From positions 95,921,501 to 95,985,500 of the forward strand of contig CP142452.1 in NCBI GenBank assembly GCA_038049695.1: 64,000 bases of DNA, given 5' to 3'. Every line of letters begins with the position of its first letter. Positions within the stretch are counted from its first letter, which is position 1. The notes beneath the pieces are model-generated. The model worked only from the letters and a program-made list of their open reading frames with translations, was not told the origin of the DNA and made no database searches. This DNA comes from Cinnamomum chago (lineage: Eukaryota > Streptophyta > Magnoliopsida > Laurales > Lauraceae). Position numbers and translations under genes: made by a program. Shown here one piece after another: positions 1 through 64,000 of this stretch.

Positions 1-1737
1 ATTGGGGCGTTACAGGTGAAGGGTCTGAGGTAGAATGTAGCCGGAGCTTGAATTTCATAAAATCTGAATTATTAGGGTAATGATTGGGTATTTATTGTAC
101 TACAATGTGTACTAGCTAGGCCACTTGAGAATTTGCTTGCTGCTGGCAAATCTTTTGAACTGGTTTTTTGTTAGATCAATGGCAGAGAAGGTTGGAAGAT
201 AGAGATGATGCACAAGCAAATGCTATCCTATCGATTCAAGCTCGTGCACAATTGTATGTGCCCTGAGTGATGACAAGTTAGAATTTCTCCATGTCCCTCT
301 AACCTGCTACTAAGCACGCCCACACAAATGTGAGAGAACACGTATAAGAAAAAACTTCTTGCTTGATTCCAACTTTCTTGATTACAAAATAATGTGCAAC
401 TACTTTCGAAACGTACAAACCTTTCCTGGAGAATTTAAGACTTTCCTGGAGTAAATAATGTGCAACTACTTTCAAAACTTACAAACCTTTCCTGGAGAAT
501 TTAAGACTATCCCGGAGTCTGCTAAAAACCTTTCATACTTTTCAAGATCTCCATTGATCTATTTGTACTCAATAGCCAAAAAGCTAGGCTGATAAGGTGG
601 AAGGCCCGCCGGCCCAATGGATTTTATGGATGGCCTGCCACATGGGATACACAAGAATGACGGGAACGTAGAAGTCAGTACCAACTCAAAAGTTTAAACT
701 GATAGGTTGAAGGTCAAAATAGGTATATAAAGACATGTCTAGCTCAAGACTTAGGCGATGTGGGATGTAGGATTTCCCAACATTATTAAGATAGGTCCAT
801 CCATTTGAGCACGTGCATCCCACTGCTCATGATGCCACCATCACATACATCCTTACTAAGTGGCACCTGTGGTGGAGTTGATAAAACAAAATAAAATATG
901 ACAAAAACCTAGGAAAGAGGAGGAAGAAGAAGAAGAAGAAGAATAAACGAGTCAGTGCCACTTAAATGTGAAGAAAAAGAAACCTCTTAGCTCTGAAGAA
1001 GAAGAAAAAACGAGCGGGGATATCCCTGCTCGTATATGCAGGTGAGTGGGGATATCGCCGCTTGGGGAAAAAAAAAATGAATCGAAAAGGGCCCATAGAA
1101 CTACTAGAGTCATTTCATATCTTCTAAGGCCATTTTTCTTTACAGTGAGTCTAATGAGATTTTTTTGATAAAATCGCCAAAGAAAATACAAAAGAATTCT
1201 CAAATTCAAATTAAGCAACTCCTTATTGTCGAACCTCATCATTAGATTGATCATATGAGTTTCACATGATTAGCTCCGTTATTTTCCTTTTCCTTTTTTT
1301 CAAAGGCTGGATAGAGGTGACACATATCAGGAGTTATAAGACATAATAATCCATTAGACATCACCACTTAAAAGTTGTGCCAAAACAAGAGATATTTGAG
1401 TTTAAACTGAAATGCATGGAAATTCACTCCTGGGTATTCTTCCAGGTAATTGTGGTTCGAAGTTCAAACTTTTGGCATTGCAAATGCACACCGTAAGCAT
1501 TATTTGAGTACTAAAAGACAATAAAGCAAGGTACAGAGCAGTTGATGTAGATTCTTCTCCGACAATTCTTCCGTAAGAAGTTGGAAGTGGAGAGAATCAC
1601 TTTACAACACTCCAACGAAAGGCCAACACGCAAGGTTAAGAGAAAAATCAATCCCACCAGCTACTTTCGCGAGGACAACCTGGTCATATCTCTTTGTCAA
1701 TATACAAAAGCTTTAAGTCTAGATGCACTTAAACCTT
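1..1737. other. Intergenic DNA, no gene recognised
   Basis: I see no domain-bearing reading frame and no clear transposon end here. The longest minus-strand frame, near 952-1254, is low-complexity and matches nothing I know. A short tandem duplication at 387-518 is listed separately. The last 100 bases may belong to the LINE that becomes readable from about 1738. Confidence 0.5.
387..518. repeat. Two-copy 66-bp tandem duplication
   Basis: A 66-bp unit beginning AAATAATGTGCAACTACTTT occurs twice in a row, at 387-452 and 453-518, with only a few differences. It is a simple local duplication with no visible function. Confidence 0.8.
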
Positions 1738-2860
1738 TGAAGAGGTGGTCTTGGAATTAGGAATCCCGGCCCAAGCTTAATAATCTGGTCCTCTTTGCCA
1801 AAAATTGCTGGAGGCACCTTCACAGTGAGAATCTCCTATGTACCCGGGTGCTTAAGGCAAAATATTGTCCAAACAAACCCCTATGGGAGGCTAAATATAA
1901 GAGCTACAACTCCTGGTTCTGAAAAGGTTTCGTAGAGGCATCTCTTTTATCAAAGCAACTATCAAATAGGTTGTTGATAACGGTGCAACTATCTCAGTGT
2001 GGATTCCTCGGACAGGATGGCTTTAGGACACCTTTCTCAGAAGTCTCGAACCCAAACATCTGTGTAAGGACCTGTGGGATTCTTTTAAAGAATGGGATGC
2101 CACTACGTTGCATAGTATTTTCAATCACTAGAGGGACGTTGAGGATATCCTTCCAATTTACATCCCGAGAATTGGGGTCGAGGACATGATAATTTGGCCG
2201 CACTCCAAAAGTGATTTTATCGAGACTAAATTGGCTTATAACCTTTCGGTTAGGGAGGCTGATCAGTCGAGGCATACCAACCAGCCCATTTGTTGGAAGA
2301 AGTTTTAGAAAATCCCTTTACCTCAACGAATTCTTTTTTCGGTTGGAAATGCCTCAAGAGATTTATCCCAGTGAAAACCCTCTTTGAATAGAATAGGTAA
2401 TGCGGACAACTCATGTCCAGTATGTGGGAATGAGGAAGGGACCCTGAAGCAGGGGCGGACCTACATGTAAGGCTCAGCCCCCTTAAGTTTTCAAAATTTT
2501 AATTTTTACCACTAAATTTTTTGTAATTTTTCATTTTGACTCCTAAATTGTTAATAAACTTTTTAAATAATTTTTACCCCCGCTAGTACCATCTTCTGGG
2601 TCCACCACTGCCCAGAAGCATGTCTTTTTCCAGTGTGATGGTACCATGGCAACTTGGTTTTCATCACAGTTGGGCTTAGCTTCCACGAAATTCCTACCGG
2701 AGGGATTTTGGATTGGTGGTGTGATCATTTTCACTACAAGAATCCCAAGACTTGAAGATATGGGTCCTACTATTATGGTGGACCATTTGAAAAGGGAGGA
2801 ATGACACCATTTTAAAAGGTTCACCCATGAACCCTCATAAACTCATTTTAAAAGCAAAAA
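1738..2860 (+). mobile_element. Decayed LINE (L1-type) fragment: end of reverse transcriptase and zf-RVT region
   Basis: Read across several frames, the plus strand gives the features typical of the C-terminal part of plant L1 polyproteins. First comes a GGLGIRNP-like stretch, then RVLKAKY and a WFxKG segment, then DIIWPHSKS followed by KLAYNLSVREA. Next is a WKKFWKIPLPQRILF(F)GWK segment and the Cys pair CPVCGNEEGTLK, followed after the inserted MITE by HVFFQCD. In plant LINEs this is the zinc-binding reverse-transcriptase domain (zf-RVT). Frameshifts and stops are frequent, the upstream endonuclease and RT core are absent, and no poly-A tail or TSD could be placed. It is a dead 5'-truncated copy. 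The 161-bp hAT MITE at 2450-2610 interrupts it between the Cys pair and the HxxxxC half of the zinc motif. Confidence 0.7.
2450..2610. mobile_element. hAT-type MITE inside the LINE fragment
   Basis: The 161-bp insert starts CAGGGGCGGACC and ends GGTCCACCACTG, giving imperfect terminal inverted repeats. It is flanked by an 8-bp duplication with one mismatch, CCCTGAAG at 2442-2449 and CCCAGAAG at 2611-2618. The 8-bp TSD and CAGGGGCGGA-like ends fit the hAT superfamily. Removing it rejoins the LINE zinc motif in frame (GTLK to HVFFQCD), which independently confirms the boundaries. It has no coding capacity. Confidence 0.75.
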
Positions 2861-2937
2861 GGATGCCCCGAGCCCCTTTCGGTATTGCTCTTCCCAATGG
2901 CTCAACTAACTTCTTCTGCTCTTACTCTCAACCTTTA

Positions 2938-3439
2938 GAGCATGTTTGTGTAGCCAATTTTCGTGGAAAAGATTGTAGTTTTCTGTGGAAAACTTCTTTT
3001 TCATGTATTTGGCGCGACAGTTTTCCGCGGAAATATTTTTTCGCCACGTCAGCTTTTTCTTTCCTAGACATGGAAATAGACTTCCTATGGGGGGGGGGGG
3101 GGGGTATGGGAAGTCCATTTCCACGGAACTGACCCCTCCAATTTCCTCTCTCTCACCCTCACTCCACCCAACCACCCTCTTTCTTCCTCTTCCCCTCCCA
3201 ACCCCACACACATACCAACCCACCCACCCAATAATCTTCACTAAAAAGTGGTTTTTACTAAAGAAATCTATAGCTGCACCAAACAACATTAGCACTAATT
3301 CATCGAGAAAAACTTTTTTGCATCAAACATAAAATCTTGACTTCCGCGGAAAAACTTTTCCAAAGAATTTAAAACCATGGATTTTGCTGATGTGGCAATT
3401 TCTAATTTCCACGAAAATTACATGTACACAAACGTGCCC
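2938..3439. mobile_element. PIF/Harbinger (Tourist-like) MITE
   Basis: A 502-bp element with TIRs GAGCATGTTTGTGTA at the left and, on the reverse strand, GGGCACGTTTGTGTA at the right. The similarity continues into AATTTTCGTGGAAA on both sides. It is flanked by the 3-bp duplication TTA (2935-2937 and 3440-3442), the hallmark of PIF/Harbinger insertion. The interior is non-coding and has several TTCCGCGGAA-like palindromic pieces and a run of 16 G at 3089-3104. Confidence 0.8.
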
Positions 3440-3442
3440 TTA

Positions 3443-5079
3443 GAGATTCCCAACGTGGTCATGATTTTTCTCGGATGATGCCGATTCGGCAGATAGTGGC
3501 TCTTCAGCCTTTGGTTTTTGTGGGGTGAAAATTCAAATTAATAATCAAATCAGGTTTGGGTTAAGGCCAACCCAACCTGACCCACTAATCCAGTTTAGGC
3601 ATTAATACGAAATAAAGAATCAATAACCCCCAGCATGCAGTTATGAAGGAGTTAATTTCTGGATTCAAGAATTCCCACGATATGAGGCATGGCAGTTATC
3701 AGAAGATTATGGGGGAGGGAGGAGAACATGTGCAGGTGGTGGGAGAGAATCCAAGGAAATGGAAAATATATGAAGAAAAAGGGACCAGATGAAGAGGTAT
3801 GCATAATTTTTCAATTAAACAGAGCACAAATCAAGAAAAAGGTCCATTGGCTAACTTAAGTATCGGAGTAACCTCGGTCGAACCTCGGTCGAACCATCCA
3901 ATTGAGTTCTCACGGTGAATTTATGCGTTCCAGGAAGAGAGATCAGATACAGTATCAGGTGAAAGGGCAATTATACATAAATTAAATGCTCTTATTTTCC
4001 AAACCTCCACCCGCCTTAGACAGTTATACGTACGGAAGTTGGAAATGGAGATGCAAAACATGGACTAAGTCATTGAGTTTCATGTTCTATATAAATGGCT
4101 GAATTTCTACTGTTGTGGTGTTGTTCATGGTCTGTATTTTCTAGGCACGTATCCTTGCTTCTTTTGTACTGATTTGTACCCCAACAACTACTGAGATTTG
4201 TATTTTAAGTACATTTATGCTGGCTTAGAAGTTTAAATCCAGTGTGTTTTCTGAGGGCATGTAACTTTTTTCAAGGATAATTAGTTCAGTAATACTTTTA
4301 ATGATGAGGAACTTTTATGATAAGGTCAAGGACCCTGGTTTCAATTTTCAAGACGGGATTTGTATTCGTGAGTACTTATCTTTGCTGTTGATTTCTACAA
4401 ATGTAAATGGATCAAAGATTACATTGTTTTTATTTCTTTTCCAGCATACTTAAGAAGTACTAACAAATCAACTGTTGTGCACTTGTATATTTTATCTAGC
4501 TACCTTGTTGCATTTTTATTTCATTTTTCATTATCTTGTCCAGATACTGGGCCATCTCTTATGTTGAACCTTTCACTCCTGATGGTACACTCGTCTTGCT
4601 TTGAAGAGGAACATGCTGAAATCAAAAGCTTTCATATCAGATGCGTCTCTCATTATTGAACTTATCAGAGGTAACCATTTTGGCGCCTTGAGGGACCCAC
4701 CTGTCATCAATTCAACCTTTTTTCACTCACTAAACTTCCTGTGAATTGACGCTTTCCACAAGTGGACACAAGTCATAATTATACATGGACATGATCTAGG
4801 CCTTCGTTTTAAATTGGTGATCACATGAAACTCAATGACTTAGGATCCTCTGATAAATGACAGCTTCAGCTTCTGCTGATAGTAGACATCTAGACCCTTT
4901 ATGAACCTTTCATTTATCGGTAAATAAAAAATAAAAAACAAAAAATAAAAAACTTTCATTAAAAGGGAGAAGAAGAAAACGAACAAAACCTCTTCTTTTG
5001 GCTAAAGCATCTGTCATCAAATTGGCCAATTTAATATAAGCTTATGACAAAAGACTAAGTTAATTAATGCTTTAGCCCT
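3443..5079. other. Intergenic DNA, nothing recognised
   Basis: No reading frame with a known domain and no element ends were found. A 60-residue frame near 4477-4659 is leucine-rich, has no family signature and is probably chance. Confidence 0.5.
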
Positions 5080-5092
5080 CTATGACCTTTTT

Positions 5093-5269
5093 TATTTTTT
5101 TGCTGCTATCGGAGGGTTCCCAACCCTTTGGGCTGGATTAATCCCTCCGGACCCAGAGGGAAGTCGGGTAAAATCCCCTGTAGCCCCAGTGTGGTAGTAC
5201 AGTTTTGAACTCACAATCTCCAAGTGCAAACTGTGGTCCTAGGCCAACTGAGCTACCCCTTGGGGTTTA
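5093..5269 (-). mobile_element. tRNA-derived SINE with 13-bp target-site duplication
   Basis: On the minus strand the element begins near AAGGGGTAGCTCAGTTGG, which contains a tRNA-like A box. About 40 bases later is a B-box-like GTGAGTTCAAAAC, and the 3' end is A-rich, seen as T-rich sequence at 5093-5110 on the plus strand. It is flanked by a perfect 13-bp direct repeat, CTATGACCTTTTT, at 5080-5092 and 5270-5282. Internal Pol III boxes, an A-rich tail and a long TSD together identify a SINE. It would have been mobilised by a LINE in trans. Its total length of 177 bp is usual for plant SINEs. Confidence 0.88.
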
Positions 5270-5282
5270 CTATGACCTTTTT

Positions 5283-6836
5283 AACTAGATATTTGGTGAA
5301 GTGCTCCATGAGTATTCAGTGGTCAGCAAAAAAAAAAAAATATTGCCTTCTGTTAACTTTAGTTATCTTAATTGTTAGAGATAATAGCATATTTTTATTC
5401 ATGAGAGGATCTAATGTCAGAAATATATAGAAAATACAAAACAAAACCATAATGAAAAATGAAGGTGAAGGGATACACATCCAGGTTATTTGGGACTTCA
5501 TCGGGCTATATATATATACTTGCTTGTGTGTTATATGTGAGAGTAGGGACAACAAATCCTATACAGAGACTGTTTCTTTTCTTTTTCTTTTTTTTCAGAA
5601 TTTTCTGTTGTCCGGGAATTATGAATTTTCTGTCAGAAGTTATTTGTTTTTAAGTAAAATTTTGAGAATTCAGAAATCTCAACATTCTCAGATATATACC
5701 CAGAATTAAGCATTCCCACATCCCTGTGGCTATTTGTGATGTTCAGAAACCCAAGTTTTTACATGGCAGTCCAGTGTCCTGGCTCATGAACGGTCATTTT
5801 AGGCAAGAGCCTCACTTGTGGCTCTCGTATTTTGCAGCTGAAATAGGACGTAGATATGAATATCTTCATATCGGATGGGAGTAGTAGATTCCATATTTTT
5901 AAATTTTTAGTTTTATATCTTTTTGACGTTTTGTTTTGTTTTGTAGGATTTTTACATTCCAATATTTTTTCTTGATTTCTATAGGTTGTATGGAATAGGA
6001 TCTATAAATTAATGAGCACTCTAATAGCTAGCTATGAATCTGCAATTAGATGCACTATATAGAATCTATTCATTTGAATCTTGATATTCACAATTGCATA
6101 GACAGGTGTAATCTAGTTTGAAATTTTAGTAGCTATGAACATGGAATGTATGGTATCTTAGATGTATGAAGTTCTGAGCTAGAAATTGCATAAAGGAAAA
6201 AAAAGATCCACGAGGACGGAATTTAACAACATTTCAAAGATCTAGCTCCAACATCTATTGGACCTGCGAATTCTAATATAAGAACCTACGGCTTTGATAT
6301 TTTGAGGAAACAAGAAAAACTTGGTATTAATTCTGTTAGATTTTACTGTCGGTCCCAAGCACGATTAAAGAAAGAGGGTTGCGTTAGATAGGTTGACAAC
6401 TAATATAAAAATTTATCACAACCCAAATATAATTTTTGAGGTAATAATATTCCTAGATTTCGCTACTTACCTAAAGATTTGCATTATGATCGGAATGGAG
6501 AAACATAATTCGCATATTTGACCCAATATAGCTAGTACAAGGATTTGATGATGATGAGTACTTGATATTGATAGAATCGTGTGAACTACATATATGTGAA
6601 CAGTCATTGCTTATATTCTCCTACTAAATCCCAAGGACCACATGACTAGTAAATGCCCAATTCAAAAGTAACTCATTACTTAGTGGGTTCCTCTCTTTTT
6701 TTTTTCCCAACACTATAGAACTCTGTTTAGAAAACCTTGTAATCCACGTTTTGCTTGTTTGCTCCTCATGGTTGTGTGTATGAAGTACGAAAATTAGGGG
6801 AAATAATTCACTCACCTTATTGATGAATGAGAGAGG
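5283..6836. other. Intergenic AT-rich DNA, nothing recognised
   Basis: Only short AT-rich frames occur here, with no domain signature. The segment ends where similarity to 43263 onward begins. Confidence 0.5.
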
Positions 6837-7362
6837 ATCATACAAATTTATCAAAATCAGAAAGACCGGGGCAAATTGGCATTTGAAGGCTAGGCCAGCC
6901 TGAGCTTAGCTAACCCGAGCCAAGCCTACATTGGGTTGGATTGGGCTCTATTTCTAGGCCAGTGGGCTGCGTCTAGGCCTATGTTTTTGGCCCAATCATT
7001 AAATGGGGGCGGCCATGGCCTATATATGTTCGGGGACTGGTACGCCGCGAAATAGTTAACACTATAAGCTTTACTTTCAGGTGGGTGGTCTGGTTCCTGG
7101 CCTAAACTTCAGGCCTCATAAACAAATGTGCCAGGGCTTGTCAATAGGCGTTGCGAGTTCTTTAGACTCGATGAGGTACATTGTTCACTGGTCCAGATTC
7201 CATACATAAAACAGGACCCACTACAGCTATTACAGACCAAAACTCGACCAAGGGCCAATCCTAATTTTTTCACTAGGTGGTTTAATTAATAAACTGTTTA
7301 CACCAAAATACAGCACAACATGCAGTTCACAAGTGAAAGGAAAAGTATGCATTGAAGTATTT
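6837..7362. repeat. Duplicated segment, copy A, left part
   Basis: From ATCATACAAATTTATC onward this matches 43263-43800 nearly base for base with scattered changes, for example around 7050-7240 against 43490-43680. The match resumes after the Tat element at 18630. The Tat element therefore split copy A of a duplicated segment whose intact partner holds the 3' end of the ankyrin gene at 44075-47532. Confidence 0.85.
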
Positions 7363-7367
7363 GTATG

Positions 7368-8043
7368 TATAAGTGCAGAAAAATATACTCACAAGATCAG
7401 GATGCCTTCAAGGACTTACTCAGAGTACCAGAGAAGGAGCTGCGTGTCTGTTGAACCTGAAAGGGGAGAAGAGAACGGTCAAAGGACCCTGGCTGGGGCA
7501 GCGCAGGGCTCTCCGACGCTCAAGTTAGCAGTGATCGGAGAAGAAGAAGGAAGAGAGGTCTAGGTTGCATGTAAGAGAGTGCATACCTCCATCTTGGGTC
7601 GTCCTATGCTTTATATGAGAGATTACTTTGGCGCCTGCGCCAGTGGGCCTCGTGATGTGACTAGGGTCTCATCAGCCCACACAGTCATTAATGAGGGTCC
7701 ATCACAGCCCTCATTGCATTTAATGAGGGTCCGATCAGCCCACATTGCATTTAATGCCAGTCACATTGGGCCAGACCTTGCCCTGATCTGTTGACGGCTG
7801 AGGTCTCATCGGACCCCTTTCTTGGCCCCCGTCCTTATGGGGGCTGTAGCCAAGGGATGCAGTTCTAGTCCGTGTAGCCGAGACTGGGCGGGGTGGCGTG
7901 GCCGAGCCGAATTGGATATCACTTTTCCGATATCAGCATCTAGTGCCGAAACTGAAGTAACGCTGGGTCCGCGTCCGAGGCCAAAAATGACGCGCCTAAC
8001 CGAAACCGAATAGGGAGTTAACTCGCGAGATGGGTCCCACACA
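7368..8043 (-). repeat. 3' LTR of the Tat element
   Basis: In minus orientation it runs TGTGTGGGACCC to CTGCACTTATA; the terminal TG/CA is damaged in this copy (TATA where the other LTR has TACA). A TATA-like CATATAAAGC on the minus strand near 7608-7617 fits the U3 promoter. It pairs with 17949-18624. Confidence 0.92.
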
Positions 8044-8058
8044 ATAGCCCCCCAGCTC
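8044..8058 (-). promoter_or_regulatory. Polypurine tract of the Tat element
   Basis: Directly before the 3' LTR in minus orientation the sequence reads GAGCTGGGGGGCTAT, a G-run-based polypurine tract that would prime plus-strand DNA synthesis. Confidence 0.75.
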
Positions 8059-8730
8059 TTGACCTCTTGGGCCGATGCGGCCCTGAGGTTGAGAGCTGAA
8101 CTGGTCTTCCGAAACCACTCAGCATTTATTCTGTTGGCGCCCCCAGCTAAGAATTCGGACCGTTCGGCTTTAAGGCGTAGCCGTCGTTTCATTCGCCCGA
8201 GGCAATCAAGAGGGCGATAAATGCAGAGACTATGATTGGCATTGGATGGCGGACCGTCGGCGCCACGCGTTATTGCCCGAGAGGCTTCCTTGTCACCTCG
8301 AGGCGGCGTGGGGAGGGAATCGAGACGACACCTCGCACGCCTCCCCTTTGAATTTCGGGATGGCGCCCCTCCCTTCCCTTTAAAGGCTTGCAGGCTTGTC
8401 TTCTCTCCATTTTCGCTTTCGTTCTTTCTTGCCCTCTGCGTTGGTCTCTGCTTCCTCTGCTAGAACTTCGGATCTCCGGCCTGAACCAGCGCTTCCAGAC
8501 CAGAACCAGCACCACCCTTACAGAATCAGAACTCCTAGTTGTTTTTCTATGGCCATCGCCTGCGGTCCGTCCGTCAGTCAGACCCTGCCTCTGTTGAATT
8601 AGTGAGTCCCTCATTCTTTCTTCTTTGTTTATATTTCTGACTAAGAACCCTAGGGTTCCCTCTGTCCCCCATTTTTTCGTTCTGCGTCTGCTCCTCCTTA
8701 GGGCTTCGTTAGGATTTCTTAGATTTAGGA

Positions 8731-10909
8731 ATGGGGGCTTTCAGTCACTGGATAGATTCCCAATCGGCCCTAGCAGAGCTCAGGAGGACCTTCAAGATCC
8801 CGGAGGACGTCCGGATGAAGGCCTCCGACCGGTCATCTGGCTATACTTTCAGTAACGGCTGGATGTCATTCCCCCTAATTGCCATTATCGAAGGTGGGGT
8901 TAGATTCCCCCTTCATCCCATTCTGAGGTCCTGCCTCCGAGCATGGAACCTCTGTCCATGCCAACTGATGCCCAACGGCTACAAGATCATCATGGGCGTA
9001 GCCGAACTGAATAGGATCTTAGGAATTAGCCTCGGCGTCCATGACATCGAAGATGTCTATGATCTCTGCAAGACCCAAGACGGCAACACGTATTATCTTC
9101 GGGTTAAAGCCAAGTGTTCTCCTCTCATCACGGCCTTGGAGGACTCGAATAAATACGCCGGAGATGATCGGCTACTCGTCTCCGGCAACTGGGAGTTCGG
9201 AGGGGCCGAATCCGAGACCACATGGAGAGTCCAGGTCCCGCGGACCTTCGGGACACCGCCGAGTAATGCCCTGTCCCTTCTGCCGGGTTTCGGATTATGA
9301 CTTTCCTCGTTAACTTTTACTCTAAGTCTATTCTTTCCTTTTGCAGGCCTTCTCCAGCGAAAGTGAGACGCTCACCTCGACCGTTGGAGGAGGAACAAAG
9401 AGTGGCTGGATAAAAGATACCGATACCGAGGCCACCACAACAGAGCAGCTTTCTCCTTACTTGGGTACGAGCCGAAGTACGCGTCTTATACGCGGAAGTC
9501 AGGCCGTCCTGGGGAGATAATTCTTGCTTTGGCCGAGGCTGCGAGCGGGCCTGTCACTGTTGCCGAAGCTTCCTCGTCGGCTGCTACGGCCGAGAGCGAT
9601 CCCTTGAGGGAGGTCAAAAACTTCTCAGACTCCGAAGAGATGGAGAGGCGTCGGCCAGCCTATCAACCGCGCAATTTAGCGGCGGCCATCTTTGGCGAGC
9701 AGAGAGCCGCCTCCAGCGCCCGTCCTCCCTCTTCCACCTCGATCGTTCCAGCGGTTCCCGAGGCCCAGCCCGCCGCTGAAGAGAGCGAGAGGCCCCGAAA
9801 GAGGGCAAGGGGGAAGTCCCCTGTCCGCGAAGACCGGCCACGGCAATCGCTGGTAATCAGGGAGAGGGCCAGAGCAGAGGAACCAATTCGGTCCGAGGCC
9901 TCGCCGGATCGGCGCTTTGAGTCGCCTCACGCCATAGTCTCGGTCGAACCAGAGGCCTTCAAGCCCGACCTCGAACTGTGGCCGGGGAGACCGCTGAACG
10001 TCGAGGACAAGGTCGTCGGGAACTCGGCCGTGATTACGGCTCTCTGCCGAGCCTGCGCGCTCCCCAAGGACGTGGAGAGGCACCAGGCAGAGGATAGTTC
10101 TCAGCTACTCATGAGAACGCTGCAGCACTCCTTCTTGGTAAGTGCCGATTTTCTGACTAACGATCACACTAGGTTCTCTGTGCGCGGTGCTAAATCTCGT
10201 CCGTCTCTTGCAGGTTGTCCAAAGGCTCCCGCTGGTCCTGAACAGGATCGCGGAGGAAGACGCTCGGCTGAACCGCTTGGCGGAGGAGAAAGAGCAGGCC
10301 GAAGCTGCAATGTCGGCCAAGAGCGAGGAGTTGAAGGAGGCTGAGGCCAAAAGGGCCGAGCTGGATGCCCAGGTCGTCTCAACGGTGTGTGAGCTCTCCC
10401 AAGCAAAAGCCGAATCGTTGACCTTACAGGAGAGGCTCGTCGCCGAGAATAGGAGGTCGGCTGAGCTAACGGCCGAGCTGGAGCGAGAGAAGGCGGCAAG
10501 GGAGGAACTCCTCGCGTCGAGACAAGCAGAAGTCGACGCCCCCTTCCTCGAAGGGACCGAAGATGCTGGGCGGAACTACACCGACCAAATTACGCAGCTG
10601 AGCCAGCAACTGTTCCGACCAAATTACGGCTGTCGGGCCGTGCTCAAGGAGATGGGGGTCTCGGAAGATCACCCGCTATATCTGAACCCTCCTGAGTTCA
10701 GGCCCCCAGCACCTGCCGAGACTACAGCCTCACCGCCTCCGGAGACTCCTGCCTCTCCACCTCCGAAGACTCCTGCCTCTCCTTCGCCAGAGATCCCTGC
10801 TCCCCCTCCAGAGGCCCCCGCTGACACGGCCCTGGGGTCTTCCGAAGCCAACACAACAGCCGATCCCGCGGTGGTCATCATTGACGAAGTCGAAGCGGGG
10901 TCGTCTTGA
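8731..10909 (+). pseudogene. Antisense three-exon gene of the Tat element (putative gypsy-type transposon domain plus coiled coil)
   Basis: It lies on the strand opposite to gag-pol, between the tandem array and the 3' LTR. My exon model is 8731-9262, 9347-10137 and 10214-10909. The donors are GTAATG and GTAAGT, the acceptors are TTTTGCAG and CTCTTGCAG, and the phases agree, for 672 codons plus stop. Residues 1-177 contain FPLHP and PNGYKII-like motifs and LGVHDIEDVYDLCK. These resemble the domain annotated in plants as a putative gypsy-type transposon protein (Transposase_28-like). Exon 2 is charged and low in complexity. Exon 3 starts with a long Glu/Ala/Lys coiled coil (about residues 446-540) and ends in a Pro-rich repeat of PPETPAS type. 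One in-frame TGA at 9364-9366 (codon 184) breaks an otherwise open frame. The function is unknown; no catalytic motif is seen. A related copy lies at the right edge of the window. Confidence 0.75.
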
Positions 10910-11251
10910 GCTTCGTTTTTGTTTCTTTGTTTAATGAAAGATGTAATCTTCTTTTGTTTCTTTTTGTTTTGGCAGTGGTGTAACTGGACCTTTGTAAATT
11001 TTATCAATGAAATTCCTTCGTTTCTCAAATGAAGTTTGTCTCTTTTGAATTCCATTTTGTTTGTGGCTTGCTACTTGCATGGGGATGTGCGTTTCTGCTT
11101 CTTTGCCCTTTCTTCTCTTTTTTCTTGTTTGTACTTTTCACGTGTGGGGGTTCGGTAGAGGTAGATCGACTGGATTAGGGTATGCCACTGGCACTAGTTC
11201 CTTGCTAAGCTCACTCGTCTCGGCAGCATAGCCGTTATGCCAAGCGGAAAT

Positions 11252-11955
11252 TGTGCTATTTCGGCTCTATGCCTAGGTGGTGGCTGGGTGCTAACCTTAG
11301 ACGGTCTCACCGTTGGCCATTTCGGCCTTCACGTCTAGGTGACTGAGTGCCAACCTTAGACGATTTCACCGTCGGCCATTTCGGCCTTCACGTCTAGGTG
11401 GCTGAGTGCCATCCTTAGACGATCTTGCCGTTGGCCATTTCGGCTGCACGTCTAGGTGGCTGGGTGCCAACCTTAGACGATTTCACCGTCGGCCATTTCG
11501 GCCTTCACGTCTAGGTGGCTGAGTGCCAACCTTAGACGATTTCGCCGTTGGCCATTTCGGCTGCACGTCTAGGTGGCTGGGTGCCAACCTTAGACGATTT
11601 CACCGTCGGCCATTTCGGCTTTCACGTCTAGGTGGCTGAGTGCCAACCTTAGACGATTTCACCGTCGGCCATTTCGGCCTTCACGTCTAGGTGGCTGAGT
11701 GCCAACCTTAGACGATTTCGCCGTTGGCCATTTCGGCTGCACGTCTAGGTGGCTGGGTGCCAACCTTAAACGATTTTATCGTTGGCCATTTCGGCTGCAC
11801 GTCTAGGTGGCTGGGTGCCAACCTTAGAAGATCTCGCCGTTGGCCATTTCGGCTGCACGTCTAGGTGGCTGGGTGCCAACCTTAGACGATTTCACCGTCG
11901 GCCATTTCGGCCTTCACGTCTAGGTGGCTGAGTGCCAACCTTAGACGATTTTATC
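11252..11955 (-). repeat. 58/59-bp tandem array in the 3' region of the Tat element
   Basis: About twelve units of 58-59 bp, each built on GGCCATTTCGGC, ACGTCTAGGTGGCTG and GTGCCAACCTTAGACGAT. Two variants are interleaved: a 59-bp form with GGCCTTCACG and CTGAGTG, and a 58-bp form with GGCTGCACG and CTGGGTG. The array lies just past the end of pol in element orientation. Tandem arrays in this place are known in Tat elements and have been proposed as a source of satellite DNA. There are no unique spacers between units, so it is not a CRISPR array. Confidence 0.93.
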
Positions 11956-12052
11956 ATTTATATTGTTGCTAGACTGCCAACGACCGCCAGACCGCCTCGA
12001 ATTGAAGACGAATGTAGCTTTATTAAATCGAAAAGTTTTATACAAGTACAGA

Positions 12053-15000
12053 TTAAAAATAGAATTTCTTGAGAAGTGATGCATTCCATGGTCTCGGCAG
12101 TGGCCGTCCTTCCATGTCCTCGAGTCGGTAGGCCGACCGCCCGGCACTGGAAGTCACCTTAAATGGGCCATGCCAATTCGGTGCCAGCTTGCCTTGATTC
12201 GGATCCTTGTCCCCCGGGAGTGCCTTCTTGAGAACCAGCTCTCCTATAGAGAATTTCCTCTCTTTGACATTCTGGTTGTAGCCCCTGGTCAGCTGTCGCT
12301 GGTAGGCGGCCAGTCTAACTGCAGCTGCATCCCTTCGTTCGTCTGCCAAATCCAGTTCCCTGGCCACGTTAATTTCGTTCTATCCCTGGTCAAAAAGTTT
12401 AGATCTTAAAGTGGGGAGGCCGATCTCCAGAGGGATGACCGCCTCCATACCATAGGCCAGTGAGAAGGGGGTAGCCGAAGTGGAACGTCTTGGAGTGGTC
12501 CTTTAAGCCCATAGGACGCTTGGAAGCTCTTCCACCCATCTTCCCTTTGCTCGGTCCAGTCGTTTCTTTAGCCCGTCAAGGATCACCTTGTTAGAGATCT
12601 CAGCCTGGCCGTTGCTCTGTGGGTAAGCTGGGGTGGAGTAGCGATTGCGGATGCCGTTCTCCTGGCAGAAGCTTCTGAAGAGCTTGGAGTCGAACTGAGT
12701 TCCGTTGTCCGAGATCAATATTCTGGGGATGCCAAACCTTGTGACGATGTTTTTCCATATGAAATTTTTGGAGTCCTGCTCCGTGATGGAGGACAACGGC
12801 TCTGCTTCGATCCATTTGGTGAAGTAATCCGTGGCTATTATCAGCCATCTTTTGTTTTCAGGAGTTCGGTGGAGCGGTCCCACTATGTCGAGCCCCCACT
12901 GGGCGAATGGCCACGGACTAGAAAGCGGACTGAGGTCCTGTGCTGGCTGATGGAGAGAGTGGGAATACTTCTGACACTTCTCGCATTTCTTCGCGTACAC
13001 CTGCGCATCCTTCTGCATATATGGCCACCAGTAGCCCTGGCTGATAGCCCGATAGGCTAATGACCTTCCTCCGATATGGCTTCCGCAAATCCCTTCGTGT
13101 ATTTCGAAGAGAAGGTCCTCCACCATGCTCGGATGAACGCACTGGGGGTACGGGCCTGTGTACGATTTCTTGTAGAGCTTGATTTCGGGAGACAACCAGA
13201 ACCGGGCTGCTTTGAGCCTAATTCGATGGGCCTCGCTGCTGTCTTCGGGTAGCTTGTCGTCCTTGAGGTAGGCGATGATGGGGTCCATCCAACTCGGGCC
13301 GAGGTCAACACACGACACTTCCCGAGGTGGATGGAGCTCGATGCTGGGTGCAGCTAAGGGTTCCACTTCGATGGTTCTCTTTCTTCCTGCTTCGACAGCA
13401 CTGGCTAAATTTGCAAGGGCATCTGCATGGGAGTTCGCTTCTCTACCTATCTATTTGATTTCGGCCTTATGGAGCTGGGAGAGCAGCTTCTTTGCCAGAG
13501 CCAAATACGCAGCCATCCGGTCGTCGCGAGCTTGGTAGTCCCCAGTCAGCTGGTTTGCCACCAACTGTGAATCACTGAAGACCACCAGCTGTTGAGCTCC
13601 GAGGATTTTGGCGCTGTTCAGTCCGGCTAGAAGGGCTTCGTACTCGGCTTCATTGTTCGACGCCTTGAAATCCAGGGTCAGAGCTTGCTCGACGACCAGT
13701 CCTTCTGGCGATTGGAGAACAACTCCTGCACGGGCTCTTCTCGAGGTAGAAGATCCGTCAACGAAGACTTTCCAAACTGGGGTGACGACTTGGCTTTGTG
13801 ATTGTTCAGAGCCCGTGGGCGCCTCATGCTCCTTGCCCCCGAGTTCGGTGCCGAGCTGAGTTGGTGCCGAACTTGAATCGAACTCGGCAAGGAAATCTGC
13901 CAGAACCTAAGCCTTGATCGCTGTCCTGGGCTGATATTGAATTTCATATTGCCCTAGTTTGACAGCCCATCTTGAAATTCTTCCTGAAAAGTCAGCTTTT
14001 CTGAAAACAGACTTGAGTGGATGTTCCGTAACAACCACTATAGTATGTGTTTGAAAGTAATGAGAGAGCTTCCGCGAGGCACTAACGAGCGCCAGCGCGA
14101 GCTTCTCGAGTGGCAAGTATCTGGTCTCGGCATCAATCAGAGTTTTGCTCGTATAGTAGATTGTTTTTGGACCCTATCCTCTTCTCGGAGGAGGACTGAG
14201 CTCACTGCATGATCCGAGACCGCTAGGTACAAATATAGAAATTCTCCATGGGCCGGAGTGGACAGTAGAGGAGGTGAGGATAAGTAGACCTTAAGCGCCT
14301 GCAAGGCCTGGTCACATTCTTGAGTCCATTGAAATTTAAAATTCTTCCTAAGAAGCTGAAAGAAAGGCCGGCACTTATCTGAGGATCTGCTGATGAACCG
14401 ATTTAGTGCGGCCACCATCCCGGTTAGCTTTTGGACCTCTTTAGCCGAGGTGGGACCCTGCACTCTAAGGATAGCGGAGATCTGGTCTGGATTTGCCTCT
14501 ATCCCTCTGCGTGTGACCAAGCTTCCCAAGAATTTACCGGAACCGACACCAAAGGCGCACTTGGAGGCGTTGAGCTTGAGCTTGAACCTCTTCAAAGTGG
14601 CGAAGACTCCGGCCAGGTCTGCCAAATGGGTATGGGCTTGCTTGGACTTGACCACCATGTCATCGATGTAGACTTCAACAGTCTTGCCGAGCTGATCGTG
14701 GAACATCTTGGTGACAAGTCGCTGGTAGGTGGCTCCTGCATTCTTCAACCCAAACGGCATCACCTTATAACAATAAGTCCCTCTGGGTGTGATAAAAGCT
14801 GTATTCTCTTCATCCGGCCCATACAACGGGATCTGGTGATAGCCGCGATATGCATCGAGGAAGCTCATTCTATCGTGTCCGGCTGTGGCATCGATCATCT
14901 GGTCGATCTTTGGGAGGGGAAAGCTGTCCTTGGGACAGGCCTTGTTCAGGTCGGTAAAGTCGACGCACACCCTCCACTTGCCGGTCTTTTTCTTGACGAC

Positions 15001-17901
15001 CACGGTATTGGCTAGCCAGGTCGGGTATTGGACCTCTCTGATGGCGCCGGCCTCGAGCAGTTTATCCACCTCTTCGACCACGGCTTCGGTTTGTGGCACC
15101 CCAGTCCTGCGAGCTTTCTGCATCACCGGCTTATGATTATGGTCCACATTCAATTTATGGCATATTACCTCAGGGTCCATGCCAGGCATCTCTTGAGGCG
15201 TCCAGGCGAAGGCTTCTCTGTTCTGCACCAGGAACTGGACCAGTTCGGTCTTCTCTGGCTCTCCAAGCTGACTGCCGAGCAAGAAGAACCGTTCCGGATC
15301 TTGCGAATCGATTCTGATTTCGGTCAGGTCCTCCACGCTCTTGCTCTCTGGGTCCTGACCAACCTCGTCTAGCTTCTTCTCCAGCCACTTTTCCATCTCG
15401 GCCATATTAACCTCCTTGGGCTCTCACTCTCCGGATACCACGGCTGTCAGGCATTGTTTGGCCGTCTGCTGATCTCCTCTGACAGTGATGATTTCAATTC
15501 TGTCATTCTTTCCTTCCCAAGGGAATTTCAACTTCTGGTGGAGAGTGGAAGGGATCGCCTCCAGACTATGAAGCCAAGACCTCCCCACTATAGCGTTGTA
15601 AGGCGAGGGTGCGTCAATTACCATGAAGGTTGTCTCAACAGACACTCCGCCGGCCTCGACCTTAAACGTCACCTTTTCCTTGGGGTACACCGGTTTGGCG
15701 CTGAAGCCAATGAGGGGAATTCGGGCCTCCTGCAGGTCCTTCTCCGTCAGTCCCATCCTCCGGAAGCTATCAAAATAGAGGACTTCGGATGAACTACCGG
15801 GGTCGACGAGGACCTTCTTCACGGTGCAGTTCTTCACGCCTTGCTTGGAGCAATCAAACTTCAGGGTTACGATCAGCGGGTCGTTGTGGGGAAGCTGCAC
15901 CCCTTCCAGGTCTGCATCGGTAAACCTGATTTCGGGCCGCTCCCTCCGAGCCCTCTTCGGAGCTGAGCCGAGTTCGGCGGCCATGACTTGCTTACTGTGA
16001 GAGGCCTGCCTGGCCTCGGCACGAGCTCGGCTACTCCCCTTGGGCGGGGGAGCCAAATGGATGACGTTAATGATTTTCTCTGACTTGTCGCTGTCGTGGC
16101 CTCTCTCGCCTCGGCGTGGAGCTCGGGTGTCGGCTCTGGTGTCTGTTTTGACGAACTCCTACAGGTGTCCCTCTTGGACAAGCGTTTCTAAATGTGACCG
16201 CAGTATTTTGCATTCTTCAGTCTTGTGGCCGCCCTCCTTGTGATACGCACAAAATCTCGTCTGATCTCGGGTAGACGGGTCGCCTTTCATGGGCTCTGGC
16301 CAGCTGAAGTACGGCTTGGATTTAATCTTGTATATGATCCGGTGGATAGGCTCCTTGAAGATTGTGTTAACTGCCCGATATGTGTCTTCGGACAGCCTTG
16401 GCCTTTTGCCTCTCGCCGAGGTGAACGCCTGAGCCCTTGCCGAGCTGGTAGGCACCCTTCGCCGGTCTGACTCTTCTCTTCGTCGCTCGTCTCTCTGTGG
16501 CTCGTCTCTTCGGGACGGCCCCCTGTCCTTCTTGGAGGACCTCTCACTTCAGTCCTTCTGCGCAACTCCATGGTTTTCCCGAGCCCGGACCTAGTCTTCC
16601 TCTTGGGCGATGTACCGGTTGACGATGGACATGAGCGCTGTTATGGAAGACACCGGGTTTCTGGCTAGGTCTTTGCGAAGGTCACTGTCTGGCAGCAGGG
16701 CATTCCGAAATGCGAAGACGGCCACTTCGTCCTTGGAGTCTTCAATCTGGCTGTAGACGGTCCGGAATCGCTTCGCGAACTAGGTGACGTTCTCCCCTTG
16801 CTTCATCTTCAAGGCCATGACATCTGCATCTGTCTTTGACAATATTCTATAGGTCTGGAACTTCTTCATAAAGGACTGCTGGAGTTGCTGCCAACTCGAA
16901 ATGGACCCCTCCGGGAGCGCACAGAACCACTTCAGGGGGAGGTCACCCAAACTGGAGGAGAAGACTCGACAGTTCAGATCTCCCCAGACTGACATCCTCT
17001 GGGAGAAGTGCCTGAGATGCGTAGCTGGGTCCGAGGTCCCGTCGTAAGTGACAAACCTCGGGACGGTGAACTTCTTTGGCAGGGGATACTTCCGGATATC
17101 GCGAGAGAAAGGAGACGCGCCGAGGTCGATGGGGTCGCAGCAAACATCCTTTTGGTCTCGGCCGAGACCAGCCACCTCCAGATTGCGCTGGACCGTTTCC
17201 CTTATGCGCGCGTCCAACCACTCTTGATCATGATACCTGCTCTCCGGAATGGCTTCTGATGCCTTCCTCGAATAGCTATGGCTAGCACTCGAGCCTTCGT
17301 CTCGAGTTCGGTCGCGCCTTTTCTTATTCAGATGGTCCCTCAAGTCCTTCTCGGGGGAGTCGGGGCGCCTACCACGAGACATCCTCCTCTCGTGCTGTCG
17401 CTGTGAGCGCTGTTGTAGCGACCACTGCTGCTGAGAGTGCTGCTGACGTCCTGCTGAACCCGTAACTCTTTCCAGCTGCTGCTGGAGCTGGAGGATCAGA
17501 GCATCTCTCTCCTCGATGGCCTCATTCTGCGCTCTGATCTCCTCAAGGGTGGAGTCGAAGTCATTACTGGGATTATATTCTTCATCCTCAGAGTCCTCAG
17601 CATCCTCGGCATCCTCCATCTGATCAGAAGGACGTGGTCCATCGACCACTGGAGACTTGCTCCGCCGATTTCGACCAGTCAGGGGGCCTCCCTCGGGCTG
17701 CTGCTGAGAGTTTCTCCTCCGGAGAGCGGACTCCAAGCGAGGATCACGCTCCTGAACGTTGATTCGGACGAGGCCACGCTCGACGTCATCCTCTGCAACT
17801 GGTTCCTTCCCGGACCTCTTCTTAGCAGGGAGGAGGTCAGAGGACGGTCGTGCACGCCTTGCCTTGGATGTTTCTCCGTCTTTCGCAGCTCTCCTCGTCA
17901 T
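12053..17901 (-). pseudogene. Tat-lineage gag-pol polyprotein, disabled
   Basis: The likely start is the ATG at 17899-17901 (MTRRAAKDGE), 28 bases after the PBS. In order I see: a capsid region (about 17200-16600); a gag zinc-knuckle-like CAYHKEGGHKTEEC near 16230; an aspartic protease with VLVDPGSSSEVL near 15790; reverse transcriptase with YIDDM near 14680; RNase H; a second archaeal-type RNase H with VDGSS, NNEAEYEAL, FSDSQLV and SHADALANL (about 13790-13410); and integrase with an HHCC-type CEKCQKYSH, DIVGP and SDNGTQF. The end is KKFYF and a stop at 12053. Stops interrupt the frame near 16780, 16590, 16550, 16159, 15424, 13907, 13452, 12503 and 12400, and one base is lost near 14163. Several stops fit C-to-T change in CAG, CGA or TGG codons. 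The protein would make the particle, copy and insert the element; this copy cannot. Confidence 0.9.
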
Positions 17902-17928
17902 GGTGATAGGGAAGATTGCAGAAATCGT

Positions 17929-17946
17929 TCCCCACAGACGGCGCCA
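17929..17946 (-). promoter_or_regulatory. Primer binding site of the Tat element (tRNA-Asp-like)
   Basis: On the minus strand, two bases after the 5' LTR, the sequence is TGGCGCCGTCTGTGGGGA. The first nine bases match the complement of the 3' end of plant tRNA-Asp, the usual primer of Tat-type elements; the rest matches less well. Confidence 0.75.
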
Positions 17947-17948
17947 AT

Positions 17949-18624
17949 TGTAAGTGCAGAAAAATATACTCACAAGATCAGGATGCCTTCAAGGACTTAC
18001 TTAGAGTACCAGAGAAGGAGCTGCGTGTCTGTTGAACCTGAAAGGGGAGAAGAGAACGGTCAAAGGACCCTGGCTGGGGCAGCGCAGGGCTCTCCGACGC
18101 TCAAGTTAGCAGTGATCGGAGAAGAAGAAGGAAGGGAGGTCTAGGTTGCATGTAAGAGAGTGCATACCTCCATCTTGGGTCGTCCTATGCTTTATATGAG
18201 AGATTACTTTGGCGCCTGCACCAGTGGGCCTCGTGATGTGACTAGGGTCTCACCAGCCCATACAGTTATTAATGAGGGTCCATCACAGCCCTCATTGCAT
18301 TTAATGAGGGTCCGATCAGCCCACATTGCATTTAATGCCAGTCACATTGGGCCTGACCTTGCCCTGATCTGTTGACGGCTGAGGTCTCATCGGACCCCTT
18401 TCTTGGGCCCCGTCCTTATGGGGGCTGTAGCCAAGGGATGCAGTTATAGTCCGTGTAGCCGAGACTGGGCGGGGTGGCTTGGCCGAGCCGAATTGGATAT
18501 CACTTTTCCGATATCAGCATCTAGTGCCGAAACTGAAGTAACGCTGGGTCCGCGTCCGAGGCCAAAAATGACGCACCTAGCCGAAACCGAATAGGGAGTT
18601 AACTCACGAGATGGGTCCCACACA
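17949..18624 (-). repeat. 5' LTR of the Tat element
   Basis: 676 bp, in minus orientation TGTGTGGGACCC to CTGCACTTACA, with intact TG and CA termini. It differs from the 3' LTR at about 14 positions. It is followed outward by the TSD GTATG at 18625-18629. Confidence 0.93.
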
Positions 18625-18629
18625 GTATG

Positions 18630-19205
18630 GATTTTCTGCATCTCATAAGATAATCACTGCAATTTGGGATTTAAGGTTTACACTTGCAGAACCATGGCAC
18701 AAAATTATTACGTAAAAAGAAGTAGCTTCATAAAATAAAAGTCGGATTTATTACAGCCTTTTGTTTTATAACAAACTCAGAAAATCAACACCATCAAATA
18801 ACGGCAATAAGGTGAATCTTAACACACAAAGGAGAAAGAAAAAATCTAGTGACTTTGGGGCACACTGAAAACCTTAATCACCATCAAACAACAACAAGAG
18901 AGTAAATCCAACCCAAAAAGATTGAAACTCGATCACTTTTAGGTCCTTTTGCACCAAACCAGCATCGTTCGAGCTTGTGCCATATCCAACAAAGCCACAT
19001 CGATGGCACCAATGAAACTAGAAAGAGAATTACCTGGAAAAGTATATCACCGTCTGCAATCTTTAACAAGAAACGAACAAAGGCTATATCCATGCACCAA
19101 AAGAATAACGCCCCAACACTACCCCATGGTCTTCGTATTGTTATAGACAATGCAGAGTAAAACAATACCATCAAGGCGGCGGAGAAGAACAATAAGTCTA
19201 CCCAG
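18630..19205 (-). pseudogene. Ankyrin/membrane-protein gene tail, duplicated copy A
   Basis: Read on the minus strand this matches the last exon of the ankyrin gene at 44075-47532. The shared features are the segment ending RFLLKIADGDILF (RFWFKIADGDLLY in the other copy), the next membrane segment, WIWHKL and a GPKSD tail. The stop codon used in copy B is CGA here (18929-18931), so the frame reads on. The upstream ankyrin exons are not found beyond 19205. It is a truncated duplicate whose 3' flank was later split by the Tat element; the flank continues at 6837-7362. Confidence 0.8.
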
Positions 19206-20809
19206 CCTAACTTATCTGCCCGAATTATAGCCCGATCCGAGCTGGATGTCCAGCTGGACGGTGAGTGGACCTAACATTTGGAAGTCCGCTAGAACCAAGT
19301 CATCATCTCTTGTGAAGAAAACAATCAGACGCAGAAGCTGCCCTAGAAACATTTCGAAGAACTTGACTCTGCTCTCACTCGGATACAGAACCCATCGCCG
19401 CACCTCCCCATTGAGACGCTTCCCCCTCGCAGCATATCTCTCTCTCGCAGGGACTGTCCCCAATGCCGCACCTCCCTCCCCATCGCATTCTCCCGACGGC
19501 AGCAAAGAAAAGGCCGATGGAGACGTCAAGAGGCAAGAAATAGGAGAATACGGTGACAACACTTGAAAAGTAGGTGACTATCGAAGCAACGATAATGGAA
19601 AAAGGGTCAGAAAGATGAAGTGGAACTTGAACTACATGAGCTTTTTAGGGATGTCCATGGAGAAAAGGAGTGTGAAATCGAGATGGGTTTTGAAGGATTT
19701 TGGTTTTAGAGTGAAGAGGAGGTGGGAATGGAGATGAGTTTTGAAGGAATCTGGTTTTTGAGAGGAAAAGGTGGTAGAAATCGAGATGGGTTTCGAAAGA
19801 TGCTGGTTTTAGAGACAGGAAAAAAGTAAGTGGGTAGAAATTGAGATGGGTCTCTTGGTTGGTTATTGTAGTATTTTGGCATTTTCTTCTTTTGAGGATA
19901 TGATCGTTCTTTAATCAAATGGAAGCTACTGTGCTGTTGTATGAACCAATTGTGGTGTATGAGAATTTCTGGTTTTGTATGTGGCTCTTTTTATAATTGT
20001 GGTGTATCAAAATTTCTGTTGTATGAACAAATTGTGGTGTATCAAAATTTACTTTGATAATAGAATTGGTAGACTGGTTTTGCATGTGGCTCTTTTTATT
20101 ACAAAAGTTGTGCTGTTACTAGAAACTTGCAGTAGGTTCACCGAGTTTGTTCCAATCACAAGCATGGGCTGTCTAACTGTGCAGGGAAGTTTCAAACAGA
20201 GATTGGGAGGGCTTGGGCTGCCAAAGTGATTTCGAGAAGGAATTTGAGGCTTGACGACATGTTTAATTGATCATCCACTGCGATGACAATATGTCATGTA
20301 TTCTTATCAAGCTCAAATTGTTTGTACCAATAATTACTAACCCTTCCTCTTTGGGGTTCTTGTACTCTGCTCTAATTTTGGGTGATTGGATGCCTGCCAC
20401 CCTTAGAGACTCGTGGAGAGCAAAATGCACTTCTTAAACTTTTGTTTCCAACGTAAAGAAAATTTTAAGTAGGTTTGAAGGGAGGAAAGAGTTTCTCAAG
20501 AAAGTTGATTTTGTTTCCTTTTCCGCTTCTTCCTCAAGTTTTATTAGATGACAGCAAATCCGATTTTCTGCACGATACATCAAAACATCATCAGTACACT
20601 AAATGAGTTGTTAAGAGCTTTCATAAATTATTTGTATGTGTCGAATAATCTGTACCAGGTTAAAGGCAAAAGCAGATGAAATATTGATCTTTCAAGAGAA
20701 GGGACTTAGTGTATCAAATTTAAATTAACATTTCCAAACTAACAAAATATAAATTTCCCGGCTGCAGTGTCCTCTGCATTGCCCTTCACTGCATCCATTG
20801 CTTTTGGAT
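19206..20809. other. Intergenic DNA, no gene recognised
   Basis: A GC-richer patch around 19240-19560 gives a 116-residue minus-strand frame without any family signature. From 19925 to 20100 a phrase built on TTGTGGTGTAT(C/G)A and ATTTCTG recurs several times. I see no element ends. Confidence 0.5.
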
Positions 20810-20814
20810 AAACT

Positions 20815-21270
20815 TGTTGGAAAAATTCCATCATGTGGGGCCACACATATAACTATTAAATGTGTTATGCTATATTTAATTAAGCCTATATTAAAGTGAT
20901 CTAATTAAGAATTAAAGTTCTAATGCTTAAGGGTATAATTGTCATGGGATTAATGTGTAGATACCAAAATATTATTTCTAATTTGATGATGGGCCAAATT
21001 AGAAATAACAAACCTATGATATCTTATATATTGGGGTTATGGTCCCCAATTCATATGATGAATTCCTATTTTCTCTGACATCACATCATCAGAAGAATCA
21101 AGAGAGTTACTCTGGGTAGCCATATTGGATTAGAAGATCAACAACCTGTGAACAACTTCATTCAATGGATCCAGGTATGTTTCCGCTTTACTTCTCTCAC
21201 TGATTTGACATGAATGATCTTGGTTTATTAAGGCTTCCTAGATCAAAGATTTAGATTATTGTTTCTAACA
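20815..21270 (+). repeat. 5' LTR of the copia element
   Basis: Starts TGTTGGAAAAATTCCA and ends TTTCTAACA. A TATATA box at 21025-21030 would place the RNA start some 30 bases downstream, near 21055-21060. The ATG and splice donor described at 21165 would then lie in the transcribed part of the LTR. Confidence 0.95.
21165..21180 (+). promoter_or_regulatory. LTR-encoded start codon and splice donor for copia gag
   Basis: The 5' LTR contains ATGGATCCAG followed by GTATGT, a near-ideal plant donor (CAG|GTATGT). Joining 21174 to the acceptor at 24249 gives ATG GAT CCA GCT AGT in the exact frame of gag. No in-frame ATG exists in the unspliced leader, where TAA codons lie just upstream of the conserved gag sequence. 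The 3' LTR has the same ATGGATCCAG, but its donor GT is changed to AT. The splice is inferred from sequence only. Confidence 0.6.
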
Positions 21271-21272
21271 AC

Positions 21273-21284
21273 TGGTATCAGAGC
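21273..21284 (+). promoter_or_regulatory. Primer binding site of the copia element (initiator tRNA-Met)
   Basis: TGGTATCAGAGC begins two bases after the 5' LTR and is the standard plant copia site complementary to the 3' end of initiator tRNA-Met. It lies inside the proposed leader intron, so spliced RNA would lack it. Confidence 0.93.
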
Positions 21285-22648
21285 GTCTCCATGTTAAGCC
21301 ATTAGGAATCCAGATATATATATATATATATCAATCTGTTGATATTCTGTTCTTTAGTTGTAATCTGTTAATTTCTTCATTAAGAACTTCAAGCAAGTTA
21401 TCAATGTCATTGTAACGTATGCCATTGTTATCAATCCCTTTTTTTCAGGTTTTGGTTGGTTGGAACGGGAAAGTAGGTTTGGATTATTTAAATGGTTAGT
21501 TGGTTCTTTGCTATGTCTGCTCCCGATTATGGTTCGGTAGTGTTTTAATTGGGTCTTTGATTTTAGTGGATATGCAGCCCTTCATCTGTTTTGCAGCAGA
21601 TTCCAGATGGGTTTTTTTTATAAAGAAAGGGAAACAGTTTTATTAACTGCAATTTGATAGATTAGGAGTCTGGTGAAGTTGAAAGTTGAAACTATCGTCA
21701 ATTTGTGCATTAAAGTGATAGATCTGGAGTGTCAAGTCAATGGATCCAGAATCCTTTTTCTTTTCGTCGGCATGTTCTGCTCCATATGGGCTCTCTTCTT
21801 ATTCTCTCTTTTCTGTTCCTGACCTAAAAACCCAAATCTCCTTCCGATTAATCTTCCACCGTTGGATGATGTAGACATACCACTTTTACTGTTGAATGAT
21901 GAAGAGTGATTTTGGTTTGGTGGAGAAAGCTCCATTCTTTGATTATTGAATCAGTAAGCTCCATTCTTTGATTATTGAATCAGTGAAGAAGAAAAGAAGT
22001 TATTGAAGGTTACATAACGTTGTTTTTTTTTTTTTTTGGGAGAAGATGTTGGGTCATATGGTAGTCCGTGGGAGCACACTTTATAGTGGTCCGCGGAAGC
22101 ACACTTTATGGTGGTCCAAGGGTTTTTTTTAATAATTTTTTTTATTTTTTTATTTATTTATGGTGACATGTAAAGACAACTAATTGGTTTTCTTCAAACA
22201 ACAATTCAAATGTTTTATGGTATATCTTTTATGGTTAAATAAAATAGTCCATTATTCTAAATGGCCTAATTGAAACAAGATGTCACCAAAGTGATCTCTC
22301 TTGTATAGATTGTTCATGAGGAATATTTGATGTTTGTGTGTGTGTAAATTCATGTGGGTCTTAGTCGGCCCAAAGGAAGGTTAATACTTAGCCGAATTGC
22401 ATACACACCTGTGGTGGTAAACGTGTAACGATTATAAGGTTTTTACATGTGAATAATAAGTTGATCCAAAGATAGATTTATTATTTGACATGAATTATTG
22501 TCAATGTTTGATCACTACAACAAGATGACCATTTACAATTAATATTACTGTCCAAAGACTTGATATTAATGTTGTGCTAGCTAGGTACCTTGACATGAGA
22601 CTTACCATTATTTGAATTTGTTGATTCTGTATTTGGTTAATAATATGA

Positions 22649-24208
22649 TGGAAGCGCGTCGTCAACACTCCAAAATATACAACCTTACTTCTAGATACGA
22701 CACAAAAACAAAAAGAAAACAAACACAGTAGCTAGGTGAGTAAGGGTCGATCCCACAGAGAGTGTTCACTATTTCTTCTCTTTTTATGTATATATTTTTA
22801 TTCCGACCGATTCTGACAAAACACTAAATGGGGGGTATTGGAATTGTGATCAAACTGATTATGGTTTGATTATGATTGATTAAAATAAAACTAAATTAAT
22901 AACAGAAATCAATGGATCAAAGCTTCAGTTCTTCGGTTCAATCTTACCCTCACAATTGATGGAACAATCAATCAATTGTAACATTGTTCTACCCTTCAAT
23001 GAAACTAATAATCCTAGGTAACAACAAGCTCTGCTACCCGAAATTCCTCTTAATTCCTCACTAATGAAACAAGCTCTCCATTAGATTCTAACCATTATAC
23101 AATTTAAAACAAGTTCTCTAAATTCAATATAATGGCAGCATTAACATCGAGGGAAATAGATTATTTTAAGCAACAGTCACGCATGTTCGGATTGTTTAAC
23201 CTAACTCATGATAATCATAGCAATAAACGAAAGCTTCTCAGCAATCATATATCACCATTTACTACAATTGATTAGGAACAATATCAATTACGTAATATAA
23301 TTCCTGAATCTAGCAATTAACAATAATCTGATCAATCTAATGGATCCTAATTAAATTGACCAAACCAAATATCAATAAAAACAATTAAAACAGATTATCA
23401 TGAAGAGATTCATAAGAGAAGGGAGAAATAATGTTACTGAATTGATTCAACCATCAAAATGCAATGAAGGTTCGAAATCCCCTTGAACTGAATTGAAAAC
23501 CCTAGCCTGACATGCTTGAATACGAAAACTGCAGAATATTTTTTTTCTCTCTCCATCCTCCTCTCCAACCCCACTTTAAGAAGCCTTAAATAGATATACA
23601 AAATATATGATAGCTTCCCCAAACGTGTACAACTCAAATCCCTACATTATAGGTAATTCAAAACGGATTGACAGAAATCCCAGAAATTATGCCGCAGGTT
23701 GTGAGGGGTTTTTCTATCATATAACGGCGGAATCTTGACTTGGTATCTTCATGAAAGTTGTAGCCCTGGATGTGTAGATGATTCTAGGGTTTTGAATCAC
23801 CCGATTTGGACTTCGGAAACTCAAGTTATGGCCCATTTAAGTTTACTGGTTCGGACAGGAATCTCGGATCCGTTTTCCAGGCCTAACTTTAAAGCAATGT
23901 TTGGAGGCCCAAACGAACTCGGATTTTTGCGAACCAGACCTTTCTGAAAAGCTTAAGACGTCCTCTAAAAACTTCATGAAGACCACTTTCTCGTTCTGAA
24001 ACTCCAACACCATCCAAACCTCAATTGAAGCTCCAGGGATCAAATCTGCCTAAAAGCTGGAAACTTGCACAATAAATTCCATATCCATTCTTTTACCTTC
24101 AATGCTTCCCTAATTCAATAAACATATTAATCAACACACTTAAACACAAAATATTTGACAAAACTAAATATAAAGGAATTCAAAATATTAAATATTATGC
24201 TCTTATCA
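22649..24208. mobile_element. Solo-LTR-like insertion nested in the copia leader
   Basis: A 1,560-bp block starts TGGAAGCGCGTCGTCAAC and ends CTCTTATCA, with 5'-TG and CA-3' termini, and is flanked by the perfect 5-bp repeat TATGA (22644-22648 and 24209-24213). No coding region, PBS or second LTR is visible, so a solo LTR or a non-coding LTR derivative is most likely. It lies within the proposed copia leader intron. Confidence 0.7.
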
Positions 24209-24224
24209 TATGAGCATGTTTGTC

Positions 24225-24249
24225 TGTTTGTTTTTGTTCTCTTTACAGC
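24225..24249 (+). promoter_or_regulatory. Splice acceptor before copia gag
   Basis: A pyrimidine-rich tract (TTTGTTTTTGTTCTCTTTACAG, ending at 24248) precedes the first conserved gag codons. It is the partner of the donor at 21175 in the model where the LTR carries the start codon. Confidence 0.6.
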
Positions 24250-27200
24250 TAGTGTTTCTACTATATCTGTTAATATCAACTCTATACATGTACTTAATGG
24301 GACCAACTTTAAGGATTGGAAAGAGAACATAGAAATTGTTCTCGGCTGCATGGATTTAGACCTTGCACTAAGGATTGAGCAACCCGCTTCTCTTACGGAT
24401 GCAAGTTCTCCTTATGACAAGAAGAACTTTGAGAAGTGGGATCGCTCAAATCGCATGAGTCTTATGATCATCAAGCGCGGCATTCCGGAGGCATTTAGGG
24501 GTGTGGTATCTAAAAAACCAACCACAATCAAAGAATTCCTAGCCGAAATTAAAAAGCGTTTTCTGAAAAACGATAAGGCTGAAACAAGCACGCTTTTGCA
24601 AAGCTTGATTTCTATGTAGTACAATGGCAAGGAGAACATACGGGAGTACATAATGAGAATGTCTCATATTGCTTCTAAACTTAAGGCACTTAAGCTCGAG
24701 CTATCTGACGACTTGCTAGTGCATTTGGTATTAATATCACTTCATGCACTATACAGTCAATTTAAGGTCAGTTACAACTGTCAAAAGGAGAAATGGACTC
24801 TTAATGAGCTCATTTCTTACTGTGTGCAAGAGGAAGAGAGATTAAAGCAAGACAGAACCGAAAGTGCTCATTTGGCTAGCACCTCTAAGGATAAGGGCAA
24901 AGATAAGGGCAAAAAGAGGAAGAAAAATGAAACTGCTAAGGGTTCAGCAGAAAAGAAACAACAGCCAGCAACTGAGGGTTGTTTTTTTTTTGCAATAAGC
25001 CTGGACATGTAAAGAAGGACTGTACCAAATATCACGCTTGGCGTGTAAAGAAAGGTACATTTCTTGCTTTGGTCTGTTCTGAGGTAAATTTAGCTTTAGT
25101 ACATAGAAACACGTGGTGGTTGGATTCTGGTGCTACTACTCACATCAGTGTTTCTATGCAGGGTTGCCTGAGTTACTGAAAGCCAAGTGATGCTGAAAGA
25201 CACATCTTTGTGGGCAATGGAAAGTCGGTAGAAGTAGAGGCAATAGGGCATTTTAGGTTGTTATTAAAAACTGGTTATTATTTGGATTTATTAGATACTT
25301 TTATTGTACTGTCTTTTCGACGGAATTTTGTTTCGATTTCTTTATTTGACAAGTTTGGTTATTTTTGTTCATTTGGAAATAATCAATTCAGTTTATCTAA
25401 AAATTCAAATGTTGTTGGAACTGGTTCTCTATGTGTATATGACAACTTATGTTTGCTTGATACAATTGTTTCTTATAATGAATCCTTGCATGTGGAATCA
25501 CGAGGTACTAAATGCAAACTGAATAAAGAAAACTCGGCTACATTATGGCACAAATGCTTAGGTCACATCTCTAAGTTTAGAGTTGAGCGACTTGTGTCTG
25601 ATGATATTTTAGATTCCCTTGACTTTACAGACTTTGATGTTTGTATTGCTTGCATCAAGGGAAAACAGACCAAAATGAAGAAATTAGGTGTCAATAGAAC
25701 TACAGACGTCTTAGAATTGATACACACAGATATCTGTGGACCATTCCCTACTACTTCCTGGAATGGCCAACAGTATTTCATATCATTCATAGACAATTAC
25801 TCTTGCTATGAGTACCTATTTCTCATTAATGAGAAATCACAGTTATTGGACGTGTTCAAAACATTTAAAGATGAAGTTGAGAACCAACTCAACAAAAGAA
25901 TAAAGAGTGTCAGGTCTGATCGTGGTGGTGAATACTACGACAGATATGACGGTTCAGGTGAACAACGTCCATGACCGTTTGCTAAATTCCTAGAGGAATG
26001 TGGAATCGTCCCACAATACACCATGCCAGGGTCACCTAGATGAATGGTGTAGCTGAAAGACGAAACCAGACTCTTAAGGATATGGTAAGGAGTATGATTA
26101 GTCATTCCACTCTACCAGAGTCACTTTGGGGAGAAGCACTCAAAACAACAACTTATATTCTGAATAGAGTGCCAACTAAAGCAGCTTCAAAAACACCTTA
26201 TTAGCTTTGGACAGGCAGAAAGCCTAGTCTAAAACATTTTCACATTTGGGGATGTCCAACTGAGGCAAGGCCTTACAGGTCACATGAAAAGAAATTGGAC
26301 TCCAAAACTGTGAGCAGCTACTTCATTGGCTACTCTGAACGATCTAGGTGTTGAGGTCATAATTGTGGTCGAGCCCTCGCCCTCACCATAAAACTATTGT
26401 TGTGCCGTTTCCTATCACCAATTGGTTTTGGGATAAGTGGTAGCTCAATAGGGTGTAAGATCCTACAAGTGGTATCAGAGCCTGGTAGCTCGGGTGTTCG
26501 AATCATGGGACACGCGTTTTACGAGTTCGAAGCAGGAGTCGCGGCGGGTGTGTCGTTGAGGGAGGGATTGTTGAGGTCAACGTCCACCCTCGCTTCTGAG
26601 CGGTCATAATTGTAGTCGAGCCCTCGCCCTCACCATAAAACTATTGTTGTGCTGTTTCCTATCACCAATTAGTTTTGAGATAAGTGGTAGCTTAATAGGA
26701 TGTAACATCCTACACTAGGGGCTATAAGTTTTATGATCCCACACTTAGGTCAATTTTTGAGACGGGAACTGCAACATTTTTTTAGGATGTTGAGTTTGGG
26801 GGGAGAAATAAGGATAGAGACATTGTCTTTCAGGGAGAATCGGTTACGATTCCCACTATTGCTTTTGACAATGTGTAGGTTTCTATACCTGTCATTGATC
26901 AAAAAGCGAATCCGGATCCTCAACAAGACAATGTTGATCAACCCCCCATTCAAGATGAGGAACAAACTCAACAACCTCAAGAACCAATGCCATTAAGGCG
27001 ATCCACTAGAGAGAGGAGACATGCTATTTCGGTCGATTTTTTCGTATTTCTCCAAGAACATGAGGAAGAAATTGGAATGGTGGAAAATGATCCAATCAAC
27101 TTCCATCAAGCCATGCAAGGTTCTAATTCTCAAAAGTGGATTGATGCCATGAATGAGGAATATAAGTCTATGCAAGACAATAAGGTTTGAGAACTTGTCC

Positions 27201-28670
27201 CATTACCAGAAGGTACGAAGCCCATTGGTTGCAAATGGATTTTTAAAACCAAAAGGGATTCAAATGGTAATGTGGAGAGGTATAAGGCTCGTCTTGTAGC
27301 TAAATGCTTTACCTAAAAGGAAGGGATTGACTTTAAAGAGACTTTCTCTCCGGTTTCATCGAAAGACTCTTTTAGGACAATCTTGACACTAGTTGCACAT
27401 TTTGATATTGAGCTTCGTCAAATGGATGTCAAAACAACATTTCTCAATGGTGACATTGACGAAACAATTTATATGATGCAGCCATAAAACTTTGAGTCGG
27501 GAGACCTAAAGAATATGGTCTGTAAATTGACAAAGTCCATCTATGGACTCGAGCAAGCTTCTCGTCAATGGTATCACAAGTTTCATCAAGTCATTATCTC
27601 GTTTGGTTTTGAGACAAACGCTGTTGATAATTGTGTATCACAAATTCAGTGGGAGTAAGCACATATTCCTGGTTTTGTATGTCGATGACATATTGCTTGC
27701 CACAAATGATATAGGCATGTTGCATGAAACCAAGAGATTTCTATCAAAGAATTTTGCGAAGAAAGATCTTGGTGACGCCTCTTTTGTATTAGGGATCCTG
27801 ATACAACGAGATCGCTCTCGAGGTATTCTTGGATTATCACAAAGAAGCTATATTGATAAAATGCTCAAAATGTTTGGCATGCCAGACAGCAAACCAGGTG
27901 ACACCCCTGTCTCTAAGGGAGACAAGTTCAGTCTCAATCAATGCCCCAAAACTAACCTTGAAGTTAAGGAAATGCAGAAGATTCCGTATGCATCACCTGT
28001 AGGGAGTCTAATGTATGCTATGGTGTGTACGCGTCCGGATATTGCATACATTATTGGTATGTTAGGCAGATATTTAAGCAATCCAGGGATGGATCATTGG
28101 AAAGCAGTCAAGCGGGTTATGAGGTATTTACAGAGAACAAAAGATCATATGCTTACATGCAGGAGATCGGATCAGTTTGAGATCATAGGGTATTCCGACT
28201 CCGATTATGCTGGATGCCAAGACAGTATAAAATCCACATCATGCTACATATACCTGTTAGCAGGTGTAGCTATTTCTTGGAGGAGTGTCAAACAGACACT
28301 CGTAACTGATTCCACCATGGCAGCAGAGTTTGTAACATGCTATGAGGCATCCAACCAAGGAATATGGCTGCGAAATTTTGTCACTGGGCTGCGAGTTCTG
28401 GAGGGTATTGAAAGACCACTCAAACTATATTGTGACAATAAATCAGCAGTGCTATATTCCAACAACAACAGGAGCTCAATTAGGTCAAAACATATTGCCA
28501 TTAAGTTCCTAGTTGTGAAGGAGAGAATACAGGATAGACAAATATCCATAGAGTACATTGGGACAAACTCCATGATAGCGGATCCGCTTACAAAGGAATT
28601 ACCACCCAAGGTCTTTCATGAGCAGACTTCTCATATGGGTGTTATTTTGTGTGAGGATATCACATTATAG
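24249..28670 (+). pseudogene. Copia gag-pol polyprotein, disabled
   Basis: Gag is recognised by VLNGTNFKDWKENIE and GCMDLDLALR. It ends in a CCHC knuckle (CNKPGHVKKDC) that is thrown out of frame by an extra T in the run near 24980. Protease follows (WWLDSGATTHIS, about 25110), then the GAG-pre-integrase region LWHKCLGHIS, integrase (IHTDICGP, DRGGEY), and NGVAERRN after a frameshift near 26038. FIGYSERSR is then interrupted by the TRIM. Reverse transcriptase ([22 protein letters not shown] at about 27675) and RNase H (SDSDYAG, EYIGT) end at 28670. Stops occur near 24617, 25177, 25972, 27188, 27315 and 27485, with further frameshifts, so no functional polyprotein can be made. The RT-RNase H part from 27660 to 28670 is still one open frame. 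Confidence 0.93.
26349..26714 (+). mobile_element. TRIM (miniature LTR retrotransposon) nested in copia pol
   Basis: A 366-bp element with LTRs at 26349-26467 (119 bp) and 26569-26714 (146 bp). Both start TGTTGAGGTCA and end ATCCTACA. A TGGTATCAGAGC primer site lies at 26470-26481, and a purine tract GAGGGAGGGA lies just before the 3' LTR. The TSD CTAGG (26344-26348 and 26715-26719) is perfect. Removing it restores the conserved copia sequence SERSRGYKFYDP. The 5' LTR lacks about 27 bp present in the 3' LTR, between two GGTCA pentamers, consistent with a short-repeat deletion. It has no coding capacity and depends on other elements' proteins. Confidence 0.92.
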
Positions 28671-29089
28671 TGGGAGTTTGTATCATTTTATGTTTTATTG
28701 CTTTATGTTTGATTTTGAACACACTTATGCATTTATGTATTTGGATATTATTCTGATCAGAAATACAGTATTCGGTTCATTTCACTCTGTTACATTGTGT
28801 TAAATATTGATCTCCCTAAGGAATACAGTAGGACCAGTTGGAAATAGACATGTATAGATCACATTGCATGTACTTTCTATGCTACGCATCCATGATTGAT
28901 CTATGTCATTTGGTTATGTTGGTGTACGTGACCATTGATGGGTTTAGTCATGTTGAAAGTTACGAATACCGTTTTGATCCTATACCGGCATAATCAATGG
29001 ACGAGATTGTTAGGATATATCCTAAATTATGATAGCAAACTTTTGGAACTCATACAGTCATACACATTTGTTAAGTTACATATATGGCC

Positions 29090-29100
29090 CAGTGGGAGAT
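29090..29100 (+). promoter_or_regulatory. Polypurine tract of the copia element
   Basis: CAGTGGGAGAT abuts the 3' LTR, the usual form of copia polypurine tract. Confidence 0.8.
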
Positions 29101-29555
29101 TGTTGGAAAAATTCCATTATGTGGGGCCACACATGTAACTTTAAATGTGTTATGCTATCTTTGGTTAAGCCTATATTAAAGTGATCTAATTAAGAATTAA
29201 AGTTCTAAGGCTTAAGGGTATAATTGTCATGAGATTAATGTGTAGATACCAGAATATTATTTCTAATTTGATGAGGGGCCAAATTAGAAATAGCAAACCC
29301 ATGATATCTTATATATTAGGGTTATGGTCCCCAATTCATATGGTGAATTCCTATTCTCTCTGACATCCCATCATCAAAAGAATCAAGAGAGTTACTCTGG
29401 GTAGCCATATTGGATTGGAAGATCAACAACCTGTGAACAACTTCATTCAATGGATCCAGATATGTTTCCGCTTTACTTCTCTCAATGATTTGACATGGAG
29501 GATCTTGGTTTATTAGGGTTTCCTAGATCAAATATTTAGATTATTGTTTCTAACA
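29101..29555 (+). repeat. 3' LTR of the copia element
   Basis: 455 bp, TGTTGGAAAAATTCCA to TTTCTAACA, followed by the TSD AAACT. It differs from the 5' LTR at about 24 positions and one indel. One difference changes the splice-donor GT to AT. Confidence 0.95.
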
Positions 29556-29560
29556 AAACT

Positions 29561-30873
29561 AACCTTTCCAAACTAACAAAATAGAAGCACCCTTTTGTTG
29601 CGGGCATGGGCATGATGACCAGTCTTCTTAGATTTTTGTGGAGCTCTATTTGAGATCAACGTGAGCAGAATCACAAAAGCTCATAAAAAATCTCCATTGT
29701 CTTAAGAGAGGAAACCAATTTCTCGAAGCAGAAAGTTTCATGAGGTTGATTCTACAGTTTTCTGATACATAAAAAATGAGGGATCTGCTCTCTGGACGAG
29801 CGGAGGCGAGTCCATGATCTCGACGTCGGTGACCTCGCCGACCTCGCCGACGCCCAGCGAGGAGAGGGCGAGGATCTGGCAGCGTCCGGCGGAGACGAAG
29901 AGGACTTCGGAGGAGGTGGAAAGGAAGTTGGGGCGGAGGTCGAGAAGGGAGCTGAGGAAGAAAGTGGAGCAGGAGCGCTGGCGGGCGAGCCAAGGGCAGG
30001 AAGGGTGGAGCTTGGAGGGAGGGAGAAGGAGGCAGCGGAGGTTGGTTTCATAGGAGGATTTGGGGAATGGGGTTTGGTTTCTGAGTATATTCGTTCTGGC
30101 GGGCTTTGAAAACATCCAGCTAGGATCGGGCTATAGGATCGGCCTGTGAAGACTTATTGTTTTGCATATATCTACGCCGTATCCATTACACGCTAGTCAG
30201 CACGTGGTATATGCATTTATCTCCATCAACGGTCCCAAGATCCCCCACCCCTGGCTTTAGTAGATGTAAAACCATAGGCTCACACAACAGTGCACGTTTG
30301 GCACATGAATTCAACTCCATCAAAGGTCCCAATTAATGGGCCCCTGCTATGTAGATTGCAACTGGACAAGAGAAAGCAGGGCAATGTTCTCCAGCAAATA
30401 GATGCATACCTCTAGCTCATGGGGCCAATTAGGTATCTACACACTAGTGCGGGTGGGGTTCATCAAAGGATCTCCTTATGGATAAAGGTCAATGAAAAAA
30501 AAAATTAAAAAAAAAAAACATCCTTGTCAAATCGGCCCTTGATTTAATAGCATTAAAGTTTAGTGGTCTTTAAACCGCAAATTTCTTTGATATTTAATAT
30601 TCAATCCATGGTGGATAATGGTTTGATGAAAGTGAAACCGGGGCAGGAGCTAGACCATGGGGGAAGAGAGTATGAAAGGGCCTGCATTGATCAAAGGCTA
30701 CCCCAAGTGGAACCCACAATCTGGGCTACTATATAGTTGCTTATAGGAGAACACATCTCGAGAATGTAAAAGTAGAAATTCTACATTACATGGAGATTTT
30801 TAAGATGGAGAATTACCACCTTGGACGTTGATGTCTTAAAGGGCATGTTTGTTTTGTGTGATTGAATTCATAG
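29561..30873. other. Intergenic DNA with a GC-rich, coding-like patch
   Basis: A GC-rich block at about 29770-30055 is open in all three minus-strand frames (up to 125 residues) and stands out from its AT-rich surroundings. One frame starts MKPTSAASFSLPPS, Ser/Ala/Pro-rich like a plastid transit peptide. Another has SSEVLFVSAGRCQILALSSL followed by GVGEV. It may be the first exon of a real gene whose remainder is missing, or a captured fragment. I do not recognise the family. The rest of the interval shows nothing. Confidence 0.3.
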
Positions 30874-31141
30874 TGTTGAGGTCAATGTCAACCCTCACTC
30901 CCGAGCGGTTAAAATTGTGGTCGAGTCAACGTCCTCACCATAAAACTATTGTTGTGTCATTTTTTTTTATCACCAATTGGTTTTTAGATAAGTGATAACT
31001 TAATAGGGTGTAAAATCCTATAAGTAGTAGGTTAGGTAGGTTGGGTGTTCGAGTCACGGGACATGCGTTTTGCGAGTTGAGCTTATGCCATTAGGTTTGG
31101 TAGGTTGGATCTTATGCCATTTCCATCACCAATTGGTTTTT
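30874..31141 (+). mobile_element. Relic of the same TRIM family
   Basis: It starts TGTTGAGGTCAATGTCAACC and follows the LTR of the TRIM at 26349 (ACCATAAAACTATTGTTGTG, then TCACCAATTGGTTTTT). The match continues through a decayed ATCCTATA end into internal GTTCGAGTCACGGGACA. A second TCACCAATTGGTTTTT piece at about 31125 may be a remnant of the other LTR. The primer site and TSDs are not recognisable. Confidence 0.7.
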
Positions 31142-31391
31142 CCATCCATCATTGTAGTAAGTAAATCCTAAAGAAGTCCTAGTCATCTCACCTACATTGC
31201 TGTGTTATATTTCTTCACTCTTCACGTAATATCCTTCATTCTTCCATATCTTTAATAATACTCGGTAGATCTCATTCCAGTATGAGTTCCAAAGTATTCA
31301 ATTCATGTATATTCTACTCAAACATTAGAAACCAAGTGTTTGATAGAAAGTTCAATGGTTGAAATAGAGAAAATTGTTCTTTCCTCGTGTA

Positions 31392-32039
31392 TAGGGATGG
31401 CAATTTTCTCCGAAACCGATGGATACCCGATCCGAACCGGCCTTTTGGGGACGGTTTTTATCCATTTTTTTCACCCGTGGGGCGGGTTTGGTATTAATTT
31501 TAAAATCCCCGGCCGAGTTTGGTTCGGATTTGGTATATATCTCCCCGCCCCGAACCCATACCCGAACCCGAACCCAAACCTGAAATATACATATATATAA
31601 CTATTTATATTTATACATATATAACTTTTCTTTCAAGGTTTTTTTTTTTTTTTTTTGTTAGTTTTTGTGGTGTAAGTTGGAACAAGTCAGTTGAACTTAT
31701 TTTTTCTTTTGCCTAATTATGCTGAATGGTTAGTGGTTTTGGTTTATGTTTTTTGTAAGTGTAAGTTGGAACAAGTCAGGTTGCTGCAATATTTTTCCCT
31801 TTTTTGCTGCACTTTGTTGTTGAGACAGGTTATTGCAGTTTGCTTGCTTTTGGTTGATCAAGGCTATTGATGCTGCTTTATTTTTGTTTGTAATGGCGGC
31901 ATGGTGCTACCCTTTTTTTTTCACAGGAGTTGAAGATTTATGAATGGCACTGCCTTTTGAAATATTTTTTAGTCTCACAATTTTGAATTGTGTCCTTGCT
32001 TGATATGCTTTCAAATTTTGGAAGGATTTTTACTATCTT

Positions 32040-32074
<35 letters not shown>

Positions 32075-32311
32075 AAAGATTTGCAAAAACTAAAATGAGG
32101 TTGGGCGGGTCGGTGCGGGTTCAGGTAAAACTCGAATTATTGTGCAGGGGCGGTTCGGATCGGGGAAAAACCGAAACCCATAGGGTTCGGTTTTGGTACA
32201 ATCAAAATAACCCCCGACGGGTTTCGGGGCGGGTTTGGGGAAATAAAGAATTTCGGGAATCGGGTATGGTATGCTTAAAATCCGGGCCGATTCACCCGCT
32301 TGCCATCCCTA
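31392..32311. mobile_element. Non-autonomous hAT-like element
   Basis: A 920-bp element with TIRs TAGGGATGGCAA and TTGCCATCCCTA. It is flanked by the 8-bp repeat CTCGTGTA / CTCGTGGA (31384-31391 and 32312-32319, one mismatch). Both subterminal regions are rich in CCGAACC and GGGTTCGG motifs. Fragmentary frames exist but no transposase motif. The 8-bp TSD and TIR fit hAT. Confidence 0.75.
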
Positions 32312-32485
32312 CTCGTGGATTTTGCTCTTCTTCGAATAAAAGGGAAAAACTCTACCAAGTGGTCCTCACTCCTCACCCCATGATGTGAAGAAAATGTGCA
32401 ATTTCATCCATCCACATCCCAACAGCTAGTTCAGAAACAACGACCACAGCGTGACGTTGCTAGTAAGACAGGCCCGCAAACATTG

Positions 32486-34820
32486 TGTTAGGCTCCGTCC
32501 CGAGCTAATCCCAATTAGCTCTAATTAATCAAGATTAAGATTAAGTGAGCCAATTTAATTAACTTAATGGTGAGTTAGCACCGAAAGAAATAGAATGAGC
32601 CTAATGTGATTCATGTAAGCTTAATGAAATGAATTGAGTGAAAATGAAGCTCAAATGAGCCAATTGAAGGAATTGCGTATAAATATGGAATTATACGTAT
32701 TTGACCGAATACGGAAAGTCTTGATACCAACATGTGTATCTCGACGAGTACGATAACTTTTGTATAAGACTTGAATTGATTCGGCGAGGAAGGAATCAAA
32801 TGGGACTTGATTTGACTTGAATTAGAATTAAAAGAAATTGGAGGGGTCTAAATGTAAAAGGTCACCTTATATAACCTAAATGGATTCCTTTGATTTATTC
32901 ATCTCATCCTAAACCCTAGGCAACTCCATGCTACAGCCGTTCCATCCTTTTCTTCTCCTTTCTTCCTCCGTTTCTTCATCATTTAGTGTGGTTCAAGTGA
33001 AGAGAAGTTCATCATCTTCATCATCTTCACCTCTTCTTGAGTTTTCTTAAGATTAAAGCTTGAAAGAGTGGATTTTTATCTTAAATCCAAGTTAAACAAA
33101 GATCAAAGCTTCATATAAGGCAAGCCTATACATGTATTTATGTTTATGGATGTATTCCCATTGATTTTGATGGAAAAGAATTGATGATTCACATGTTATT
33201 GGATTCTAGGGGTTTAAAACCTCATTAATCTATACATTTAATGGAATGGATTGAGATAAGAATGGTTAGATTAGTTAGATTATTAGTCTTGAAATGTTTT
33301 TGTTGAGTTGATAATTTTATTGTTAATCAGGTTCAGAAAGAAGAAAAGTGAATGGAGTGAAAAATCACATTCACTGCACTGCAGAACAGAACCTGTGTTC
33401 TGTTTCTGCAATGTCGCCGGTCGACTGACCAGCAGGTCTCGGTTGACCGGGACTACTGTGAAAATTCCTAAACGCCTGACGAAATTTCTGTTCCGAATTT
33501 TGAGTTACAACTCTAGGTCGACCGAGACTAGTCCATGTCGACCGGGACCATTGAAAATTGTCCAAAAAGTGTAGTTTGAGTCTAAATGTCCGGAATTAAT
33601 AGTTTAAGCTTAGAGATTGACCAGATTAGTTGTATTAAGGAAAAATTTAGCCAATCGCTCGGACCGTTAGTGAGTTTTGGATTTTACGAGAAATAAGATC
33701 GCTTATGAGATCATAATTACTTCTCGTATAGGTATACCTCCATAAGTGTTAACTAGGGTTATCCTAATGCATAATCATATAAGTAATGTCATCAAAAGTA
33801 ATCCTTGCATTGATAACCAAAGTTACACTTAATGGTTGGTTAAATGATGAATTGAACACGAGACTGAGATTAATAGGAGTTGTTAACAGGTCTGGCACTA
33901 CCTAGTGGTTTCCAAACTCCGTATTGACTGGAAATGAGAAATGATAAATGAATGGTTACGAAAAGTAACTGAAATGATTATTCCTACTGCAGTAGATGAG
34001 ACTGGGAGCGTCCGGAGCTCCGTGGGACACCAGTGATCTCTGATCAAGACACTGGGAGATCTCACCACACTGGACCAAAAGGTCATTGACTAAAAAGTCA
34101 TACACTGAAAAGCCATTAATAAATATTGAACATTATGCATAAATGAATATGAAATGCTTCCTTTTGGAAGATTAAATGAATAGAATGGAGTTGAAACCCC
34201 TGCTAGTGTAGTTGCCAGTATATTGTTGTGATTAATGGTATTTATTATGAATTGTTTAGCACTGTTAAACAATGAATTGTTAGGAATTATGAAATGTTAT
34301 AAATATATGTATACCTTGTTGAACCGTCGTGTTCATGGTATTACTGATGATGTTACAGGCTCAGTTGCCCGTGCCAGTACCTCCAAGACCGTCCCGGCTG
34401 CGGAGGCGGCCCATTCGCTATCTCCAGGAGGTCTAGCCGAATGGACGTGATATGAGAGAGGATAACACAGCATCTTTCGGAAACTTTTTAGAACTGTTTT
34501 GTATATTCATTTTGGTATTGTAAGTATTAAAGTGATATCCCCTGCATTGTATTTTAAATGTGCAGTGGTTGATAGTAGGAAACTAAGATGATGTACAGTA
34601 ACTTTACTGTTCAAAGTAAAGAGTTGGTTCATTTTGTTTAAATGGTGGTCAATGTATATTATTTGTATATTCCGCACTGTACATTGACAGGTACGTATGC
34701 AAGATCCCTTGTAGATTCGTATTAACTTCGGTTAATTCGGGTTTACGGGAGTAAGTATGATTAACATCGCGACCCGGGGGTTAACCCTAATGACTCTGAT
34801 CTCGGGTCCGGGTCGTGACA
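32486..34820 (+). mobile_element. Ty3/gypsy solo LTR
   Basis: A 2,335-bp block from TGTTAGGCTCC to GGGTCGTGACA with the perfect TSD CATTG (32481-32485 and 34821-34825). GGGTCGTGACA is a common 3' end of gypsy LTRs of the Tekay/Del type, and such long LTRs are typical there. A TTATATAA box at 32868-32875 on the plus strand fits the promoter. No internal region or partner LTR is present. The element was therefore reduced by recombination between its two LTRs. Confidence 0.85.
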
Positions 34821-35190
34821 CATTGGCTCCCTCCCGCTCACAACAGATGTCACCGTTGAGTCTAATTTTGTTTCATTAATCTTTACAAGACAGAACAATG
34901 GCCATTAATGAAGCCAAAATTGTAAGCCGGCAACTTCCATTTGTTTAGCATCCCTTACCCTATGGAAGAAACCATATTACTAACAATCATCGAAAACAGA
35001 TCTCAATCCCATTTGCACTCCATCAACACATCTAACTCTTAAAGAAAGATATATCAAAACCTTATAAGAAAAAATTCAATTTCTAACTCTATCCTCTGCC
35101 TAAAAAAATCCCCAACAAAGTTCCAAACACAACTCGACATACACAAGCAATCACTCCCACACAGTCAGCGGCTGCCATATATATATATAT

Positions 35191-35420
35191 GAGAATGGCT
35201 CTCCTAAGCTCAAGCTTAGGAGAGCATAAGCTCAAGTGTGTGAGTCCCACGTGTGGGCTTAAGTGGGCATGAAAGCCCAAAAAGTTTCAAACTGCCCGCC
35301 TCATTTTCATTTCCCCCCTTTCCTAGTCTAATGCCCTAATCGAAACTCCTCCCTCTCTCTCCCTCCATAGTCAGCGCACGGTGATCGCTGGAAGACGCTG
35401 CACATCTCCTCTTCTATTGC

Positions 35421-35471
<51 letters not shown>

Positions 35472-35845
35472 GCCAGGGATTTGATAGTTGGGAAGACACT
35501 GCGCATCTCCTCCTCTTTCGTAGAATTGAGCCAGAATCCAGCCAACCCACGTTCGGTCCATCGATCAGTCAACGATCTGCGCCTGCACAGCCAGGCCACG
35601 TTTTCCATTTCAGTCCATCGATCAACCCAGCCCAGAATCCATTTTCTTTCTATATTTTTATTTTTCTTTCAGATTCTTTTAGCTTTTTTATTTTTTCATT
35701 TGAAATTTGTTTCAAATGAATTTTCTTTTCACTATTCATTTGAAATTTATTTGACCCGCCCTTCGATTATTCTCCTCTGTTGCTATTGGCATGTGGGCTT
35801 TTTCACTGTTACCCACTTGTCATCTGATGATGTGAAGAAGATGTT
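35191..35845 (+). repeat. Left TIR of the MULE
   Basis: Matches the reverse complement of 38001-38626. It contains a CT microsatellite at about 35425-35467 that is much shorter in the right TIR, so the two arms differ in length. Confidence 0.8.
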
Positions 35846-38000
35846 TTTTTTTATTACCATATATGGAAGAGAGGAAGAATAACACAGAAAATAAAGGGTA
35901 AGAAGATGTTTAATTGAGTGTTTGTAAATTTTAAGTGACTAACACATCACTGCTACCCACTTGCCTTGTATTTGGTGGTGGATGTTTTTATCCGTTTTTA
36001 AATTTCTCCGTAGAAGAATTTGTTCTTTGTCAACTTTGGTTATTTTTCATCACATCTGTATTCTTTGTCAAGTTCGGTTACGTAATTGAACATTGTTACT
36101 TAATCTTCATCGGATACGCTTGTATTATAGCATACTCTAAATTCTTCAAGTACGTAACTTTCTCAACATGATTCTCTTTCGGCTAAAATACATTCCAATC
36201 CAATCAAAGCATTTAGAGAAAAAAAAAACCCAGTTAACAGAGGAGTCCAAGGGAGATGAATACTTAGTGTCAGGGCCACCAAGGTGCTCAGTCAAAAATC
36301 TAAAAAATGCTGGTTTTCTGGTACCCTATGCTTAGGGACTTCCCAGTGATGTTTGACCTCATCAGCGCTTACGGAAATGGATGCAATGCGGGATATCAGG
36401 ACCCTTCTGTAACTGTTATTGTTTTTCTATGACAACTAAAAAATCAATGTAGTGCTGGTTTTCTGGTACTCTTTAGCAGAACCCTGTGTAAAAACATGGG
36501 TGTGATTTACTAGGTACTTTTGTTTTTAATGGATTGATTGATCTGAATGTGGTTGGACAAATATTATTAGTTAAGAACATGCTTCATGAATGGCTTAGAA
36601 CAAGTTCAAATTGAGAGAGCCCACTCCTGAATCGGTCACATCTGATTTATTGGACATGTATAGAATGTTCTGATGTGCCCACTCCTTAAAGTGGGCTCTT
36701 CCATACTTCCATAGATAGTTATTTATTGAACGGCTTGGGCCTTCTTGTTGGAAGAGGATTAGTGCATCTTTCAAACGTTGGTGTTGGCCAAGGACATCAT
36801 AAGTACTAATTCCAATCAAATTATCTTTCATCCTGTGCATCAATGACATCTATCCTATGAGTCCACCATGGGATAATGCCATGCCTTGTCTACCATGCAT
36901 GCTTTGGCTTAAGTATGTTGGCGCTTCAAATTTCATGGCTGGAATGGTGCACTCTGGATCATGTGATTGCCTGTTATTTAAAGCATTGGTTCACCACCAA
37001 AATTAAGCTTTTCCAAACTCCATCTCTGTGAGAAAATGGAGCATGGTTTTGAATGAGAAAGAACCCATTTCCATAAAGGATCTATGATGAGGGACTTCTC
37101 TTTTCTGTTTTGAAATATTAAGGGGTTATGGTAGTCTGGATGTCTGTTGGAGATACCTTCTCTGGATTTGAATTAGTAACATGTTATCCATTCATCTATT
37201 GCTGAATAAGCTGATAATGACTCAACTCTTCCTACATCCAAAGGTTGAATCACACACTACATGACTGTCTTCAAGGCTACCTTGTCCACATCCACGATTA
37301 TGATGCGAGACCTAACTGAAGTAATCTGCCAGTGAACTGCACCAGTGCAAATTCTACTCCTTTAAGTGACCTGCACGAACATCATATGAGACCTACCTTG
37401 GTTTTATGACCATCCACAAGGAGAAAAACACATTATAAAAAGAACGAAATGACCATCCACAAGACAGTTAACCCCTACACCTTCCACAAATTAGAGTTGG
37501 AAATGATTAAGAAAGCATGCTCCTCACTTCTTTTTACCATTCCATTCTAAGAACTCAATTTACCAAAATCATTTACAATTACAAACAGATGGCCCGAGTA
37601 TGGTTAATAGCCATATGAATTTTGTCGTTGGATGTAACCAGAAACACTCAATTCCAAGAATCCTACCAACAGGGGCCTAAATGTATGTTGATTATGAATA
37701 ATAAAAAGTATTTTTCATATTCAGTAATTTTGAAAAACATCTTGGCTATAGATCCACATCTGATCCATAAATAGATTCAGTCCTTTGAATCCTGTTAGAT
37801 CTGGCCAATTTGGTTCTACAGCCCTAATCACCATGCAGATTTCAAAAAGAAAACAGGCAAGAACTTTTAAGATAGAATCCAAAAGAACATTGAAAAAAAA
37901 CAAAAAAAACATTTGAAACAGATTTCAAATCAAATGGGTGTGATGAAAAAAAAATAAAAAAAAATACAGATATTAAAGGTAACAGATTTCAAAACTCTCT

Positions 38001-38626
38001 TTCTTCACATCATCAGATAACATGTAGGTAGCAGTTAAAAAGCCCACATCCCAATAGCAACAGAGGAGAATAATCGAAGGGCAGGTCAAATGGATTTCAA
38101 ATGAATAGTGAAAAGAATATTCATTTGAAACAGATTTCAAATGAAAATAATAAAAAGCTAAAAGAATCTGAAAGAAAAAAAAATACAGAAAGAAAATGGA
38201 TTCTGGGCTAGGTTGATCGACGGACTGAAAGGGAAAACGTGGTCTGGCCGCGCTAGCGCAAATCGCTGGCTGATCGAAGGTCCGGACGTGGATTGGCTGG
38301 ATTTTGGCTCAGATCTACGAAAGAGGAGGAGATGCGCAGCGTCTTCCCGACTATCAAAGTTCCCTGGCCGTGGAGAGAGAGAGCTGCGATAGAAGAGGAG
38401 ATGCGCAACGTCTTCCAGTGATCACCGTGCGCTGACTATGGAGGGAGAGAGAGAGCCGCGAAAGAGGAGTTTCGATTAGGGCATTAGACTAGGAAAGGGG
38501 GAAAATGAAAATGAGGTGGGCACTTTGAATTACTTTTTGGGCTTTCATGCCCACTTAACCCCACACGTGGGACTCACAAACTTGAGTTTATGCTCTCCTA
38601 TGCTTGAGCTTAGGAGAGCCATCCTC
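38001..38626 (-). repeat. Right TIR of the MULE
   Basis: Inverted counterpart of 35191-35845. Similarity fades near TTCTTCACATCATCAG at 38001-38016. Confidence 0.8.
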
Positions 38627-39104
38627 TATATATATGAATGATGCTTATGAGGCATGGTGCATATATATGAATGAATGCCTTAAAGCAAACACAAGTCAAT
38701 ATGGGTCATGACCACAAATTTCTCTCATTGTTCCTTTTCTCCTTCTTCTTCTTGTTTTCCCCAGTCCTATCATCATCATCTCTACAACCTGAAATCAATG
38801 TCTGGGCTGAGCCCCGTAACCTCTCATGGCCTAACCCACAAACTACCCTCCTCTCCCCTACCTTCCAAATCCACTCCCCCACTCACAAACAACTCCAAAG
38901 CGCCGTCGACCGCTACCTCCACCTCATCTGCTCTGAACACCACCGGCCCATTCGTCCACCTTCCGTCAACGTCACCATCTCCGCACCATTACTGACCTTA
39001 AATATCTCTGTGGCTGACCTCTCCATCCCTCTCCAGCATGGCGTCGACGAGTCCTACTCTCTCTCAATCCTCACCGCTGGCTACGCCGATCTAACGGCTA
39101 AGAC

Positions 39105-41977
39105 TGTCACGTCCCAAAAAATACAACCATGGGATAACATGAAAAATAAGAATAAATATTCATTTTCTTGTGTTTAGTATAACACAAGCTTCCAAAAGTG
39201 GACCCACATAATGCAAACCGTGGTGAGTTAAAATAAATTTCATTAAATTCAACGGAAGCGTTATTCAATTGGTATCCAAGGTTCATAATTAAGATCCAAC
39301 ACCATCATCAGATGAAGAGATAATAATTAAAGTTGCAGAATAAATTAAATAATTACTAAAGAAAAGTTTATCATTAAAGAAAGTTCATCTAAAGAAATTC
39401 TAAAATGGCGTTCTCTCCCAGGTAGGCTCAGACGGCTCCGTAGCCATCTCCGGCTCTCCACTCAGGTTCATCAACTGGTTCAAACACTTGAAATGTTTGA
39501 CCATCCTTCATCTCCACCGTAAGGTAGGGGTCGGTACCTATGCACCAATAAATAAAGTAAACAGCAAGTACGAAAGCATAATTCATAAATAAAACACAAG
39601 ATCAATAAGAGTAAAGACAGGTAATGATCAGAAGAGATTAACAATAGAATAATGATGAAATGAACGTATAACCTAAATCCAATCTACACAATAGAGCAAT
39701 ATAATAATCACACAGAAGCACTGTTACTGCTTTGGGTGATTAGCCCTAACTACAAAGCGGGAAAACCCGTTCGATGGCCGGCTGTCATTAACCGGTTCGT
39801 AATCGAAATCGTAGGCCGGATAAACCGGTTCGAAATTCGGATATTAGAGTGTCCGTACACATCAGTGATCAGCCATCCACATACAACTGCAGTCGTTCGA
39901 ATATGACCAAATCAATATACATATATACATATCATAGTAGAATAGACCTAATGATCAATAATGCTCTTGACACAGAAACTTAAGTCAAAGTGAAGGGCTG
40001 GCTGCACAACAATCCATAATCGAATACCAAACAAATAATTCGAATAAACCTCTACAATATCTCAATCGATTGCCACGCTACATCACGGTCCATATCCAAT
40101 CAATCATAGGGTATGCAACTAATAGACCAATATCAAACTCAATCTTGTATGCAAACCCGAATGTCAAGGAATAATCAAAAGTCAATCTTAAGGTCAAACC
40201 TAAGATCTCATACCCGACAACCACAAGAATCTCTAAATAGATAAAAGATCAACACATCCCTTCTCAATTAATGATGCATAGACCCACTTAAGGGTTTTCC
40301 AATAGAGATGAGTTGAGCCTTAATCTATTAGGATTTCCCCCGAGGTCATACGAAGTACTAAACCTCATGTTAGTAAGATGCTCGGACGGTATTTACTCGG
40401 TCTAATGATCCAATTAATAAAGTACAAAAAATATAATTTTATCATATTAAAAACCATAGATATAATTTATTATTAATTTGCAAATAAAAATAATCTTAAT
40501 TTATAACCTAAGAATTTCATCTATAATATTTTTCAAATTCAACTCTTATAAAATAGGCTCGATGGTCTAAGTGGGTCTATAACATAATCGGGGCTCTAAT
40601 CTCAAATTCCAGAATGCTAACAACTTTCTAACAGAACTCAATGTTCTATCACATAGGCTCCCTCATTCAAAACTGTGCCCAGGTCAACAATCCCCTCACT
40701 TCTTTATCCCCATACACGTGAGGTCATCAAGTCATCATCAGGTCATAAGGTGATCACCATCTTTTCCCTTTATTCCTATACAAGTTAGATCAAAGTCATC
40801 CTCTCGTCACTCAACATAGAAGTGTAGAACCGTGTTCTGTAACAGTGCTCGACGCCAGCAAAGCTGGGCTACTTGGATTGTGGGCCCCACCGATCAACAC
40901 CGTTGATGGAGATGACCTCCAATGTCGCCCAGGGCCAAACCAATAAATCTTTGGCTCGGATCAATCATCGGGTTACATCTCTTGGCCCCACCACATGATT
41001 AAGTACATGAAAAGAACCATCGTTCAGAACCCATCTTCCAGAACAATGTGGTTCCACGCTCGCCCATCAAGGTCACTTGGAATAGTGGGCCACTCGGATT
41101 AAGACCCAGATCAGCCTCATCTTCAAGGTCGTTCATGCCTATACGGCCGCGTGATCCGACCTGATCCATGATCAATACATCCAGTGGGTCCCACAACAGC
41201 CTATCACCCAGATTGGTTTTTCTATTCAACCCAACTCACGCCTCCACCAGATTGTAAATACAAGGTCCTGATCAAACATCAGTAGGGTCCACCTGGGCCC
41301 ATAGCCAATACACAAGGTCTCACGGTTCTGTGCCCGGGAACCTGTGACAGGTCCGGTCCTCATCGGGTGGATTTGGTGGGTTCGTAGTGAAACTCAAAAA
41401 TAATATATATATATATATAAGAAAATCAATGCGATGGTCCCAAATCTCCGATCTTACATTAAACATCATAACAAGGGCATCGAAGGGCTTCTACGTGCAT
41501 TAATACGTAAATCAAGAAAGAACACAAGTATTAAATCTATAAATTATGGTTAGGTAGAGATCCGCAATTAAGAGAGACGGTATAGAATTCCTACTGCAAG
41601 CCCAAAGTGCTAACCCAGAAAAAAGTTGGAAGAGAGAGAGAGTTGTGTGTGAAAATAAAAGAGTGTGGTGGTCTATAAATAGGAAATAAAAATAAGAGTT
41701 GTAGTCTAACTTAAATTCTAAAAAAAATAGAGTTTGAGTTTTAAAAAAATATAGGAGTTTGGATTAGAGAAGGATTGGAGTTTTGGTTTGGGAAAAACCG
41801 TTCCACTAAATTGGGCCCTGGTTAATTATGGGTAAGACACCTATCCAATAAGCCTAACTCACAAACTTAAGTCTAACATGGTCCCCACTTAGACTAATCG
41901 AGTATTTAATTAAAATACAATCAATTATATAATAATAATAATAATAAATAATATATATATAATACCAAAACGTCACA
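39105..41977 (-). mobile_element. Ty3/gypsy solo LTR inside the hexosaminidase exon
   Basis: A 2,873-bp block. In minus orientation it starts TGTGACGTTTTGG and ends TTTGGGACGTGACA, the usual end of Tekay/Del-type gypsy LTRs. Flanks are AAGAC (39100-39104) and GAGAC (41978-41982), a 5-bp TSD with one mismatch. A minus-strand TATA-like CCTATTTATAGACC near 41672-41685 fits its promoter. No internal region remains, so it is a solo LTR. Removing it with one TSD copy rejoins the codons of the AKTVWGAMRG segment exactly. Confidence 0.87.
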
Positions 41978-41995
41978 GAGACTGTGTGGGGTGCA

Positions 41996-42200
41996 CACTA
42001 CACCAAAAATCGAAAATTGGAACGGAAAAGCGTTCCTAATCCTCCCGTTCCTAATTCGTTAAACCGTTCCAATTTCCGTTCCAATTTGGTACCAACCGTT
42101 CCTAATCCAAATTGGAACGGAAATTGGAACGGTTTAACGGATTAGGAACGGGAGGATTAGGAACGCTTTTCCGTTCCAATTTCCGATTTTTGGTGTAGTG
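41996..42200. mobile_element. CACTA-type MITE inside the hexosaminidase exon
   Basis: A 205-bp, almost fully palindromic element. It starts CACTACACCAAAAATCG and ends CGATTTTTGGTGTAGTG, with the 3-bp TSD GCA (41993-41995 and 42201-42203). CACTA ends and a 3-bp TSD define the En/Spm superfamily. The interior repeats TTGGAACGG and CCGTTCC motifs on both arms, so the RNA would fold into one long hairpin. Precise removal restores GGT GCA ATG AGG in the exon. Confidence 0.93.
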
Positions 42201-42579
42201 GCAATGAGGGGACTGGTGACATTTTCGCAGCTGGTGTATCAGTATGGGGGTGGCCCATTGAAGATTGGGACGGAGATTTATATATGGGACAGTCCCTTGT
42301 TTCCACACAGGGGAGTGCTGTTGGATACATCGAGGAATTACTATGAGGTGAAGGATCTGATGAGGACGATAGAGGCCATGAGTGCAAACAAGCTCAATGT
42401 GTTTCATTGGCATATAACGGACTCACATTCGTTTCCTTTGGTGTTGCCTTCGGAGCCGGAGCTAGCGAGGAAGGGCTCGTACGGATATGGCATGCAATAT
42501 ACGTCGTCGGATGTGAAGAGCATCGTGGAGTTTGTGATGGAGCGAGGGGTGAGGATCATGCCGGAGATTGATACCCCAG

Positions 42580-43262
42580 GTGAGACACTACACTATACTC
42601 ATCCTTAATCCGGATGCAAAGAACACGTTTGGTAACTGAATTCTGAACGAAAAGATATGCGCTTTCCACACATTTGTGGAAAATCCATGTTTGACAAGTA
42701 AAAATCTTAGAGGATTTGGACCTATACCAATCCTCATTTTGAGGATTTTCTTGTCCCACCTCTCTCAGTAGGATTTGAAAATCTTTATTTTTGTAGATTT
42801 GTACACCTAATTAAACTATTTTTTCTTAATTATATGCATAACACATTGATATACGTTAAGTTCAATGTGAAAGCCTTAGCCATACATTTCCTGAACAAGG
42901 AATCCTTGTTTCAAGGCAAGTGAATAATCCTTATTTCGGAGCTGGTGCCCATTCCTCACCGGTTACAAAACATACTTCTCGAACGAAAGGAGATTTTGGT
43001 AATTCCTTCTAGTGGGTTCACTAGGAAAAATCTAAAAAATTCGCAATAAGTGTCTTCATGTTGCATGGGGTCTGGCTATGGATGAAAAAATCGGCCGATA
43101 TGAACCGGTATCGGCCTAATACCGATCCGATATGGCCTCGAGATATCGGTATCAGTATCTCGGGGCCATATATCCCCAATATCTCGGCCCATATCAGCTG
43201 AGATATACTTCATCTAGGTTTTTCAGAGAAAAAATCCGCTGAGATCATACATGAAGGAGACA
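42580..43262. other. Downstream of the hexosaminidase exon; no further exon seen
   Basis: After the GTGAGA donor I find no exon continuing the GH20 barrel. Around 43085-43210 the sequence is a low-complexity run of ATATCGG and CCGATA variants on both strands, of the kind often seen as plant repeat debris. Confidence 0.5.
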
Positions 43263-44350
43263 ATCATACAAATTTATCAAAATCAGAAAAACCGGGGCCA
43301 ATTGACATTTGAAGGCTAGGCCAGCCTGAGCCTAGCTAACCCGAGCCAAGCCTACAATGGGCTGGATTGGGCTTATTTCAAGGCCAGTGGGCTGCGTCTA
43401 GGCCTATTTTTTGGCCTATTTGTTGGCCCAATCTTAACTGGGGCGGCCATGGCATATAGACTGGGGCGGCCATGGCCTATATATGTTAAGGGACTGGTTC
43501 GGCGCGAAATACTTAACACTATGAGCTTTACTTTCAGGTGGGTGGTCTGGTTCCTGGCCTAAACTTCAGGCCTCATAAACAAATGTGCCTGGGCTTGTCC
43601 ATAGGCCTTGGGAGTTCTTTAGAGTCGATGAGGTACATTGTTCACTGGTCCAGATTCCATACATGAAACAGGACCCACTACGGCTATTACAGTCCAAAAC
43701 TCGACCATGGGACAATCCTAATCTTTCCAGTCGGTGGTTTAAGAAATAAACTGTTTGCACCAGCGTACAGCACAACATGCAGTTCACAAAAGAGAAAAGT
43801 ATGCAGATGGATTTTCTGCGTCTCATAAATCACTGCAATTTGGGATTTAAGGTTTACACTTGCAAAACCATTGCACAAAATTATTACATAAAAAGTAGAT
43901 TCTTACAGCCTTCTGTTCTAAAATCGACACCAGCAAAAAACTCAAATATAAATAAATAAATAAATAATAAAAAAAGGAAGAAAAACTCAAATGACTTTGG
44001 GGCAGGCACACTGGAAACCTTAATCACCATCAAACAACAGCAAGAAAGTAAATCCAACCCAAAAAGATTGAAACTCAATCACTTCTGGGCCCTGTTGCAT
44101 CAGTCCTGCGTCGCATCAACCCAGCGAGCTTGTGCCAGATCCAACTAAAGAACATTAATGGCACAAATCCAAGTATAATGAGAATTAACTTATAAAGTAG
44201 ATCACCGTCTGCAATCTTAAACCAGAAACGAATGAGAGCTATTTCTATGGAGGTCACGGCCGCCCGCTCAACCAGAACCCCTGGTCTGCGTAGCATTATA
44301 GGCGATACATAGCGTGCATATACTATGATGAAGGCCGCATGGAATAGCGA
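43263..44350. repeat. Duplicated segment, copy B
   Basis: Partner of 6837-7362 plus 18630-19205. It covers the 3' flank and most of the last exon of the ankyrin gene. Unlike copy A it carries no Tat insertion; the pre-insertion junction (AAAAGTATGCAGATGGATTTTC) is seen at about 43796-43817. Confidence 0.85.
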
Positions 44351-44673
44351 GTAAGCCGTGGACGACCACCATGGAAAAGTCTCCATTCCTGGTATGTCGT
44401 TTTCCTGATCCCATATGTCAGGATTTACAGCGATGGTTATGACTAACAAATAGATAATCATGCTATACTGCATTTTTCGTTTTAATTCGATGGGAACATC
44501 TGCATCCACTTGCGCTGCCGTATGCATTCCTCTTAACCCAATGGAATTCTGGTTTGATATATCAATAGCAGTCATTCCTTCGTCGTTTCGAGCATGTACC
44601 TTCATTCCACGCTTGCTTACTAGAAAATCAAATATCTGTAATTATAGAACAAGGAATGCTTACCATCTATAAT

Positions 44674-44761
<88 letters not shown>

Positions 44762-47532
44762 ACAGAGGGCTGTCATCTCAACCAGTTAGAGTCACCTCGA
44801 CTTGGCTCAGTTTGGCCCGAGCTCAAGCTAGGGGCTCCTTTTAAAGTCGACTCCTGGCTCCATAAGCTCACTAGTGAAATAGAAGGGGCACTTGCTAAAT
44901 TCTTGACGTCACGCAGCCGTGGGTGAAGAGAACCAAGAACCATAACAAATTTAAACTCCAACCAGAACAAATTCGAATTATGTGGAGCCCACAGTTTATA
45001 AGGAAAGCAAAATGCTTATACTCTGCATTCTTATAAAAAAATTATTTAAGGGGCCATTTACTCATAACAAACTCTCCATTCTTATACGAATTTTATTTAA
45101 AGTGGACACTAGAGCATTTCATGAACATCGGCGACATGGCCAGAGCCAGAAGATTTCCCTGGGAGGGCCGCTATGTAAAAAGAAAATAATTTTTTTGTGT
45201 GTCGGGGGTGTTGGTTAACACCCGATGGAGAATGTTCATTTTCTAATTTTCAAATTCCATTCCTCCCATGTTCAAAACTATCCATCTTCTGTTCCATAGA
45301 TCATTCATCATTGTCATCAGCTCAAACTTGACCCCATCGAACTGAGTCAGCTCAAACTATAGGATTAGGGATGGAAAGGGTCAAGTTTGATACGCTAGTT
45401 GGGTAAAACTGTACTCACACCCACCTTTGACAGGTTTAGGATATTCGACAGCAAACCTGCCTTCTAATTGGGTCAATAATACTTGAGTTATTCAATAATC
45501 CTGGTAGAATTTTTTTTAAAATAAATGTTAAAAATCATCGGAAAACTTTTGATTTTTTTATGATTTTAGATGTAGCCAATTCACTGATACTATTGTGGTA
45601 AGACATCTCCCTTTCCACCGGAAGGACTACAGATCAAATCTCTTGTCATTGCCCTATTTGTCATGGACTCATAATAGAGTGTGCTGAGTAAGTGTTTCCC
45701 AAAGTAAAAATAAGTAAATGAAGAGATGTTAAAATACAAGTGGAGTAAGGATAGCTAAAACCCAAGCTCAACTCGACTTGAGATCTCTATCACTCTAGGC
45801 CAGTACTGGAGAACCCTTAATAAGAGTGCATCCCCAATTTAACCCAACCCATGAGAATCCTTGTCCTAGCCTATAAAATAAGATTTATTCAGGTCTTTCA
45901 TACCTCTTCGGATTTCATTTTGGCTGCTAGATGCAGGACCGTGTCACCGTTCTTGTCAGCTCTGTTCATAAGATCAGTACTTAGAACACTGTCAAATGAA
46001 GCAGGTCTATCTCTTTCCAAGAGGAACTCTTGGACGACAGGGAGTTGGCCGCTCATCACTGCCCAGTGGAGAGGGGTTCTTCCATCATTCTCTCTTTGCA
46101 AACTCAGATATGGGTCTTCCCCGAGGAACTCTTTTATTACTTCAAGGTTCCCATTTCTGGAAGCCAAGTGCAATGCTGAAAATCCGTTTTCATCTTTTTT
46201 ACTGGCCAAGCTTGGACTTTCACGTAGTATCTTCTTCACGATGTCTGCACCATGTGTAAATGTTACTTCCAAGAGGAATTTTGGAATTATTTTGTGTGTA
46301 ATTACTCTTCTTTTTTTTTTTTTTTTAATTGCTGGAAGTCAAACTCACAACCTGCAGTTGCAACAATAAGCACCTTTCAATTGTGCCGTATGCTCTTGTT
46401 TTGTGTATGGGTATTTGGTATATTCCACTCACACAACTATAGTCGGGTGCTTAATAGACTGAATCCAAAACCGCATGCAGACGACTTTGTCAAGTGCTGT
46501 ACAATAAGTCACTTTTTTTTATAAATATTTTTTCAAAAATTCATTTAAATCACAGATTAATCATATATTTTGTATTAAATCAACTTTTCTACAAATTGAG
46601 AACTAAATAATATTGATCCAAACCGTCAATCAAATTTGCACCAAATTGATGGTGGGTGTTACTCACCAAATTTTAGGTAATCAGTGCATATATATGGTTT
46701 ATTCATGTTAAAGAGTTCTCTCTCACCGCTTGCATGAGAGGAAACAATTTTAGCACCAGGTGGGAACCCATTGATCAATCCAAACCCCTCACAACTACTC
46801 CCTCAAATTAGCACTCACAGCCTAGTTTCACACTAATTAAAATTATTCTCAGTTTTGAATAATTTCATAAAAGAATTGCTAACTTTAAAGAAATAAGAGT
46901 CATTCTAGGAGGGCGTACCCACCACGCTATATGTGTGCCGTTGCCAGGAAACAGAGTCATTTAAATGAGAACCCTTACCCAAACCATAGGGGGCCGGCCA
47001 GACAGCCAGATGATAAGTTGAACTAACCTGTGTCTCCCTCTTTGGCCGCCATGAGAAGACAGGCGAATGATCCACTTTGATCCCAGGCAAGCGAAGGCAA
47101 CGTGTTGGCAAGCTTAAAAGCGACTTGCGAGTGCCCACGGGAGCATGCTATGAGGAGAGCGCTCTCCTTGGCCTTGTTGCGCCAGTAAGCCAGGGAGGGA
47201 CAATGATTCAGCAGCAGCTCTACGATATCGAAGCCCCCTGCTCGACATGCCTCATGCAATGGGGTCTCCTCCTCTTCATTCCTTGTCATCACCATATCTG
47301 GCTGCAAGTTAATGATCACAGATGCTAGGTCCTTGTGGTTGAATCTGGAAGCTAGGTGCAAAGGCGTGTCCTGGGATCCTGTCCTTTGGTCGAGAACTGA
47401 TCCATCTTCTTGATGGAGGTTTGAGAAGGTGATTGTGTCGCCCATTGCACAAGCTTCGAAGAGAAGATGTTGCATGTTTGTTGCTTTAGAAGTGATCGGA
47501 ATCGGAGGGATGGCCTGTTTCACAAGCAGCAT
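44075..47532 (-). CDS. Ankyrin-repeat protein with C-terminal membrane domain (ACD6/PGG-like)
   Basis: The three exons in minus order are 47532-47028, 46244-45904 and 44635-44075. Both introns are GT-AG (GTTAGT/GCAG and GTATGA/ACAG), and the joined frame is open for 468 residues. Ankyrin repeats fill about residues 20-300, for example DTPLHLASRFNHKDLA, ETPLHEACRAGGFDIVELLL, FSALHLASRNGNLEVI, RTPLHWAVMSGQLPVV and DTVLHLAAKMKSEE. The C-terminal part has hydrophobic segments (IIYLLVITIAV, FHAAFIIVYARYV, LYKLILIILGFVPLMFFSW), as in plant ankyrin/PGG membrane proteins, a family with members in defence and stress signalling. A second ATG 19 codons in is another possible start. No stop or frameshift was found. 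Intron 2 carries a CT/CA microsatellite and a SINE-like stretch. The substrate or partner cannot be told from the sequence. Confidence 0.85.
44679..44761. repeat. CT then CA microsatellite in ankyrin gene intron 2
   Basis: About 29 CT units run directly into about 12 CA units. Such compound repeats are length-variable. Confidence 0.95.
45592..45715 (+). mobile_element. SINE-like tRNA-derived sequence (tentative)
   Basis: TGTGGTAAGACATCTCC resembles an A box, and ACAGATCAAATCTC, some 35 bases on, resembles a B box. This is a layout typical of plant SINEs. No TSD or A-tail could be fixed. It lies in intron 2 of the ankyrin gene, opposite to its transcription. Confidence 0.35.
46310..46412 (-). 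mobile_element. SINE-like sequence with A-tail (tentative)
   Basis: On the minus strand GCACAATTGAAAGGTGC is followed by GGTTGTGAGTTTGACTTCC (B-box-like) and then a run of about 16 A (T on the plus strand at 46311-46326). It lies in intron 1 of the ankyrin gene in the same orientation as the gene. TSDs are unclear. Confidence 0.4.
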
Positions 47533-47616
47533 TGGGAAAGGTGGAGAAGGGGGTTGGTTTTATCATTTCCATAGGAATGCTACCAAGAAGTGAAAGGATC
47601 TGGAGACGAAACAAGA

Positions 47617-47728
47617 GATCCCTGTTTGGACGAATCAGGGGGATACGCACGGGGCGGAGGAAAGAAAAGTCAATTTCTCTTTCATCCGCCCCCACATGTG
47701 GCGGCCCTGATTCGTCCAAACAGGGATC
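47617..47728. repeat. Perfect 24-bp inverted repeat just upstream of the ankyrin gene
   Basis: GATCCCTGTTTGGACGAATC plus AGGG at 47617-47640 is repeated in perfect inverted form at 47705-47728. An inner imperfect stem (GGCGGAGGAAAG against CTTTCATCCGCC) lies between. A third, related palindrome follows at once, from about 47727 to 47754 (CCCTGTTTGGACAAAACAGGG core). It lies 85-196 bp upstream of the ATG, in the promoter or 5' UTR. Confidence 0.85.
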
Positions 47729-47759
47729 CCCTGTTTGGACAAAACAGGGGATCCTCTTC

Positions 47760-48844
47760 CGAAGAGAAAAGGAAAGAGCGGAGAAATTGAGACATTGACC
47801 TAGTGGATTAAAGAAGTCTTGGTTAATTGCGTGTTGACCAAGTTGTCCAGTTACTTGATCATCAAGAATTCTTTTTTAAAAATCCTACGTTCTATTTCTA
47901 ACTATGTTTATTTTGAAAATTCATATTTGACATGTGTGAGACTCAAATCCTGGAGCCATGAAATGATGCCAAATTCTCCCTTTCGTAAGTTTCTTGAATT
48001 ACATGCATCCCACATTTGATAAATTCATATTTCATGCGTCATCAAAGCCTAGCCAACTATATTGGATCGGCTACATGAATTATGTTTCTCCATTCAGATC
48101 TAACGTATAAGTCAAATCCTCTAATAAGTTGTACATTTTTAAATCTAATTTTACTAACTACATCCATGTCTTCTTTGGTCTATATATCATTCCTCTTGGT
48201 GGGTCATCAACCTTCATAGCCAAACTTTTCCTAATCAATGCCATTGCTGGATTACGTTGGATATGCCCAAACCATCTCAAATATGTTGGTAGTGAATGTC
48301 TGGATTCGCTTGTGAATGTTATGATACAGTACTTGTTTTATTGAATCTGATTATTCAAGCAATTCATCTAGTTGAAGATAGCCATGGCTGAATGGCTAAT
48401 ATTGATAAATGTTACTTCTTTTTATTAGTGCATCTACTTTTTAAGAGGTTCTCTAGTTGAAAAAGAAACCTCTTGATAAATCTTGGGGTATTGGGGACGT
48501 TACAAACATTAAGGAATAGGTCGACTATACTTAGTGGCTGTTTGCTTGCAAGTATTTGGAGATTTTCTGTTTGGAGCATTTTGGAATTCTTTAAATGTTA
48601 ACGTCCCCAATGTGGAATCCCAAAATGCTTAGAGGTAGTTGGCATTTGGACTGCTGGATTTATGAGAATTTTGTATGGGAAAAGTATCATTAAGCATTTA
48701 GAATGCCCCTTTTATGAGAGATCTCTGTAATCAAATAGGGAATTCAGATTTCTAAAGAGACAATACCTACAACAAATGTCAGGAATTCCTAAACAAGGTG
48801 AGTTTCCATCACAAATGCTGCAACCACACAAGCCCAAGGGGTCT
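47760..48844. other. Intergenic DNA, no gene recognised
   Basis: Only short frames. A small inverted repeat (ATTGGGGACGTTACAAACATT near 48490 against AATGTTAACGTCCCCAAT near 48595) may be part of an undefined MITE. Confidence 0.45.
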
Positions 48845-48869
48845 TGTCACTACAACAATCTGCATTTTT

Positions 48870-49400
48870 GCCAGCGCTAAAAAAGCGCTGGTAAAGGCCC
48901 AGAAAATGCCGGGAAAAACCATTACCGGCAATTTTTCTTGCATCGGCAATCCGCCGAAAAAAGTGCGCCAGTAATACCCATTGCCGGTGAAAAATAGGTA
49001 ACGCCGAGAAAAGGTATACATTGCCGGCATTTTATTTCGCCGGTAAAGATTTTTTATTCGCCGGGCAAAGATGTTTATTTTTTCAATAATAAATTTAGAA
49101 AAAAAATTTACCGGCATTTTTTTGCGCTGGGAAAAAGTCTTTATTTTTCAATAATAAATAGATAGAAAAACTTTTGCCGGCATTTTTTTGCACCAAGAAA
49201 AGTCTTTATTTTTCAATAATAAATAGATAGAAAAACTTTTGCCGGCGTTTTTCTTGCGCCGGGAAAAGGTCTTTATTTTTCAATAATAAATGGATAGAAA
49301 AACGTTTGTTGGCGTTTTTTTTTTCTCCGGGAAAAAAGTTTATTTTTTAAAATATAAATTTCGAAAAACTTTTACCGGCGTTAATTTTGCGCCGGGAAAA
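48870..49400. repeat. Left subterminal repeat block of the CACTA element
   Basis: Repeated ATTGCCGGCATTTT and TTTTGCGCCGGGAAAA motifs. Around 49080-49290 a unit of about 70 bp recurs three times (GCCGG, GTCTTTATTTTTCAATAATAAAT, AGAAAAACTTTT). Confidence 0.85.
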
Positions 49401-49433
49401 TATTTACAATTTACGAAAAGAGGCTTGCTACAT

Positions 49434-49480
49434 GGACAAACTGGGGGGACCGGGCCACAGTTCGGTCCCCCAGTTTGTCC
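49434..49480. repeat. Short near-perfect hairpin at the edge of the CACTA subterminal block
   Basis: GGACAAACTGGGGGGACCG is followed after about 10 bases by CGGTCCCCCAGTTTGTCC, an 18-bp stem with a single bulged G. It is not part of the GCCGG repeat pattern. Confidence 0.85.
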
Positions 49481-52400
49481 TTATGGAATTTTTCATTTTA
49501 TAAACTATGTTAGTTCTACTGACTTTTCAATCATACAGGAAACGCATATAAGCTCATGTCCTAGATTTTGAGAGAAAAATTTCCATAGCCAGACCTGTTT
49601 TAAGACATCATACGCGCCTCATATCTGCAAATGGTGATACAATACCACAAAGCAAATGATTGTAGCCACTTTACAAGAAAGAAACACTACCACAAACAGG
49701 GGATGAAGTGAGCAGGAAAACATCTTGCAGTTGCAACCAAATCATATAAGACAATGAGAGAAAAGGGAAAATTAAAAGGAGAAAAGGTAACAGACAGAAG
49801 GAGAATAGAGATGAAGCAACAACCCGGTTCAGACTGTCAAACTATATTGGAGCAGTCATATACAATTCCAATTGCATTCAACCCCAACTTTAGGAGCTCG
49901 ATGAGGCATGCTCTTGCACCAGCTACCATTTTGTTGGAATCCATTAGACTCGACCAATTCTCCTTTACCTGTGGGTATATCGTCCTCATCTTTCCACTCT
50001 CTAGTGGCACTGGACCTTCAACATCTCTGCTCAAAACATCTTGCAAGTAATCCACATCATCTTTGACTTTTTTGGCTTCTTCATTGACCTCTTCCTTCAA
50101 TGCTTTCTGCGGCAGACCAACTTCTTTCCCTTTCCTCTACTTCGGCCCATGCCCACAAAACTGTCGAAGGAAATATTCAAACAACCGCTGAAAAAGGAGG
50201 AGCCTAAAAAAAAAGAAGAAATAGATACTAAATATCAACAAAGACCAAACACACATTATCCAAGAGAAAAGAATCTATTAGTAAGAATTCATTTTTGTAA
50301 GTTAAAATGAGAAAAAGCAACCCATAACTTCACTCTAATCATCTTCAGCAACAAAAAGAACATAAAAAAAATTATGAATTTCAGTTTACAGTTAAGAAAC
50401 AATATTCATTAAGTCAAGTAAAATAAATTCTATCAAGCTGTCAAATAAACTTCATTTTAACATTAGAAAGAGTTTTGAGTTAGTATGTATATTGGATTGC
50501 ATAAGAGAACAACCTGTTTCTCCACTAATGAAACACTAATGTGAATTTCACTTTCTTGATAAGCAACAAAAAAAAATCATAAGTTAAATAACATGTAGAG
50601 AGTAAAAAAACAAAAACCACAAAGTAGAGGTTGTACAACATGAAAAAAAATGCAACAGCCAAAAAAATTCAGACAGAGAGGAAAACACCCAAAAATAATT
50701 ATGTCAGTACTGTGGAATTTTGAGGTACTACATTGTGAATTACTTTTATTGTCAAGTACTCCTCTAATGTGAATTGCACTTTCTTGGTAAGCAATATAAA
50801 AGTCTCATGTGGGTTAAAAGAAAATTAGAAATTTGAAAAGCCTGTAGATTTGGTATTCCTTTGAGGGCACCAAACATTGTAATTCTTGGGATTTCCAAGT
50901 TCATTCTGGACATTCTAAAAGCCTTCATTTAGCAATATTGAATGTGGCTAGTGTAATAGGAAATTCACATTAAAACCCCACTATTTTGATTATTTATAAG
51001 AGCACCGTAGATTTTTCTCTTGAATTCAAATAAAACTCATTACCACTGGCTGAAATGGTTTTTTTGAGACATTTTCAACTGAATGTCCCTATGGTATACA
51101 TATACATAGGGATAAACGATAAAATAGGTAATAATAAAGGAGACTAAATAAAAAGGAGAGTAGAGCAAGTGACATGAATCCACTGAAATAAAAGAAATAC
51201 AGTCTATGGACAACAGAGAGAGAATCAACACAAGCTAAGGCAATCAACAAGAATAAAGACACAAGACAGATGCACCGGCACCTGCATGGATGAAAATTAG
51301 CAAATGGTAACGGCTGCTATGGTAAGAAACACAAACAAAATTAGCAATAAAGCAATATAAAAGTAACAATTGACACACTGACTGACATGGATGAAAATCG
51401 CGGTCAGTGGCTGTACCAAATGCGAAGTGGCTATAACACTACACTTGAATGCAAACAAACCTGAACATAAGAGAAAAAAAAAATAGAATTGAAGAAGCAC
51501 ACACAAAAAAGCACAATTTAAGCTGCACATAGTGGATAACATGTCAGCAGTTTACTCATGTTAAAGTTGCAAAATATAAAACAATATCGCATTACTAGCA
51601 TTACATAATTTCACCATGGTAATAGGTTTAACAACAAAGAAGAAAAGGCCACAAGGGAACATTAAAATATTAGAGAGAGAGAGAGAGAGAGAGAGGAGGA
51701 GGAGGAGATGCACAGGGGTTGGGGGGCTAGCAAGGATTAAAAGGTTTCCTATCCTTAGTTGAAACTCATGCTGTGTTCTCAACAATTTTACACGTTGCCA
51801 TGCAAATTGATTGAGGGCATATATCACCAGAAGCAACATCAACATAATGGTTCAACAAACATTGTCATCCAATTGTTCTTCGCAGAAATTGGTAGAGAAG
51901 CTAAAACTGCAGGTTCAGAAATAAGGAGCAAATCAGCTGCCAAAGTTTTTCATAGTAAAATAATCCTATACATAACTCAAAACAAAACGAGTAGTTTCAA
52001 TGTGTATTCTGATTGATATTAGTCTTAACATCATACATAATTCATGAACCCTGGCCCCTGCCCCACCATAGCAACCTGTCTAACTGCCGGATGCTCTACA
52101 TCACAGTTTTTTTTCTCTGCAGCCCAGGCTTTGCCCACATCAGTCTTGAACTTTCCTACAGTCACATCCAGTCACCAAAATCTCATATCTTTTGCACTAC
52201 AGTGTGTGCTCTGTTTTGCCATCAGAGTAAGTTGGAAGAGGAAAGAAAAGAAAAGGAAATATATTCCTACTTCTATCATCACTAACTACTCAAGCATGGT
52301 CAGTGTTAAAGAAGAAGAAAAAAAAAAAAAACTACTCAGGCAAGGTTTACTAAGCTGGTCTTACTGCTTCCACAAAAATACATTGATGCCTGGCAAGTGG

Positions 52401-52842
52401 CAACAGCAGGAAAACCACTTACTTACAGTGGCATACTGTTTGACAACTTCTCTATGATAACAGAACACAAAACCAACTGCTGACACTGATTTGGTGCTGA
52501 TGGACACAAAACCAACTTTTCCATGATACCAGTCACCAAGTTTCGTTCTGATGAATTTTTTGACTTTTCAGCTGTTGAAGTTGATGTTTTTGGGCTTGCT
52601 ACAGAGCGGTTTTCTGTCAATGCCTTCCCAAATAAGGTTTCACCAATCACAACACATCGAAACTCTCATCACCCCTCGATCCTTCCAACTCCAAAAACAT
52701 AGACCCATCATCCATCTCCTATAAGAAGACTGCCTCCTAACTTCAATCTCAATTAAATTAGCCCATCATCAATTAAGTGTTTAGAGAAAGAGAAAAGTTT
52801 AAGGAGGCTAATGGCAAAAGAAGAAAGTGTAGTTCTCTTGGG

Positions 52843-53304
52843 TTATTGGGTGAGCATCCTAATGACAAACGCTAATAGGGTTTCTGAATCTTTACAGCCC
52901 GGGTACAAACCACGTTGGGAAGCCTCTAGCATAATTTCAAAGTTTCGCACATCATCCATCCCTAGGGTATCATCCATAATGTAAGTCCCCTGGTCCTCTA
53001 ATAACTCATCATATCCATCCCGGTCCTCATCCAATTCATCTTCACTATAATCCGATTCATCGGATTGTGCAAGTTCCCCATGCTGTAGCCAAGTGTCGTA
53101 AGATACCATCATCCCACGCCGGAGCAGATGGTCTCTCACAGTCTCATAATCATGCTTAAAACCATTACAGCAATAGTTACATGGGCATTTAATCTCTCTA
53201 CTCCCACCCGAAGTCGTCTTTGCGAATTCAATAAAAGAATTCACCCCGTCTATATACGGCTGACTGAATCTATTATGATACTGTAACATCCAACTCTTGT
53301 CCAT
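52843..53304 (-). pseudogene. CACTA transposase-associated domain, truncated
   Basis: A 153-residue frame starting MDKSWM, with YIDGVNSFIEFA, EIKCPCNYCCN and RDHLLRRGM followed by TWLQHGE. This is the N-terminal domain found before the catalytic region of plant CACTA transposases. It is followed by an acidic stretch and LEASQRGLYPGC, then stops after VIRMLTQ, where a full protein would continue for several hundred residues to the catalytic domain. The Cys residues look intact. The piece probably survives only as a remnant. Confidence 0.85.
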
Positions 53305-55123
53305 ATCTGTTTACACATGTAAGGTGGTGGTTAACTCAAATTCAACCAATAGATGGTATAAAATAAATGCAAAAACTTTCAAACAAAAAAAAAGAGAGAG
53401 AGAGAGAAAAAAAAAGAAGAACTCAAATATAAGAAAAACAAATCAACACTCTATGCCTAAAATACAAAACAAAAAAGTAAGAAAAAAATAACAATGTCCG
53501 TAGACTTGTGAGCCGCTCTAAACACATGCTAAAAACGAGCTGGAAAGAAGAAGACAACAATATATATAATCTCATTTAGATGACAATGGAACTTTAAAGA
53601 CCCACAGATTGACCAGATCTTTGTCTGTGGTTGAGCTTAGGCCCCAATTCCTTGGTCCAATAGGCCAGCTTGGGTCTAAATACCTGAAATTGCTTTATTA
53701 GAACAAGCACAGAAGGTTGAGCCAGGCCAAGATGAGGACGTGTTGTTAATAGTGATGATAAAAATTAGAGAATTGATCACATAGAATTCTGCACTGTAGA
53801 GCCCATACTTCCTCGGCCTCTAGTACTGCTTCAACACTAGTGAATCAAGGCATGTCCAAGTGACTCTGATCCTTGTGATAGTCAATGTTGGAAGGAACCA
53901 AATGATGATTAGTTGCTAATCATCTACAGGGGTCCAATCCAATGGTAAAATTTAACCAGATGAGAGCTGACAGTGGGATGCCTATCATCAAAAGGGAGGG
54001 TCTGGGTTTGTTCTTTACAAGACTTTGAAAAATTGGCCCATTCTTTAAAAAAAATATTCAAAAAGAAAGCATTCAGAGCTTTGAAGTATAAACCATCAGC
54101 AGTCTAAATAAACATCAGATATGTATCAATCACAATTTACAAGTCATGATCCAAACCACTGCATTCACAAGCATGAACCTACAACTATAATTAATAGAAG
54201 GTTGCAATCAACAAATAAGCACATCAGTGTACAATCACACAGAATAAAACGAGGGTTGGTGAGAAAGTTACTCATCTCATACAGCCGCCCTGGAATCCAA
54301 CGCAAGTTTTTGAATTGGTAGTCCAAGTCCAACATTGTTTTTTTTATTGCTAGAAAAGGGCAAGTCCTACATTGTTATTTACATACGCTACAGTCAAAGA
54401 AATAGAAAAACGTGCGTGGGTGAGAGGACACCAGACACCCTAGGTCAGGGTGCCTCATTTCACATGGCTGCCTTGTCATATGCCCTGAGACTTAAGAATT
54501 TGATTTGGTAGAGTACGCAATAAACATGAGTTACACTATAACCACGGAGGAAAAACAATCAAAGAGCATCAAATGCAGATTTCTTGGCCCTATTTCCTGG
54601 AAAGGTCTCTCAATCCTCCTATGCTCACTTCAATTCAAACCTAGCTACCAGTCTGCTGAACTTCACCTGAAAAATCTCCTCATCTCTAACCATCAAGCTG
54701 CATTGCTTACTACCAAAAAAAAAAAAAAAAACAACCATCAAGATGCATTTATCAAAGGGAAGTCCAAATGAGCTGACTCATGATCCTTTCATGATCAATA
54801 GATTGCTTTTCATGATCTATATTGGTTTAGATTTTTTGTAAAACGATTACTGTGACAATATATATCATGTAGCATAAAAGAGGAACAATACATGAGAAGA
54901 AAGACTTTGTAATCTTTGAACCCAGGCATTCTTAAACATTGTGACACTTTTCCATTCATCTTCAGAGTTCGGCCATTCATATTAGTTCTTAAAAATATTT
55001 ATGGCCCTTGCCCATGAACTTTTTTAGAAGCTGAATTCCAGGTTGAAGAGAGGTGTTCTATTTGTATGAAGCTAGAACATCTCAAAGGCCATTGATAAGT
55101 TAAACTGGCCTTTCCTCTTCGAA

Positions 55124-55129
<6 letters not shown>

Positions 55130-55164
<35 letters not shown>
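55130..55164. repeat. TA microsatellite
   Basis: About 16 TA units following a short TG run, inside the CACTA element. Confidence 0.95.
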
Positions 55165-55168
<4 letters not shown>

Positions 55169-55989
55169 CGCTGAAATGCTTGGTTCAACCTAATCAAAGA
55201 AATTTAATGGTACTTATATACTGGGCTAGTCCAAGCCCAACCTACATCAGAATCAAACATAAATCAAACACAACACAAATCAATGCATAAAAAAAATCAT
55301 GACAAAAAAAAAATCCTTTTGAGGCCTGTTCCATTATCAATGACCAAAGAGTCTTCAATGGGTTCTAAGCCCCATATTAACAAACACCTGGTGTGCAGAT
55401 GGCATTGTCATTTTGCAGCTACCACCATCATACTGATAGCATAACCAATGTCTAACATACACTTATGCAGCAAAATCAACAACAGCAGAGAAATTATCAT
55501 TGCAGAGAAATTAACAACAGCAACAGAAAAATCAAATTCAAAATAACAATCAATAAATTAATAGAACCCAATTAAATCCAACAAGAGTAGAAGAAAAACT
55601 AATAAAAACCAACAAAGCCCACATATGCAGCAAAACCCAAAACCAGAACCAGCTACCAACCTTTCTCAAACCCTCAGATGACCAAGTTAAATTCAAACTT
55701 CTTCGAGCAGTATCGATTAAAACCGGATTTGGGGTTTTGCTATTGATGAAAACCAGAGCTGCGACGCATCGACGCTGGTGGAGGAAATCAAACGCACCAG
55801 AACGAGATGAACCCCAAACACTAATGCAATCGACGCTGGTGGAGGCAATGCAGTTGACTGGATGAAGAAGAAAGAGAGAGATGCACTTCGAGCAGCCGCT
55901 GAAAGTGGGAATGAAGAAGAAAGAGAGAGATGCACTTCGAGCCTCAAAGACGATGTATAGAAAGAGGGGGCGCGGGAAATGGAGTTAGC

Positions 55990-56325
55990 GGGCGCGGGAA
56001 ATGAAAAGCTCCACTTGCATTTCTTTCCACCGAAAAATAAATTTAATCACTTTCCGGCGAAATTAAAGTGCCGGCAAAAGCTTAATAAACCTCATCACTC
56101 TACGCGGGTGAACTTTTCCGGCGATCTAGGCATTTCGCCGGCAAGAAATGTAGCCTTTTCCGGCGACACTAAACTTATCGTCGGTAAAACATACCCTTTG
56201 CCGGCGAAAATAATAATTTGCCGCTAATATTTTAACTTATACCGGCGAAAATATATCACCAGGGAAAGTATAACTTTTCCCGGCGTTTAACGACTGCGCC
56301 GGGAAAAAACGCCGGCAAAAGTGTA
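55990..56325. repeat. Right subterminal repeat block of the CACTA element
   Basis: Tight series of TTTTCCGGCGA, TTGCCGGCGAAAA and CGCCGGGAAAA motifs, inverted relative to those at 48870-49400. Confidence 0.85.
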
Positions 56326-56580
56326 AATTATTGTAATGTGTCCTTCCACCAAAAAAATAAAAAGTAGGGGGGCCTTTGTCATAAGCAACAGAGCTAATAA
56401 GGTAAGTAGGTCTCTCTCTCTCTCTATTGACACAATGTCATATGCTCACTCGCTCCGAGTCAGTGTTGATCGCCCCAAAAATGGTTCTTCTCCCATCGGT
56501 CAGGTTTGTTTGTACCCACGCTCTCGTTTCTTCTTTTCTTTTCTAGCACCTCCGGAACATGCGGTTGACAAACAAACCCC

Positions 56581-56604
56581 GGGGGGGGGGGGGGGGGGGG
56601 GGGG
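56581..56604. repeat. Homopolymer of 24 G
   Basis: An uninterrupted run of G following CCCC. Its length may be a sequencing or assembly artefact, as such runs are hard to read. Confidence 0.9.
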
Positions 56605-57273
56605 TGTGGTTCTAATTGTTTTCTATTTTTCTCATAGACACTTAAACTTCAAGCTGATGTTTTTTTTCAGTTTTTATTTAAACAAAAGAGATATTGCAAT
56701 TGCTTATTTTCTATATAACATTTATATCCTAAACATATTTAAGTATTCACATGTATCATTCATGATGAATTAATAAATCAATGATGTACTGCATTTTTTT
56801 CTAAATAACATTGATATCTTTAACATATTTAACCATTCATACATATATCACTTGTGATATGTTAATATATGTCAATGATGTTTTCCATATGTTTGTATCA
56901 TAATCTTATTTGTCAATGTATTGCTGCTACCACAGAAGGAAATTTTGTTGGATTAGGACTACGAATAACTACTTCGCTTATTTTTCAATTTTTATTACTC
57001 ATCATTTTATACAAGAAAAATGAAAAAAATCTACAGTTTATGATATGACTCATTCAACCCTTGAATGGTTTGCAATATGATTTTGATTTTTAGAACAATG
57101 CATATATGTATGTATGAGAGAAAGAGAGAGAGCAAAATGATAGATGCATTTTTCCAAACTCTTTCAATTAGTGCCATTCCTTTTTAAAATAAGCACACTT
57201 TATTCCTCTGCATCACTAAAACACCTGTCAGAATTTGCTTATAACCCATCATAGAATGTTAGTCCGGCAACCT

Positions 57274-57375
57274 CGTTTCCTTTTTCCTTTTTTCTTTTTC
57301 CCCATTGCTACATGGACTTAAACTCACACACCCATAGAAACACATGTCCTTAGATAGCTAAGCTACAGTCGGTGA
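57274..57375 (-). mobile_element. SINE-like tRNA-derived sequence (tentative)
   Basis: On the minus strand TAGCTTAGCTATCTAAGG (A-box-like) is followed about 30 bases later by GTGTGAGTTTAAGTCC (B-box-like) and a purine-rich A/G tail. This is the same layout as the SINE at 5093-5269. TSDs were not fixed. Confidence 0.4.
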
Positions 57376-57679
57376 TGGCAGCCAGGGTGCTTTATTTAAG
57401 ATTTTGAAGGCAGACGTTTTTCACAATTACCAATTTGTCAAAAGTTTTCTATTTTAGGGATTTTTAAGAAAGAAAATCCCCTTGAAATCAAATAAAACGA
57501 CCACCTGCAATATTTTAATTTTTTTCCCTAATATTTTACCATCATTCCACGATAACATGGATAGTTGTTATTCCACGATATCATGGAGTGGAATGTGGGT
57601 AAAAAAGGTTATAAATTTGGGAGGAGGTCCTCTGCCATTGTTTGAAGAGTTTGGGTCCTCTATCATTTTATTTAATTTT

Positions 57680-57885
57680 AAGGGATTTTTTTTCGTAGAA
57701 GCCTTTCCTTTTAAATTACCTTTATTCGGTTTTAAGTGTTTGTTTCATAAAATCCCTTCTTTTTAAATTTCAAATTAAAAAAAAGTAAGGATTTTTTTTT
57801 TCGTAGAAGCCCTTCTATTTAAATTACCTTTATTCATTTTTAAGGGTTTTTTTTTTCTTAAAAACCCTTCTTTTTTAATTACCAT
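57680..57885. repeat. Two-copy imperfect tandem repeat of about 105 bp
   Basis: Both copies contain TTTCGTAGAAGCC, then TTTAAATTACCTTTATTC and TTTTAAG, at about 57690 and 57797. Confidence 0.7.
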
Positions 57886-58431
57886 TTCAAATAAATTAAA
57901 AGGGATTTTCAGAATTAAAGAAAAGGCAGGGTCTATGCAAAACACTAAAGAGGGGTTTTTTAATTTCTTATTTGGGGTGGGCGGGCCCTAGTCTAGTCCA
58001 GAGGTTCTAGACATTTTAACTTCTGACAGCATTTAGCAGGTCAGGAATCAAGCAAGAAGAAACAGTATCTTTATGGTAGCATCAAGTATGATGCAATGGT
58101 GCAATCTAATAATATAAAACAAATACAAATTGTATGATTTTTTTTTATGTGTAAGAGATTTTTACCTTTTCCAAATTCATTAGCGGAAAAAAAAAAGTAC
58201 CCACAATGCATTAATATGATATGGCGATACATATTGGTTTTAACTGGACACAGATTACAAAATATGTAAGAGAGAGAGAGAGAGAGAGAGTGATTTTTCT
58301 CTAAAAATGGAGAAACAAATTGATAACAGCGAGTAATAGTTCATTAAAAAAACACAACAATTCTCCGCATGAATCATAGGAGCAAGCAAGAACTCATCAA
58401 TTGTAAACAAATTTTACCCCAACCCAAGTCG

Positions 58432-58961
58432 TGTTGATAAATTACTTACGAAGAATGTGCAATTAGAAAACCAAATAAATAGTTAGAATAAATAATTAGT
58501 GAATAAAAGTGAATGATTGTGAATGTGAGAAATTAATCTAAGAAAGCAATAAAAATAGGCAAGGCACACCAATTAAGATGCTTTATTAAAGACAACAATT
58601 TCCCACATGCAGGTGATTTTGATGTATGGAATTACCCTTAAAATCAAAGTAAAACTAAAAGATAAGAAAATACTCAAAAACAATACTACACGTGAGAATG
58701 CATTCTGCTTATTTCGAATACTGATCAATAAAACCTGAAAATCACCTTAATTTATAGTGTTGGAAGTAACCCTTGGAAATGGGGTCACATCCATTCACAT
58801 GGGCCCAAGAGACACAACTCATCTAAAAGACACAAAACACTTAATTTTGAAAAGACATAAAATTCAGAATATTTGAAAAGACGCATCTAATCTCAAGTGC
58901 CTCTTCAGATTTATTTTTTAATCTTATTAGTTGTGGGTTAATTTTTAGAAAATATCCAACA
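58432..58961 (-). mobile_element. Copia-type 3' LTR
   Basis: On the minus strand a 530-bp block starts TGTTGGATATTTTCTAAAAA directly after the purine tract AGTGGGGAAT and ends ATCAACA, with TGTTG/CAACA termini. The sequence just upstream in element orientation (58962 to about 60350) would be its internal 3' region. I saw no coding remains there. No matching 5' LTR was found before the window ends, so the element is truncated or its other end is unrecognised. Confidence 0.6.
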
Positions 58962-61488
58962 ATTCCCCACTATTTTCTAAAAACACTTTTTAAAAAAGTA
59001 AATTAATAATAACAACAATAGTAATAAGAAAATAAGTAAAAACTGTATAATTCGTCCCTCACAAGCGGTTGTCCCGTGAACCCGAAGGTAGAATATATGT
59101 ATTATAAAACTTTAGTGTGTGAGAAGTGAAGTTCATAATGCATATTTACATTACACAATATAACCGAGCATCCATATTCTTCACGCCACATTATTTCATA
59201 GGCCATGGTCTTAGCGAAGGCTCTAGCGTCTAACCGACAAGACCGATGAGAGGCGGCCGTGACCTCCACATCTGCAAAGGCAAACCCATCAGGAGTGCTT
59301 TCGCTTACTCGGCATTAAGCCATGAGTCTGTTAAGGACAATAAAGTCCAGCCTAGCATAGGCGAAAGCTAAACTGTGCATGAACCTCAAAGATGGACAAA
59401 TTTGGAACAAATAAATTTCCCCCACTAGTTCCAAATAAATGTGCACCGTGAAAAATATCTCAATATACCCTCTGATAGACCGTACATTTAACCAATTTTC
59501 CTTTGAACTCTAACTTAAAAGTTAAGAGTAGGCTACGGTTAGGTCCATCCCTCTATATATGTAAACCCATCTCCCTCGAGGTTTTATCTCAATCTCAGTG
59601 ACATAATATCACTTTGAGAAATAATGGAGCTATTTACCAAATTTGTACTTCATTTACCTCAATCCCACCTGTGTCCATTGACATTTGTTGATGAAAGATG
59701 TACCTTTAATGGTTGCCTAATATTTTCTTTTATCATTCATATCCACGATCTGTGCTCTGATGCAATGGATGATGATGCAATATCCATGATCTCTGACCCG
59801 ATCGACAATGTAATGTCCACGTATGTGATCCGATCGATGAAATAGTGAACACAATCTGCAAACTGATCTAATAATGTTGATGATGCACTATCCGTAATGC
59901 AAAAATGCCAATCATAGATTCTTAATCTGCATCAGTAAAAAAAATACTAACACGAGAAAAATATCATTATTTCATTCTCTAAATAATAATTCATTGCATA
60001 GGTTAGCCTCAAGTTGTACTGAAGTACATATAATTAATGATGCAAAACACATCATATAATCTCTCATGAACCACAAATTAATTTACAATCTTTAAAATGG
60101 CCAAGCCCCATGGATTAGCAGCAAAATATGTAATAATAACTCAAAAGCACTTGATCTAACCAATGTATCAAATCAACCGACCGCATGATGATTTAAGACT
60201 TTTAAATATCAAATTAAAAAACATGGTTAATATAAATAAACTCAATTTGCAAGTTATAATAAGAAAGTAACAAAATCTGAGTTTCATAGATAATCTAATC
60301 TAAAAAATCTCACTAAATTGCTTAGGGGCACTTGATTTCACTGATGAAAATGTTAGGATTATAACAAACCACCATGCTTTCGCAGACATTAGCTCTCACT
60401 CTGGCGGTAGGTAGCAATTTTCTCTATTTTTTTTAGACTGCTCTCACCCTACTCCAGTAGCCCTTTTCGTGATTCGAACCCGAGACATGGAGGTTGACTT
60501 TGATACCAAATGTTATGTACCTAACCAATACACCAAAAGCTTCAGGACTAATGAAACACGTAAAATTAAGTCTTATAATCATTTAGGACCGTAAATGACA
60601 ACTTAGATAAATAAAGTTGAGTGCATACTTATGGATCATGCCAAAGGAACCCAATGGTCGAAATTAAGTATTAAAAAGTAAATATAAAGTAGGAATTAAA
60701 ATTAGACTTGGGCATAGAGCCTCACATGCATTTTTAGTAATCATAGGCCAGCTAAATGGAAATGATGGCATATCCTTTCTCAAGATTTATTAACCACATT
60801 TGAATTAATAGGTTTAAGTAATGGGCATTTAAAAAGTAGTTTATTTTAAAAAACAAATGGTGGTTACAGAAGAGACACATCTCTTGGATATAAGGAACCA
60901 CTCTTCCTTTCTGACATTGTTACCAGTCTTGAAAAGGCACTGGGTAGATAATAAGTAGCTATTTAGGTATGGGTTGTCGGTTTAGGGAAGTGACACTTCT
61001 CTTGGATGGATGTAGAGAGTCTCTCACTGCCATTTCCATTGAGAACATGCAGTAACATTATTAGAAAGAATTGCCAAAGTCTCCTACTACATTTCAATTT
61101 TATGGCTTGATTGACACCGCGAATAAACCCAAGTATGCCAAATAATCACTCTGTAATCATACATTAAGCAAGGAGGGAAAAAATGAATGAAGCAGTACGT
61201 GAAATAACTAGACAACAACTCCACAAGTTTGGGAAAAAACCATGAAGTCATGATCTTAATTTAGCCAATTCAACATACAGTGCCTAATCGCCACCCATGT
61301 AAAAAGTGGAATAAAATCTAAAAAAAATATATTCATGACTTATAAGTCTATAATACATAAGAATTGATACTTGACATAATAAGAAAAAGATTTGTCAATG
61401 GTCATATATATTGCTGCATTTTAACAGTATGTACAGAATATAAAACACACTAGCATAGACCATAGGGAATGGGTTTTCACATATCATT
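58962..61488. other. Non-coding region, probably copia internal remnant then intergenic
   Basis: About 59041-59480 looks like untranslated internal sequence of the copia element whose LTR is at 58432-58961. Near 60460-60530 the minus strand has ATTTGGTATCAAAGTC, similar to a degraded tRNA-Met primer site after an LTR-like ACATAACA end, but no LTR could be delimited. No gene was seen. Confidence 0.4.
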
Positions 61489-61493
61489 TATAA

Positions 61494-62642
61494 AAGGGAT
61501 TTTTACCAAAAAAATTAAGCTTATAGTGTAATTAATCGATTTTATGAAGAATAACAATAAAACCACCATTTAGTTGTTCATATTTTTTTTAATGAAATTA
61601 CCCAAGTTGACGATATCACCAACTTAAGCCCACGAATTTTCTTCTTAGTAAAACACTCTTTTCTCTTTGGGTCCTTAGGGGATTTTCTTTTGGCAACAAA
61701 ATTTAGGCTTGGAAAATTATTCAATCAGCAGCCAAGAGCAACAACCAAAAGAGAACAAAATGTCATAGTGAGCAACCAAAAGAAAAGATTGTTTCACGAA
61801 GAAGAAGAAAATTTGTGGGGTTTAAATACATTGTCAACTGCCTGTTTTTAAACCCACGAGTTCTCTTCTTCTTCTTCGTGTAACACTCTTCTCTCTTTGG
61901 GTCCTTGGGGGATTTTCTTTCGCAACAAAATTTAAAATTGAAAAATTATTCAATCAACGGTCAAGAAAAACAACCAAAAGAGAAGAAGATGTCACAGTGA
62001 GCAACCAAAAGAGAAGATTGTTTCACGAAGAAGAAGAAAATTCGTGGGGTTTAAATACAACGTGATATCGTCAATTGCCTGTATTTAAACCCCACGAATT
62101 TTCTTCTTCTTCTTCACGAAACACTCTTCTCTCTTTGGGTCCTTGGGGATTTTCTTTGACAAAAAAATTTAGGATTAGAAAATTATTCAATCAACAGCCA
62201 AGAGCAACAACCAAAAGAGAACAAAATGTCACAGTGAGCAACCAAAAGAGAAGATTGTTTCACGAATACATCGCCAACTGCCTGTATTTAAACCCACGAG
62301 TTCTCTTCTTCTTATTCGTGAAACACTCCTTTCTTTGGGTCCTTGGTGGATTTTCTTTGGCAATAAAATTGAAGATTGGAAAATTATTCAATCAACAGCC
62401 AAGAGCAACAACCAAAAGAGAACAAAATGTCACAGTGAGCAAGCAAAAGAGAAGAGTGTTTCATGAAGAAGAAGTAGAAGAAGAAATTTCGTAGGTTTAA
62501 ATACAACTAGTTGACGATATCGTCAACTAGGGTAATTTCATCAAAAAAGAAAGATATGAACAACTAAATGGTTGTTTTGTTATTATTTTTCATAAAATCA
62601 ATTAATTACACTATAAACTTAATTATTTGATAAAAATCCCTT
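61494..62642. mobile_element. TIR element made of tandem palindromic units (class uncertain)
   Basis: A 1,149-bp element with TIRs of about 120 bp. It starts AAGGGATTTTTACCAAA and on the other strand AAGGGATTTTTATCAAA, continuing through CCATTTAGTTGTTCATAT to GTTGACGATATC. The flanks are TATAA on both sides (61489-61493 and 62643-62647). Inside are four units of about 200-230 bp. Each begins CCCACGA(A/G)TT(T/C)TCTTCTTC, and most end in the inverse GAAGAAGAAGAAAATTCGTG. The third unit is cut short at its right arm. It contains no transposase. Confidence 0.7.
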
Positions 62643-62750
62643 TATAAGAAGAATAACGCAGTGCAAGTTGATGGCAATATTAATGGTTACAAAAGAGGTA
62701 AGCAGAATGCAAAATGCAGTTTTGAAAATCAGGTTTTTTTAGAAAATGGG

Positions 62751-63477
62751 TGTAAGTGCCTAAATTCTTACGGACTTATTTAGATAGGTGTGAAATTTCT
62801 CTTGGGAAAGATCGAATGCTTGAAACCTGAAAGAAGAGGAGGAAATTGCAGTCAGAGACTCTGGCTGCTCTCAGAGTAAGGCCCTCCGATGCCTAAGTCA
62901 GTTCAACAACTCAACGAATGATAAAAGGAAGGAAACACGAGTTTGGATATGTGTAAGCGTAAGCGTACCTCTTTCGAATTAGCTCCCTGTATATATATAA
63001 GCTGAAAATCCCGTTATCCTCATCCTGATTTTTCGATGATTGAATCTTATACGGAATTTACCTCGATCTTTCAAGAATTATGGACGTAATCATCGAATAA
63101 TGATAACTCCTTATCTCTATCCGATGATCATCCTATCAACACGTTCTGCAACGTGGCCGAGTCGTTATAAAGGTAGTCAGTGCTCGTCTCGGTGAACCGA
63201 ACTAAAGATGGTACCGAGGCCAAGTATGATCGTATTCTGACACTATTGCCGAGATGCATTATGCCTAGCTGGTACCTTTACCGAAGCTAGATCAATCTCG
63301 CTGAGACCAAGACATGCCTAGCTGGTACCTTTACTGAAGCTAGAATGATCTCAGTACTGTGAAGATATCCACACTAGCACTATTGCCGAGATGTATCTCA
63401 CCGAGACCGGGACATACCTAGCTGGTACTCTTACCGAATCTAAGATAATCTCGGTATTATGGAAATGCCCCCACACA
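62751..63477 (-). repeat. 3' LTR of a second, diverged Tat element
   Basis: In plus orientation it starts TGTAAGTGCC and ends CCCCCACACA, matching the termini of the Tat LTRs at 7368 and 17949. As there, it is followed by a C-rich ATTGCCTCCTAGCTTTTGAC, the complement of a polypurine tract. A TATATATA box on the minus strand near 62995 fits its promoter. Inside, a CCTAGCTGGTACC(T)TTACCGAAGCTAG phrase is repeated three times near 63265-63440. The element continues past the window end. Confidence 0.75.
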
Positions 63478-63540
63478 ATTGCCTCCTAGCTTTTGACTTC
63501 CTAGAGTTCTCTAACTCTGTGAGGTCGGAAGCTAAGTATT

Positions 63541-64000
63541 ATGATGGGAGAGCCATCTAAACATTTGATCTCGATGACTGAAGCTTGTATTGTATTTCAG
63601 CTTGGTGTCCATGACATCGAGGACGTCTATGACCTCTGTAAGTCTGGAGGAGGCGATAACACTTACTACCTCTGTGGTAAGGCAAACCGGAAGTGTCTCG
63701 TCAATGGCTTGGAGGACTGCAACAGGTACACCGGTTCTTGCCTTATCCGGTGTTGAGCGTCGGGTCGCTTCTGGTGCCGAAGCCACCACTTCGGGGTCTG
63801 ATTCGGAGAGCGCCGAGCCTGCCGAAACCAGCATAGTTGCTGTGGAAATCGAGACCTCGAGGTCAGGGAGATCATAGCAAGTCGCACGTTCTCCTAGCTC
63901 GGAAGGAAGAGAAGTCATGCAATGGCGTCGTCCTGCGGTCAAGGATTTGGGGGCTCTGGTATTTGGAGGCGGAGCTCCTCATGCCCCCACGCCCCCTGGC
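63541..64000 (+). pseudogene. Antisense gene of the second Tat element, partial and internally deleted
   Basis: From 63601 the plus strand encodes LGVHDIEDVYDLCK followed by GDNTYYL and NGLEDCNRYTG. This corresponds to residues around 100-145 of the antisense gene at 8731-10909. The sequence ahead of it is not the expected N-terminal domain, and after it the frame passes into a Ser/Glu-rich segment resembling exon 2. So pieces of exon 1 are missing and the copy is decayed. The window ends inside it. Confidence 0.7.

What the first reader, a model, noticed from the sequence alone, without database searches (positions are those of the whole stretch)
21165..24249. Copia element whose gag start codon lies in the LTR, joined to gag by a leader intron that removes the primer site
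Seen: ATGGATCCAG|GTATGT in the 5' LTR, a pyrimidine-rich acceptor ending ACAG at 24248, and an exact in-frame junction into conserved gag. No in-frame ATG exists in the unspliced leader, where TAA codons sit just before the gag frame. Inferred: translation of gag requires splicing, and the spliced RNA loses the PBS (21273-21284) and leader. Messenger and genomic RNA would then be two separate pools made from one promoter. Plant retrotransposons are known to splice around gag and pol, but a coding first exon within the LTR that jumps over the PBS is unusual. The 1,560-bp nested LTR would sit inside this intron without harming it.
Basis: partly seen in the sequence, partly recalled or inferred. 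Interest (0 to 1): 0.82.

Follow-up and report, generated by a model that had tools for sequence, protein, structure and literature searches.

The report
Copia gag start spliced from LTR
In one group of plant jumping genes the first codons of the capsid gene sit in the repeated end of the element and appear to be joined to the rest by splicing, which would also cut out the site where copying into DNA begins; several unrelated-looking families in the same genome share this layout.

Summary
The letters are as described: in the 5' LTR of a decayed Copia element (20815-29555), ATGGATCCAG|GTATGT (21165-21180) is in phase with an acceptor ACAG (24248) at the start of gag, and the intron would remove the PBS. 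One statement fails for this copy: an in-frame ATG exists (24197), brought in by a nested solo LTR. Of 25 gag-selected copies with a readable donor region, 18 keep ATG, GT and AG together. The stronger evidence is other families. Families 2 and 3, with LTRs that do not align with this one, share the anatomy: TATA-like site, then the first ATG 100-109 nt before the PBS, a 10- or 13-nt coding exon, a phase-matched acceptor. Family 4 shares it too, but its ATG is intact only in LTRs whose gag was not read. None of 7 ordinary-ATG families with a readable LTR has it. Splicing itself is not shown: no RNA data, no spliced genomic copy found. Best reading: an old lineage trait in which splicing supplies the gag start codon and makes an mRNA that cannot be reverse transcribed. 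Ten library searches showed no report of this design.

The parts
20810..20814 (+). target-site duplication AAACT (left)
   Evidence: AAACT also follows the 3' LTR
20815..21270 (+). 5' LTR, 456 bp, TG..CA
21024..21030 (+). TATA-like site (TTATATA), 249 nt before the PBS; start of RNA inferred about 30 nt downstream
   Evidence: start of RNA not tested
21165..21174 (+). predicted coding exon 1, ATGGATCCAG (M-D-P-), inside the LTR
   Evidence: ATG intact in 22 of 25 copies
21175..21180 (+). predicted splice donor GTATGT
   Evidence: GT in 22 of 25 copies
21175..24248 (+). predicted phase-1 intron of 3,074 nt over the rest of the LTR, PBS and leader (1,030-1,782 nt in 24 copies without the nested LTR)
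21273..21284 (+). primer binding site TGGTATCAGAGC, inside the predicted intron
22649..24208 (+). nested solo LTR, 1,560 bp, flanked by TATGA (22644-22648 and 24209-24213); brings an in-frame ATG at 24197
   Evidence: no match to it in the stretches read of the other 29 copies
24230..24248 (+). predicted pyrimidine-rich acceptor ending ACAG
   Evidence: AG in 29 of 30 copies
24249..24616 (+). predicted exon 2, N-terminal part of gag, open to TAG 24617-24619
24620..25009 (+). rest of gag (Pfam Retrotran_gag_2), same frame, then frame lost
24976..25971 (+). zinc knuckle, gag_pre-integrs and integrase core in another frame (broken copy)
27531..28667 (+). part of reverse transcriptase (RVT_2) and downstream
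29101..29555 (+). 3' LTR; donor position reads CAG|ATATGT
29556..29560 (+). target-site duplication AAACT (right)

Best explanation
The window holds a decayed member of a Copia lineage in which the gag start codon lies in a very short coding exon in the LTR. RNA starting near 21055 (inferred) would reach its first internal AUG at 21165. Spliced, it reads M-D-P/S-A-S-V-S.. straight into gag and loses the end of the LTR, the PBS and the whole leader, so it can be translated but not primed for reverse transcription. Unspliced, that AUG opens a reading frame of 12 codons followed by dozens of leader AUGs, so the RNA keeps the PBS and can serve as genome but not as gag mRNA. Splicing at one intron would thus decide the fate of transcripts from one promoter. 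Shown: anatomy, its presence in most copies read, and its recurrence in other families. Inferred: splicing, transcription start, translation, and the two fates.
For: Exon 1 plus donor: 69 exact places, 0 reversed. Gag-selected copies: ATG and GT together in 19 of 25, with AG 18 of 25; acceptor AG 29 of 30; intron length varies 1,030-1,782 nt while its edges hold. No ATG in the 105 nt before exon 1 in 23 of 24 LTRs; 27-49 ATGs in the predicted intron of 24 copies without the nested LTR. Family 2 (gag 37 and 34% identical): ATGTCTGGAG|GTACTC 100 nt before the PBS, acceptor CTATTACAG|TT, phase 1; 370 exact places, 0 reversed; 28 of 38 gag loci on C1+C2 have it upstream. Family 3: ATGGCACAATCAG|GTACC 109 nt before the PBS, acceptor TTCTTCAG|TT, phase 1; 68 exact, 0 reversed. 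Family 4: ATGGATCCAG|GTATGC with ATG intact in 2 LTRs, acceptor TTTTACAG|CT, phase 1, in L105. LTRs of families 1-4 align only at the PBS and in short bits. A first ATG with in-phase donor arises in 53-82 of 5,000 shuffles per LTR, four LTRs tried. Seven ordinary-ATG families lack it.
Against: No RNA evidence. Within the family exon 1 and donor are no more conserved than nearby LTR letters (exon 1 0.925, donor 0.972, neighbours 0.92-0.97). In-frame ATG in the unspliced leader of 8 of 30 copies. L079 has no GT after ATGGATTCAG and has an ATG after its acceptor; L107/L108 also have an ATG after theirs. L105 reads ACG for ATG. L082's acceptor reads GGAG instead of ACAG and its leader has in-frame ATGs. 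Two ATGs (21055, 21058) lie at the inferred start of RNA; if RNA starts slightly earlier, 21165 is not the first. No spliced genomic copy found in three families (with 19, 56, 89). The intron is hardly richer in A+T than exon 2 (0.643 against 0.623).
Confidence: 0.8

Rival explanations
1. A leader intron exists, but the LTR codons are incidental: gag starts at an ATG after the acceptor, and splicing only shortens the 5' untranslated leader.
For: L079 and L107/L108 have an in-frame ATG within a few codons after the acceptor.
Against: Copies of families 1, 2 and 4 that were read have no such ATG between acceptor and conserved gag block, except one directly before the motif in L105; in each family the LTR exon ends in the phase that fits the acceptor.
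Confidence: 0.1
2. Gag is translated from unspliced RNA, by an in-frame leader ATG, a non-AUG codon, shunting or internal entry.
For: 8 of 30 copies have an in-frame ATG shortly before gag.
Against: 22 of 30 lack one, 17 of them with TAA at -43; those present vary in position; 27-49 ATGs precede gag in 24 copies.
Confidence: 0.06
3. The match is a coincidence: a short upstream reading frame in the LTR that happens to end at a donor-like site.
For: Chance of a first ATG with in-phase donor is 1.1-1.6% per LTR, and within-family conservation is not above neighbours.
Against: Recurs at a similar distance from PBS and TATA-like site in families with non-aligning LTRs, each with a phase-matched acceptor; absent from 7 ordinary families.
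Confidence: 0.03

Closest known systems
BARE1 of barley (Copia), PMC3735527, passages read
   Same: Copia element with separate RNA pools for translation and copying; a spliced subgenomic gag RNA; donor CAG/GTAT
   Different: The 104-nt BARE1 intron lies at the end of gag and makes a stop; gag has its own start codon after an untranslated leader; the pools come from two TATA boxes, not from a leader intron
Rice tungro bacilliform virus P4 mRNA, PMC5902531, passages read
   Same: Splicing fuses a short leader reading frame to a distant reading frame so that the latter is translated
   Different: A pararetrovirus without LTRs (recalled); the distal frame is ORF IV, not gag; the MP-CP-RT frame is read from unspliced RNA
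EVADE of Arabidopsis (Copia), PMC12786077, passages of a review
   Same: Splicing used to raise Gag output
   Different: Intron removes the protease part after gag; the start codon is not involved
Ty1 of yeast, PMC5454406, passages read
   Same: PBS lies directly after the LTR inside the GAG reading frame, so GAG starts before the PBS (my inference from the passages)
   Different: No intron over the PBS (recalled)
Ogre (Gypsy) of pea and Medicago, named in PMC6317226, passages read
   Same: Spliced plant LTR element
   Different: Intron between gag-prot and the rest

Membership tests
Ty1/copia LTR retrotransposon | two LTRs TG..CA with 5-bp target duplication | tested here: met
Ty1/copia LTR retrotransposon | PBS complementary to initiator Met tRNA after the 5' LTR | tested here: met
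   TGGTATCAGAGC 21273-21284; match to plant tRNA-iMet is recalled, not computed
Ty1/copia LTR retrotransposon | copia-type gag; integrase before reverse transcriptase | tested here: met
   Retrotran_gag_2, zf-CCHC, gag_pre-integrs, rve (29 bits, cut-off 32.6), then RVT_2
Spliceosomal intron | GT..AG ends, pyrimidine tract, phase-compatible exons | tested here: met
Spliceosomal intron | removed from RNA | not testable with these tools
   no RNA data; spliced genomic copies sought and not found (with 19, 56, 89)
BARE-type spliced-gag Copia | intron at the end of gag that truncates the product to Gag | not tested
   only the leader intron was examined; this copy's gag-pol is broken
Named Copia lineage (Ale, Ivana, Tork and so on) | placement of RT or integrase in a reference tree | not tested
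   no reference set at hand

The most novel reading that the evidence does not exclude
A whole lineage of plant Copia elements gates its life cycle by one intron: the LTR carries the first three or four gag codons, so that only spliced RNA can make Gag and only unspliced RNA, which keeps the PBS, can be copied. mRNA and genome would be mutually exclusive products of one promoter, and the trait is older than the divergence of families whose LTRs no longer align.
Probability: 0.55. Interest if true: 0.85.

Novelty: new variant of a known kind. Interest (0 to 1): 0.72.

Why it matters
How an LTR retrotransposon shares one RNA between translation and reverse transcription is an open question. Here the two uses would be made exclusive by a single splice whose sites can be read in hundreds of copies, so the question becomes testable with ordinary RNA-seq. 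It also means that gene models and TE annotation that expect a gag ATG after the PBS will miss or truncate gag in this lineage.

Tried and rejected
Spliced genomic copies: three junction patterns. One search gave 41 places against 40 for the reversed pattern; I checked the 20 that were cut out (L009-L028) and none is followed by gag; the other 21 were not read. Searches gave 0. Not decisive: an RNA without PBS is not expected to leave copies. L011-L013 hold exon 1 plus a donor-like letter run but lie in stretches that resemble hAT transposase genes (my reading, no call), with no PBS or gag motif. Relatives in IMG/VR and GTDB contigs: none confirmed. Within-family conservation as proof of selection: not discriminating. 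In one search the longest shared stretch between the LTRs of window, L114 and L115 is exon 1 plus donor, but L114-L116 had been picked by that pattern, so this counts only for the 5 letters beyond it shared by L114 and L115; L065 shows no such stretch with them. L105, picked by gag, independently shares 13 letters there with the window. Rows dropped: of 40 scored gag hits (141 candidates) I read 30, window included; 10 were not read; 5 of the 30 (L055, L056, L057, L071, L077) have no LTR donor region in the stretch read. L080 and L081 are of the ordinary kind, L081 broken by a stop; L106 has no PBS in 2.5 kb.

Full report
What is there. The window lies in a 1.06-Gb genome held without a name; its genes and elements are those of a plant, which is my reading. 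A Copia element runs from 20815 to 29555: LTRs of 456 and 455 bp, 433 of 458 aligned columns identical, target duplication AAACT, PBS 21273-21284. Domains run gag, zinc knuckle, gag_pre-integrs, integrase, reverse transcriptase. The copy is dead as a coding element: gag stops at 24617, the frame is lost near 25000, and pol lies in pieces. With a recalled rate of 1.3e-8 per site and year, its LTR divergence suggests about two million years.

The predicted splice. It is the gift of a nested solo LTR (22649-24208) flanked by TATGA, whose first 652 letters match 40 places, itself included, 19 others over the whole stretch at 98-99%, some in pairs about 9 kb apart. That LTR ends 40 nt upstream of the acceptor, so it may have replaced the branch point; whether this copy would still splice is open.

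Other copies of the family. The exon-plus-donor pattern has 69 exact places and 0 when read backwards. To avoid choosing copies by the feature, I took copies by gag (40 scored of 141 candidates) and read 30 of them, the window included. Twenty-five have the donor region: ATGGATTCAG 11, ATGGATCCAG 7, others 7; ATG 22, GT 22, both 19, with AG 18. The acceptor AG is kept in 29 of 30. Without the nested LTR the intron measures 1,030-1,782 nt (24 copies), so its length is free while its edges hold. In 23 of 24 LTRs no ATG occurs in the 105 nt before exon 1, and the predicted introns of 24 copies without the nested LTR hold 27-49 ATGs. In the window two more ATGs (21055, 21058) lie right at the inferred start of RNA. 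Eight of 30 copies have an in-frame ATG in the unspliced leader. Within the family, exon 1 and donor are not better conserved than their neighbours, so these copies alone would not prove selection.

Other families. A degenerate gag motif found 280 places, 0 reversed, and a wider one 3,828, 25 reversed; both lists show only the first places. Six loci from the first were read and 20 from the second; three of these were then extended and a further copy added. Family 2 (L082-L084; gag of L082 and L083 37 and 34% identical to the window's) has no in-frame gag ATG in L083 and L084; its LTR carries ATGTCTGGAG|GTACTC 100 nt before the PBS (all three copies) and its acceptor is CTATTACAG|TT in L083 and L084. 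In L082 the acceptor reads GGAG and its leader has three in-frame ATGs. The pattern has 370 exact places, 0 reversed, and 28 of 38 family-2 gag loci on C1 and C2, the contigs fully listed in both calls, have it upstream on the same strand at 711-1,503 nt. Family 3 (L107, L108) carries ATGGCACAATCAG|GTACC 109 nt before the PBS and acceptor TTCTTCAG|TT; 68 exact places, 0 reversed. The three gag loci of this motif among the 100 listed each have it 2.2-2.3 kb upstream (places compared by eye). It also keeps an ATG after the acceptor. Family 4 (L105) has ACGGATCCAG|GTATGC, 123 nt before the PBS, in that copy and acceptor TTTTACAG|CT; two further LTRs of the family (87 and 86% identical) have the ATG intact, but no exact PBS in the piece read, and their gag was not read. 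L114 is an LTR of possibly a fifth family with the same exon 106 nt before its PBS; its gag was not read. L079, a sister of the window's family, keeps ATGGATTCAG at the right place but no GT in register, and has an ATG after its acceptor.

Common anatomy. In families 1 to 3 and L105 a TATA-like site lies 249-267 nt before the PBS, and in families 1 to 3 an ATG with a phase-1 donor lies 100-110 nt before the PBS, with no other ATG between it and the inferred start of RNA apart from the two in the window named above. The acceptor leaves the same phase in families 1 to 4 and L079. LTRs of families 1 to 4 align with each other only at the PBS and in short bits; L079's aligns with the window's. Seven ordinary-ATG families whose PBS could be read lack an ATG with a phase-1 donor in the last 330 letters before it (two have a phase-2 one); an eighth (L113) had no PBS in reach; the decayed L105 and L079 also fail this strict test. 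A first ATG with an in-phase donor arises in 53-82 of 5,000 shuffles of four LTRs. On 46 gag residues the families with the LTR exon find their best partners among themselves and L092, never among the 17 others (of which L096 is of doubtful start); scores within the group run from 17 to 133, the low ones from broken copies, against a mean of 26 and a maximum of 56 to the others. So the layout looks like an inherited trait of one gag clade, kept while the LTR letters changed.

How it most likely works. Shown: the anatomy and its recurrence. Inferred: RNA starts about 30 nt after the TATA-like site; spliced RNA gives Gag and carries no PBS; unspliced RNA keeps the PBS, and the LTR AUG leads only to a peptide of 12 codons (read). 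The two uses of the transcript would then be exclusive. No spliced copy was found in the genome in three families (of whose 41 places 20 were checked; searches places), which fits an mRNA that cannot be copied but would also fit no splicing.

Comparison with the literature. I read passages of seven papers and no whole text. BARE1 is the nearest in purpose, RTBV P4 the nearest in mechanism, Ty1 the nearest in start-codon place. None of the passages describes an LTR start codon joined to gag over the PBS. The library lacks most subscription papers, among them an Arabidopsis Copia survey that I sought by DOI, so a report elsewhere is possible; splice donors in the R region of foamy viruses and HTLV-1 are recalled, not read.

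Noticed in passing
7370-18250: Gypsy-type element on the minus strand (RVT_1, integrase) with 300-nt terminal pieces 99% identical, so probably a recent insertion; inside it an array of 58-59-nt repeats at 11269-11951.
   Followed up: no
26355-26467 and 26602-26714: A 113-nt stretch repeated (94%) inside the pol region of the Copia element, with a weaker third copy at 30910-31022; perhaps a small nested element.
   Followed up: no
24980-25000: The frame is lost in a run of T that encodes part of the zinc knuckle; could be slippage in this copy. Other copies not compared.
   Followed up: no
L105, L107, L108: 1.9-2.2 kb between PBS and the gag motif, against 99-100 nt in the ordinary families L085 and L088; other ordinary families have longer leaders too.
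   Followed up: partly
18859-19094 and 44005-44249: Stretches near 18.9 kb repeat stretches near 44.1 kb at 79-88%; an ankyrin-repeat reading frame lies about 3 kb beyond, at 47023-47559.
   Followed up: no
42138-42608: Reading frame with a glycosyl hydrolase family 20 domain, probably a host gene.
   Followed up: no
61616-62497: Four direct copies of a unit of about 200-238 nt.
   Followed up: no
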